Assembly: GCF_004564275.1 (NCBI RefSeq)
Contig: NZ_SPDV01000027.1
Span: forward strand, 1 to 46,910
Direction: 5' to 3'
DNA length: 46,910 bases
Source of the DNA: Sphingomonas parva (ex Maeng et al. 2020)
GTDB lineage: Bacteria; Pseudomonadota; Alphaproteobacteria; Sphingomonadales; Sphingomonadaceae
Shown: positions 1 through 46,910 of the stretch, in pieces
How positions within the stretch are numbered: position 1 is the stretch's first letter
How the letters are laid out: each line of letters opens with the position of its first letter
Program-made: the position numbers and the translations under genes
The notes under the pieces: generated by a model
Databases searched by the model: none
What the model saw: the letters and a program-made list of their open reading frames with translations, nothing else
Told to the model about the DNA's origin: nothing

Positions 1-307
1 GGCCGTCGGGCGAGAAGCGCGGCTGCACCTCATAGGGCATGCCCTCGGCGATGCGGGTGGCGCGGCCGCCGGCGATCGGCAAGGTGTAGATGTCGCCGAG
101 CAGGTCGAAGGCGACGGTGCGGCCGTCGGGGCTGACGTCGATATTCATCCACGTGCCCTCGTCGACGTCGATCGCCACGTTGCGCGTCTTCACCGGCGGC
201 GCGGCGACGTCCCATGTCTTCGGCTCGGCCTTGGGCGCCTTTCCGTTTTGGGCGAGGGCGGTCGAGGACAGGAGGAGAAAGGCGGCCGCGGCGATGCGCT
301 TCTTCAT
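1..307 (-). CDS. Amidohydrolase with N-terminal TolB-like propeller (5' part only)
   Basis: Only the first 102 codons are in the window; the rest lies beyond position 1. The N-terminus is a signal peptide (MKKR, a hydrophobic AAAAFLLLSSTALA stretch, then a cleavage-like ALAQ), so the product is exported. After it come a W-D-V-A-A-P segment and the first blades of a TolB/PD40-type beta propeller (NIDVSPDGRTVAFDLLGDIY, then IAGGRATRI and a second FSPDG). This order, with the KTWDV and DEGTWMNIDVSPDG wording, is typical of secreted amidohydrolases with an N-terminal Tricorn/TolB-like domain. The metal-dependent hydrolase domain itself is not visible, so an S41/S9 peptidase with the same propeller cannot be excluded. 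The 370 bp between this start and the next gene hold a palindromic repeat and no convincing ORF. Confidence 0.7.
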   Translation of the reverse strand, partial: MKKRIAAAAFLLLSSTALAQNGKAPKAEPKTWDVAAPPVKTRNVAIDVDEGTWMNIDVSPDGRTVAFDLLGDIYTLPIAGGRATRIAEGMPYEVQPRFSPDG

Positions 308-452
308 GGAGACTCCGGCAGAGACGAGCCGCGCGAAGGACACGCGCGGCGGGATGCGGTGTGGGTGCCCGATCGCGGGTGGGGCGGCAAGAGGCTGGGC
401 GGGCGCCAGCGCCGGGGCGGAGCGACTGCGCAAGAGCGGGCAAGGGGGCTGC

Positions 453-596
453 AATCCTCCCTGTCGCCGAAGGCGATGGGGAGGGGGACCGCGCGGAGCG
501 CGGTGGAGGGGCCGGGAACGACAACCAGCTCCGGCCCCTCCACCAGCCTTCGCCTGATCCCCCTCCCCATGAGGCTTCGCCTCACAGGGAGGATTG
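453..596. repeat. Palindromic intergenic element, copy 1
   Basis: A long imperfect inverted repeat that begins with AATCCTCCCTGTCGCC and ends with the complementary CACAGGGAGGATT. Inner arms read GGTGGAGGGGC and GCCCCTCCACC. The same building blocks recur near 2485, 23957, 25543, 34992 and 38510. It fills most of the gap between the amidohydrolase and the dehydratase. Transcribed RNA would fold into a long hairpin. Confidence 0.75.
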
Positions 597-677
597 TGGG
601 GCCCGCCACGACAGGCTGGCATTTGCCGCTTGGGCGAGTAAGGGCGTCGACACCGAGCAGCAGCAGGGTGAGACGAC

Positions 678-2477
678 ATGGCCGATCAGAAGACGCCCAG
701 GACCCTCCGCTCGCGCGCCTGGTTCGACGATCCTTCGAACGCCGACATGACCGCGCTCTATCTCGAGCGCTACATGAACTTCGGCCTGGCGCTGGAGGAA
801 TTGCAGTCGGGCAAGCCGATCATCGGCATCGCCCAGACCGGCAGCGATCTCAGCCCGTGCAACCGCCACCATCTCGTCCTCGCCGAACGGATCCGCGCCG
901 GGATCGTCGAGGCGGGCGGAATCCCGTTCGAATTCCCGGTCCACCCGATCCAGGAGACCGGCAAGAGGCCGACGGCGGGGCTCGACCGCAACCTCGCGTA
1001 CATAGGCCTGGTCGAGATATTGTTTGGCTATCCGCTCGACGGCGTGGTGCTGACCACCGGCTGCGACAAGACCACCCCGGCGTGTTTGATGGCGGCGGCG
1101 ACGGTGAACATCCCGGCGATCTCTTTGTCGGTCGGGCCGATGCTGAACGGCTGGCACAGAGGCGAGCGCACCGGATCGGGCACGATCGTCTGGAAGGCGC
1201 GCGAGCTGCTCGCCTCGGGCGAGATCGACTATCAGGGCTTCATCAAACTGGTCGCCTCGTCGGCGCCGTCGACCGGCTTCTGCAACACGATGGGCACGGC
1301 GAGCACGATGAACGGGCTGGCCGAGGCGCTCGGCATGTCGCTGCCCGGCTCGGCGGCGATCCCGGCGCCCTATCGCGACCGCCAGGAGGCGGCGTACCGG
1401 ACCGGGCTGCAGATCGTCGAGATGGTCGAGGCGGACAGGAAGCCGAGCGACGTGCTCAGCCGCGAATCCTTCCTCAACGCGATAAGGGTCAACGCCGCGA
1501 TCGGCGGCTCGACCAACGCGCCGATCCACCTCGCCGCGCTCGCCCGCCACGCCGGCGTCGAGCTCGCGATCGACGACTGGCAGGACTACGGCCGCGACAT
1601 CCCCTTGCTGGTCAACCTCCAGCCGGCCGGCGAATATCTCGGCGAGGATTTCTACCGCGCCGGCGGCGTGCCCGCGGTGGTCGGCGAGCTGATCCGCCAG
1701 GGGCTGATCGACGAGGGGGCGATGACGGTGAACGGCCGCACCATCGGCGACAATTGCCGCGGCGTCGCGATCGAGGACGAGAAAGTGATCCGCCCCTACG
1801 GCCGGCCGCTGAAGGCGGCGGCCGGCTTCTCGGTGCTGCGCGGCAATCTGTTCGACAGCGCGGTGATGAAGCTGAGCGTCATCTCCGACGAGTTCCGCAG
1901 GCGCTACCTCAGCAATCCCGACGATCCCGACGCCTTCGAGGGGCCGGTCGTGGTGTTCGACGGGCCGGAGGATTATCACGCACGGATCGACGATCCGGCG
2001 ACCGGCATCGACGAGAACACCATCCTGATCATGCGGGGCGCCGGGCCGATCGGCTATCCGGGCGCGGCCGAGGTGGTCAACATGCGGCCGCCGGCCAAGC
2101 TGATCAAGGCGGGCGTCCATGCCTTGCCGTGCATGGGCGACGGCCGCCAGTCGGGCACCTCCGGCTCGCCCTCGATCCTCAACGCCTCGCCCGAGGCGGC
2201 GGCGATGGGCGGCCTCGCCTTGCTCAGGACCGGCGACCGGGTGCGGATCGATTTGAGGAAAGGCGAGGCCAACATGCTCGTGCCCGACGAGGAGATCGCG
2301 GCGCGGCGGGCGGCGCTCGAGGCCGAGGGCGGCTATGCCTATCCGGCCAGCCAGACCCCCTGGCAGGAGATCCAGCGCGACACCGTGGGGCAGCTGGAGA
2401 CCGGCGCGGTGATCGAGCCGGCGGTGAAGTACCAGCGCCTGGCGCAGACCTTCGGCGTGCCGCGGCACAATCATTGA
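678..2477 (+). CDS. IlvD/Edd-family sugar-acid dehydratase (arabinonate/xylonate type)
   Basis: A 599-aa member of the IlvD/Edd dehydratases, which use a [2Fe-2S] cluster and Mg2+ to dehydrate dihydroxy or sugar acids to 2-keto-3-deoxy acids. Visible family motifs are [16 protein letters not shown] with the cluster cysteine (about residue 132), [15 protein letters not shown] (about 197-211), [20 protein letters not shown] (about 275-295), and [18 protein letters not shown] near the C-terminus. The length and the N-terminus ([27 protein letters not shown]) fit the sugar-acid branch (L-arabonate, D-xylonate) rather than IlvD or Edd proper. Neighbours are an AraD1-type FAH protein, a FucP-like transporter and a GH43 enzyme, which points to arabinose or xylose acids. 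The exact substrate cannot be read from the sequence. Start chosen at the ATG following an AGCAGGGTGAGACG ribosome-binding region. Confidence 0.9.
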
Positions 2478-2484
2478 GCCGCTC

Positions 2485-2795
2485 AATCCTCCCTGTCGCC
2501 GAAGGCGATGGGGAGGGGGACCGCGTGAAACGCGGTGGAGGGGCGGGGTCGAGTCAGTGCCAGCCCCTCCACCACGACGCATTTGCGTCGTGGATGACGA
2601 GGTGCAGGCTGCTCCCAGCAGCCTGCAGTCGTGCCGGGGGGGGCACGACGGACCTCGTCATTCCCCGTGCCGGGGAGGAATGCCCCTCCACCAGGCTTCG
2701 CCGTCGGCTGCTCCGCAGCCGGTTCCGGCTCTCGGCCCCTCCACCAGGCTTCGCCTGGTCCCCCTCCCCATCGCCTTCGGCGACAGGGAGGATTA
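2485..2795. repeat. Palindromic intergenic element, copy 2 (mosaic)
   Basis: Outer arms AATCCTCCCTGTCGCCG and the complement GGCGACAGGGAGGATT enclose several smaller palindromes: GTGGAGGGGC/GCCCCTCCAC, GCAGGCTGCTCCCAGCAGCCTGC, CGTGCCGGGGGGGCACG and TTCCCCGTGCCGGGGAGGAA. It fills the convergent gap between the dehydratase and araD1 ends, where it could also act as a two-way transcription stop. No ORF seen. Confidence 0.75.
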
Positions 2796-2800
2796 GGGGC

Positions 2801-3790
2801 TCAGAGCGCCTTCACCGCGACCGGCTTGTGGGCGACGCTGCCGAGGCGGTTGCGCAGCGCGAGCGCGAAGGGCTCGGCCTCGATCTCGAAGACGTCGCCT
2901 TCCTCGGTGCGGACACCGTCGGCGAAGGAGAGGGTGGCGGTGCCGAAGAAGTGGACGTGGACGTCGCCGGGGCGGCGGAACAGGTCGTATTTGAAATGGT
3001 GGTGCTCGAGGTTGGCGAGGCTGTGCGACATGTTGGCCTCGCCGGAGAGGAAGGGCTTCTCCCAGATCGTCTCGCCGCCGCGTACGATCCGGCTGGTGCC
3101 GCGCACGTCGGCCGGGAGGTCGCCGACCAGCAGCTCGGCGCCGATCGCCGCCGGGCGCAATTTCGAATGGGCGAGCCAGAGGTAGTTGCCGCGCTCGGTG
3201 ACGTGATCGGAGAATTCGTTGGCGAGCGCGAAGCCGAGGCGGCGCGGATTGCCGTCGCGGTCGATGACGTAGATTCCGGCGATCTCCGGCTCCTCGCTGC
3301 CGTCCTCGGCGAAGCCGGGCGAGGCGAGACTGTCGCCGGGGCCGACCAGGCACCCGCCGTCGCCCTTGTAGAACCATTCGGGCTGGACGCCCGCGCCCTC
3401 GGCCGGCTTGCCGCCCTCCAGGCCCATCAGGAACATGCGCATCGAATCGGTGGTCGCGCCGCCCGCCGCCGCCTTGTGCATCTTGTCGCGGCCCTCGGCC
3501 GAGCCGAGGTGGGTGAGGCCGGTGCCGGTGAGGTGGAGATGGGCGGGATCGTCATGGCCGATCGCGGGGAGCAGCCGCCCCTCGGCCTGCGCCGCGGCGA
3601 GATCGACCGGTTCGCCGGTGATCCGCGCGGCGACAGCGTCGGCCAGGCTGGTGCCGGCGTCGATCGCGGCGAGGGCGAGCTCGTAGGTGCCCGACACCCC
3701 GCCGACCCGCCGGGCGGCGCCGTCGTCCCTGATCGCCGCGACCATCGCCCGGCCGTCCGCCCCGCGCAGCTGCACCAGTCTCAATGCCAT
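2801..3790 (-). CDS. AraD1/GguC-like FAH-superfamily protein
   Basis: A 329-aa protein of the fumarylacetoacetate-hydrolase superfamily. The whole length resembles the AraD1/GguC group often found in arabinose or galactose catabolic clusters: LVQLRGADGRAMVAAI at the N-terminus, GATTDSMRMFLMGLEGGKPAEG (about 138-159), PEWFYKGDGGCLVGPG, then EEPEIAGIYVIDRDGNPRRLGFALANEFSDH (about 190-220), which carries the acidic metal-binding residues of the fold. By family knowledge it probably acts on a 2-keto-3-deoxy sugar acid, the product of the dehydratase encoded convergently at 678-2477. It is transcribed divergently from the MFS transporter, and the 131-bp gap between the two starts should hold both promoters. 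The chosen ATG gives the normal family length; further upstream frames run into the transporter's leader. Confidence 0.8.
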   Translation of the reverse strand: MALRLVQLRGADGRAMVAAIRDDGAARRVGGVSGTYELALAAIDAGTSLADAVAARITGEPVDLAAAQAEGRLLPAIGHDDPAHLHLTGTGLTHLGSAEGRDKMHKAAAGGATTDSMRMFLMGLEGGKPAEGAGVQPEWFYKGDGGCLVGPGDSLASPGFAEDGSEEPEIAGIYVIDRDGNPRRLGFALANEFSDHVTERGNYLWLAHSKLRPAAIGAELLVGDLPADVRGTSRIVRGGETIWEKPFLSGEANMSHSLANLEHHHFKYDLFRRPGDVHVHFFGTATLSFADGVRTEEGDVFEIEAEPFALALRNRLGSVAHKPVAVKAL

Positions 3791-3921
3791 GGCCGATCCT
3801 CGTCCCAAGCCGGCGCCCGCACGCGCCAAGCTGCCCAGACATAGAGGCTGGCCGGACGCGCGTCGACGCGGCAATGTGCGCCGGCAGAAGAGAAGCCGCC
3901 CGAGCGGCAAAGGGAGAGACG

Positions 3922-5232
3922 ATGGCGATGGCCCCATCCACCACCACCGGCGCGTCGGGCGCCGGCGCACCGACCCAGACCTACGGCCGGGCGCTGGCGC
4001 TGCTCGCCAGCCTGTTCTTCATGTGGGGCTTCATCACCGTGATCAACAACACGCTGCTGCCGCACCTGCGCAGCGTGTTCGACCTCAACTACACCCAGAC
4101 GACCTTGATCGAGAGCGTCTGGTTCATCGCCTATTTCGTCGCGGCGATCCCCTCGGCGAAGCTGATCGAGCGGGTCGGCTACAAGAAGTCGCTGGTGATC
4201 GGCCTGCTCACCATGGCGGCCGGCGCGCTCGGCATGACGCTGGCGGCGAGCATCCCCTCCTACGGCGTGACGCTGACGATGCTGTTCGTCATCGCCGCCG
4301 GCATCACCCTGCTCCAGGTCGCCGCCAACCCGTACGTCGCGGTGGTCGGATCGCCGGAGACCTCCTCGTCGCGGCTCAACCTCGTCCAGGCGATGAACTC
4401 GGCCGGCACGATGCTGGCGCCGTCGTTCGGCGCCTGGCTCATCCTCGGCCGATCGGTCGGCGGGACGGCGAAGGAGGGGACGATGCTCACCCCCGCCGAG
4501 CGGCTCGCCGACGCCCAGTCGGTGATCCTGCCCTATGTGCTGGTGGCGGCGGTGCTGGTCGTCCTCGCGGTGGTGATCGCCCGCTTCAAATTGCCCGACA
4601 TGGGCGCCGCCAGCCGCCGCGCCGCCGCCGAGGAGCGCAGGCACCATTCGCTCTGGCGCCACCGCAACCTCGTCTTCGGCGTGCCGGCGATCTTCATCTA
4701 TCTGATCGCCGAGATCGGCGTCGCGAACCTGTTCGTGAACTTCGTCTCGCAGCGCGACATCGCCGACATCACCCACGAGCAGGCCGGCCACTACCTGACC
4801 TTCCTGTGGGGCGGGATGATGGTCGGCCGCTTCCTCGGCTCGGCGATCATGACGAAGATCCGCGCCGAGACGGTGCTCGCCGCTTTCTCGGTCGGCGCAT
4901 TCGTGGTGATGCTGGTCGCGACCTTCGCCAGCGGCGAGACGGCGATGTGGGCGCTGATCAGCGTCGGCCTGTTCCACTCGATCATGTTCCCGACCATCTT
5001 CACCCTCGGCATCCGCGGTCTCGGCACGCTGACCGAGGAGGGTTCGGGCCTGCTGATCATGGCGATCGCCGGCGGCGCTTTGGTCGTCGTCCAGGGCTGG
5101 CTCGCCGACCGCTACGGCCTGCAGCTCTCGTTCCTGCTGACCGCCGCCTGCGAGGTGTACATCCTGTTCTACGCCCTCTGGGGCGCGAAGCCGACCAACG
5201 CGGTGGAGGACGTCAGGCCGGGCGAGGCCTGA
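3922..5232 (+). CDS. FucP/GluP-like sugar MFS transporter
   Basis: A 436-aa polytopic membrane protein with about 12 hydrophobic segments. The FucP-subfamily signature is clear: FFMWGFITVINNTLLPHLRSVFDLNYTQTTLIES (about residues 33-66), GITLLQVAANPYVAVVGSPE (about 131-150) with the Q-AANPY motif, and RLNLVQAMNSAGTMLAPSFG. It should import a sugar by proton symport; the neighbours suggest L-arabinose, xylose or a related pentose. The ATG at 3922 follows AAAGGGAGAGACG. An ATG in frame 138 bp upstream would add a Arg/Pro-rich tail unlike the family and overlap the divergent araD1 start, so it was not used. The gene is followed 73 bp later by the GH43 gene on the same strand, probably co-transcribed. 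Confidence 0.9.
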   Translation: MAMAPSTTTGASGAGAPTQTYGRALALLASLFFMWGFITVINNTLLPHLRSVFDLNYTQTTLIESVWFIAYFVAAIPSAKLIERVGYKKSLVIGLLTMAAGALGMTLAASIPSYGVTLTMLFVIAAGITLLQVAANPYVAVVGSPETSSSRLNLVQAMNSAGTMLAPSFGAWLILGRSVGGTAKEGTMLTPAERLADAQSVILPYVLVAAVLVVLAVVIARFKLPDMGAASRRAAAEERRHHSLWRHRNLVFGVPAIFIYLIAEIGVANLFVNFVSQRDIADITHEQAGHYLTFLWGGMMVGRFLGSAIMTKIRAETVLAAFSVGAFVVMLVATFASGETAMWALISVGLFHSIMFPTIFTLGIRGLGTLTEEGSGLLIMAIAGGALVVVQGWLADRYGLQLSFLLTAACEVYILFYALWGAKPTNAVEDVRPGEA

Positions 5233-5305
5233 GCGGGCGGTCTGGCGGGCTCGGCCTGAGCGGGCGCGGCCTGAGGGGGCGAGGGCGCGAGAGGAGAAAG
5301 GGGAC

Positions 5306-6367
5306 ATGATCGGCGGCCGCCTGACCCGAAGGACCTTCCTCGCCGGCGGCGCGGCGATCGGCCTCGCCGGCTGCGCCGCGACCCGGCGGGCCGGGGAAGC
5401 GCCGGCGTCGCCGCTGCGCAACCCGCTCGTCCGCCAGCGCGCCGACGCGCAGATCTTCCGGCACGGCGACGGGCAATATTACATGACCGCCTCGGTGCCC
5501 GAATACGACCGGATCGTGCTGCGCCGATCGCCCAGCCTCGCCGGCCTGGCGACGGCGGAGGAGACAGTGCTGTGGCGCCATCCGCCGACCGGCCCGATGT
5601 CGGGCTACATCTGGGCGCCGGAGCTGCACCGGATCGATCGCCGCTGGATCATGTACTTCGCGGCGGGGCCGGGCGGCGGCGGGGCGGGGGCGTTCCAGAT
5701 CCGCACCTGGGCGCTCGCCTGCGACGATGCCGATCCGCTGACCGGGCGCTGGGAATTGCTCGGCCGGCTCGAGACGCCCTGGGACAGCTTCACCCTCGAC
5801 TCGACCTCGTTCGTCCATCGCGGCACCCGCTGGCTCGCCTGGGCGCAGAAGGAGCCGGGGATCGCGACCAACTCGAACCTCTACCTCGCCCCGCTCGCCA
5901 CGCCGCTGACCCTCGCCGCCCGGCCGACGCGGCTGACCGTCCCGACGCTCCCCTGGGAGATCCGGGGATACAAAGTGGCGGAGGGGCCGGCGCCTTTGAT
6001 CCGCAACGGGCGGATCTTCATGACCTATTCGGCGAGCGCGACCGACGCGCGCTACTGCATGGGGATGCTGACCGCGCGCGACGACGCCGATTTGATGGAC
6101 CCGGCGTCCTGGACCAAATCGCCCGAACCGGTGTTCAAGAGCGCGCCCGAGAACGGGATATACGGCCCCGGCCACAACAGCTTCACCGTCGACGAGCGCG
6201 GTCGCGGCGTCCTCGTCTACCACGCCCGCGATTACGAGAAGATCGAGGGCGATCCCCTGCTCGATCCGAACCGGCATACGCGGGTGCAATATTTCCGCTA
6301 CCACGAGGACGGGACGCCGGACTTTGGGGTGCCGGTCGCGAACGGGCTGGTGCCGGCGCCGGCGTAG
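5306..6367 (+). CDS. Glycoside hydrolase family 43, Tat-exported lipoprotein
   Basis: A 353-aa GH43 five-bladed propeller enzyme (family activities: beta-xylosidase, alpha-L-arabinofuranosidase, arabinanase). The N-terminus has a twin-arginine motif, TRRTFLAGGAAIGL, followed by a lipobox LAGC (Cys about residue 24), so it is probably a Tat-exported, lipid-anchored envelope enzyme. Catalytic signatures: RADAQIFRHGDGQYYMTAS (general-base Asp; the usual ADP reads ADA here), IWAPELHRIDRRWIMYFAA, LDSTSF (pKa-tuning Asp) and YKVAEGPAPLIRNGRIFMTYS (acid Glu). A strong GAGGAGAAAGGGG ribosome-binding site precedes the ATG. It lies behind the sugar transporter, which suggests release of arabinose or xylose from oligosaccharides, then uptake, then oxidation and dehydration. 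Substrate specificity cannot be told from the sequence. Confidence 0.88.
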   Translation: MIGGRLTRRTFLAGGAAIGLAGCAATRRAGEAPASPLRNPLVRQRADAQIFRHGDGQYYMTASVPEYDRIVLRRSPSLAGLATAEETVLWRHPPTGPMSGYIWAPELHRIDRRWIMYFAAGPGGGGAGAFQIRTWALACDDADPLTGRWELLGRLETPWDSFTLDSTSFVHRGTRWLAWAQKEPGIATNSNLYLAPLATPLTLAARPTRLTVPTLPWEIRGYKVAEGPAPLIRNGRIFMTYSASATDARYCMGMLTARDDADLMDPASWTKSPEPVFKSAPENGIYGPGHNSFTVDERGRGVLVYHARDYEKIEGDPLLDPNRHTRVQYFRYHEDGTPDFGVPVANGLVPAPA

Positions 6368-7086
6368 GGGAGAGTCGGGGGCGAGCCTGGTGGCGGGCGA
6401 GCCGCGGATTGCTCGAGCGCCTGTTTCGCCAGGAGCAGAGGCTACCGGCCTTCTGACGACCTCCCGCGCCGGCGGTGCGATGCTGCAGTGCGCCACCGTA
6501 AATCGACCGTTGTTTACGGTCGGAGCACCGCCGATTTGCTGCCGTGCAGCACGACCGGGGCGGCCGCCCACCGCCCCGCGCGCGCTTCTTCTCCAGGTCC
6601 CGACCTTCGAAGACGATGCGCTATCGCATCCGTGGCCGGGACTCACTTCGGCGCGGCTCTGCCTGCCGAGCCGTTCCTCGCGCTGACGCCGCTTACCCGT
6701 GCCCGAGGAGAGTGGCCGCGCCGCGAACATTGCTGTTGCGCGAAGGATCTGCGTTCTTTGTTCGTTCTACTCTAGTCAAGCGATTTTCGCAAGTAGCGAA
6801 ATGACGCCGCGGCTTGGCGTCTGCGCCGCTGTTTCACCTGCTAAAACAGGAGAATCTACAGGCGCGGGCGGTGGGGAAGGCGCGACGCGCAGCGCCTCCG
6901 GGCGCGCCTCCCTCGGGAGAAGGCTGTGGCGGAGGGCGCCTCACGCCCCGAGTCGACTCGCGTCGTGCGGCTCGGAACAGGGGGCGTAACAGGGCCTGAT
7001 GCCGCGGAAGAACAGGGCCGGCTCGTGCGCCAGGCTCGATCTCGACGGGATGCACCGTCGCCGTGACCCGGCCCCGCCCGCTTCCG
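6368..7086. other. 719-bp stretch without a convincing gene
   Basis: The overlapping open frames here have no recognisable protein character: they are Arg/Pro/Ala-rich and lie in several frames at once. The middle part (about 6720-6830) has lower GC and promoter-like character, including GTTC-N7-GTTC at 6753-6767. The stretch GCGCGAAGGATCTGCG at about 6739 also occurs near 27570 within an inverted repeat, so this gap may hold the debris of an intergenic element. Confidence 0.5.
6753..6767. promoter_or_regulatory. Possible LexA (SOS) box, GTTC-N7-GTTC
   Basis: GTTC, seven bases, GTTC matches the direct-repeat LexA box of Alphaproteobacteria. No SOS gene follows on either strand within several hundred bases, and part of the surrounding sequence is shared with a repeat near 27570, so it may be a relic or chance. 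Confidence 0.25.
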
Positions 7087-8100
7087 TCAGGCGCGGGCTT
7101 CCCTGAAGGACACCAGCCGGCGCTTGCCTTCGTCCCAGAGCACGAGGCGGACCGAGCGCAGGCTCTCGGCGATGCCGACCCGGCCGATCGCGCGGAGGGC
7201 CGGCAGGGCCCGCATCGCCTCGTCCAGACGGTAGAAGGGGATACGGCTGGCGAGGTGGTGGACATGGTGGAGGCCGACATTGGCGCTCAGCCAGCGCAGG
7301 GCGGTGGGCAGCACGTAATGCGAGCTGCCGAACAGCGCGGCCTCGTGGAAGCTCCATTGCGCCTGCCGGTCCCACAGGGTGCGCTCGAACTGATGCTGTA
7401 CGTAGAAGAGCCAGACGCCCAGGGTCGCGGCGACGAGCACGATGGGGATGTGGGCGAGCAGCAAGACCTGCCAGCCGATCAGCCAGCCCGCCGCGCCCGC
7501 GGCCAAAGCGATCGCCACGTTGGTGCCCATCGCGCTCGCCCAGGTCGCCCGGCCGGTCATGCCGACCGGCAGGCGGTGCTTGAGCAGGAACACATAGGCC
7601 GGCCCGATCCCGAACAGGACGAAAGGATGGCGGTACAGGCGGTAGGCGAGGCGTCCGGCGCGGCCGCGAGCCCTGAACTCCGCCACCGTCAGCGTGTCGA
7701 GATCGCCGAGCCCGCGGGCATCGAGGTTGCTGGTCCCGGCATGGTGGGCCGCGTGCGAGCGGCGCCAATATTCATAGGGGGTGAGCGTCAGGACGCCGAG
7801 CACCCGCCCGACCCAGTCGTTGGCGGACCGGCCCGGGAAGAACGCGCCGTGGCCGCAATCGTGCTGGATCAAGAACAGGCGCAGCAGGAACACGCCCGCC
7901 GGCAGCGCGAGGGCGAGGGCGAGCCAATGCCCGGCCTGGAGCGCGATTACTGTGGCCGCCCACAGGGCGGCGAACGGAAGGGCCGTGACGGCGAGCTCGT
8001 ACAGGCTGCGGCGCGTGTCGGCCGCCCGGTAAGGCGACAGGTCACGAAGGAGGCGGCGGGGATCGACCTGGGCGGACGGCGGCGGGGCGGGGGAGTTCAA
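7087..8100 (-). CDS. Membrane fatty acid desaturase
   Basis: A 337-aa integral-membrane di-iron desaturase. The three histidine boxes are present: HDCGHGAF (about residue 89), RRSHAAHH (about 124) and HHVHH (about 275), with hydrophobic pairs between them. It should introduce a double bond into membrane acyl lipids or a related lipid substrate at the cytoplasmic membrane. The frame opens with a TTG at 8100; no in-frame ATG is available near the N-terminus, and RRLLRDLSPYRAADTRRSLYELAVTALPF already looks like genuine N-terminal desaturase sequence, so the TTG is a reasonable but unproven start. It is a single gene, pointing away from the defence island that begins behind it. Confidence 0.88.
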   Translation of the reverse strand: MNSPAPPPSAQVDPRRLLRDLSPYRAADTRRSLYELAVTALPFAALWAATVIALQAGHWLALALALPAGVFLLRLFLIQHDCGHGAFFPGRSANDWVGRVLGVLTLTPYEYWRRSHAAHHAGTSNLDARGLGDLDTLTVAEFRARGRAGRLAYRLYRHPFVLFGIGPAYVFLLKHRLPVGMTGRATWASAMGTNVAIALAAGAAGWLIGWQVLLLAHIPIVLVAATLGVWLFYVQHQFERTLWDRQAQWSFHEAALFGSSHYVLPTALRWLSANVGLHHVHHLASRIPFYRLDEAMRALPALRAIGRVGIAESLRSVRLVLWDEGKRRLVSFREARA

Positions 8101-8749
8101 AAGCGACTTTCGGGGATAAGCTTACTGTGGGTGCGGGCAGTGCAAGCCGGCCCCGCGGCGGAGGCGGCTTGTTGATCGACCTGCGCGTTGAACGTGCGCC
8201 GGCCGAAATGGGTGCGGAGCCTCTAGAGTGAGATGCCAGCGCGGTCGAGTCATCCGGCGGGGTGCGGGCGCAGGGGCCTGCGCGATCTCGCCGGCCGTCA
8301 TGGCGGCGATCACCCTTGTGCTCACCTCCGCCACATCGAGGGGGGAGGCGACCGCCGGCAGGTCGAAGGCGACCGGCGCCTCGTGTACCGGCGCAGCCAT
8401 CACCGCCGAGGACCACGAAGAGACCTGCCACAGTCCCCTTGCTCGCAAGCCGCTCGGAACATATGATGAACATCTTACTTCGACGAGGCTCCGAGAAGTT
8501 GTGATGGACTCCCCCTCGCGCGTCACTGGCTGGCCGAACAAGCATGGTCTCGTCGGTATGAGTTCCCCGCCCGATCTTTACTCGCTGGCCAGTAAGAGAA
8601 GGTTAGAGATTGCATTTCGCAGCCGGACTAAGCAGTCTGCCGCAAAGCTCGAGGGGAGGGGCGATTTCCGGACCAATGCCCGACGTTCGTTGAATCCTTA
8701 TCAGACAAGACCCGCACGTCTGCTAACGCAAATCTCGTATCGGACCGAT
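8101..8749. other. Junction region upstream of the defence island
   Basis: About 650 bp between the desaturase start and hamA. Up to about 8430 the base use is like the chromosomal genes; beyond it becomes AT-richer, which marks the likely left edge of the island. On the minus strand a frame at about 8400-8240 reads APVHEAPVAFDLPAVASP and LDVAEVSTRVIAAMTAGEIA, which has more protein-like character than its surroundings and may be a gene remnant. The hamA frame is open upstream to 8228, but that extension lacks protein character. No att site or tRNA gene was seen here. Confidence 0.45.
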
Positions 8750-9541
8750 ATGATCCCGCCGGCGGCCGTCTACTGCGCGGGCTTTGAGCTGGCTATCTGG
8801 CGGTGCGAGGCACTCGCCGATCATCTTATCGAGTGGATTGCGGACTACGCCCTCCACGAGGATGAGCTGCGTGTCCACCACGGGAACATGTACGTTCGCC
8901 TCAAAGAGGCGGCGGCAAGGATTTACTCGAGCGCGATTTATGCCCAGCGCGGCGAGATTGGCGAGATTGTGCTTCACGCGATCTGCCGTGAGTTTTTCGG
9001 CACGATACCGTTCGCACCTCGGGTGTTCTACCTGACATCGTCAAACGACGTCGTGAAGTCTTTCGACATGGTCCATGTCCGCTATCCGGAGAGCGGGCCA
9101 GAGCTGTGGCTTGGCGAGGCGAAGTTTTACCAAGATGGCGTGGATGGCGCGCGAGCCGCCGTGAAGTCACTCACGGATCATATCGAGCGAGGCTTCCTCC
9201 AGAACGAAAAGCTAATCCTCGGTCCACAAGTATCGAAAAGCGTTCCTGAATATCAGCGCATCCGTAATCTTCTGTCGGTGCAGACATCCCTCGACGAGCT
9301 ATTCAAAACCGCAATCTTCCCGATCGGCATCGCTAGCGAAAGCGTCGCTACTTCGTCGGCTGCGTCGATCTGCCAGGAGTATGCTTCGGCTCTCCATCTG
9401 GAGGTCGCTGAAATGTCCAAGGTGATAGCCGCCTCGGGATTGCCGCAGAAGGTGCGCATCGTGCTGATCCATCTTCCGCTCGGTTCTAAGCAGAAGCTCG
9501 CCGACGCCTTCGATGCTCGTCTTAAGGGGCTTAAGCCATGA
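8750..9541 (+). CDS. hamA: Hachiman defence protein HamA (nuclease)
   Basis: HamA (DUF1837 family) is the nuclease of the Hachiman antiphage system. The 263-aa product shows the family core: DHLIEWIADYALHEDELRVHH, YVRLKEAAARIYSSAIYAQRGEIGEIVLHAICREFF, then SNDVVKSFDMVH and LWLGEAKFYQ. The last two supply a PD-(D/E)XK-type site, Asp106, Glu123 and Lys125 by my count. The C-terminus (KLADAFDARLKGLKP) is also typical. Its stop overlaps the hamB start by 4 bp (ATGA), so the two are translationally coupled. The frame is open back to 8228, with ATGs at 8504 and 8558, but the added sequence does not look like protein. I chose 8750 because it gives the usual family length; no clear Shine-Dalgarno precedes any candidate. 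In the known system HamA is inert until HamB senses damaged or phage DNA. Confidence 0.88.
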   Translation: MIPPAAVYCAGFELAIWRCEALADHLIEWIADYALHEDELRVHHGNMYVRLKEAAARIYSSAIYAQRGEIGEIVLHAICREFFGTIPFAPRVFYLTSSNDVVKSFDMVHVRYPESGPELWLGEAKFYQDGVDGARAAVKSLTDHIERGFLQNEKLILGPQVSKSVPEYQRIRNLLSVQTSLDELFKTAIFPIGIASESVATSSAASICQEYASALHLEVAEMSKVIAASGLPQKVRIVLIHLPLGSKQKLADAFDARLKGLKP

Positions 9542-11661
9542 CGCTCGTGGGCATCGACTGGCAGGAGTTGAAGGACACGCCCGGCACCGAGCTACTGCCC
9601 AGGGTTTTCGCGATCATGCGGGATGCGGCCGTCGCCGTTCACGCTGCCGAGCCAGACGATCCCGCGCTTCTTCAAGTCATTCCGCGACTTGCCGACCTGA
9701 TCCCATCGCGGAGGGAGCTGACGCCTCTTCGTGAGCCGTTCAGTGCCCTGGCCCGTGCCGTAGGCCTCTGGAACTACATCGATCGAGAAGCGGCGGACGA
9801 CGTGGATCGGCTAATAGCCGAAGCGGTCACCGCGCCTGAGCTCGGCGGCATTACCTTTCACCGCGAGCAAATCGTAGCTCTAAACAAGCTGCTCTCCGGC
9901 GAGAATCTAATCCTCAGCGCACCGACGAGCTTCGGCAAGAGCCTCCTGATTGACGCTCTCTTGGCAACAGGCAAGTATGGGCGGGTCGCGATCGTGCTGC
10001 CGACGATCGCCCTGCTTGACGAGTTCCGGCGCCGTCTGCGCCGTCGCTTCTCCAGCCGTTTCGAGATCCTGATGCACCCGACAGACGTCGCGGCGGGTCG
10101 CAATGTCATCTTCCTCGGCACACAAGAGCGACTCATTGGACGAGAGGATCTCGGTGATCTCGATCTCACGGTCGTCGACGAATTCTACAAGCTAGATCCC
10201 CGTCGACGAGATGAGCGCCACGTAACGCTGAACGCAGCGGTCTATCGCTTACTTAGGCGTTCACGGCAGTTCTTCTTCCTGGGTCCGAACATCGACAACG
10301 TCCAAATGAACGTTGAGGGCCGATGGAGCTTTCAGTTTCTGAAGACCCGCTTCTCCACCGTCGCGGTCGACACGTTCGACCTCCGTCAAGCCGCCGACAA
10401 GGAGGCTCGGCTTTTGGACGAGTTGGCAGAGGAGCGGAACTGGCCCGCATTGGTTTTCGTGTCATCGCCCGATCGAGCTAATAGGCTGGCCGAAAGCGCG
10501 TCCGAGCAGATGGCTGTGTCGGAGAACACAACGGAATTCGCGGAGTGGCTGCGGGAGAACGTTGGGAGTAGGTGGCCGCTAGCGAAGGCTGTGGAGTACG
10601 GCTTCGGCGTACATCACGCCAGGGTGCCGAGGGCAATCGCGTCGCACATGGTCCGGATGTTCAATCGTTCTGAGCTGCCGGTATTGTTCTGCACCTCTAC
10701 GCTTATCGAAGGCGTTAATACCGCTGCAAGGAGCGTTCTCATCTTCGATAAGAAGATTAGCCGCCAGAACTACGACTTCTTCACCTTCGCAAACATCAGA
10801 GGACGTGCTGGCCGGCTAGGTCAGCACCATGTTGGTCAGGTCTATCTATTTAACGAACCTCCGACGGCTGAGGAGACGGAGGTGTCGCCGACGCTCTTTG
10901 GAGATGACGAGAGCGCGTCAGACGATTACGTCGTACATCTAGAAGACGAGGACACGACCACTGCTATCGATGATCGCGTCACAGCGCTCCGCCAGTTACT
11001 GGACCTTACGAAGGCAGAACTGCGTCTTGCATCGGCGGTGGGGCTCGACACTGCACTGGCCCTCAAGCAACATGTCGACGCGTCTTTACGAGGACGCAGA
11101 GCTTTGGTCTGGTCTGGGTTGCCGGACTTCAATACCACGCTGGCGACGCTTGAAGTCATCTGCAAAGTTAAGAACGCTCGGGAGTTTGGTGCATTCTCAG
11201 CGAAGCAGCTAGCGTTCCTGATTGGAAGCCTCCGCTCGCATAAGTCTTTGAAGGCCTTCCTAATCGAGCGCGATCAGAATCTCACGAGCGATATCGCGAC
11301 TTACGACAACGTGTTCAAGTTTCTGAGAGCGTGCGAATACGGTCTTCCGCAATTGTTTGCACTCGTCGAAATATTTGTCCGCAAGCGCTTTGTGATCGCC
11401 GACTACAGCTACTTCGTGCGCGAGATGAGTCGGTGGTTTCGTAACGAGGCCCTTCGGAACCTGGACGAGGAAGGGGTGCCGATACAGGTTTCGGAGCGCT
11501 TCGTTCAGCCCGGTGACGATAGGAACTCGTTGGCGCGCAGGCTGGCCTCCGTCGCGTTGTCGAACGACGAGAGGCTCACCCCCTTTGAGCGTGAATGGCT
11601 TCTTGCAGCTTTGGACATTGACCGCGACGGGGGCGTGCTCGCGCCAAACGGAATTGCATAG
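9538..11661 (+). CDS. hamB: Hachiman defence helicase HamB
   Basis: A 707-aa superfamily 2 helicase, the sensor partner of HamA. Motifs in order: FHREQIVALNKLLSG (Q-like), Walker A APTSFGKS (about 127-134), VLPTIALLDEFRRRL (Ia), FLGTQERL, Walker B VVDEFYKLD (DEFY, about 214-217), HHARVPRAIASHMV, FCTSTLIEGVN (motif V, about 383-393) and IRGRAGRLGQ (motif VI, about 420-429). The C-terminal 230 residues form a helical domain with no catalytic motif visible. Published work on Hachiman shows HamB loads on DNA ends or ssDNA and releases HamA nuclease activity; this is family knowledge. Codon use is clearly less GC-biased than in the flanking chromosome, in keeping with horizontal transfer. Confidence 0.9.
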   Translation: MTLVGIDWQELKDTPGTELLPRVFAIMRDAAVAVHAAEPDDPALLQVIPRLADLIPSRRELTPLREPFSALARAVGLWNYIDREAADDVDRLIAEAVTAPELGGITFHREQIVALNKLLSGENLILSAPTSFGKSLLIDALLATGKYGRVAIVLPTIALLDEFRRRLRRRFSSRFEILMHPTDVAAGRNVIFLGTQERLIGREDLGDLDLTVVDEFYKLDPRRRDERHVTLNAAVYRLLRRSRQFFFLGPNIDNVQMNVEGRWSFQFLKTRFSTVAVDTFDLRQAADKEARLLDELAEERNWPALVFVSSPDRANRLAESASEQMAVSENTTEFAEWLRENVGSRWPLAKAVEYGFGVHHARVPRAIASHMVRMFNRSELPVLFCTSTLIEGVNTAARSVLIFDKKISRQNYDFFTFANIRGRAGRLGQHHVGQVYLFNEPPTAEETEVSPTLFGDDESASDDYVVHLEDEDTTTAIDDRVTALRQLLDLTKAELRLASAVGLDTALALKQHVDASLRGRRALVWSGLPDFNTTLATLEVICKVKNAREFGAFSAKQLAFLIGSLRSHKSLKAFLIERDQNLTSDIATYDNVFKFLRACEYGLPQLFALVEIFVRKRFVIADYSYFVREMSRWFRNEALRNLDEEGVPIQVSERFVQPGDDRNSLARRLASVALSNDERLTPFEREWLLAALDIDRDGGVLAPNGIA

Positions 11662-11854
11662 TTGGACATCATTGCGGTGAACTTCTCCACCCTTGTCGCT
11701 TCGTTCCTCTCTCCCAGCAAAAGGGGGACTTGGCACCATCAACACGCAAGCGAGACTGGCGAGCCTCGGCAAAGGCATGGCCCTGCCGCGCTTGGCTGCG
11801 ACAGGTTTTCAGGAGGGCGCGGCAACGGCCGCCGCTAAGGCTGAAGGGGGAGGC

Positions 11855-13678
11855 ATGATCGAGCATCTTCGGGCCGGCAAAACGGCCAATTTCCACAGGC
11901 TGAAGAGGCGCCTCAGCCTTGCCGCGGTGAGCGGCCTATTTACGTCGATCAGGGCAGCCCATGCGGAACCCTCGAACAATTTTTTCGCGCACCGGCGCGT
12001 GCCGCATGGTCCGGCCGTTTGGTCGGCGATCTGCTTCGCCTATGAGCAAAGGCCAGCGTTCCTAGCGGACGAGGCGCGCGCTGACGAAAGGGTTTGGGGC
12101 TTCCTGCTGCTGGTCGAGCATCGCGGCCATGCCGCGATCTTCAAATCTCGCCTCAACCTGCCCAATGCTTTCGCGACCCGCTATCTCGGGCGGGTATCCG
12201 CCGAGAGGGTGGACGCGGCCATCGCCCGTCAGGACGCGATCTTCGAGAAGGTGCGGCTTCGGAACCTTTCCGTCTCCGGTTTTGCCATGCGGACGAAGAG
12301 TTATGAGGCAAACGATCTCAAAGCGGTCGTTGGCCCAGCCGGAGCGAGCCGCTATGCGCCGCTCGGTTACGCACTCCGTGCGGGCGAGGACCATTACAGG
12401 ACCACTCCCAGCACCGGACGCATCTCTTTGCGCTCGGAGCGAATCGGCCATCTTGAATTGGTCGATTATGCGGTCTCCGTAATCGATGATCTGCTCGGCG
12501 CGGGACCAGCCCGGAACGATTTCATTCGCACTTTCGCCCGTGCGGTGGACCTTGAGGAAGCTCTTGAGGCGGCTCGGCCGGCGGCCTTTGCCGTCGACAT
12601 TGCCGGCTTAGCCGGAGCCATTCACGACACACGGCTGATCCGGCTCGTTCGCGTTGAGGAAGGTAACTGTTACCAGCTTCCAAAGGTCGAGGTGGACGCC
12701 CTTCTCGATCAACTTGGCCAAGTGTTGGAAGTCGGGGAGGTAGCGGGAAGGCTCTGCTCGTTGTCGCTTCCAGGGACGCACCAGGATCCGGTCGGCGCGA
12801 TCGCGCTTAACAAATCCGATATCGCGCTGCGCAAGCTCGACCTTCCGCTAACTGCCGGCGTTTGGGTCGAGAAGACAGATTATCCGCTCGGGACCGACCC
12901 GAACCGGCTTCCGCTGCGCCGCTATATTGACAAGGAGAATGGCTATATCGTTCTCTTCAGCGACCCCGCTCTCGGCTATATAGCAGGAAATTTGTTTCGC
13001 GACGGCGCGATGGCCGAGGGCGGCGACGTGCTGCTGCGCTACCTCGTTACGAACGCGGACCTCGAGAATGTCACCGACGAAAAAGGGACGTTCGCGCAGG
13101 GCCAGACCGCGTTCGACGCGGATTCCACCTTTGGCGCGATCGTAGCCAGCGTCGCTGACGGAGACGAAATCCTAGTATGCGACGATCTTGGCGACGAATG
13201 GGCTGACTTCATCGGTCTCGACAATCGGGCCAGCCCGCCGCGCATCAGCTTCTATCACGGAAAGCACGGGCCCCTCTCCCTCGGCGCCAGCCCTTTCCAC
13301 GTGTCCGTCAGCCAAGCCCAAAAGAATCTCGAGCGCATGATGCTCCCGGCCGCGGCCATGGGTGGCAAGATCAACGGCTGGAGGAACAATTACATCAGCG
13401 GGAGCAGCGTTCACACGGCGATCCCAAGGGTTGTCCGAGGTGATCCGGACCTGCTCGCGGCGGCCTTCGAGCAGGCACGGGCGGCCCCCGACGCCATACG
13501 GCGCGCTATGATCGTCACTTCCTCGCTCAGCAAAGGCGCAGTGGAGCAGGCCCTCGCTGACATTCGATCTGGCGGTCGCCCCGATCCTCACTTCATTCAG
13601 CTTTATCAGCTGCTGATGAGCTTCTTCTCGGCATGCACCGATATGAACGCGTTCGGGTATATCGTGTGCCGGCCATGA
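11855..13678 (+). CDS. Unrecognised defence-island protein with nuclease-like motif
   Basis: I do not recognise this 607-aa protein. No signal peptide or strong membrane segment is apparent. One stretch stands out: EILVCDDLGDEWADFIGLD (about 438-456), then RISFYHGKHG (about 462-471). Acidic residues, ADFI, a short loop, then a beta strand ending in YHxK resembles the PD-(D/E)XK arrangement, with His where Glu usually sits. I recall similar D-x-ADFI...YHxK stretches in other defence-linked proteins, but cannot name the family. The rest includes FYEQ-like aromatic and charged patches and ends SFFSACTDMNAFGYIVCRP. The ATG at 11855 is preceded by AGGGGGAGGC, the best ribosome-binding site in the region; the frame is open to 11693. 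It follows hamB by 193 bp on the same strand, and precedes the double-nuclease gene, so a defence role is inferred from context. Confidence 0.7.
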   Translation: MIEHLRAGKTANFHRLKRRLSLAAVSGLFTSIRAAHAEPSNNFFAHRRVPHGPAVWSAICFAYEQRPAFLADEARADERVWGFLLLVEHRGHAAIFKSRLNLPNAFATRYLGRVSAERVDAAIARQDAIFEKVRLRNLSVSGFAMRTKSYEANDLKAVVGPAGASRYAPLGYALRAGEDHYRTTPSTGRISLRSERIGHLELVDYAVSVIDDLLGAGPARNDFIRTFARAVDLEEALEAARPAAFAVDIAGLAGAIHDTRLIRLVRVEEGNCYQLPKVEVDALLDQLGQVLEVGEVAGRLCSLSLPGTHQDPVGAIALNKSDIALRKLDLPLTAGVWVEKTDYPLGTDPNRLPLRRYIDKENGYIVLFSDPALGYIAGNLFRDGAMAEGGDVLLRYLVTNADLENVTDEKGTFAQGQTAFDADSTFGAIVASVADGDEILVCDDLGDEWADFIGLDNRASPPRISFYHGKHGPLSLGASPFHVSVSQAQKNLERMMLPAAAMGGKINGWRNNYISGSSVHTAIPRVVRGDPDLLAAAFEQARAAPDAIRRAMIVTSSLSKGAVEQALADIRSGGRPDPHFIQLYQLLMSFFSACTDMNAFGYIVCRP

Positions 13679-13754
13679 TCACGAAGGGAAGCCGTGGATC
13701 AATGTCGCCGACACCGAAGCAGACCAAGGCATTGGCAATCGGCAATTCTCGGTT

Positions 13755-13803
13755 GCTGTAAGCTGTAAGCTGTAAGCTGTAAGCTGTAAGCTGAAAGCTG
13801 ACA
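13755..13803. repeat. GCTGTAA heptamer tandem repeat
   Basis: Five perfect copies of GCTGTAA in a row, then the degenerate units GCTGAAA and GCTGACA. It lies in the 352-bp gap between the unknown island gene and the double-nuclease gene. The remainder of that gap shows no gene; it has a visibly lower GC stretch (about 13930-14020) that could hold the promoter of the next gene. Repeat number may vary between strains. Confidence 0.85.
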
Positions 13804-14030
13804 GTCCGCTTCTGGCGAGGTTCGGTCGAGGCTGAGCATAACGAAATGTGTGTTCCGGGCGCCCCGCGCGCACATTGCAGCTTGGAGGGATCATTAGGCA
13901 ATGCTCCGAAGAGGGTCGTGCGCAACCAACTTGGTGCCCAAAGCCATGTTCCATGGAACGTTTCTTGGTTTGTACGTACATTATTGGTAACATCAACGCT
14001 GGCAATATAGTTCCCTGAAAGGATGCGCAC

Positions 14031-15092
14031 GTGAGTCGAACGAGTGATCTTCACATCGACTTGATGAATCTCGAACAGGCCTGGATCGAGTTCCTGGCCG
14101 ACCTGTTCGAGCGGGACGGCTGGGAAGTCCTTGCCAAGGATGTCAGCACCTCCTCGCGCGGAGAGCCTGACGTCTCGATTATGCAGCGCGGGTCGCACGT
14201 GTTGGTCGAGCTCAAGCTGATCCGCTCCGGCCTGGCTTCGCGCGCGCTTATCCACAACGCTGCTTCCAACCTGCTCGCGATGATGAAAGCCCGCCATGCC
14301 GAGGGAGGCATTCTGATTATTCCACAGCGGCTTACGAGAGAGGCCCGGCGCGCCTTCGATGACGTGTCCGGCGATACGATTGAATTGTGGGATTTGAACC
14401 GACTCATTGAGCACGTAACGCGCTTCCCAAACTTGAGCCGGCGGCTTGCCGACCTACTGCGTGCCCTCCAGATCGGCGCCGAAAACGCACCCAGCAACGC
14501 CACCACCGTTGCGATGCTCGACGACGCCGGCCAGGAGCTGCCACCGCCAGGTGAAGGCGCGCGGATCGCCAGCGCGCTCAAGGCGATAGAGCCGGGAAAC
14601 AAGGGTGGCGCGGCCGCGAGCTTCGAGAAATTGTGCGAGGAGGCGCTCACGCTCCTGTTTGGCACGGAGCTTCTTGGCTGGCGGCGTCAATCGGCGATCG
14701 AAAATGGCTATCACCGGGTCGATCTGATCGCGCGGCTGCAACCCGTGCGGAGCGCGTTCTGGACGACTTTGTCGGCCGATTTTCGCGCGCGCTATATTGT
14801 TTTCGAGTTCAAGAACTACACCGATCCAATTGGCCAGGACCAGATCTACTCAACCGAACGTTATCTCTACGCCACGGCGCTGCGGTCGGTGGCGATCGTC
14901 ATCGCGCGAAATGGCTATTCGGAGAACGCAAGCCGGACGGTCCGCGGGGCGCTTCGCGATCAGGGCAAGCTCATCCTGTGCCTCGACCTCGAAGAGTTTT
15001 GCAGCATGCTGCAGGCATTTGACACCGGCGACGAATATGAAAAGCCGCTTTTCGCGAAGCGCGACGACTTGCTGATGTCGTTGGCACGATGA
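14031..15092 (+). CDS. Restriction-like protein with two PD-(D/E)XK signatures
   Basis: A 353-aa protein with two separate PD-(D/E)XK-type nuclease signatures. The first is GEPDVSIMQRGSHVLVELKL (Asp47, Glu60, Lys62) after an N-terminal helix LEQAWIEFLADLFERDGWEV, like the Mrr/restriction-endonuclease fold. The second is GYHRVDLIARL (Asp231), then YIVFEFKNYTDPIGQDQIY (Glu259, Lys261). Between them is a helical linker rich in Ala, with LRALQIGAENAPSNATTVAMLDD. Two catalytic-looking cores on one chain suggest either a pseudo-dimeric nuclease or one catalytic and one sensing domain. The start is a GTG with AAAGGA nine bases upstream; an ATG at 14064 is a possible alternative. It is the last gene of the first cassette; only a few bases separate its stop from the rtcR-like remnant. 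Role in defence is inferred from motifs and neighbours. Confidence 0.75.
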   Translation: MSRTSDLHIDLMNLEQAWIEFLADLFERDGWEVLAKDVSTSSRGEPDVSIMQRGSHVLVELKLIRSGLASRALIHNAASNLLAMMKARHAEGGILIIPQRLTREARRAFDDVSGDTIELWDLNRLIEHVTRFPNLSRRLADLLRALQIGAENAPSNATTVAMLDDAGQELPPPGEGARIASALKAIEPGNKGGAAASFEKLCEEALTLLFGTELLGWRRQSAIENGYHRVDLIARLQPVRSAFWTTLSADFRARYIVFEFKNYTDPIGQDQIYSTERYLYATALRSVAIVIARNGYSENASRTVRGALRDQGKLILCLDLEEFCSMLQAFDTGDEYEKPLFAKRDDLLMSLAR

Positions 15093-15500
15093 GCTTTGGC
15101 TCCTGCTGGCGCCCGTCGCGGACCCCGAAGCGCCCGCCAGGCCTCGGAGAGCGAGCGGCTGCGTTTGCAGACCCGCACCACGTCGAGCTGGACGCGGTCG
15201 AAGGGGTCGATCGCCGCCAGCGCCTCGGCGCCGACCAGCGGTTCCAGCCCCTCCAGCGCTTCTGGGGCCGGGGTGCGGGCGCCGCCCCCGCCCCAGAACC
15301 GCTGCAGCCGCGCCTTCTCCGCCTCCACCGTGGCGACGTCGATCCGGCCGGCCCGGGCGAAGGTCGCGATGCGGATGAGGGTGGCTGCGAGATCGCTGAA
15401 GTTCCGGATCAATAGGGTTAGCCGCCAAATCGACGAAAGCGCGGCAGGCCTAGTTGTTGAACCGGGTCCCCGTGCGCTCGATGAAGAGGTGGCTTGGAAT
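15093..15500 (-). pseudogene. Decayed 3' fragment of a second rtcR
   Basis: Minus-strand translation gives LAATLIRIATFARAGRIDV, then [17 protein letters not shown] and [18 protein letters not shown], closely matching the C-terminal part of the intact RtcR encoded at 18928-20541. Homology extends upstream at DNA level to about 15500 but with an in-frame TAG (at about 15450, where RtcR has Glu of KEARRAF), small deletions and many substitutions. Downstream, similarity stops near the nuclease gene's stop codon at 15092. No AAA+ Walker or GAFTGA region is left. It is diverged from the intact gene, not an identical duplicate, so it probably came with incoming DNA or is an old duplication. Confidence 0.85.
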
Positions 15501-15543
15501 TTACTAAGCTCGTCTCCTATGGTCGGCGACCAAGGGGCGAGAA

Positions 15544-18500
15544 ATGGCAGATTCTATCGGTCCAAATAGTGACAGCGACCAGAGCTCGCTCTGGACTGAG
15601 GAGCGCACGGGGCGACTGACGGAGCTCTGGGCACAAGGGCTGACTGCAGCCGAGATCGCGCGAGAGATCGGTATCCGTCGAAACGCGGTGATCGGGAAAG
15701 CGCATACACTCGGATTGGAATCGCGCGCCCTAGCTGACGCACTTACCCCCGATCCCAAAGATCCGATTATCTCCCTCGGCCGGTCCTCAGTTTCTTCGCT
15801 CGACATCCTCGATTGGTTCTGGCCAGACTCCGAGACCCCGTATCTTGCAAGTCCATTCGACGCGATCTTCGAAGTCGCAGCCGACATTATCAGTGCGCAC
15901 GATTCGGAGCAGGCCGTCGTAATTCAGGCCGCAGAATTCATCGATGCTGCGCTAGCCTTTGCGCTCGAAGGATCGAGTCCGTCTTCGATAGGCAGCTTGC
16001 TCAAAAGCTACGAGATTATGCCGAGCCCTCGGGCGATGGACGCAGTGCGGGCATATCGTGCGGCTCCGCCCGGACTGCCGGCGGTGCGTCCGATCATCGG
16101 ATGGGAGATCGTCGACATTCTGCGCGCTGCTGCGAGTATCCGTCGGCGCGTGGATCGCAAACCCAGTGCTATCAACCTGTCCCATCTGTTCGTGGCGCTG
16201 TTGTTGACCCCGTCGGGGCAGGCGGGCCTACGATCGCTTGATCAACTTACACGTGGAATTGATCCGTTCCGCCAGCTTGCGCTGGCAATCGCGGACGAAC
16301 TCGCAAGAACGAAAAAATCTCCCTACCGCGAACCCTGGGAGTCGGTCCGAGGGGGGTTGGAGGCGATACGAGAGTTCGCGCCTTCCCGTTTTGATCGCGC
16401 AGGCTATTCGAGCGACCGCGTCAGGGCGGGCCAAGATGTCTTCGGCGCATCTGTCGATGCACGCGCGCTCGCTGACATCATCCTGCTGCGCGCCGCGGAG
16501 CCGCCGCTTGCAATCGGTGTGTTTGGACCCTGGGGTTCGGGCAAGAGCACCCTCCTCGCCGAACTCAAGACTGAGATCCGGGAGCAGGCGCTAGCGGAGC
16601 GTGCCGCTCTCGCCAACGGCGTCAGCGCGTCCGATGAGATCGCGCGAGTATCGGGCGTGCTGCAGCTCGAGTTCAACGCCTGGACCTTCGCTGACAGCGC
16701 CAACCTTTGGGCATCGATGACAGCCGAACTGTTCGATCAGATCGCTGCCGGTGGGATCGAAAACGCTGAGACCCACGGCGGCCGGCATGGTGCGGAGCTC
16801 GTCAACATAGTCGCAAACCGGACCGCCAAGGAACTCGAGCTGCTACGCGCCGCGACCGGCTATACTGCGGTGCAAGAGGAAAAGATCGCGGAGAGCCGGC
16901 GGCTGATCGCGGTCGCGGAATCGAGCGCCAAGCTCTCGCTAATCGGCGCAGCGGCCGACACCGCCCAGGCGTTGCTCGGCCCCGAGCGCAAACCTGACGA
17001 TAAGGACAAGTTCGCGGCTAAGGCGAACTCGCCCGAGGAAACGGCGCTTGAGATTGTGCGCAGTGGTGTCCTGGCGGGCGAGAAGCCTGAGGAGCGCATC
17101 AGGCGCTATGCCGAAGCGAGCACGTCGATCGCCCGCTGGTTCTATGCGTCTCGTGACTATTTGCGCGGCGGCACGAGTTGGATGCGAAGGACACTCATCT
17201 CCGCCAGCGTGGTCGTGACGATCGCTACGGTCTATGTGCTCGTATTCGGATCCCCGGTCGCGCTCCCAAGCCATGGGCAACTCGCGCTCATCCTAATCGC
17301 GGTCGTTGGCTGGGTAGCGTCGATCCTGTCTTTCGGCTTGCCTGCGCTTCGGGTGGTCAGTCTGTTCCACGCCAAGATGCTCGAGCGACGCCGCCAAGCA
17401 CGCGAGGACTTGGCCAAGGCGAAGGAGGCGCTCAGCGCCGGAGAGCGGGAATTGGCGGCGTCCAAATCGCAGGCCGACAAGAGCAAGGCCTTCGTCGATC
17501 ATTATAGGAGGGTCGCCGAAGGCGGCTCGCCAGCGCCCGCGCTACTACTCGACTTCCTTCTGCGCGAATCAACGGATGTTGCCACCGTCCGTGCGAACCT
17601 CGGCTTGCTCAGCACCGTCCGCAAATGCTTCGAGCAGCTGAATTCGGTGATCAGCGCGATGCGGGAAAAGCGCGAGGCTGACCTGATCGAGCGGATCATC
17701 ATCTATATCGACGACCTTGATCGCTGCCCGGAAAAACAGGTCGTGGAGGTACTTGAGGCGGTCCACCTGCTGCTGGCGTTCCCCTGCTTCGTGGTGGTCG
17801 TGGCGGTTGACCCGCAGTGGTTGAAGCTGTCGCTAGAAAAGCAATATGATCAACTCTCCCGGCTATCCGGCCCGAGCGCGGCCGATTATCTCGAAAAAAT
17901 CTTCCAAATCCCCTTCTGGATCCGGCCGATTCGTGGCCGGAGTGATGATCCAGCGGCGACCGGCCGCTACCGCCGCTATGTGCGCGACCTGCTGGGCCAA
18001 GCCGCCATCGACGCGCAGGATTTCAATCCGCTTGCTGAGAACGAAAATCCCCACGTCCGGACAATATCAGGCTTTCGTCCGCTGCCGCCGGAAGCTCCCG
18101 AGGTTGAGCCGGCCGTCGCGCGCAGTCGTCTGCGACTAGACGCGATCGAGATTGTCTTCTTCGAGGCGATGGCGCCCCTTGCAGCCAAGTCGCCGCGCGC
18201 GGTCAAGCGGATGGCCAATCTCTATCGCTTAATACGGGCAGGCCTTACCGATGATCGGCGGCGAACTTTCCTGGATGCAAAGCGGCGGGACAGGGCTCCA
18301 ACATACGCGACCGTCCAGTTCGCGCTCGCATGTGAAGTCGGGCTGCCCCAGGCGACCGTTGAAGCGATCGCGGCGGCGCTCCCCCTAGCGAAGCCGGACG
18401 ACTGGGGCGACATACTCACGGCGTGCTCGACCGAACATATCCTCAGCCCGGACTCGTCGCTTGCTCCGCTACTAGCTGCGCTCCGGGACGGCAATGCCGT

Positions 18501-18624
18501 CGAGCCGTTTACGGAGGCGCTCACCGCTTTCTTCATGATCGGCTCAGGCATACCGCCGATTGAGCAGCTGGTCACATCTTTCGAGCTTGTTGGCCGTTAC
18601 TCCTTCCGTTCGTGCTTCGGTTAA
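15544..18624 (+). CDS. GcrA-like DNA-binding domain fused to KAP P-loop NTPase
   Basis: A 1026-aa protein of unusual build. Residues 16-58 (LWTEERTGRLTELWAQGL, then EIGIRRNAVIGKAHTLGL) match the GcrA helix-turn-helix, including the W-T-x-E-R start and RNAVIGK-x-H-x-LGL end. Residues about 90-260 are helical, with NLSHLFVALLLTPSG slightly like a Clp-N repeat. A KAP-type NTPase follows: Walker A GVFGPWGSGKSTLL (325-338), two membrane segments inserted in the domain (about 549-572 and 580-602), a charged coiled-coil-like stretch (about 615-660), and Walker B IIIYIDDLDRC (718-728) followed by VVEVLEAVHLLL and AVDPQWL, as in KAP proteins. KAP NTPases include the phage T7 exclusion protein PifA. 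GcrA normally works with sigma70 at CcrM-methylated GANTC sites. It sits between the rtcR remnant and intact rtcR, alone. A GATTC site overlaps codons 3-4. Function is inferred as defence. Confidence 0.85.
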   Translation: MADSIGPNSDSDQSSLWTEERTGRLTELWAQGLTAAEIAREIGIRRNAVIGKAHTLGLESRALADALTPDPKDPIISLGRSSVSSLDILDWFWPDSETPYLASPFDAIFEVAADIISAHDSEQAVVIQAAEFIDAALAFALEGSSPSSIGSLLKSYEIMPSPRAMDAVRAYRAAPPGLPAVRPIIGWEIVDILRAAASIRRRVDRKPSAINLSHLFVALLLTPSGQAGLRSLDQLTRGIDPFRQLALAIADELARTKKSPYREPWESVRGGLEAIREFAPSRFDRAGYSSDRVRAGQDVFGASVDARALADIILLRAAEPPLAIGVFGPWGSGKSTLLAELKTEIREQALAERAALANGVSASDEIARVSGVLQLEFNAWTFADSANLWASMTAELFDQIAAGGIENAETHGGRHGAELVNIVANRTAKELELLRAATGYTAVQEEKIAESRRLIAVAESSAKLSLIGAAADTAQALLGPERKPDDKDKFAAKANSPEETALEIVRSGVLAGEKPEERIRRYAEASTSIARWFYASRDYLRGGTSWMRRTLISASVVVTIATVYVLVFGSPVALPSHGQLALILIAVVGWVASILSFGLPALRVVSLFHAKMLERRRQAREDLAKAKEALSAGERELAASKSQADKSKAFVDHYRRVAEGGSPAPALLLDFLLRESTDVATVRANLGLLSTVRKCFEQLNSVISAMREKREADLIERIIIYIDDLDRCPEKQVVEVLEAVHLLLAFPCFVVVVAVDPQWLKLSLEKQYDQLSRLSGPSAADYLEKIFQIPFWIRPIRGRSDDPAATGRYRRYVRDLLGQAAIDAQDFNPLAENENPHVRTISGFRPLPPEAPEVEPAVARSRLRLDAIEIVFFEAMAPLAAKSPRAVKRMANLYRLIRAGLTDDRRRTFLDAKRRDRAPTYATVQFALACEVGLPQATVEAIAAALPLAKPDDWGDILTACSTEHILSPDSSLAPLLAALRDGNAVEPFTEALTAFFMIGSGIPPIEQLVTSFELVGRYSFRSCFG

Positions 18625-18927
18625 GGCTCGGGTCCAGCCCACTGGCGTGATCACTGAAGCCAAAAAGCCATCGATCGAAGAAGGTGGCGATTCCGACGAT
18701 CGACAACCTGAAACGTATGGTTGGAAAACGTCCATTTTGTACGGAGGCAGCCGCACTAGCGGGCGGCCTCCTCCTGGCGGGCGAAGTTCGTGCCCGACTG
18801 GCTGGGATTGGGTCCGTAATTGTCCACTCATTGGACTGCCTTCCTACGTCAACGCTCTCCGGTTGATGGCTTCAGGCTCACAGTCGGCTCTCAGCCAATT
18901 GCAGCCTTTTCTCGCCCCATCCACCCC
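18625..18927. other. Gap between the KAP gene and the rtcR end
   Basis: About 300 bp between two convergent genes. A GTG-started 60-codon frame at 18684-18866 (VAIPTIDNLKRMVGKRPFC) follows a GAAGAAGG purine run and has some protein-like character, but its length and lack of known relatives make it unsafe to call. No terminator with a clear U-tract was seen. Confidence 0.35.
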
Positions 18928-20541
18928 TCACTCCCGCACCCGCCGCCACTCCAGCCCGTACCGCTGCAGATATTTCCGCAGCCGATCCGCGTCGTTCGCG
19001 CTCGCCCGCCGCGTGCGCGAGGCGCTGAACAAAGCCCGACCCGCCTCCGAGAGCGAGCGGCTGCGCCGGCACACCCGCACCACCTCGGCGAGCTGGACAC
19101 GGTCGAACGGGTCGATCGCCGCCAGCGCCTCGGCGCCGAGCAGCGCCTCGAGCGCGTCCGCCTCCGCACCCGCCGCACCCGCATGGCGACCTTCGCCTCC
19201 GCCCCAGAACCGCTGCAGCCGCGCCTTCTCGGCCTCGACGGTGGCGACGTCGATCCGGCCGGCGGGGGCGAAGGTCGCCATGCGGGTGACGCTGGCGGCG
19301 AGGTCGCGGAAATTGCCGGTCCAGGCGGCGTCGGGGGCGGTCGCGAAATCGAGGAAGGCGCGGCGCGCCTCCTTGTTGAAGCCGACGCGGGCGCCCTCGC
19401 GCTCGGCGAAGCGGTCGAGCTCGTAGTCGAGGTTGGGGGCGATGTCCTCGCGCCGGTCGCGCAGCGCCGGCAGCTCGAAGGTCCAGAGGTTGAGGCGGGC
19501 GAACAGATCGTCGCGGAACGCGCCCGCGGCGACGGCGCCGCCGAGTTCCTTGTTGGTGCCGGCGATCAGCTGGAAGTCGGAACCCACCTCCTTGTCGGCG
19601 CCGACGGGGAGGAAGCGCTTCTCCTCGATGGCGCGCAGGATCATCGCCTGCTCGTCGAGGCCGAGCTCGCCGATCTCGTCGAGGAACAGGACGCCCTTGT
19701 CGGCGGTGCGCAGCAGGCCGGGCCGGTCGGCGGCGGCGCCGGTGAACGCGCCCTTCCGGTGCCCGAACAGCGCCGACATCGCGCCGTCGCCCCTCAGCGT
19801 CGCGCAATTGACCTCGACGAACGGGCCGGAGACCTGGTGCTTCGCCCGCTTCAATTCGTAGATCTTGCGGGCGAGCTGCGACTTGCCGGCGCCGGTCGGC
19901 CCCATCAGCAGCATCGGCGCGCGTGAGCGGACCGCGACCTGCTCGATCTCGTCGATCATCCGGTTGAACGCGGGGTTGCGCGTCTCGATGCCCGACTTGA
20001 GGAACGAGCTGCCCTCCGCCGCCGCCGCGGCGAAGCGGGTGGCGATGCTGTCGTAGCGCGACAGATCGAGGTCGATCGCGCTCCATTTGCCGGCGGCGGC
20101 GCCCTCGGCCGGGCGCGACGGATTGGTCTGCAGCAGCCGGCCGGGCAGGTAGCGCGCCTCGGTGAGCAGGAACAGGCAGATCTGGGCGACGTGGGTGCCG
20201 GTGGTGATGTGGATCAGATAATCCTCGGCCTCCGGATCGAAGCGATAGGCGCGGGCGAAATCGAGCAACTTCCCATAGACCTCCTCGAAGTCCCAGGGAT
20301 CGGCGAAGTCGAGCCGGCGGAGGTTGACCTCGGTCTCGGGCGAGACTCCGGCGATGTCGGCGCGGACATGTTTCGCCAGCCCCTCGTGCTGGCCGCCGTG
20401 GATCAGCTCGAGCCGGTCGACGCGCAGATCCTCGTGCATGCACAGGCCGACGGTCGGCCGCCACTTGTTCCAGCGCTCCGGGCCCTGCCTGCTCGCGTCG
20501 AGGGTGGAGCCGAGGAAGCCGATCACGACATTGGGTCTCAT
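18928..20541 (-). CDS. rtcR: RtcR, sigma54-dependent activator of RNA repair
   Basis: A 537-aa RtcR. The N-terminal ~180 residues ([50 protein letters not shown]) are the CARF-like sensory domain. The AAA+ domain follows with Walker A GPTGAGKS (about 212-219), [11 protein letters not shown] (the sigma54-contacting GAFTGA loop, about 263-268), Walker [15 protein letters not shown] and the arginine-finger region [10 protein letters not shown]. The C-terminus is a helical DNA-binding region ending [12 protein letters not shown]. It activates rtcBA transcription when RNA damage products appear; in other bacteria tRNA fragments are implicated. The ATG at 20541 gives the standard length; the frame is open far upstream but through repeat DNA. 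Divergent from rtcB, with a sigma54 promoter in between. Its 3' end borders the defence genes. Confidence 0.95.
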
Positions 20542-20689
20542 CCTTATACGATGAGATAGATTGCTAGACGTGTCGATAGGGATTCGGCGGGCGCTGCGCG
20601 GGTGACGCTGGAGGGCTGTTGCAGCGGGGCGGAGAATTTCCCACGTGAGAACAAGGCGTTGCGACTTTTCTGCAGCACGCGCAGGTAAA

Positions 20690-20706
20690 CTGGCACGGCC
20701 TCTGCA
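20690..20706 (+). promoter_or_regulatory. Sigma54 (-24/-12) promoter of rtcBA
   Basis: TGGCACG, four bases, CTGCA fits the sigma54 consensus (YTGGCACG-R-N3-TTGCW) with one mismatch, and the GG and GC dinucleotides have the required spacing. It points towards rtcB, about 650 bp away, and lies about 150 bp in front of the divergent rtcR start, where RtcR would bind upstream. Transcription should start near 20717. Confidence 0.85.
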
Positions 20707-20746
20707 CTGTATTTTCCGTCGGACGGATCGTGTCGCCGCCCGACAA

Positions 20747-21250
20747 AGCGGCGGGGCGGCTGGAATGGGCCGGCCGCCCCAAAGGATTGTGGTGATGCGA
20801 GGCGTGGCTCTGGCGATCCCCTGCTCGTCATTCCGGCGGAAGCCGGAATCCCGTGGAGGAGGGGTCGTGAGGGTCGTGGAGCGCTCCATGAGCGCTTCTG
20901 CCTTTCCGGCCCGAGATTCCGGCCTTCGCCGGAATGACGGGTGCGGGGAGAGGCGCTGGCGGAGCGGGAGCGGCGGGGCGGCTGGAATGGGCCAGCCGCC
21001 CCAAAGGATTGCAGTGATGCCGGTGAGCGCGCGGGTGCGGCCTGGATTCCAACACCAAGGTCCGCTGGTTCGACTCCAGCCACCGGTGCCACCGCGCTTG
21101 CCTGCTCGTCATTCCGGCGGAAGCCGGAATCTCGTGGCGAAGGAGTCCCGAGGGTCGTGGAGCGCTCCATTGGCGCTTCTGTCCTTCCGACCCGAGATCC
21201 CGGCGTTCGCCGGAATGACGGGTGAGGGGAGAGGCGCTGACGGGGCGGGA
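20747..21250. repeat. Tandemly duplicated leader unit with palindromic hairpins
   Basis: Two direct copies of one unit, about 20747-20968 and 20969-21250. Each starts with GGGGCGGCTGGAATGGGCC and its closing GCCGCCCC (a hairpin), continues AAAGGATTG-x-x-GTGATG, and contains the pair TCATTCCGGCGGAAGCCGG and CGCCGGAATGACGGGTG around GGGTCGTGGAGCGCTCCAT. The second copy is longer by roughly 60-70 bp because it carries the tRNA-like element. A further small palindrome (ATACCGGCCTTCGCCGGTAT) is at 21293-21313, just before rtcB. Confidence 0.8.
21019..21091 (+). ncRNA. tRNA-like RNA element in the rtcBA leader
   Basis: A 73-nt element with a tRNA outline. GCCGGTG (21019-21025) pairs with CACCGGT (21081-21087) over seven base pairs, one of them G-U; G and CCA follow. 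A perfect T arm is present: GCTGG, loop TTCGACT, CCAGC (21064-21080). The anticodon region is not normal: GGCCT pairs with AGGTC, extended by GG/CC across a bulged A, around a 9-base loop ATTCCAACA. The D arm is minimal. It is therefore a tRNA mimic or pseudo-tRNA, not a working tRNA. It is on the same strand as, and inside, the predicted sigma54 transcript upstream of rtcB. Y-RNA-like tRNA mimics accompany rtcBA in some other bacteria. Here a role as RtcB/RtcA substrate, CCA-enzyme target or RtcR ligand is inference. Confidence 0.75.
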
Positions 21251-21352
21251 TGGCAAGCGCCCTCCATCGGCGCCTGGACGAGCCCTCCACGAGATACCGG
21301 CCTTCGCCGGTATGACGAATTTGGATAATAGGGATCATTGAAGGAGGGCCCG

Positions 21353-22576
21353 ATGGCCGAGAGTTTCGAGATGATGGCGGTCGAGGGCGGCGCGCCGGTG
21401 AAGATGTGGACCAGGGGGGTCGCGGTCGATCCGAAGGCGCGCGAGCAGCTCTCGCGCGCGGCGAAGATGCCGTTCATCTTCAGGCACGTCGCGGCGATGC
21501 CGGACGTCCATGTCGGGATCGGCGCGACCGTCGGATCGGTGATCCCGACCCGCGGCGCGGTGATCCCGGCGGCGGTCGGGGTCGACATCGGCTGCGGCAT
21601 GATGGCGGCGAGGACCTCGCTCCACGCCTCGGACCTTCCGGACAATCTGGAAGGGGTGCGCCGGGCGATCGAGCAGGCGGTGCCGCACGGGCGCGACGTC
21701 GGGCGCGGCAAGCGCGACAAGGGCAGCTGGGGCGACCCGCCGCCGGAGATCGTCTCCGCCTGGGCGACCCTGGCCGAGAGGTTCAAGCGGATCACCGACA
21801 AGTACCCGAAGCTCCAGAACACGAACAACCTCGTGCATCTGGGGACGCTGGGGACCGGCAACCACTTCATCGAGCTCTGCCTCGACGAGGCGGACCAGGT
21901 GTGGGTGATGCTCCATTCGGGCTCGCGCGGCGTCGGCAACGCGATCGGCACCTTCTTCATCGCCCTGGCGAAGGAGGACATGCGCAAGTGGTTCGTCAAT
22001 CTGCCGGACGAGGACCTCGCCTATTTCACCGAGGGGACCGACCATTTCGACGATTATGTCGAGGCGGTCGGCTGGGCGCAGGACTTCGCGGCGCTGAACC
22101 GGCGGATGATGATGACCAACACGATCCGCGCGATCCGGTCGGTCATCGCCAAGCCGTTCGAGGCGGAGCTGGAGGCGATCAACTGCCACCACAATTACGT
22201 CCGCAAGGAGCGCCATTTCGGCGAGGACGTGCTGGTCACCCGCAAGGGGGCGGTGCGCGCGGCCGAGGGGGTGATGGGGATCATCCCGGGCTCGATGGGG
22301 GCGAAGAGCTTCATCGTCCGCGGCCGCGGCAACAGGGAGTCGTTCGACAGCTGTAGCCACGGCGCCGGACGATTGATGTCGCGGACCGAGGCGAAGAAGC
22401 GCTTCACCCTCGACGATCACGTCCTCGCCACCGAGGGCGTCGAATGCCGCAAGGACGCGGGCGTGATCGACGAGACCCCGGCGGCCTACAAGCCGATCGA
22501 GGCGGTGATGGCGGCCCAGGCCGATCTGGTCGAGGTGGTCCACACCCTGAAGCAGGTGGTGTGCGTGAAGGGGTGA
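21353..22576 (+). CDS. rtcB: RNA-splicing ligase RtcB
   Basis: A 407-aa RtcB, the GTP- and Mn2+-dependent ligase that joins 2',3'-cyclic-phosphate (via 3'-phosphate) and 5'-OH RNA ends. Visible signatures: AAMPDVHVGIGATVGSVIPT, VGVDIGCGMMAART (metal-binding Asp and Cys), GTLGTGNHFIEL, MLHSGSRGVGN, INCHHNYVRKERHFGE, IIPGSMGAKSFIVRG, and SCSHGAGRLMSR, whose His is the guanylylated nucleophile. The length equals that of the E. coli enzyme. The start is the ATG at 21353, five bases after AAGGAGGG; the frame also opens with a TTG 15 bp upstream, which would overlap the ribosome-binding site. It is followed by rtcA on the same strand after a 351-bp palindrome-rich gap and should be expressed from the sigma54 promoter. 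Confidence 0.97.
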   Translation: MAESFEMMAVEGGAPVKMWTRGVAVDPKAREQLSRAAKMPFIFRHVAAMPDVHVGIGATVGSVIPTRGAVIPAAVGVDIGCGMMAARTSLHASDLPDNLEGVRRAIEQAVPHGRDVGRGKRDKGSWGDPPPEIVSAWATLAERFKRITDKYPKLQNTNNLVHLGTLGTGNHFIELCLDEADQVWVMLHSGSRGVGNAIGTFFIALAKEDMRKWFVNLPDEDLAYFTEGTDHFDDYVEAVGWAQDFAALNRRMMMTNTIRAIRSVIAKPFEAELEAINCHHNYVRKERHFGEDVLVTRKGAVRAAEGVMGIIPGSMGAKSFIVRGRGNRESFDSCSHGAGRLMSRTEAKKRFTLDDHVLATEGVECRKDAGVIDETPAAYKPIEAVMAAQADLVEVVHTLKQVVCVKG

Positions 22577-22927
22577 GGGGACCAGGAGCAGCATGCCGGG
22601 GGCATGCTGCGGCCGGGTCACCGCCCTGGCGCGCAGCGGCGGGGGCGGAGCGCCTCGAGCGCGTTCGATCACATGGTGAGGGGAAGCGAACGCTCCGCCT
22701 CGATGGCGGAGCGGGCGCTCTTCGAGCCCCAGTCACCCTCACCAACCTCCGCTAGGCGGCAGAGCCGCCAAGCTCCGGTATCCTCTCCCCTCAAGGGAGA
22801 GGGCGGCGATCGCCGGAGGCGGACGGAGAGTTGTAGTGGCAGCGCGCCAGCGCGAGCTCTCCGTCGCCGGCCCACCCCTCTTATCCCCTCCCGCAAGCGG
22901 GAGGGGAGGGAATCAGAAAGTGAGACA
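22577..22927. repeat. Palindrome-rich gap between rtcB and rtcA
   Basis: Contains GCATGCCGGGGGCATGC, CTCTCCCCTCAAGGGAGAG and CCCCTCCCGCAAGCGGGAGG as separate hairpin-forming palindromes, plus loosely complementary longer arms. No ORF of note. The hairpins could stop transcription or protect the rtcB transcript 3' end, which would lower rtcA expression relative to rtcB. Confidence 0.65.
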
Positions 22928-23947
22928 ATGATCATCATCGACGGCTCGGAAGGCGAGGGGGGAGGGCAAATGCTGCGCACGGCGCTGTCGCTGTCGCTCG
23001 TCACCGGCAAGGCCTTCCGGATCGACAACATCCGCGCCAACCGGTCGAAGCCGGGGGTGATGCGCCAGCACGTCACCGCGGTCGAGGCGGCGTGCGCGAT
23101 CGGCGGGGCCGAGTGCGACGAGCTCGCGGTCGGCGCCTCGACGCTGAGCTTCGCGCCGGGCCGGGTAACGCCCGGCGAATACCATTTCTCGGTCGGCACC
23201 GCCGGCAGCACCAGCCTGGTGCTGCAGACCCTGTTGCCGCCGCTGATCCTGGCCGACGCGCCGTCGCGGCTGGTGCTCGAGGGCGGCACGCACAACATCC
23301 ACGCGCCGCCGTTCGATTTCCTGGAGCGCGTGTTCCTGCCGGTGCTCAACCGGATGGGGCCGAGCGTGACCGCGCGGCTGGTGCGGCCGGGCTTCTACCC
23401 GGCCGGCGGCGGGCGGATCGAGGTCGACATTTTGCCGTGCGCGCGGCTGCGGCCGATCGAGCTGGTCGAGCGCGGCGCGCTTCGCCGGGTCGAGGCGCGG
23501 GTGCTGATCGCGGCGCTGCCGCGCGAGATCGCCGAGCGCGAGCTCGCCGAGGTCGAGAAGCACCTGGGCTGGCCCGACGCGGCGCGGCGGATCGAGCCGC
23601 TGCCGGAGCGCACCGGGCCGGGCAACATCCTGATGCTCGAGGCGCAGTTCGAGCAGGTCGGCGAATTGGTCAGCGGCTTCGGCAAATTGGGCGTGCCGGC
23701 GCAGGTGCTTGCGGCCAAGGCGGCGAAGAGGATGGCCGGCTATCTCGCCGGCGCGGCGGCGGCGGGCCCCTATCTCGCCGACCAGTTGCTGCTGCCTCTC
23801 GCGCTCGCCGGCGGCGGGTGCTTCACCACGGTCAAGCCGTCGCAGCACAGCCTGACCGGCGCCGACGTGATTTCCCGCTTCCTCGACGTCAAGATCGCGT
23901 TCGAGGAACGGGAGCGCGACCATCTGGTGACGGTGGCGGCGGCGTAG
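22928..23947 (+). CDS. rtcA: RNA 3'-terminal phosphate cyclase RtcA
   Basis: A 339-aa RtcA, which uses ATP to turn RNA 3'-phosphate ends into 2',3'-cyclic phosphates, via a covalent AMP-histidine. Family signatures: IIIDGSEGEGGGQMLRTALSLS at the N-terminus, NIRANRSKPGVMRQHVTAVEAA, VGTAGSTSLVLQTLLPPL, GTHNIHAPPFDFLERVFLPVL, GFYPAGGGRIEV, and near the C-terminus LADQLLLPLALAGGG with FTTVKPSQHSLTGADVI, which contains the nucleophile His. The length is normal for the family. A GAAAGTGAGACA ribosome-binding region precedes the ATG. With rtcB and rtcR it completes the RNA-repair module; no rsr/Ro60 gene is present here. Confidence 0.97.
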   Translation: MIIIDGSEGEGGGQMLRTALSLSLVTGKAFRIDNIRANRSKPGVMRQHVTAVEAACAIGGAECDELAVGASTLSFAPGRVTPGEYHFSVGTAGSTSLVLQTLLPPLILADAPSRLVLEGGTHNIHAPPFDFLERVFLPVLNRMGPSVTARLVRPGFYPAGGGRIEVDILPCARLRPIELVERGALRRVEARVLIAALPREIAERELAEVEKHLGWPDAARRIEPLPERTGPGNILMLEAQFEQVGELVSGFGKLGVPAQVLAAKAAKRMAGYLAGAAAAGPYLADQLLLPLALAGGGCFTTVKPSQHSLTGADVISRFLDVKIAFEERERDHLVTVAAA

Positions 23948-23956
23948 GGGCGGTCC

Positions 23957-24295
23957 AATCCCTCCCTGTGAGACGAAGCCTCATGAGGAGGGGGATGCGC
24001 AGGTCGCCATGCCCCCCGGCATGGCGAGCGGCTGCCGGGGGCAGCCCCGACCTGCACATCGTGAACCGCTTTGGAGGGGCCGAGAGCGCGTCTCACTCTG
24101 CCCGGCCCCTCCACCATGCGCGGGTGCGAACTGCTCGCAGCAGTTCGCAGTCGTGCCGGGGGCGCGACGGCCGGCTCATTTCGGCCGACGGCTGCTCCGC
24201 AGCCGGTTCCGGCGCTCGGCAAGCCCCCGGCCTGCCGACCCGCCTCTACCCCCCTCCAACCCCTCCCCATCGCCTCCGGCGACAAGTAGGAATAG
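23957..24295. repeat. Palindromic intergenic element, copy 3 (mosaic)
   Basis: Starts AATCCCTCCCTGTGAG and carries the same modules as the copy at 2485: GTCGTGCCGGGGGC, GGCTGCTCCGCAGCC, GGCCCCTCCACC. The closing arm is degenerate (CGACAAGTAGGAAT). It fills the convergent gap after rtcA. Confidence 0.7.
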
Positions 24296-24331
24296 GCCGG
24301 ATCGCTCTCGCCGCGGCTCCCGACGCCGCGG

Positions 24332-24754
24332 CTAGAGCCGGCCCTCGGCGACCATTTGGTACAGTCCGCGGATGAGCAGCAGCCCGATCACGCCGATCGC
24401 CAGGATCAGGCCGGCGCGCCAATTGTCATTGGCCAGCTCGACGCCCTCCGGCAGCACGTCGGCGCTTTCGATCCACGCCGTCCGGAACTCCGAGTGCCAC
24501 CAGAGGAAGGCGACGAGGGACGCGACGGCGGTGCCGAGGAGCAGGGCCCAGGCCCTGTCTGGCGGCGCCAACGTGGCGAGCAGGATCGCGACCGCGACGA
24601 AGGCCGGTACCACCGTCCAGGTCGCCCGCGCGGTGGGCGGGGCGCGCAGCGCCACGAAGAAGTGGAGGAACCAGGTGACGATGGCGAGCAACGCGAGCGG
24701 CACTGCCACGGCACCCGCGCTAAGCAGCATCACGGTTTCGATGATCCCTTCCAT
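24332..24754 (-). CDS. Small membrane protein of unknown function
   Basis: A 140-aa protein with four predicted membrane helices: ETVMLLSAGAVAVPLALLAIVTWFLHFF, WTVVPAFVAVAILLATLA, WALLLGTAVASLVAFLWW and AGLILAIGVIGLLLIRGLYQ. No catalytic motif was recognised. A GGGGGAGGGAGAC ribosome-binding site lies directly before the ATG, which makes the start secure. A frame extending further upstream has no ribosome-binding site. Neighbouring minus-strand gene (24820-25452) is a secreted protein, possibly in the same transcript (65-bp gap). Confidence 0.65.
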   Translation of the reverse strand: MEGIIETVMLLSAGAVAVPLALLAIVTWFLHFFVALRAPPTARATWTVVPAFVAVAILLATLAPPDRAWALLLGTAVASLVAFLWWHSEFRTAWIESADVLPEGVELANDNWRAGLILAIGVIGLLLIRGLYQMVAEGRL

Positions 24755-24819
24755 GTCTCCCTCCCCCAGAAGAGCCCTGCACGATCCTTTCTGTCCGGCC
24801 CCCGCGGCGCAAGCCGCCC

Positions 24820-25452
24820 TCAGATCGTGAAGTCGCGCGGTGCCGTCTCGTCCTCGTCGCGGCGGGCGTCCGACAGGGCGCGGGCGCGGCCCAGCGCCTC
24901 GACGCCGCCGGCCAGCGAGAAGCGCGCCACGTTGAAGCGTCCCGATTCGAGCGGGACGGCGAAGCCGATCTCGCCTCCGGACTTGATCGCGCCGACCAGT
25001 GTGTCGGTCGGGCCCGCGGTCAGCAGCGGCGACCCGTCGACCAGGATGCATTGCAGGTCGAATGTATCGGAGCCGTTCCTGCTGTTCATCATCGCCGGAT
25101 AGGCGTGGCCGTCCTCGCAGGCCAGCTGGACGTCGAGATAGAAGATGCAGCCGTCGCGGCAGATCAGGCCGAACTCCGAGTGGCTCGCATTCTCGGTGTA
25201 GGCGAAGACGTAGGGATCGGCATGGCCGACTGTCCAGTCCTCATAAGCGGCAACCACCTGCGGGTCGCGGGTTCGGTCCGACTCGGCCGGCGGGGAGGGG
25301 GGTCGCACCGCCGGCGGCGGAGTCGTGGTGATGATGAGAGGCGGGGAAGGCGTGCGCACCAGCGGCGGAGGATCCTTCGGCTTGCCGCGCGGGGCCGCTG
25401 CGGCCTGGGTGGCGAGACACGCCAGAAGCAACAAGAGGGCTGCGCTGCGCAT
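24820..25452 (-). CDS. Secreted hypothetical protein with Pro-rich linker
   Basis: A 210-aa product with a clear signal peptide (MRSAALLLLLACLATQAAAA), then a Pro/Thr-rich linker of about 35 residues (LVRTPSPPLIITTTPPPAVR). The folded part has four cysteines in two pairs (LICRDGCIFYLDVQLACEDG and DLQCILVD), suggesting disulfides in the periplasm. Acidic and charged residues end the protein (DARRDEDETAPRDFTI). No family recognised; the segment after the linker looks like a DUF-type beta domain. The ATG follows GCAGGAGAAGGACC, a good ribosome-binding site. Confidence 0.7.
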   Translation of the reverse strand: MRSAALLLLLACLATQAAAAPRGKPKDPPPLVRTPSPPLIITTTPPPAVRPPSPPAESDRTRDPQVVAAYEDWTVGHADPYVFAYTENASHSEFGLICRDGCIFYLDVQLACEDGHAYPAMMNSRNGSDTFDLQCILVDGSPLLTAGPTDTLVGAIKSGGEIGFAVPLESGRFNVARFSLAGGVEALGRARALSDARRDEDETAPRDFTI

Positions 25453-25542
25453 GGTCCTTCTCCTGCCGAAAGGGAGAACATAACATGAAAATGGGCGCTG
25501 GCTAAGCGGGAAGTGAGCGGGCGTTTGGCGTAGTGCTGCCGT

Positions 25543-25866
25543 AATCCTCCCTGTCCGCGAAGCGGATGGGGAGGGGGACCGCGTGAAACGCGGTGGAGGG
25601 GCAAAGGGCGCGCCTTACTCCCACCCGGCCCCTCCACCATGAACGGGTGCAGGCTGCCCCGCAGCCTGCAGTCGTGCCGGGGGCACGACGGCCCGTTCAT
25701 TTCGGCCGACGGCCGCTCCGCGGCCGGCTCCGGCGCTCGGCATGCCATCAGCAGGTGGACAGTGCCCCGCACTGTCCAGCCATGCCGGGGGCATGGCGAA
25801 CCTGCTGATCATGCCGACCCGCCTACACCCCCCTCACCATGAGGCTTCGCCTCACAGGGAGGATTG
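25543..25866. repeat. Palindromic intergenic element, copy 4 (mosaic)
   Basis: Outer arms AATCCTCCCTGTCCGCG and CACAGGGAGGATT; inner modules GCAGGCTGCCCCGCAGCCTGC, GTCGTGCCGGGGGCACGAC, GGCCGCTCCGCGGCC and CATGCCGGGGGCATG. The element lies between two divergent genes and ends right where the XRE-operon operators begin. Confidence 0.75.
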
Positions 25867-25867
25867 T

Positions 25868-25920
25868 CTGTAAAGCGTCCTTGACAGGCGTGGCTGTCTT
25901 CTGTAAAGCTCCCTTTACAG
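25868..25920 (+). promoter_or_regulatory. Two CTGTAAAG-N4-CTTKACAG operators
   Basis: Two palindromes, CTGTAAAG-N4-CTTGACAG (25868-25887) and CTGTAAAG-N4-CTTTACAG (25901-25920). They start exactly 33 bp apart, about three helical turns, so they face the same side of the DNA. The second touches the ribosome-binding site of the gene at 25929. They are natural candidates for autoregulation by the XRE protein of the same operon. Confidence 0.7.
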
Positions 25921-25928
25921 GAGGAAAC

Positions 25929-26309
25929 ATGCTCAAGCCACGTCGCTATTTCGTCCAGCTCGGCGCCGCCATGTCGCTCTACGCCGGGCTGCTGATCGCC
26001 TCGAACCGGATCGACGACGCTTTCCACCCCGAGGGCGCGGTGCGGATCGCGCTGGCGCTGTCGCCGATGATCGGCGCGGTGGCGGCGGCCTGGGTGATCC
26101 TGCGGGCGATCCTGCGGATGGACGAGATGCAGCGCCGCATCCAGCTCGAGGCGATCGCTTTCTCCTTCCTCGGCACCGCCTTGATCACCTTCGGCTGGGG
26201 CTTCGCCCAGGAGGCCGGCCTTCCCGGCCTCCATGCCTTCGGCGTCTGGGCGATCATGGGCAGCCTGTGGGGGCTGGGGGTGGGCATCCTCACCCTGCGC
26301 TACCGATGA
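25929..26309 (+). CDS. Small four-helix membrane protein
   Basis: A 126-aa integral-membrane protein. Predicted helices: YFVQLGAAMSLYAGLLIAS, LALSPMIGAVAAAWVILRAI, LEAIAFSFLGTALITFGWGF and FGVWAIMGSLWGLGVGIL. The cytoplasmic-looking loop RMDEMQRRIQLEA is characteristic of small membrane proteins paired with a YgzD-like XRE regulator. Function unknown. ACAGGAGGAAAC gives a strong ribosome-binding site. Its TGA overlaps the ATG of the XRE gene by four bases, showing translational coupling. Confidence 0.75.
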   Translation: MLKPRRYFVQLGAAMSLYAGLLIASNRIDDAFHPEGAVRIALALSPMIGAVAAAWVILRAILRMDEMQRRIQLEAIAFSFLGTALITFGWGFAQEAGLPGLHAFGVWAIMGSLWGLGVGILTLRYR

Positions 26310-26503
26310 ACAACCGGATCAAGGACCTGCGCGCGGCGCGCGGCTGGAGCCAGGGGGACCTCGCCGAGGCGCTCCAGGTCTCCCGCCAGACGGTCAATGC
26401 GATCGAGAACGGCCGCTACGACCCGAGCCTGCCGCTCGCCTTCACCATCGCCGGGGTCTTCGCCCTCGCGATCGAGGACATCTTCTTTCCAGAGAAGGAC
26501 TGA
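26306..26503 (+). CDS. XRE/Cro-family regulator, YgzD-like
   Basis: A 65-aa single-domain helix-turn-helix protein: NNRIKDLRAARGWSQGDLAE, ALQVSRQTVNAIENGRYDPS, LPLAFTIAGVFALAIEDIFF. The helix-turn-helix is WSQGDLAEALQVSRQTVNAIE. Members of this small family usually control their own operon. The two CTGTAAAG palindromes at 25868-25920 are the probable binding sites. It is the middle gene of a tight three-gene unit (4-bp overlap before it, 4-bp gap after it). Confidence 0.88.
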   Translation: MNNRIKDLRAARGWSQGDLAEALQVSRQTVNAIENGRYDPSLPLAFTIAGVFALAIEDIFFPEKD

Positions 26504-26507
26504 CATC

Positions 26508-27398
26508 ATGCAACGGATACTCGGAATCATCGCGGCTCTGCTCGCGCTCACCGTCGTCGCCCGCGCCGAAGCCGCGCCGCCATTCGCGGTCACGGTCGAA
26601 GGGAAGGGACCGGACGTCATCCTGATCCCCGGCCTCGCCTCCTCGCAGCACGTCTGGGATGCGACCGCGAAGGACCTCGCGGGCCGCTACCGGCTGCACC
26701 GCGTCACCCTCGCCGGCTTTGCCGGGACCAGGGCGCCCGAAGCGCCGGCGGCCGAGGGCGCGGTGGTCGCGCCGTTCGTCGAGGCGCTCTCCGTTTACAT
26801 CGAGGCCAATGGATTGAAGGCGCCGGCGGTGATCGGCCATTCGCTCGGCGGCGAGGCGGCGCTGATGCTCGCCGCCCGCCACCCGGCGCAGGTCGGCCGC
26901 GTGCTGGTGGTCGATGCCCTGCCTTTCTACACCCTGCTGATGAACCCGGCGGCGACGGTGGAGAGCGCGAAGCCGCAGGCGGCGGCGATGCGCGACGGGC
27001 TGCTGCGCCAGGCGCCGGAGCAGGCGCGGCCGATGCAGGAGGCGGTGATCGCCCGCATGGCCAAGACCGAGGCCGCGCGCCCGGCCCTGGTCGAGGACGG
27101 CCTCGCCTCCGACCGCAAGGTGGTCGCGGCGGCGGTCTACGAACTGATGACCACCGACCTCAGGCCCGAGCTCGGCCGGATCGCGGCGCCGCTGACCGTG
27201 CTCTACGCCTGGGATCCGGCCTATGGCGCGCCGGCCGAGGCGTTCGACACCCTGTTCCGCGGGGCGTACGCCGCGGCGCCCAGGGCCCGGCTCGAGCGGG
27301 TCGACGGCAGCTTCCACTTCATCATGCTCGACCAGCCGCAAGCCTTCCGCGCCGCCGTCGAGCGCTTCCTCGGCGAGGCGGAGGCGAAGCGGCCGTAG
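26508..27398 (+). CDS. Exported alpha/beta hydrolase
   Basis: A 296-aa alpha/beta-hydrolase fold protein with a signal peptide (RILGIIAALLALTVVARAEA). The oxyanion region is LIPGLASSQHVWD (about 40-52), the nucleophile elbow GHSLGGEAALMLAARHP (Ser about 109), a late acidic residue in LYAWDPAYG, and the catalytic His in GSFHFIMLDQP (about 272). The substrate is not predictable. It begins 4 bp after the XRE stop with no separate promoter visible, so it is likely to be controlled by the same operators. Confidence 0.82.
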   Translation: MQRILGIIAALLALTVVARAEAAPPFAVTVEGKGPDVILIPGLASSQHVWDATAKDLAGRYRLHRVTLAGFAGTRAPEAPAAEGAVVAPFVEALSVYIEANGLKAPAVIGHSLGGEAALMLAARHPAQVGRVLVVDALPFYTLLMNPAATVESAKPQAAAMRDGLLRQAPEQARPMQEAVIARMAKTEAARPALVEDGLASDRKVVAAAVYELMTTDLRPELGRIAAPLTVLYAWDPAYGAPAEAFDTLFRGAYAAAPRARLERVDGSFHFIMLDQPQAFRAAVERFLGEAEAKRP

Positions 27399-27537
27399 TC
27401 AAGGAAACGGCGTGAGGAGCAAGCGGCGCCGACCCAGCGTGCCGCCTGCTCTCAGCCGTTCGATGCGAAGGCGCCAGAGTGGTGCAGCCCAACCGCACCT
27501 GGCGCCTGAAGGACGTGGCGGCTCGCCCACGCGCTTG

Positions 27538-27720
27538 ATTTTCACGCGAAGCCGCGAAGAAGAAGGAAGGCGCGAAGGATCTGCGGTTCTGCTGCCCTAT
27601 CGACCGGCATGAGCCGGTCCTTTTCTGCGCCGCCTGTGGCGGCGCTGGGGCTCCTTCAGCTGCCGTCGGCCTGGCCGTCGCTGTTCGCGCCTTCGCGCTC
27701 TTCGCGTCTTCGCGTGAAAT
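27538..27720. repeat. Long imperfect inverted repeat with CGCGAAG ends
   Basis: The ends read ATTTTCACGCGAAG and CTTCGCGTGAAAT, with complementary GGCGCGAAGG/CGCCTTCGCG further in and a central GACCGGCATGAGCCGGTC hairpin. A related element lies at 45525-45670. No ORF. The surrounding 507-bp gap (27399-27905) has no other gene. Confidence 0.65.
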
Positions 27721-27842
27721 AGGGGCCGCGGTGCAGGCTCCGAGGCCGGTCTGGTCCCGCGGGAGCGTTCGGGCAGGACCGCTGCGGGCGGGACCGTGAA
27801 GGCCCGCGAAGGGCGCGCGACGCCGCCCGAACTTGCCAGTCC

Positions 27843-27874
27843 GTTGCGTTGACGTTATGATAACGTCTCGCAAC
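27843..27874. promoter_or_regulatory. 32-bp two-tier palindrome, probable operator
   Basis: Inner arms GACGTTA and TAACGTC around TGA are perfect; outer arms GTTGCG and CGCAAC extend the symmetry, separated from the inner ones by one or two bases. It ends 31 bp before the GTG start at 27906. The central AT-rich spacing and lack of a T-tract fit an operator better than a terminator. The binding protein is unknown. Confidence 0.6.
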
Positions 27875-27905
27875 TAAAGACTATTCGTCTTCCGGGGGGA
27901 AAGAA

Positions 27906-28193
27906 GTGAAGCCGATCGCACCGGTCTCGAATGTGGATATGGGCCTGTCGCGCCAGACGCGGCTGGCGCAGATCGAGGCTGCGCAGCAGGTCGCGGCCGT
28001 CGCGGCCACGCAGGAGCCGGCGCCGCCCGAGGCGGTCTCGGTGCTGCGCGACCTCGCCGTCGCCCGCTTCACCCTGCTCGCCTCCGGCCCGGAGCAGGAG
28101 AGCGCCGCAGCCGCGGTCGCCGCCTACAATCGCGCGACCCGGGTGCTCAACGTCGTCGCCGAGAGCGGCCCGATTCTCCCCCAGCTGCGCTGA
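27906..28193 (+). CDS. Small hypothetical protein, Ala-rich
   Basis: A 95-aa protein with a mostly helical, Ala/Glu-rich sequence (LAQIEAAQQVAAVAATQEPA, then AVSVLRDLAVARFTLLASGP). No signal peptide, membrane segment or known domain. The start is a GTG with GGGGGGAAAGAA upstream. It directly follows the 32-bp palindrome and precedes another small ORF and an ECF sigma gene on the same strand. The good ribosome-binding site and promoter-like leader support it as real. Confidence 0.6.
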   Translation: MKPIAPVSNVDMGLSRQTRLAQIEAAQQVAAVAATQEPAPPEAVSVLRDLAVARFTLLASGPEQESAAAAVAAYNRATRVLNVVAESGPILPQLR

Positions 28194-28249
28194 TCTTCCG
28201 GACGCGCCCGCCGCTTCCCCGACGCCCGATCCTCGCCTAAGCGGGGCCG

Positions 28250-28510
28250 ATGGACTTCGACGATCAGTTGCGCCGCTATTTCGGCACCGCCGACCTCGCC
28301 GCCGTGGCGCCGGAGGCGGTGGCGCCGGCGCTCGAGCGTATGGGGGTCGATCTCGGCCTCGAGCAGGACCGCGGCCGCCGCTTCGCGCTCTGGGCGCTGA
28401 TGCACATGTTCGGCGCCGCCCCCGATCTCGACATCGCCTTCGAGGACCCGCAGGATCGCGAGGCGGCGCGCAACTTCATGGACCTCGCCGCCGCGTCCGA
28501 TCCCGGCTGA
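28250..28510 (+). CDS. Small acidic hypothetical protein
   Basis: An 86-aa acidic protein: MDFDDQLRRYFGTADLAAVA, then GRRFALWALMHMFGAAPDLD and REAARNFMDLAAASDPG. The FDDQLRRYFGT and RRFALWALMHMFG pieces look conserved in character (aromatic and charged), unlike a shadow frame. No function recognised. It sits 48 bp before the ECF sigma gene, so a link to that regulator is possible but unproven. Confidence 0.55.
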   Translation: MDFDDQLRRYFGTADLAAVAPEAVAPALERMGVDLGLEQDRGRRFALWALMHMFGAAPDLDIAFEDPQDREAARNFMDLAAASDPG

Positions 28511-28558
28511 CGGGAACTTCCCGCCGGCCGCGGCATCCAAGGCTGCAGGAGGGTGCGG

Positions 28559-29266
28559 ATGGAAGCAGGTTTGCGGCGCGACGAGGCGCCGGTCGACGAT
28601 GTGGCGCTGGCGGCGCGGGTGGCGCGCGGCGACGCGGCCGCGGTGCGGGTGGTCACCCAGCGCCACAACCAGCGGCTGTTCCGCACCGCTTTCGCCATCC
28701 TCGGCAACCGCAGCGAGGCCGAGGATGCGGTGCAGAGCGCCTATCTCAGCGCCTTCCGGGCGATCGGCCGCTTCGAGGGGCGCGCCTCGCTCGCCACCTG
28801 GCTGACCCGCATCGTCGTCAACGAATCGCTCGGCCGGGCGCGGGCGGCAAAGCGGCGGCGGGAGCGGCTCGATCCGCGCTCGGTGGTGGTGCTCGACGAT
28901 TACCGGGAGAGGCTGATGGCAGGATCGACAAGCGCCGCGCCGCCCGACGCCGCGCTCGCCCGCGCGCAGATCCGGCAGATGCTCGAGCAGGCGATCGCCC
29001 GGCTGCCGGAGGCGTTCCGCTTGGTGTTCGTGCTGCGCGAGGTCGAGGGGCTGAGCATCGAGGAGGTCGCCGCGGCGGTCGGCATCCCCGAGGGCACGGT
29101 CAAGACGCGCCACCTGCGCGCCAAGCGGCGGCTGCAGGAGGCGCTCGCCCCCGAGCTGAAGACGGCGCTGAGCGGGACCTTTCCGTTTCTCGGGCCGAGC
29201 TGCGAGGCGATGACCCGGCGGGTGACCGCGGCGCTCTGCGGCGGGGAGGTGCCGGAGACCCGCTGA
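28559..29266 (+). CDS. ECF-type RNA polymerase sigma factor
   Basis: A 235-aa sigma70-family ECF factor. Region 2: ALAARVARGDAAAVRVVTQR, NQRLFRTAFAILGNRSEAED, AVQSAYLSAFRAIGRFEGRA, STWLTRIVVNESLGRAR. Region 4: IARLPEAFRLVFVLREVEGL and SIEEVAAAVGIPEGTVKTRH, a clear helix-turn-helix. A linker of about 40 residues separates the two. The ATG is chosen because GCAGGAGGG lies six bases upstream; a GTG two codons earlier is inside that signal. No anti-sigma gene is adjacent, so control may be transcriptional or by an unlinked partner. The C-terminal extension (FPFLGPSCEAMTRRVTAALC) with a Cys pair may be a small regulatory tail. Confidence 0.88.
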   Translation: MEAGLRRDEAPVDDVALAARVARGDAAAVRVVTQRHNQRLFRTAFAILGNRSEAEDAVQSAYLSAFRAIGRFEGRASLATWLTRIVVNESLGRARAAKRRRERLDPRSVVVLDDYRERLMAGSTSAAPPDAALARAQIRQMLEQAIARLPEAFRLVFVLREVEGLSIEEVAAAVGIPEGTVKTRHLRAKRRLQEALAPELKTALSGTFPFLGPSCEAMTRRVTAALCGGEVPETR

Positions 29267-29285
29267 GCGGACGCCGGACCGGACG

Positions 29286-29939
29286 TCAGCCGTGCGCGTC
29301 GGCCTCGGCCGCGGCGGCTGGGACGGGGGCGCGGCCGCGCTCGAGCCCGGCGAGCAGCCGGCGCCAGAGCGGGATCGAGATCAGCGCCGCCTGGCCGAGA
29401 TAGGGGACGATCAGGCCGATCAGCGTCGCGCTGGCCGCGCCGAGCGCGACGCTGCGGCTGCGCCGCCGGGCGTCGGCCACCGCCGCATCGTTGCCCGGCG
29501 CGACCATCGGCGCGGACGTGACGATCCGCACCACCTTCATGTTGAGCAAGGCGGTGAGCAGCATCCAGGCGCAATAGAGGACGGTCGGTACCCGCGCGCC
29601 GCTGTAGGTGCTGCCGAAGGCGGTGACGAACGGCATGAAGGCGATCGCCCCGAGCAAGGCGAGGTTCCAGACCACCACCCGGCCGGAATAGCGGCCGGCG
29701 AGCGCGAAGCTGCGGTGGTGGCCCGACCAGAAGGCGCCGATCACCGCGAAGCTGACGCAATAGCCGACGAAGCTGGGTGCGAGCTGGGCGAGCGCGCGCA
29801 GGAAGTCGCCGTCCGCGGCGCCGTGCGGCAGGTGCGGGACGTGGATCTCGATCACCAGCAGGGTGATCGCGATCGCGAACACCGCGTCGGAGAAGAACAC
29901 GAGTCGCTCGAGCGGATGGTCGGTCGGCGTCTTGATCAT
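29286..29939 (-). CDS. TMEM175/DUF1211-family membrane protein
   Basis: A 217-aa integral-membrane protein with the TMEM175 signature RLVFFSDAVFAIAITLLVIEI (FSDAVFAIA filter motif in helix 1), six predicted helices, and SFAVIGAFWSGHHRSFALA with the conserved W-x-x-HH. Bacterial members form tetrameric potassium-selective channels. The ATG at 29939 gives the family length; an extension to 30005 is Pro/Arg-rich and was not used. It is convergent with the ECF sigma gene and divergent from the esterase gene at 30093. Confidence 0.85.
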   Translation of the reverse strand: MIKTPTDHPLERLVFFSDAVFAIAITLLVIEIHVPHLPHGAADGDFLRALAQLAPSFVGYCVSFAVIGAFWSGHHRSFALAGRYSGRVVVWNLALLGAIAFMPFVTAFGSTYSGARVPTVLYCAWMLLTALLNMKVVRIVTSAPMVAPGNDAAVADARRRSRSVALGAASATLIGLIVPYLGQAALISIPLWRRLLAGLERGRAPVPAAAAEADAHG

Positions 29940-30092
29940 CGTCTTTCCCCCGCAAGGCGCGCGCGGCGCCGGGCGCAGGCTGCCGCGGCGCGGCGGGCGG
30001 CGCAAGCGCTTCTCGCGCGGACGGGGAGGGGGCGATTGACGCGCCCGGACTCGGGCCTAGTCTTCCGCCGCAGGGAGCAAGGGAGGATCACG

Positions 30093-31028
30093 ATGAGGAG
30101 AGCGAGCAGGGCGGGGCGCCTGATCGTACGGGCGAGCGCGGCGCTGGCGCTCGCGTCCCTCTCGCCCGCCTGGGCGCAAGGCGACCGGATGACCCCGATC
30201 GCCGCGCCGCAGCAGCCGGGCGCGATTCCGCTCGGCACCGGGCCGCTCCCCGGCGCCGTGACGCCCGAGAGTTGGCACAGCCAGTACGGTAGCGTCTTCG
30301 CGCGCAACGTGACCGTTGCGACGCTGACCCCGTTCCTGCCGCAGCCGGGGAAGGCGACGGGGACCGCGGTGATCGTCGCGCCGGGCGGCGGCTTCCGCAC
30401 CCTGTCGATGGAGAACGAGGGCTGGGGCGTCGCCCGGGCGCTGGCGGCGCGCGGCGTCGCGGCGTTCGTGCTCAAATACCGGCTCAACCAGACTCCGGCC
30501 GACATGGCGGGCTTCGAGCGGGAGATGGCGGCGATGTTCTCCGGCGCGGCGCGGCCCGCCCGTCCGTCGCCGGAGCAGGCGGCGGCCGCGCTCGCCCCGC
30601 AGCTGGCCGACGCCCGCGCCGCCTTCGCGCTGGTCCGCGGCCGCGCGGCCGAGTGGAAGATCGATCCGCAGCGGGTCGGCATGCTGGGCTTCTCGGCCGG
30701 CGCGATGCTGACCATGGCGGCGACCCTCGACGGCGAGGCGAAGCCGGCGTTCATCGGCGACATCTACGGCCCGCTTTCGCCGGTGACCGTGCCGGCCGAC
30801 GCGCCGCCCCTGTTCGTCGCCCTCGCCGCCGACGATCCCCTGTTCGCCAGCCAGGGCTTCGGTCTGATCGAGAGCTGGCGCGCGGCGAAGCGGCCGGTCG
30901 AGTTCCATTTCTACGAGCAGGGCGGCCACGGCTTTGGCATGTATCCGAAGGAGACGACCAGCACCGGCTGGTTCGACGCCTTCGCGCGCTGGATGGCGAT
31001 GCACGGCTGGATGAAGCCGCAGGGCTGA
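30093..31028 (+). CDS. Exported alpha/beta-hydrolase (acetylxylan-esterase-like)
   Basis: A 311-aa alpha/beta hydrolase with a signal peptide (LIVRASAALALASLSPAWAQ). After GTAVIVAPGGGFRTLSMENEGWGVARALAARGVAAF comes the oxyanion GGG motif typical of BD-FAE/acetyl-xylan-esterase-like enzymes, then WKIDPQRVGMLGFSAGAMLTM with the nucleophile elbow GFSAGA, PPLFVALAADDPLF (acidic residue) and FYEQGGHGFGMYP (catalytic His). Probably a periplasmic carbohydrate-ester esterase. GGGAGGATCACG precedes the ATG. Confidence 0.85.
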   Translation: MRRASRAGRLIVRASAALALASLSPAWAQGDRMTPIAAPQQPGAIPLGTGPLPGAVTPESWHSQYGSVFARNVTVATLTPFLPQPGKATGTAVIVAPGGGFRTLSMENEGWGVARALAARGVAAFVLKYRLNQTPADMAGFEREMAAMFSGAARPARPSPEQAAAALAPQLADARAAFALVRGRAAEWKIDPQRVGMLGFSAGAMLTMAATLDGEAKPAFIGDIYGPLSPVTVPADAPPLFVALAADDPLFASQGFGLIESWRAAKRPVEFHFYEQGGHGFGMYPKETTSTGWFDAFARWMAMHGWMKPQG

Positions 31029-31043
31029 GCGAGCCCCGGTTCG

Positions 31044-31844
31044 CTACGCCGGGCCGCCGAGCCAGTGGCGGCGGTTCGCCGGGCCGGCGAGCCGCGCCAG
31101 GGTGACGGCAAGGACGAGCACGCCGGCGGCGAGCGTCGCGGCATCGACCTCGCGCCGACCCGCCTCGGCGGCGTGGATGCCGGCCAGCGCCCAGAGGAAG
31201 ACCAAGGCGTACCAGGGATTGCCGCGGCCGCGCCAGATCGCGGCGGCGGCGATGGCGCCGCCGACCAGCACGATCGCGGCGGCGACCAGCGGCGCCGACT
31301 CGCCGGCGTCGACGCCGTGATGGACGAGGGCGGCGGCGATGTTGACGATCGTCGCCGCGGTCAGCCAGGCGGCGAGCGCGCTGAGCGGCAGCGCGACGAG
31401 GAAGCGCTCACCGCGGCTGAACGCCCGCGCCTCGGCAAGCGCGCGGTAGATCGACAGCAGGCAGGCGAGGGTGAAGGCGATGATCGCCGCCGAGACGGCG
31501 TCGACCGCGACGAACTGGACGTAGAGCGCCCAGGCCGCGTTGCCGAGAAAGGCGCCGGCGCTCGCCCAGCCGATCCGCGCGAGCAGGCCATTGTCGCGCT
31601 GCCCGGGCAGCAGCTGGTAGACGGCATAGGCCAGCGAGCCGGCGTAGAGCGGCCCCCAGATCGAGAAGGCCCAGCCGGCCGGCGTGATCAGCGTCCGCAC
31701 ATTGTCGGAGCGTTCGCCGATCGGCGCGCCGATGCCGGCCGAGGGCAGCAGGGTCACGAGGATCTGGACGACGGCGAGCGCGGCGATCGCGAGGCGCTGG
31801 CCAGACGAACGCGTGGCGACGGGTGGGGAGGCTGGGGAGGACAT
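31044..31844 (-). CDS. TspO/MBR-like membrane protein
   Basis: A 266-aa polytopic membrane protein. DNVRTLITPAGWAFSIWGPL recalls the N-terminal motif of TspO/MBR (tryptophan-rich sensory) proteins and their larger relatives, followed by GNAAWALYVQF and helices to the end, ending ARLAGPANRRHWLGGPA. Length and helix count (about 7-8) exceed classical TspO (about 160 aa, five helices), so it belongs to a longer related group. Ligand and role unknown. Confidence 0.7.
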   Translation of the reverse strand: MSSPASPPVATRSSGQRLAIAALAVVQILVTLLPSAGIGAPIGERSDNVRTLITPAGWAFSIWGPLYAGSLAYAVYQLLPGQRDNGLLARIGWASAGAFLGNAAWALYVQFVAVDAVSAAIIAFTLACLLSIYRALAEARAFSRGERFLVALPLSALAAWLTAATIVNIAAALVHHGVDAGESAPLVAAAIVLVGGAIAAAAIWRGRGNPWYALVFLWALAGIHAAEAGRREVDAATLAAGVLVLAVTLARLAGPANRRHWLGGPA

Positions 31845-31980
31845 GCGGCGGCGAACGAGGAAGGGTGCGGGATGTTCCTCCTCCGCAACGGCCCGGGCAA
31901 CAGCCCGTTCGGTCCGAGGTTGTCACCCATGTCTCAGGAACGTTCTGTCACCCATGTGTCCGGGCTGGACAGCCGCCGGT

Positions 31981-32248
31981 TGGCGCGCCCGGCAGGATTG
32001 TCGTCGCGCTTCGGGCTCCGTCATCTCCGTTGCGCTGCATTCCGAAAAAGGCTCGAACCGCATGAGCCCGCCGATCGTCCGGCTATTCTCCCTTCGGGAA
32101 AACAGCCGCACAATTGGCGCGCCCGACACGATTGTCGTCGCCCTGCGGGCTCCGTCATCTCCGCTGCGCTCCGATTCCGAAAAGGCGCGAACCGCATGAG
32201 CCCGCCGATCGTCCGGCTGTTCTCCCTTCGGGAAAACAGCCGCACAAT
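31981..32248 (-). repeat. Two tandem 134-bp repeats made from the tRNA-Arg tail
   Basis: Two units, 31981-32114 and 32115-32248, adjoin the tRNA-Arg gene on its 3' side. Each begins with a copy of the last ~19 bases of the tRNA plus CCA (plus-strand TGGCGCGCCCGACA at 32115, TGGCGCGCCCGGCA at 31981). Starts are at 31981, 32115 and 32249 (the tRNA itself), so the period is exactly 134 bp. Within each, read on the minus strand, GGCTGTT and AACAGCC (AATAGCC in the distal one) enclose TTCCC-GAA-GGGAG, a strong hairpin; GGGCTC and GAGCCC form another. The change to AATAGCC keeps a G-U pair, which suggests structure is maintained. Confidence 0.9.
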
Positions 32249-32325
32249 TGGCGCGCCCGACAGGATTCGAACCTGTGACCCCAAGCTTAGAAGGCTCGTG
32301 CTCTATCCAACTGAGCTACGGGCGC
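32249..32325 (-). tRNA. tRNA-Arg (anticodon UCU)
   Basis: Minus-strand cloverleaf: acceptor GCGCCCG pairs with CGGGCGC, discriminator G and an encoded CCA. D arm GCTCAGTTGGATAGAGC, anticodon stem around CCTTCTAAG with anticodon TCT, T arm CAGGTTCGAATCCTG. All arms are regular. The gene is followed on its 3' side by two 134-bp repeats that each begin with a copy of its 3' end. Confidence 0.97.
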
Positions 32326-32460
32326 GCGATGGTTTCCGCTCTAGCGGGATTCGCGCGGCGGGGAAACGCCCTGCGGCGAACGAGGCAGCGCCGCGTGCCA
32401 ACAAAACAAATGGTGAACAGAAGCGCCTTGTGCTATGGAGTCGCACAGGGAGGATCGACC

Positions 32461-32994
32461 ATGCGGATGTCTCTGAAGGTGCTCGTTCCAATCGCTCTCG
32501 CCGCCGCCGCCGCTGGCCCCGCCGCGGCGCAAGACCATCGCGCCTCCATACCGGGCAAGGCCGACGGCCGGTCGTGGCGCCTGTTCAAGGAAGACGGCGA
32601 GGCCGCCGCGTTCGTCGCGCTGATCGGCCGCAATGGCGACGTGGCGCGCCTCGCCACGATGCTGATCCTCAGGGAGCCTGACGAGGAAGACGGGGTCGCC
32701 TATGACGCCTATTCCGAGGCACTGGCCGTGCATTGCCCCACGCGGCGCCTGCGGGAGGAGCATCACGAGACCGCTCTCGACGGCACGCGGAACCCGCCGC
32801 CGCTGATCAGGCTTCCGTTCGATCCGGCGGACACCGATCCCCGATCCTTCAACGAGGAGGCGCCGCCATCCGGCTCAGGACGTGACGTCCTGGTCAGCGT
32901 CGCCTGCGGGGAACGGGCGCTTTCGCAGGCGCCGGTGACGAACCCCTATCAATGGGCGCGCGCGCGGTTCCGCAAGGCTGGCGCGAGACCCTGA
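32461..32994 (+). CDS. Exported hypothetical protein
   Basis: A 177-aa protein with a signal peptide (KVLVPIALAAAAAGPAAAQ) and a mature domain with a pair of cysteines (HCPTRRLREEHHE and VSVACGERALSQ). The body, WRLFKEDGEAAAFVALIGRN, DVARLATMLILREPDEEDGV and AYDAYSEALAVHCPTRRLR, resembles small beta-sheet periplasmic proteins of Sphingomonads whose role is unknown. CACAGGGAGGATCGACC precedes the ATG, a good ribosome-binding site. Confidence 0.72.
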   Translation: MRMSLKVLVPIALAAAAAGPAAAQDHRASIPGKADGRSWRLFKEDGEAAAFVALIGRNGDVARLATMLILREPDEEDGVAYDAYSEALAVHCPTRRLREEHHETALDGTRNPPPLIRLPFDPADTDPRSFNEEAPPSGSGRDVLVSVACGERALSQAPVTNPYQWARARFRKAGARP

Positions 32995-33067
32995 TCGTCC
33001 GCCCGGCCGACGTCTCCGCCCGGCCACCCCCTTGCCGCCGCGCCGCCGGTCGCGCTAGGCCGCGAGG

Positions 33068-33808
33068 ATGAGCGGGGGCAGGATGCAGGCGGTGGAAGGC
33101 GAGGCGCTGCGCGGCGCGCACTTCCGCTATTTCGATTTCGTGATGGCGGCGTTCGTCACCATCCTCCTGCTCTCCAACGTGCTCGGCGCCGGCAAGCGCG
33201 CCGAGATCGACCTGCCGCTGATCGGCCTGTGGCCGTTCGGCGCCGGCATCCTGTTCTTTCCGCTCTCCTACGTGCTCGGCGACGTGCTGACCGAGGTCTA
33301 TGGCTATGCCCGGGCGCGGCGCTGCATCTGGGCGGGGTTCGTCGCGACCCTGTTCATGGCGGCGATGAGCTGGGTGGTGGTGGCGCTGCCGCCGGCCTCC
33401 GACTGGCCGGGGCAGGGCGCGTACGAGAGCGTGTTCGGCCAGGTGCCGCGGATCGTCTTCGCCTCGGTGGTCGCCTTCTGGCTGGGCGAGTTCGCCAACA
33501 GCTACGTGCTCGCGCGGATGAAGCTGGCGACCGAGGGGCGGCATCTCTGGATGCGCACGATCGGCTCGACGATCGTCGGCCAGGGGCTCGACAGCCTGGT
33601 CTTCTACCCGCTCGCTTTCTACGGCGCGCCGGGCTGGCCGGTCGAGGCGATGCTGTGGGTGATGGTCAGCCAGTTCGCGCTCAAGGTGTCGTGGGAGGTG
33701 CTGCTGACGCCGGTCACTTATGCCGTGGTCGGCTTTTTGAAGCGGCGCGAGGGCGTCGACGTCTACGATTCGGGCACCGATTTCAGCCCGTTCCGCGCGG
33801 CGGTCTGA
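33068..33808 (+). CDS. Queuosine precursor transporter (YhhQ family)
   Basis: A 246-aa membrane protein with six or more helices and the YhhQ/DUF165 signature: LLLSNVLGAGKRAEIDLPL, FFPLSYVLGDVLTEVYGYARARRCIW, FWLGEFANSYVLARMKLATEGRHLWMRTIGSTIVGQGLDSLVF and WEVLLTPVTYAVVGFLKRREG. E. coli YhhQ imports the queuosine precursors preQ0/preQ1. The stop is followed one base later by the ATG of the next membrane protein, so the two are probably one operon. Confidence 0.9.
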   Translation: MSGGRMQAVEGEALRGAHFRYFDFVMAAFVTILLLSNVLGAGKRAEIDLPLIGLWPFGAGILFFPLSYVLGDVLTEVYGYARARRCIWAGFVATLFMAAMSWVVVALPPASDWPGQGAYESVFGQVPRIVFASVVAFWLGEFANSYVLARMKLATEGRHLWMRTIGSTIVGQGLDSLVFYPLAFYGAPGWPVEAMLWVMVSQFALKVSWEVLLTPVTYAVVGFLKRREGVDVYDSGTDFSPFRAAV

Positions 33809-33809
33809 G

Positions 33810-34124
33810 ATGAGCGACTTCCAGCAGGCCAAGATCTGGCTGACGCAGCTCTTCGGCCTGCCCAAGGACGCGCTCCACATCTATGTCGGCCTGACCGTCT
33901 TCCTGCTCGCCGCGATCCTGTTCCGCCAGCCTTTGCGCGGGCGCTTCCCGATCCTGGCCGTGCTCGTCGCGGCGCTGGCCGGCGAGGCGTGGGACATCAT
34001 CGAGACCCACGCCGCCGGCCAGCGCATCGCCTGGGCGCGCAGCTGGCACGACGTCTGGAACACGTGCTTCTGGCCGATGGTCCTCTTCCTCCTCGCCCGC
34101 TTCACCCGGGTGCTGAAGCGGTGA
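33810..34124 (+). CDS. Small membrane protein next to yhhQ-like gene
   Basis: A 104-aa protein with two or three membrane helices (HIYVGLTVFLLAAILFRQPL, PILAVLVAALAGEAWDIIET and CFWPMVLFLLARFTRVLKR). The EAWDIIETHAAGQRIAWARSWHDVWNT loop is rich in Trp and His and looks conserved. Function not recognised. Starts one base after the transporter stop. Confidence 0.7.
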   Translation: MSDFQQAKIWLTQLFGLPKDALHIYVGLTVFLLAAILFRQPLRGRFPILAVLVAALAGEAWDIIETHAAGQRIAWARSWHDVWNTCFWPMVLFLLARFTRVLKR

Positions 34125-34161
34125 GCCGCCGCTGACCGGTCTCGCCGCCGCCTGGCCGCAT

Positions 34162-34992
34162 TTGCGGCTGCCGTTCCAGCTGACGCTGGCGCCGATCTTC
34201 CTCTGGGGCGCGCTGCTCTCGGGCGGCCGGCCGGACTGGGCGGCCGCGGCGGCCTTCCTGAGCCTCCACCTCTTCCTCTATCCGGCGGCGACGGCGTTCA
34301 ACGCCGTCTACGACCGCGACGAAGGGGCGGTGAGCGGCCTCGCCGTGCCGCCGCCGGTGCCGCCGCACCTCGCCCGCGTCGCGATCACGCTGGCGCTCGC
34401 CGGTTTGCTTCTCGCCTTCCCGTCCGGCCCGGAATTCGTCACGCTCTACCTGCTCATCGTGGGCTGGACGGCGGCCTACAGCCATCCCCGCACGCGCTGG
34501 AAGGCGGGGCCGTGGCGCAGCGCGGCGGCGATCGGGCTGGGGCAGGGCGTGATCGGCTTCGCCGCCGGCTGGGCGGCGCTGGCGCCGCTCGCGCCAGAGG
34601 ATCCCGCTCTGTCGCTCGGCGCGGCGTCGGCCTCGCTCACCGCGCTCGGCCTCTACCCGGTCACCCAGGTCTTCCAGGTCGACGAGGATCGGGCGAGGGG
34701 CGACCGCACGCTGGCGGTGGTGCTCGGGCCAGCGGGCGCGCTGCGGCTCGGCGCGGCCTGCCTGGCGGCGGCCGGCATGATCGCCTCGTTCCTGGTCTCC
34801 AGACTCTTCCCCGGGCCGGACGGACTGGTGGTGGGCGTCGCCTATCTCGGCCTGATCGCCTGGCAATTGCGCCTCGCGCGCACCATCGCCGGCCTCGACG
34901 AAGCCCAAGGCTATGCGCGGGCGATGCGCCTGCTCAACGCCGCGACCGCGGGCTTCCTGCTGTTCCTCGCCGCGGAGGCGGTGCTTTCTTAG
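34162..34992 (+). CDS. UbiA-family prenyltransferase
   Basis: A 276-aa, multi-helix UbiA-superfamily protein. The first Asp-rich motif is FNAVYDRDEGAVSGL (about 49-63, N-x-x-x-D-x-D form), and the second is VFQVDEDRARGDRTLAVVLG (about 171-190). These bind Mg2+-diphosphate of the prenyl donor. The acceptor (quinone, heme, chlorophyll-like or other) is unclear; motif spacing is somewhat unlike ubiquinone UbiA. Only TTG at 34162, or CTG at 34132, are available as starts; I chose TTG because RLPFQLTLAPIFLWG is the usual family beginning. It lies 37 bp after the previous gene. Confidence 0.8.
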   Translation: MRLPFQLTLAPIFLWGALLSGGRPDWAAAAAFLSLHLFLYPAATAFNAVYDRDEGAVSGLAVPPPVPPHLARVAITLALAGLLLAFPSGPEFVTLYLLIVGWTAAYSHPRTRWKAGPWRSAAAIGLGQGVIGFAAGWAALAPLAPEDPALSLGAASASLTALGLYPVTQVFQVDEDRARGDRTLAVVLGPAGALRLGAACLAAAGMIASFLVSRLFPGPDGLVVGVAYLGLIAWQLRLARTIAGLDEAQGYARAMRLLNAATAGFLLFLAAEAVLS

Positions 34993-35121
34993 ATCCTCCC
35001 CTGTAAGGGGAGGGGGACCAACCGAAGCTTGGTGGAGGGGGCTCGTTGCAGGCCGGAGCGGGTCCCAGAACCCCCTCCACCGCACTTCGTGCGGTCCCCC
35101 TCCCCGCGAGCGGGGAGGATT
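34992..35121. repeat. Palindromic intergenic element, copy 5
   Basis: Arms GATCCTCCCCTGTAAGGGGA and CCCCGCGAGCGGGGAGGATT surround GGTGGAGGGGG/CCCCCTCCACC and CCGCACTTCGTGCGG. It separates the convergent prenyltransferase and purQ genes and overlaps the last base or two of each; it could serve as a bidirectional terminator. Confidence 0.75.
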
Positions 35122-35788
35122 ACGCCCCCACCGTCTCGAGCAGCCCCTCGAACAGCCGCCGGCCGTCCTGGTTGCCGTGCGCCGGCTCCACCGCGCGCTC
35201 GGGGTGGGGCATCATGCCGAGGACGTTGCCTCTCTCGCTGACGATGCCGGCGATGTGGCGGGCCGAGCCGTTGCATTCGCCGGCATAGCGGAAGGCGATG
35301 CGGCCCTCGCCCTCGAGCCGGTCGAGCGTCTCGGCATCGGCCTGGTAATTGCCGTCGTGATGCGCGACCGGGAAGACCACCTGCTCGCCCGCGCGATAGC
35401 CGGCGGTGAAGGGCGAGCGCGCCTCGCCGACGGTCAAGGCGACGTCGCGGCAGACGAAGCGGATGCCGGCGTTGCGCATCAGCGCGCCGGGCAGCAGCCC
35501 CGCCTCGGTGAGGATCTGGAAGCCGTTGCAGACACCGAGCACCGGCACGCCGCGCTCGGCCGCGTCCTTCACCGCGCGCATCACCGGCGAGTTCGCCGCC
35601 ATCGCGCCGGAGCGCAGATAGTCGCCGTAGGAAAAGCCGCCCGGAACGGCGATGACGTCGAGCCCGTCGGGAAGCGTCGTCTCGCGATGCCAGATCGGGA
35701 TCGGGCGCTGCCCGGTCACCGTCTCCAGTCCGACGATCATGTCCCGGTCGCAATTGGAGCCGGGAAAGACGATGACCGCGCTCTTCAT
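35120..35788 (-). CDS. purQ: Phosphoribosylformylglycinamidine synthase subunit PurQ
   Basis: A 222-aa class I glutamine amidotransferase, the glutaminase subunit of FGAM synthase in de novo purine synthesis. [60 protein letters not shown] with the nucleophile Cys (about 85), and [10 protein letters not shown] with the catalytic His/Glu. The start overlaps the end of purS by 4 bp; both pair with a separate PurL not in the window. Confidence 0.97.
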
Positions 35789-36036
35789 GCGGCCGCGCCC
35801 TGGCTTTCCGGGCGCTCGATGCGGAAATTCTCGATGACGGTGTTGGCGAGGAGCTTGCGGCACATCGCCTCGACATCCTCGTCGGAGACGCCCTCGGCGA
35901 GGTCGAGCTCGATCAACTTGCCCGCGCGGACGTCGTTGACGCCCGAAAAGCCGAGCCCCTCGAGCGCATGGTGGATCGCCTTGCCCTGCGGATCGAGGAC
36001 GCCGTTCTTGAGGGTCACGTAGACGCGGGTTTTCAT
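35785..36036 (-). CDS. purS: Phosphoribosylformylglycinamidine synthase subunit PurS
   Basis: An 83-aa PurS, the small bridging subunit of the PurLQS complex: [73 protein letters not shown]. Length and motifs are standard. The 4-bp overlap with purQ shows tight coupling. Confidence 0.96.
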
Positions 36037-36130
36037 CAGTCTCGCTCGCGGCTGGAGAGGGTGGCCGCCCTATGGCCCGGAGCGGCGGATCGCACAAGCG
36101 CCCGGATCGCTGCCGGGGCCGCCGCGCGAT

Positions 36131-36613
36131 CTACTCGGGGCCCGAACGGGGATCGAACAGCAAGGGCTGCTCGATGCCACGATAGCCGGAATCCCAGGGA
36201 AAGGCGCCATTCTCGTCGGGCCAGAAGAGCTGGTATACGGGCATGTCGCCGACCACCGCCGCATGGTCCCTGCACAGTCTTGCATCGCGGAAATATTCGC
36301 GCCCGGTCTGTGACGGATCGACCAGGCGGCCGGCGAACCGGGATCCATCCGCCCCCTCCCAGAGCTGGCCGTCCATCACCGGCGTGCCCGCTGCAGCCTG
36401 GTCCCAGAACAGGTCGATCAGGGCGGGGCACGAGGTGAGCGCCATCGTGTACGTGCCGAACACGATGATCTCGCACCCGTAGCGCATCGACCAGCCGTAG
36501 GAGACACAGTAGCTCGGTTTCACACGCGAGGGGTCGAGAACGTAGCTGAGGCCGCCGCCTTCCTTCTCGAGAGTTTCGAGCACGTGCTGATCGTGTTCCG
36601 GATCACCGGGCAT
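36131..36613 (-). CDS. DUF4262-like protein
   Basis: A 160-aa protein lacking a signal peptide. GLSYVLDPSRVKPSYCVSYGWSMRYGCEIIVFG, then FAGRLVDPSQTGREYFRDARLC and DMPVYQLFWPDENGAFPWDSGYRG match the style of DUF4262 (Y-S-x-G, VYQL-WPD-x-x-G-x-FPW). DUF4262 proteins are widespread and of unknown function, often beside toxins or stress genes. Its start overlaps the end of the next upstream minus-strand gene by 11 bp. Confidence 0.7.
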   Translation of the reverse strand: MPGDPEHDQHVLETLEKEGGGLSYVLDPSRVKPSYCVSYGWSMRYGCEIIVFGTYTMALTSCPALIDLFWDQAAAGTPVMDGQLWEGADGSRFAGRLVDPSQTGREYFRDARLCRDHAAVVGDMPVYQLFWPDENGAFPWDSGYRGIEQPLLFDPRSGPE

Positions 36614-37175
36614 CTGCTGTCCCCGGCATCAATCCGCCGGGCGCGGAAAGAAAGGCCGGCGCCTCCGCCAGGCGGAGCCGCTCGAGCTCGCCGACGGCAA
36701 GCAGCTTGATCATCAGGATGAAGCGCTCGACCGTCGCATTGTCGGAGGCGTCGACGAAGGCCGCGATGCCGCGGTCGGCGGCGATCATGTGGGTGAGGAC
36801 GAGCTCGAACTCGGCCTTGCCCTTGCCGACGGTGACGAGCGTCTCGAGCTGCTCGCGCGGGCGAAGCCGGACGGCGGTCATCGCGATCCCGCTCCAGCCC
36901 GGCCTGCCCAGCTGCTCGGCGATGCGCTCGGCGCCGACGCGCATCATCGCATGGCCATTGGCGTGCAAGGCCTGCTGGACCGTCCAGCCGTGCTGGCGGG
37001 CGCAGCCGTCGGTCGCCTTCTGGAGGACGGCCTCGACCGGGCTGCCCCTGAGGCGCTTGGCGAGCACCGCGTCGGCGATCGCGCCGCGGCTGCCGGCCGG
37101 CACCGCCTCGTAGACGCAGGTTTCGCCGGGAACGGGGGTGGCGGCGGCCACCAGGGCGAGCAGCAAAGCGGTCAT
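36603..37175 (-). CDS. Exported hypothetical protein
   Basis: A 190-aa product with a signal peptide (MTALLLALVAAATPVPGETC). The mature part is helical: GAIADAVLAKRLRGSPVEAV, CARQHGWTVQQALHANGHAM, GRPGWSGIAMTAVRLRPREQ, ERFILMIKLLAVGELERLRL, with a Cys pair (ETCVYE and DGCARQ). Family not recognised. An ATG 24 bp upstream (37199) is possible, but MTALLLALV makes the better signal-peptide start. It is co-directional with the DUF4262-like gene and overlaps it. Confidence 0.6.
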   Translation of the reverse strand: MTALLLALVAAATPVPGETCVYEAVPAGSRGAIADAVLAKRLRGSPVEAVLQKATDGCARQHGWTVQQALHANGHAMMRVGAERIAEQLGRPGWSGIAMTAVRLRPREQLETLVTVGKGKAEFELVLTHMIAADRGIAAFVDASDNATVERFILMIKLLAVGELERLRLAEAPAFLSAPGGLMPGTADAR

Positions 37176-37351
37176 CCGAGCGGTGTAGGACGTAAGCATC
37201 CGGGGAACAACGGCTTTTCAGGGCGGTGACGCTGTCGACGGACCCTGCTCGGAACGAGTCGCACGAGGCCGCGCCCGGCCGCTGTCGCGCGACGGCAGCG
37301 GCCGCCGGTCCGGCGCTTGCTGCGCCGCCGCGCGCTCCCTATCTCGCTTGC

Positions 37352-37687
37352 ATGACCCAGGTCCCCGAAATCGCCCTCACGCCCGCCGCTGCCGCCCGGG
37401 TCGCCGCCATCGCCACCCGCACCGGCAAGCCGGCGATCCTGCGCCTCGCGGTCGAGGGCGGCGGCTGCGCCGGCTTCTCCTACCGCTTCGGCCTCGCCGA
37501 GGCGGTCGAGGCGGAGGATCTCGCCACCGAGCGCGACGGCGTCACCCTGGTGGTCGACGAGATGACCCACGATCTCGTCCGCGGCGGCGAGGTCGACTTC
37601 GTCGAATCGCTCGGCGGGGCCGCCTTCCAGGTCCGCAACCCCAATGCCGCCTCCGGCTGCGGCTGCGGCTCCAGCTTCAGCGTCTGA
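37352..37687 (+). CDS. erpA: Iron-sulfur cluster insertion protein, ErpA/HesB type
   Basis: A 111-aa A-type Fe-S carrier. The three ligand cysteines are CAGFSYRF (after LRLAVEGGG), and CGCGSSFSV at the C-terminus. The body, ALTPAAAARVAAIATRTGKP and AILRLAVEGGGCAGFSYRFG, matches ErpA/IscA/SufA. It hands [2Fe-2S] or [4Fe-4S] clusters to apoproteins. ErpA versus IscA cannot be separated with certainty from motifs, so the symbol is a best guess. The gene is followed closely by xth on the same strand. Confidence 0.88.
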   Translation: MTQVPEIALTPAAAARVAAIATRTGKPAILRLAVEGGGCAGFSYRFGLAEAVEAEDLATERDGVTLVVDEMTHDLVRGGEVDFVESLGGAAFQVRNPNAASGCGCGSSFSV

Positions 37688-37728
37688 CGCTGGTGACGCG
37701 GGCGGCGCGTCCCGCTAGACCGGCGCCC

Positions 37729-38508
<780 letters not shown>

Positions 38509-38509
38509 T

Positions 38510-38722
38510 CAGGTGCGGACTGCCGCCGGCAGTCCGCAGTCGTGCCGGGGGCACGACGGCCTGATCATCCTCCCCGCTAGCGGGGAGGGGGACCACTCGC
38601 GAGAGCGAGTGGTGGAGGGGGCTCTTCATCTGGCGAGGCGTGCAATCGGCCTTAGTGGGGGGGGCTCTGAACCCCCTCCACCGCACTTCGTGCGGTCCCC
38701 CTCCCCGCGAGCGGGGAGGATC
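38510..38722. repeat. Palindromic intergenic element, copy 6 (mosaic)
   Basis: Modules GCGGACTGCCGCCGGCAGTCCGC, GTCGTGCCGGGGGCACGAC, ATCCTCCCCGCTAGCGGGGA, CTCGCGAGAGCGAG, CCGCACTTCGTGCGG and CCCCGCGAGCGGGGAGGAT in a row. The CCGCACTTCGTGCGG and GTCGTGCCGG modules are shared with other copies. Lies between xth and rnhB. Confidence 0.75.
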
Positions 38723-38819
38723 GGGAGCGGCTTCCTCGCACGGATTAATCCACAGGAAAAGGTTGAGCGGACACGCTTTTTCCTTGGGTTCGCGGCGGCG
38801 GGCTCCTTATGCTGCGCCG

Positions 38820-39458
38820 ATGGCGCGGCCCTGCTTCAAGCTCGAGAAAGTCTATCCCGATCCGGTCTGCGGCGTCGACGAGGCGGGCTGTGCGCCGCTC
38901 GCCGGGCCGGTGGTGGCGGCGGCGGTGGTGCTCGACCGCGAGCGCTTTCCGCGCGGCATCGACGATTCCAAGGCGCTGCCGGCGAAGATCCGCGAGGCGA
39001 TCTGCGCGAAGCTGCACCAGGTCGCGCGGGTCGGTGTCGGCATTGCCACGGTCGAGGAGATCGACCGGCTCAACATCTACTGGGCGCGGATGCTGGCGAT
39101 GAGCCGCGCGGTGGACGCGCTCGGCTTCGATCCGGCGATGGTGCTGGTCGACGGCAACCGCACCCCGAAATGGGAGCGGCCCTCGGTCGCGATCGTCGCC
39201 GGCGACGCGAAATGCCGGTCGATCGCCGCCGCCTCGATCGTCGCCAAGGTGACCCGCGACCGGATGATGGCCGACTATGCCCGCGCCCATCCCGGTTACG
39301 GCTGGGAGACCAACCAGGGCTATCCGACGCCCGAGCACCGCCGCGCGCTCGAGGCGCTCGGGCCGACGCCGCTCCACCGCCGCAGCTTCGCGCCGGTGCG
39401 GCAGCTCGCCCTCGATCTGGAGGCCTCGCGGCCACAACCCACATCGCCGGCCTGCTGA
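38820..39458 (+). CDS. rnhB: Ribonuclease HII
   Basis: A 212-aa RNase HII, which removes ribonucleotides from DNA. Active-site residues Asp20 and Glu21 (VDEAG), VLVDGNRTPKW, and GDAKCRSIAAASIVAKVTRD are all present. One deviation: the substrate-reading GRG motif right after VDEA is GCA here (Gly23-Cys24-Ala25). The start ATG is preceded by a long purine-poor leader. The gene directly precedes ccrM; this pairing is common in alphaproteobacteria. Confidence 0.93.
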   Translation: MARPCFKLEKVYPDPVCGVDEAGCAPLAGPVVAAAVVLDRERFPRGIDDSKALPAKIREAICAKLHQVARVGVGIATVEEIDRLNIYWARMLAMSRAVDALGFDPAMVLVDGNRTPKWERPSVAIVAGDAKCRSIAAASIVAKVTRDRMMADYARAHPGYGWETNQGYPTPEHRRALEALGPTPLHRRSFAPVRQLALDLEASRPQPTSPAC

Positions 39459-39608
39459 GTCTTTCCGGCCACACCACTTCATATTGAGTCTGAAGAACGC
39501 CGCCGGGCCCCATTCCTAGCGAGGACTCCTTTCGTTCCCGCCGCGTTGCAACCCGCCGCAGCCGTGCCGGCCAAGTGCTTGTTCTTGACCGCGGACTCGC
39601 GCTGACTC
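39457..39608. promoter_or_regulatory. Five GANTC sites upstream of ccrM
   Basis: GAGTC at 39457-39461 and 39486-39490, GACTC at 39524-39528, 39594-39598 and 39604-39608. GANTC is the target of the methyltransferase encoded 41 bp downstream. In Caulobacter, GANTC methylation in the ccrM promoter region times its own transcription via GcrA/CtrA, so this cluster probably serves autoregulation. Confidence 0.75.
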
Positions 39609-39630
39609 ACTCTGGGCGCGAGTTCGGTAA

Positions 39631-40782
<1,152 letters not shown>

Positions 40783-40965
40783 AACGGGACAGGTCGGCGC
40801 GTTGCTTCGATCGGGACCCCAGCGGCCGCCCGTGCGGATCAAAACGGTCTCGACAGCGGCAGGAAAGAGCGTAGTATGACGGCTCGGCGACCGTCCCTTC
40901 ACGCCTCATCGCCCGCACGCCTTTGACCACGGGAGGCATGCGGGAGCCCCTTTGGGCGTAGAAGC

Positions 40966-41005
40966 GGTGCGAACCAATGCCATGCCCACCATGGCGGTTC
41001 GTACC
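40966..41005 (+). other. Long hairpin in the ccrM-folP gap
   Basis: GGTGCGAACC pairs with GGTTCGTACC (one G-U), and GCCATG with CATGGC, around a 5-base loop and a small AAT bulge: a 16-bp stem without a T-tract. The flanking 490-bp gap (40783-41270) has no convincing gene. Function unknown; could be a small structured RNA, an operator, or the stem of a larger element. Confidence 0.5.
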
Positions 41006-41083
41006 TCGGAGATTCAGTTACCCTGCTGACCTTCGAAAAGAGGCGGTCGCCACACCTCTCCATCGCCACTAGTCACTGGATGA

Positions 41084-41106
41084 TGCGATTTCTGTCGCAC
41101 TTTTTT
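41084..41106 (+). terminator. Weak intrinsic-terminator-like hairpin
   Basis: TGCGA, a 6-base loop, TCGCA, then C and six T residues. The stem is only 5 bp, so termination efficiency is uncertain. It would close a transcript reading out of ccrM, or a short RNA from the same gap. Confidence 0.4.
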
Positions 41107-41270
41107 GCGGGCCAGGCGATTTTTTCGACATTGCCGATCGTTCGCGATCGCGCCCGTTCTGAAAAGGCCGGAAAAGCAAGGTCTTGAGCCGCCTGCCGAA
41201 CGCGCCTCGACGCTCCCGGCGCGGCGCCGGGGGGCTGGACATCGCGCGCGCCGCGCGGGACGAAGGCGCG

Positions 41271-42356
41271 ATGCGCAGCCGATCCTATCTTCGCCCCACC
41301 GCGTTCGTAGACGCGCCGTTCGGTCTCGACGGCCAAGTCGCTCGGCTCGCCGGCACCATGGCCTGGTTCTCGGCGGTCGAGATCGTCACGCTGGACGGCG
41401 ATCGGCGCGCCGCCGTGGCGCTGGTGCCGGTCTCCGGCATCGAGGCGGCGCTGGCGGCGCTCGGCCCCGAAGCGGAAGCGGCCTGGGCGAACATCGTCGC
41501 GCCGCGCCGGCCGCTGCAGCTCGGCGCCCGCACCATCCGCCTCGACCAGCCGCAGGTGATGGCGATCCTCAACGTCACGCCGGACAGCTTTTCCGACGGC
41601 GGCCGATTCGCCTCGCCGCAGGCCGCGGCCGACGCCGGCTTCGCCATGGCGGCGGCCGGCGCCGCTCTGGTCGACGTCGGCGGTGAATCGACCCGGCCGG
41701 GGTCCCAGCCGGTATGGGAGCAGGACGAGGCCTCGCGGATCGAGCCGGTGGTCCGCGCGCTCGCCGCCTCGGGCACCGCGGTCTCGATCGACACCCGCAA
41801 GGCGCTGGTCATGGAGACGGCGCTCGCCGCCGGCGCCGCGATGGTCAACGACGTCGCGGCGCTGACCTTCGACGATCGCGCCGCCGCGACGGTCGCACGG
41901 GCGGGCTGCCCAATCGTGCTGATGCACCATCAGGGCACGCCCGAGACGATGCAGAAGGCGCCGCATTACGATCGGCCGGTCGCCTTCGCGGTCTACGACT
42001 GGCTCGAGGAGCGGATCGCCGCAGCGGTCGCCGCCGGCATCGCGCGCGAGCAGATCCTGGTCGATCCCGGCATCGGCTTCGGCAAGACCGTCCAGCACAA
42101 TCTCGCGGTGATGAACCACCTCTCGCTCTATCACGGCCTCGGCTGCCCGATCGTGCTCGGCGCCAGCCGCAAGCGGATGATCGGCGCGCTGTCCGGCGAA
42201 GCCCCGGCCGACCAGCGCCTCCCGGGCTCGCTGGCGCTCGCGCTCAAGGCCGCCGAGCAGGGCGTCCAGCTGCTGCGCGTCCACGACGTCGCGGAGACGG
42301 TCCAGGCGCTCCGCCTCTGGCGCGGCCTCCGCGACGCCGCCCTCACGCCGCCCTGA
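41271..42356 (+). CDS. folP: Dihydropteroate synthase
   Basis: A 361-aa FolP, which joins pABA to the pterin pyrophosphate in folate synthesis. Motifs: MAILNVTPDSFSDGGRFASP, ALVDVGGESTRPGSQPV, VSIDTRKALVMETALAAGAAMVNDV, DPGIGFGKTVQHNLAVMNHL and VLGASRKRMIGALSG. About 100 residues precede the TIM barrel, normal for alphaproteobacterial FolP. The ATG at 41271 was chosen over an upstream GTG-like start at 41184 because RSRSYLRPTAFVDAPFGLDG begins the conserved part. Confidence 0.95.
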   Translation: MRSRSYLRPTAFVDAPFGLDGQVARLAGTMAWFSAVEIVTLDGDRRAAVALVPVSGIEAALAALGPEAEAAWANIVAPRRPLQLGARTIRLDQPQVMAILNVTPDSFSDGGRFASPQAAADAGFAMAAAGAALVDVGGESTRPGSQPVWEQDEASRIEPVVRALAASGTAVSIDTRKALVMETALAAGAAMVNDVAALTFDDRAAATVARAGCPIVLMHHQGTPETMQKAPHYDRPVAFAVYDWLEERIAAAVAAGIAREQILVDPGIGFGKTVQHNLAVMNHLSLYHGLGCPIVLGASRKRMIGALSGEAPADQRLPGSLALALKAAEQGVQLLRVHDVAETVQALRLWRGLRDAALTPP

Positions 42357-42358
42357 GA

Positions 42359-42484
42359 ATCTCCCCTCCCGCTTGCGGGAGGGGGCGGGGGTGGGGCTGC
42401 GTGCGGGACGCCGAGGGTGCGGGGAAACCGCGCGGCCTGCGGCCGCCCCACCCCTCAATCCCCTCCCGCAAGCGGGAGGGGAGG
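42359..42484. repeat. Inverted repeat between folP and the catalase gene
   Basis: CCCCTCCCGCTTGCGGGAGG at the left and CCCCTCCCGCAAGCGGGAGG at the right are each hairpins and also pair with one another. A related module occurs at 22887. It sits in the convergent gap and may stop transcription from both sides. Confidence 0.7.
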
Positions 42485-42491
42485 CGACGCG

Positions 42492-43400
42492 TCAGCCCTC
42501 CTGCGGCACCTCCTTGGTGCGGCCCGTGCCCGGGCCGGCGCCGAGGTCGGTGCCGGTGGTCGGGTTGCGGGTCGGATCGGACATCGTGCGGACCGCGGTT
42601 TCCTTCAGATCCTTCTTCTCGCGGCGGCTGAGGCCGGAGACGCTCGCCGTCCCGTCGCCGCCGCCGAGCGGAATGGCACTGACCACGTCGTCGATCCGGT
42701 CCCATTCGTCGCCGCTGTTCCACGGCCCCTGGAGGTCGCCCTCGCCCTGGGAGGTGTTGACGTAGAGGCTCGAATAATCGGGATGGCCGGGCAATTTGCC
42801 CGGCGGGAAATTGTTCTCGATCGCGTAGAGCGCCTTCTCGAACGACTTCTGGTGCGCCACCTCGCGAGTCATCAAAAAGGTGAGGGCGTCCTTCACCCCG
42901 GCATCGTCGGTGATGTTGATCAGCCGCTCGTAGACGATCTTGGCCCGCGCCTCGGCGGCGATGTTCGAGCGGAGATCGACCGTCGGCTCGCCGCGGCTGT
43001 CGACATAGGCGCCGCTCCACGGCACCCCGGCCGAATTGGTGACCGACGGGCCGCCGCCATAGACGATCTGCTGGGTCGGCGTGCTCGCCGATTTGGCGAT
43101 GTCCATGTAGAGCTCGGCCTCCTCGAGCGTGCCTTCGGACATCTTGCCCTTGGCGCCCTTGTTGAGCATCGCGACGATCGAGCCGATGATCTCGAGATGG
43201 CTCAATTCCTCGGTCGCGATGTCGAGCAGCAGGTCCTTGCGGCCGGGATCGTCCTCGGCGAGCCCCTGGGTGAAATAGCGCATCGCCGCGGCGAGCTCGC
43301 CGTCGGGACCGCCGAACTGCTCGAGCATGAAGGTGGCGAGAACCGGGTTGGGCTCGGAGACCCGGACGGTATATTGCAGCTTCTTGTTGTGGATGAACAT
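42492..43400 (-). CDS. Manganese (non-haem) catalase
   Basis: A 302-aa ferritin-like di-manganese catalase: VLATFMLEQFGGPDGELAAAMRYF, LLLDIATEELSHLEIIGSIVAML (E-x-x-H), EARAKIVYERLINITDDAGVKDALTFLMTREVAHQKSFEKAL (second E-x-x-H), and WDRIDDVVSAIPLGGGDGTA near the tail. It breaks down hydrogen peroxide in the cytoplasm. The C-terminal 50 residues are disordered and Gly/Thr-rich. The ATG at 43400 was chosen because the family begins MFxHNKKLQYTVRV; a 31-residue extension in the same frame begins with hydrophobic sequence and lacks family similarity. Confidence 0.95.
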   Translation of the reverse strand: MFIHNKKLQYTVRVSEPNPVLATFMLEQFGGPDGELAAAMRYFTQGLAEDDPGRKDLLLDIATEELSHLEIIGSIVAMLNKGAKGKMSEGTLEEAELYMDIAKSASTPTQQIVYGGGPSVTNSAGVPWSGAYVDSRGEPTVDLRSNIAAEARAKIVYERLINITDDAGVKDALTFLMTREVAHQKSFEKALYAIENNFPPGKLPGHPDYSSLYVNTSQGEGDLQGPWNSGDEWDRIDDVVSAIPLGGGDGTASVSGLSRREKKDLKETAVRTMSDPTRNPTTGTDLGAGPGTGRTKEVPQEG

Positions 43401-43545
43401 CGCGCGATCCTGTGCCACGGGGTGGAAGGACGGAAACCGGCAGGGCAGGAGCGCCGTTCCGCAGCCCGTCAGAAACGCGAACCATTTCATCACTTTATGT
43501 GGTTAACGGCAGCCGGCCGGTGACTCTTCGGCAAAAGGAAAAGGA

Positions 43546-43818
43546 ATGAACGAGGTCCAGGACAATCCCGCGGCGCATCGCTTCGAGCTGGTCGCGAACG
43601 GCGAGATCGCGATCGCCGAATACCGGCTCGAGGAGGATCGCATCGTCTTCACCCACACGATGGTGCCGCCCGCGCTGGAGGGGCAGGGGATCGGCAGCCG
43701 ACTGGTCCGCGGCGCGCTCGACCAGGTGCGGGCGCGGGGGCTGAAGGTGGTGCCGCGCTGCCCGTTCGTGCGGGCGTATATCGAGCGCCACGAGGAGATG
43801 CAGGACCTGCTGGCTTGA
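43546..43818 (+). CDS. GNAT-type N-acetyltransferase, YidJ/Yjdj-like (COG2388)
   Basis: A 90-aa single-domain acetyltransferase: RFELVANGEIAIAEYRLEED, THTMVPPALEGQGIGSRLVR (acetyl-CoA-binding Q-G-x-G), and VVPRCPFVRAYIERHEEMQD. Target unknown. AAGGAAAAGGA precedes the ATG. It is divergent from the catalase gene. Confidence 0.88.
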   Translation: MNEVQDNPAAHRFELVANGEIAIAEYRLEEDRIVFTHTMVPPALEGQGIGSRLVRGALDQVRARGLKVVPRCPFVRAYIERHEEMQDLLA

Positions 43819-43856
43819 GATCAATTCCTCCCCGTGCCGGGGAGGAATGAGGCCGG

Positions 43857-44642
43857 CTACTTTCCCCGGCTGACCACGATCAGCGGCCCCAGCTCCATGT
43901 GGCCCTGCTCGCGTCCGGCGCCCGGATCCCAGATGCTGGAGACGCTGCCGTCGAGATAGAGGGCGTCGCGGCAGCCCAGGGCGTCGCGGAACAGGCGGGC
44001 GAAACGGCCGAACGAGACCGGCTCGTCGCTGATCGCGAAGACGCCGCGGCGGGCGTCGCGAACGCCGACGCCGTTGCGGACGTAACGGGAGTCGCCATTG
44101 TCGGCGAGGCCGGGATGAAGCGCGCCGTCGATCACCAGCATCGGCCCCGATTGGGTCGCCCAGCGCGGCTTCGGCACGCGCGCCGCGAAATCCCTGCTCG
44201 CCGTCACCGACACCCGGCCCGCCTCGTCGACGGCGAACACGCCGTTGGGGAGGAGGTGGAAATTGCCCGGGCCGGTGTTGAGGTTCAGCGGCTTCAGCCG
44301 CGCCCCGTCGACGACGAGGAGGCCGATCGGTGCGCCCTTGTCGTCGTACATGCCGGCGTTCATCGCGAAGCGGACGTCCGCCGCGCGTGGGCCGAGCCAG
44401 TCGCGCAGCGCCGGCAGGCTGCGCAGCGGGCGTCCGTCCGCGCCGCGCCAGGCGAGCTCGATCCGGTCCCGGTTCGTGTCGAACGGGCAGATGGTGAAGC
44501 GCGTCCCCTCGAAGATCTGCTCGCGGCACGCGCCTGCCGCGGCAATTGTCGCCGGATCGAATTCGTTCGCCGGCGCTGGCTGGTCGCGGCAGCCGGCGAG
44601 CAGGGCGAGGGCGCCGAGCAGGGCCGCCGGAGCGAAGCGCAT
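43857..44642 (-). CDS. NAGPA-like phosphodiester glycosidase lipoprotein (DUF2233)
   Basis: A 261-aa protein with a lipoprotein signal (LGALALLAGC) and the phosphodiester-glycosidase domain: FAMNAGMYDDKGAPIGLLVVDG, NTGPGNFHLLPNGVFAVDEAG, WATQSGPMLVIDGALHPG, RNGVGVRDARRGVFAISDEPVSFGRFARLF and CRDALYLDGSVSSIWDPGAG. Eukaryotic NAGPA uncovers mannose-6-phosphate; the bacterial role is unknown, probably in envelope glycan or phosphodiester turnover. It lies 7 bp after the SDR gene, probably in one operon. Confidence 0.88.
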   Translation of the reverse strand: MRFAPAALLGALALLAGCRDQPAPANEFDPATIAAAGACREQIFEGTRFTICPFDTNRDRIELAWRGADGRPLRSLPALRDWLGPRAADVRFAMNAGMYDDKGAPIGLLVVDGARLKPLNLNTGPGNFHLLPNGVFAVDEAGRVSVTASRDFAARVPKPRWATQSGPMLVIDGALHPGLADNGDSRYVRNGVGVRDARRGVFAISDEPVSFGRFARLFRDALGCRDALYLDGSVSSIWDPGAGREQGHMELGPLIVVSRGK

Positions 44643-44649
44643 CGGGATC

Positions 44650-45405
44650 CTAGAGCGAATAGCCGCCGTCGCTGACCAGGCAGGCGCCGGTGGTGAAGGC
44701 CGCCTCGTCGGAGAGCAGGAAGACGATCTGGGCGGCGATCTCCTCCGGCGTGGCGAGCCGGCCGAGCGGCGTCGCCTGGCTGCCCAGCGCGGCGAAGGCG
44801 GCCTCTTCCGATCCCTGGCTGCGGACCAAATCCTGGAAGAAGGGAGCGTCGGACCAGATCGGCGTCGCGACGCCGCCCGGGGCGACGCAATTGACCCGGA
44901 TGCCGGCCGTGGCGCCTTCCTTGGCCGCGATCCTGGCCAGCTGGATCACCGCCGCCTTGGACGCGCCGTACGCGGCGATTCCCGGCTCGGCCTTGATCCC
45001 GGCCGCCGAGGCGGTGAGCACGATCGCGCCCTTGCTGCCTCTCATCGCCCGCATCGCCGCCTGCAGCGTCAGGAAGGCGCCGTCGAGATTGACCGACATC
45101 ACCCGCCGCCATTCGGCGAAGCTCAGCGCGTCGATCATGCCGCCGGCGGCAATGCCGGCATTGACCACGGCGTGGGTGAGGCCGGTCAGATCGGCCGCCG
45201 CCCACAGGCTCTCGTCGCAGACGTCGCCGACGATCAGCTGCCGCTCGCAGGGCAAGGTGAAGGCGAAATCGCGCAGCCGGTCCTCGTCGCGGTCGACCAG
45301 GATCAGCTTGCGCGCGCCCGCGCCGGCCAGCGCCGTGGCGGTCGCCGCCCCGATCCCGGACGCGGCACCGGTGATCAGCACGATGGAGGCGGAAAGGTTG
45401 CTCAT
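44650..45405 (-). CDS. Short-chain dehydrogenase/reductase
   Basis: A 251-aa classical SDR. IVLITGAASGIGAATATALAG (TGxxxGxG), LVDRDEDRLRDFAF, NAGIAAGGMIDALSFAEWRR, IVLTASAAGIKAEPGIAAYGASKAAV (Ser, Tyr, Lys active site), and NCVAPGGVATPIWSDAPFF. NAD(P)-dependent oxidation of an unknown alcohol. ATG at 45405 was used; a GTG one codon earlier is possible. Upstream 500 bp contains repeats and then an IS element. Confidence 0.9.
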   Translation of the reverse strand: MSNLSASIVLITGAASGIGAATATALAGAGARKLILVDRDEDRLRDFAFTLPCERQLIVGDVCDESLWAAADLTGLTHAVVNAGIAAGGMIDALSFAEWRRVMSVNLDGAFLTLQAAMRAMRGSKGAIVLTASAAGIKAEPGIAAYGASKAAVIQLARIAAKEGATAGIRVNCVAPGGVATPIWSDAPFFQDLVRSQGSEEAAFAALGSQATPLGRLATPEEIAAQIVFLLSDEAAFTTGACLVSDGGYSL

Positions 45406-45524
45406 CACGCGAGAGTAACGAAGCCGGACGCTGCCGTCACCCTGCCGCGGCGATACGGCGCCGTCTCCCGGTTGCGGAAGCCGATGCTGGACCGCCAGAC
45501 CTCTTCACTGCGCCGCGGCAGCTG

Positions 45525-45670
45525 TTCCACGCGAAGGACGCGAAGGCGCGAAGATGCATCGGCGCGAAATCGACGCTCGAGACCATTGGAGGCCGTCGAG
45601 CAGGGAAGCGCCGCTTTGCGGCGCAACCCTCTCTCTTCGCGCCTTCCGTCTTCTTCGCGTCTTCGCGTAA
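45525..45670. repeat. Inverted repeat with CGCGAAG ends, second copy
   Basis: TTCCACGCGAAGGACGCGAAGG at the left, CGCGTCTTCGCGTAAA at the right, with GGCGCGAAG/CTTCGCGCC inside. Closely related in its arms to the element at 27538-27720. A second, similar pair (CACGAAGCCACGACGA and TCGTCGTGTCTTCGTG) occupies about 45805-45903. Both fill the 508-bp gap before the IS element; no ORF. Confidence 0.6.
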
Positions 45671-45966
45671 AACCGGCTCCGCAGCAGCGCTGCGCCGGCG
45701 GGCCCGCGGGGCCGAGGGACAAGAGGCATGCTCAGGGCTGGTCCCGACGTCTCGCTGGACCGGGGCCGCCGCGCGGCGCGCCGACAGCAATTCCGCACGA
45801 CGGCACGAAGGATCACGAAGCCACGACGATTCCGAACCGGCGCCGATCTTCGTGATCCCCGCCAGGCTCGTCGTGTCTTCGTGCTCGTCGTGTCTTCGTG
45901 TGAGGGAGTGGAGTGACCCCCAAAAGTGAGACACTGAGCTAAGACACACTGAGCAAGGAGGCTGGT

Positions 45967-46365
45967 GTGGCGAGGCGACGACGGCATACGCAGGCGTTCA
46001 AGCTTTCGGCGGTGGCGCGGATGCAGGACGCGTTGGACGTGGCGGGCCTGGCGGCAGAGCTCGGGATTGATCGCGGGCTTCTCTACAAGTGGAATCGCGC
46101 TTTTCAGATCGGCGGCGCGGATGCGTTGCTGTTTCCCGGCGAGCGGGTGCGCAAGGGACTGCCGGCGCGAGTCCTGGATGCGGGCGACCGCGCGATCGGC
46201 GCCGGGGTCAAGGATGCTCCGGCGGTACCGGCGGGCACTCCCGAGCTGGAGCGGAAGGTCGCGCAGCAGGCGCTGGAGCTGGATTTTTTTCGAGCAGCCT
46301 TGCAGCACTTCGCGGGACATCGTCGCACGAGCGGCGGGTCTGGCGGGACGGGATCTACGTCGTGA
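45967..46365 (+). CDS. IS3-family transposase OrfA
   Basis: A 132-aa helix-turn-helix protein: RRHTQAFKLSAVARMQDALD, VAGLAAELGIDRGLLYKWNR, AFQIGGADALLFPGERVRKG, then a leucine-zipper-like LERKVAQQALELDFFRAALQ. It binds the element ends. The gene has a run of seven T residues (46274-46280) in its last part where the -1 frame is open into orfB, a possible slippage site making an OrfAB fusion. It also ends with a 4-bp overlap with the GTG of orfB. Confidence 0.88.
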   Translation: MARRRRHTQAFKLSAVARMQDALDVAGLAAELGIDRGLLYKWNRAFQIGGADALLFPGERVRKGLPARVLDAGDRAIGAGVKDAPAVPAGTPELERKVAQQALELDFFRAALQHFAGHRRTSGGSGGTGSTS

Positions 46366-46910
46366 TCCAGACGCAGGCCGAGCGGCAAGGCGCGCGTGGG
46401 ATCGAACGGATGTGCCGTTTGGCCGGCGTCAGCCGTGCCGGCTATTACCGGCACTGGCAGGCGTCACAGCCGGCGCGGGAGGAGACGGCGGTGCGCGACG
46501 AGGTGCAGCGCCTGTCGCTCGAGCATCGCTTCTACGGCTATCGCCGAATCACGGCGCTGCTGCGCCAGTCCGGCTGGGCGGTGAATCACAAGCGCGTGCA
46601 GCGCCTCCGGCAGACCGACAATCTGCTGTGCATCACCGGGCGCACGTTCCGTCCGCCGACGACCGACAGCCGGCATCGTTTCAGCGTCTACCCCAATCTG
46701 GCGCGCAAGATGATGCCCACGGGCGCGAACCAGCTGTGGGTGGCCGACATCACCTACGTGCGGCTGGCGGAGGGTTTCGTCTATCTCGCCGTGATCCTCG
46801 ACGCCTGGAGCCGCCGCGTGGTGGGCTGGGCGCTGGCGGACCATCTCAAAGCTGACTTGGCTCTCGCGGCGCTCGACATGGCGCTCGCCGCCCGGGCGAT
46901 CGCGCCTGGC
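46362..46910 (+). CDS. IS3-family transposase OrfB (DDE), 3' truncated by window
   Basis: The first 183 codons of an IS3-group DDE transposase: RMCRLAGVSRAGYYRHWQAS, LEHRFYGYRRITALLRQSGW with the HTH_21-like segment, then NQLWVADITYVRLAEGFVYL, the first catalytic Asp, and AVILDAWSRRVVGWALADHL, the second. The catalytic Glu lies beyond the window. It may be made by independent start at the GTG or by -1 frameshifting from orfA. Confidence 0.9.
   Translation, partial: MIQTQAERQGARGIERMCRLAGVSRAGYYRHWQASQPAREETAVRDEVQRLSLEHRFYGYRRITALLRQSGWAVNHKRVQRLRQTDNLLCITGRTFRPPTTDSRHRFSVYPNLARKMMPTGANQLWVADITYVRLAEGFVYLAVILDAWSRRVVGWALADHLKADLALAALDMALAARAIAPG

What the first reader, a model, noticed from the sequence alone, without database searches (positions are those of the whole stretch)
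15544..18624. GcrA-like DNA-binding domain fused to a membrane KAP NTPase
The first 58 residues match the GcrA cell-cycle regulator helix-turn-helix (W-T-x-E-R ... RNAVIGK-x-H-x-LGL); the rest is a KAP P-loop NTPase with Walker A at 325-338, an inserted pair of membrane helices and Walker B IDDLD at about 722-726. GcrA reads CcrM-methylated GANTC sites with sigma70, and the same window encodes ccrM. KAP proteins include the T7 exclusion protein PifA. A defence protein that checks host methylation marks or mimics a core host regulator is a plausible new idea: it could detect loss of GANTC methylation, or sit on a host promoter signal that phages also use. I do not know a described case.
Basis: partly seen in the sequence, partly recalled or inferred. 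Interest (0 to 1): 0.85.

Follow-up and report, generated by a model that had tools for sequence, protein, structure and literature searches.

The report
GcrA DNA-reader on membrane KAP ATPase
A few sphingomonad bacteria carry a probable anti-virus membrane ATPase whose front end is the DNA-reading head of GcrA, a core cell-cycle regulator that reads methylated DNA; this could be a new way for an immune protein to check DNA methylation marks, but nothing has been tested in the laboratory.

Summary
ORF 15544-18624 (1026 aa) has a true GcrA DNA-binding domain (residues 17-64, 51.6 bits, cut-off 26.9) joined to a KAP NTPase (109.9 bits, cut-off 20), with Walker A at 328-335, a membrane hairpin at about 549-605 and Walker B at 721-726. 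GcrA's sigma-binding domain is absent. I found five such proteins: the window's and four in Sphingomonas. All five genomes also have a CcrM-like methylase and a separate gcrA. The HTH is as conserved as the ATPase core (57% against 55-58%); the Clp-N-like part is not (27%). Three of five loci lie near recognised defence genes. Related KAP proteins hold EVE, TIR, kinase or WD40 domains at the N-terminus. Best reading: a single-gene, membrane-anchored conflict ATPase whose GcrA head tethers it to DNA, probably GANTC-m6A, with the variable Clp-N-like domain as sensor. Methylation reading, defence and membrane killing are inferred. ccrM in the window is a core gene 21 kb away, not linked evidence. 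New variant of a known kind.

The parts
15544..18624 (+). GcrA-DBD / Clp-N-like / KAP NTPase fusion, 1026 aa
15592..15735 (+). GcrA DNA-binding HTH (residues 17-64); no sigma-interacting domain follows
   Evidence: PF07750 E 1.8e-13, profile positions 3-51/155; PDB 7ye1, 5yiu; groups with Sphingomonadales GcrA in the best tree
15844..16383 (+). Clp/Hsp100 N-domain-like all-helical domain (residues about 101-280), the fast-evolving N-terminal part
   Evidence: AlphaFold2 model of residues 1-300, pLDDT 76.8; Foldseek PDB: 18 of the top 25 titles name a Clp protein or Hsp104, best E 0.013, none below 0.001; 27% mean pairwise identity
16525..16548 (+). Walker A, residues 328-335
   Evidence: WGSGKST invariant in 5 of 5
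17188..17358 (+). membrane hairpin, residues about 549-605
   Evidence: Kyte-Doolittle segments between Walker A and B in 5 of 5 homologues, but only one stretch in L004; helices in a low-confidence full-length model
17359..17517 (+). long helix (probable coiled coil), residues about 606-658
   Evidence: helix 577-658 in the full-length model, pLDDT 69-78 over 601-650
17704..17721 (+). Walker B YIDDLD, residues 721-726
   Evidence: invariant in 5 of 5
8228..9541 (+). HamA (Hachiman), same low-GC block
   Evidence: PF08878
9538..11661 (+). HamB helicase (Hachiman)
11693..13678 (+). PDC-S71 candidate defence protein
   Evidence: PADLOC E 5e-100
14031..15092 (+). Mrr-type endonuclease, weakly PDC-M36A-like
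   Evidence: PF04471 47.5 bits; PADLOC E 2.7e-11
39649..40782 (+). ccrM, core gene outside the block; context only
   Evidence: NF050803 E 4.9e-189, 627.5 bits, below that model's cut-off of 830, which the Caulobacter control also misses

Best explanation
A stand-alone, horizontally acquired conflict (most likely anti-phage) ATPase of the KAP family. A membrane hairpin holds it at the inner membrane with its other domains in the cytoplasm (inferred from KAP topology, recalled). The N-terminal domain is the DNA-binding head of a sphingomonad GcrA without the sigma-binding half. It tethers the protein to DNA, probably with GcrA's preference for CcrM-methylated GANTC (inferred from homology). The variable Clp-N-like domain is the likeliest detector of an intruder protein or peptide (inferred). 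Sensing lets the ATPase assemble and act at the membrane, as thought for other KAP exclusion proteins (recalled, inferred). Shown here: the architecture, the likeness of the HTH to GcrA, conservation of HTH and ATPase, variability of the Clp-N-like domain, and co-occurrence with a CcrM-like methylase, GcrA and, in three of five loci, defence genes. Not shown: DNA binding, methylation reading, defence, membrane damage.
For: GcrA DBD and KAP over curated cut-offs; the fused head is over the PF07750 cut-off in all 5 genomes. W17, T18, R21, R46, N47, V49 invariant in 5 of 5. HTH identity 57% equals the KAP core (58%, 55%), against 27% in residues 101-290 and 26% in the insert. The N-terminal model resembles Clp/Hsp100 N domains (18 of the top 25 Foldseek titles name a Clp or Hsp104). 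Block GC 60.7% against 70% on both flanks; Hachiman, PDC-S71 and Mrr beside it. PD-Lambda-4_A near L003, Avs2 near L004: with the window 3 of 5 loci. The same E <= 1e-20 scan around ccrM in the four other genomes found only RtcR-type regulators, 4 of 116 proteins. CcrM-like methylase in 5 of 5 genomes. Related KAPs carry EVE over cut-off in 2, and below cut-off in 1, of the 19 N-termini scanned.
Against: Two of five loci (L005, L006) have no recognised defence gene within about 20 kb among the ORFs scanned. The Clp-N match has no Foldseek E below 0.001, and profile comparison with two Clp-N sequences failed (probability below 1). L004's HTH departs at several recognition-helix positions and the window has T where 31 of 31 GcrAs have R, so GANTC-m6A specificity may be altered. 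GANTC lies within 300 bp upstream of the gene in only 2 of 5 loci. The CcrM model also hits 9 of 14 control genomes at the loose threshold, so CcrM rests on score and length, not on its cut-off. The full-length model is poor (pLDDT 59.4, pTM 0.31).
Confidence: 0.42

Rival explanations
1. The HTH is an effector. On activation the KAP assembles and clustered GcrA heads occupy methylated GANTC promoters without recruiting sigma70, shutting off the GcrA regulon and arresting the cell (dominant-negative GcrA).
For: DBD kept, SID lost; in relatives the N-terminal slot can hold effector-type domains such as TIR (L018) and kinases (L037, L038); HTH strongly conserved.
Against: GcrA and CcrM are reported dispensable in Caulobacter (start of the abstract of PMC3885167 as printed), so this would be a mild effector; a membrane-tied protein is poorly placed to cover a genome (inference).
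Confidence: 0.14
2. Integrated decoy: the GcrA head is bait for phage proteins that attack or imitate host GcrA, and its disturbance triggers the ATPase, as integrated domains do in plant NLR receptors (recalled).
For: Head resembles sphingomonad GcrA, including the RPSPVK tail in L003 and L005; some phages encode GcrA-like HTHs (Phaeobacter phage E 1e-7, two Brevundimonas phages E 3e-5 and 5e-5).
Against: No example known to me of a phage protein that targets GcrA; I did not search for one beyond the listing. The conserved positions include the recognition helix, which DNA binding explains as well.
Confidence: 0.08
3. The HTH is a DNA tether or autoregulator with no methylation role; it is GcrA-like only because gcrA was an available source gene.
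For: Specificity untested; substitutions in L004 and the window; all five genomes have gcrA, so co-occurrence with CcrM is expected anyway.
Against: Recognition-helix residues R-N-x-V kept in 5 of 5 while the region behind diverges to 27%.
Confidence: 0.26
4. Not defence: a membrane-bound one-component regulator of cell cycle or stress.
For: A cell-cycle regulator's DBD; two of five loci lack recognised defence neighbours.
Against: Rare and patchy (2 of 199 family genomes), no shared neighbours except one CoA-transferase pair, in a low-GC block with defence genes in the window; no sigma-binding domain.
Confidence: 0.1

Closest known systems
GcrA (PF07750; Caulobacter GcrA, PDB 5yiu, 7ye1)
   Same: DBD of 45-50 residues with W-T-x-E/D-R and RNAVIGKxHxLGL; the fused heads group with Sphingomonadales GcrA in the best of four trees compared (p-AU 0.66), but excluding them from it is not rejected (0.19)
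   Different: No sigma-interacting domain; attached to a membrane ATPase of some 950 residues
KAP NTPases: PifA (F plasmid), QatA, PDC-S20
   Same: KAP P-loop core; PADLOC PifA E 1.1e-18, QatA E 3.5e-19
   Different: Best-scoring stretches lie within residues 679-799; none of the best stretches listed reaches the GcrA head
KAP relatives with other N-termini (EVE: L029, L036; TIR: L018; kinase: L037, L038; WD40: L017, L041)
   Same: KAP core homologous at 26-39% identity; a comparable helical region before Walker A in some
   Different: Another domain, or none recognised, where GcrA sits here
Modification-dependent sensors with EVE/PUA domains (for example EVE-HNH nuclease VcaM4I; start of the abstract of PMC7897488 seen)
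   Same: Idea of a modified-DNA reader fused to a defence module
   Different: HTH reader of GcrA type; no nuclease domain over cut-off in the Pfam scan

Membership tests
GcrA | DBD similar to the GcrA N-terminus | tested here: met
   51.6 bits, cut-off 26.9; PDB hits
GcrA | C-terminal sigma-interacting domain | tested here: not met
   Only profile positions 3-51 of 155 match; the genome's own gcrA fragment matches 91-152
GcrA | methylation-dependent GANTC binding | not testable with these tools
   needs EMSA
KAP NTPase | PF07693 core with Walker A and B | tested here: met
   109.9 bits, cut-off 20; motifs invariant in 5 of 5
KAP NTPase | transmembrane hairpin inserted between Walker A and B (feature recalled) | tested here: met
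   hydrophobic segments between the two motifs in 5 of 5; only one stretch detected in L004
Clp/Hsp100 N domain | fold of two repeated helical bundles (feature recalled) | tested here: inconclusive
   18 of the top 25 Foldseek titles name a Clp or Hsp104, best E 0.013; sequence profiles against two Clp-N sequences fail
Anti-phage defence system | protects against phage | not testable with these tools
   only context: 3 of 5 loci near recognised defence genes
PifA / QatABCD | whole-length match and partner genes | tested here: not met
   best stretches within residues 679-799; no other Qat protein listed for the ten window proteins scanned

The most novel reading that the evidence does not exclude
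A bacterial immune receptor that takes the DNA-reading head of a master cell-cycle regulator to follow the cell's CcrM methylation state: held on methylated GANTC in a healthy cell and released or re-clustered at the membrane when infection changes the methylated-DNA landscape. KAP ATPases would form a modular class with exchangeable modified-DNA readers (EVE, GcrA).
Probability: 0.25. Interest if true: 0.85.

Novelty: new variant of a known kind. Interest (0 to 1): 0.62.

Why it matters
If the head still reads GANTC-m6A, this links a central epigenetic mark of Alphaproteobacteria to innate immunity, and does so in one gene that can be cloned and tested. It would also suggest why some related KAP proteins carry EVE domains: the N-terminal slot may be a place for readers of DNA modification. 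If the head is a decoy or an effector, it would still be a rare case of a host master regulator's domain built into a conflict protein.

Tried and rejected
Generic HTH: rejected, since the best structures are GcrA itself and the only other hit listed has E 0.054. ccrM linkage: rejected, a gene of core composition 21 kb away. Recent copying from the host's own gcrA: not supported; nucleotide identity of a fused head to any of the 35 sequences compared (31 GcrAs, 4 other heads) is at most 0.73, and the host's own gcrA ranks 15th (L003), 4th (L004), 3rd (L005) and 14th (L006). Single or repeated fusion: undecided; monophyly of the five heads has p-AU 0.076 on 46 residues. A conserved operon partner: none found within about 8 kb; by blastp the loci share only the fusion and one CoA-transferase pair (L003, L006). 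A 1840-aa ORF near L006 matched PADLOC mad3 (E 2.4e-53), but from its translation I judge it an ABC-F ATPase with a spurious upstream frame; I did not count it. A weak CARF hit (E 1.2e-4) near L005 was not counted either, nor the RtcR hit in the window, since RtcR-type hits also occur around ccrM. Promoter GANTC autoregulation: no common pattern. Other large GcrA fusions: among the rows printed for 385 class genomes (243 with a match) only the window had a frame over 700 aa; the frames of 626 and 653 aa have the HTH at residue 467 and 486 and so look like ordinary GcrAs with an open upstream frame. In 31 genomes searched again (23 with two or more matches, 8 family genomes with two matches) the only other frame over 700 aa was G011's. 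Lower-scoring matches were not printed, so this is not exhaustive. Four plasmid hits were looked at: three ordinary short GcrA genes and one record without annotation there. VIA-align was not available. Wu et al. 2018 on the GcrA structure is not held, so DNA-contact residues could not be checked.

Full report
The feature is real. The ORF at 15544-18624 encodes 1026 residues. Residues 17-64 match the GcrA profile with 51.6 bits, nearly twice the curated cut-off, and the KAP NTPase profile matches with 109.9 bits. Searched against solved structures, residues 1-73 return C. crescentus GcrA (7ye1 and 5yiu, E 3.4e-11 and 7.7e-11) and one further hit at E 0.054. Walker A (328-335), Walker B (721-726) and a hydrophobic hairpin between them are present.

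Only the DNA-binding half of GcrA is there. Passages of a review (PMC7403470) put the DBD of GcrA at residues 1-45 and the sigma-interacting domain at 108-173; the fusion matches only profile positions 3-51 of 155. It should therefore bind DNA without recruiting sigma70 in GcrA's way. Passages of PMC3667746 report that GcrA orthologues of Brucella abortus and Sinorhizobium meliloti, like that of Caulobacter, bind fully methylated probes better than hemi- or unmethylated ones. Whether the fused head does so is unknown.

Distribution. The scan of one genome per species, which uses six short peptide patterns and may miss distant members, gave 39 loci that encode KAP relatives. In 4 of 39 the match includes the GcrA head (L003-L006, all titled Sphingomonas); in the other 35 it starts at query residue 186 or later. 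A motif scan of the first 400 residues in 36 of the 39 (L024, L026 and L035 dropped; L023 was read in a masked frame) found the head only in the same four. In the window's family 2 of 199 genomes carry the full-length protein: the own genome and G011, which I take to be the genome of L006 because the length, the first 220 residues printed and the contig position agree. In the order sample it is 1 of 396, the own genome. So five distinct proteins are known here. All five genomes have a CcrM-like methylase matching nearly the whole model (605-627 bits; all miss that model's cut-off of 830, as does the Caulobacter control) and a separate gcrA; in the own genome gcrA appears only as a fragment near a contig edge.

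Conservation separates the modules. Mean pairwise identity among the five is 57% in the HTH, 58% and 55% in the two KAP stretches, 27% in residues 101-290, 26% in the membrane insert and 32% at the C-terminus. In the head W17, T18, R21, L25, W29, G32, I38, R46, N47, V49, L56, L58 and R61 are invariant. Departures exist: L004 differs at several recognition-helix positions, and the window has T where 31 of 31 GcrAs from the sphingomonad genomes compared have R. Of four trees compared, the best has the heads grouped with Sphingomonadales GcrA (p-AU 0.66); excluding them from that group is not rejected (0.19), and a single origin of the five heads is weakly disfavoured (0.076). With 46 residues none of this is firm.

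The middle module. A five-sequence AlphaFold2 model of residues 1-300 has pLDDT 76.8 and pTM 0.68. Of its top 25 Foldseek hits in the PDB, 18 have titles that name a Clp protein or Hsp104; the other seven (malarial secretion and proteostasis proteins, SMAX1 complexes and one type VI secretion entry) I recall as Clp-type N domains too. Best E 0.013, none below 0.001. Profile comparison links this region to the equivalent region of four KAP relatives (L008, L021, L033, L034; probability 76%, E 2.4e-5), more weakly to six others (28%, 6e-4), and not to two Clp-N sequences of the own genome. I call it Clp-N-like by fold, not by proven homology. A passage of PMC7159879 notes ClpN repeats on another class of conflict proteins. 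As a fast-evolving fold that binds proteins and peptides in Clp ATPases (recalled), it is the better candidate for the sensor.

Context. The window gene ends a block, 8228-18624, of 60.7% GC between 70% flanks, with Hachiman HamA and HamB, PDC-S71 and an Mrr-type nuclease. PD-Lambda-4_A lies about 4 kb from L003's fusion and Avs2 about 9 kb from L004's. L005 and L006 have none that I accept among the ORFs scanned; a mad3 match near L006 is an ABC-F ATPase by my reading. Around ccrM in the same four genomes, up to 20 kb each side (9 kb on one side of G498, where the contig ends), 116 proteins gave only RtcR-type regulators, 4 of 116. The window was scanned separately, ten proteins, with a looser threshold, and has no control of its own. 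Apart from one CoA-transferase pair the five loci share no gene but the fusion within about 8 kb, which fits a mobile single-gene module.

Comparison with related KAP proteins. Of the 35 relatives without GcrA, the N-terminal parts of 19 were scanned against Pfam. Over cut-off: EVE in L029 and L036, TIR in L018, protein kinase in L037 and L038, WD40 in L017 and L041, peptidoglycan-binding in L030, Clp_N in L033 (by 0.1 bit). The other 10 had no domain over cut-off besides KAP; just below it were EVE in L014 and CHAT in L040. EVE domains bind modified bases (title and start of abstract of PMC7641849; 'kap' occurs 0 times in that paper's main text). A GcrA head in that position suggests, but does not prove, a slot for readers of modified DNA.

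Mechanism. I favour a membrane-anchored conflict ATPase tethered to DNA by the GcrA head, with the Clp-N-like domain as sensor and the ATPase and membrane part as output. The strict model in which methylation state itself is the signal is the most novel reading and I give it 0.25. The rivals are effector, decoy, plain tether and regulator.

Literature. Searches of the held open-licence library for GcrA with defence, fused and NTPase gave 0 papers, GcrA with antiphage gave 1, on S. meliloti prophages, seen in the listing only, GcrA with KAP gave 0, and KAP family with membrane and abortive infection gave 0. A passage of PMC10907252 mentions KAP NTPases among diversified putative antigen sensors. 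The main text of the conflict-system survey PMC7159879 holds 'gcra' 0 times and 'kap' twice; the KAP passages were not shown. Most subscription papers are not held, nor is the paper whose DOI I recalled for the original KAP family description, so absence here is limited.

Noticed in passing
L029, L036, L014 (N-terminus); L020 by similarity to L014: EVE domains (modified-base readers) at the N-terminus of KAP NTPases related to the window's; L014 is below the Pfam cut-off. The main text of the EVE survey PMC7641849 holds 'kap' 0 times.
   Followed up: partly
L037, L038: Zinc ribbon plus protein kinase domain before KAP in two Leptospiraceae MAGs.
   Followed up: no
window 18928-23947: rtcR regulator beside rtcB-like and rtcA RNA-repair genes at the right edge of the low-GC block.
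   Followed up: no
window 11693-13678: 661-aa protein matching candidate defence family PDC-S71 (E 5e-100), with no Pfam match at E 0.01.
   Followed up: no
window 14031-15415: Mrr-type nuclease weakly similar to PDC-M36A, overlapping by 4 bases a 108-aa ORF without Pfam or PADLOC match.
   Followed up: no
search_dna_similar hits H31-H41 (phage records): Lactobacillus phages carry a weak GcrA-like HTH match (42-44% identity, E 3e-3 to 9e-3), annotated variously as hypothetical protein, DNA repair exonuclease or GcrA; the HTH type may occur outside Alphaproteobacteria.
   Followed up: no
L003 15392-19042 and L137 9550-14088: PD-Lambda-4_A and Avs2 homologues near two of the other fusion genes.
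   Followed up: partly
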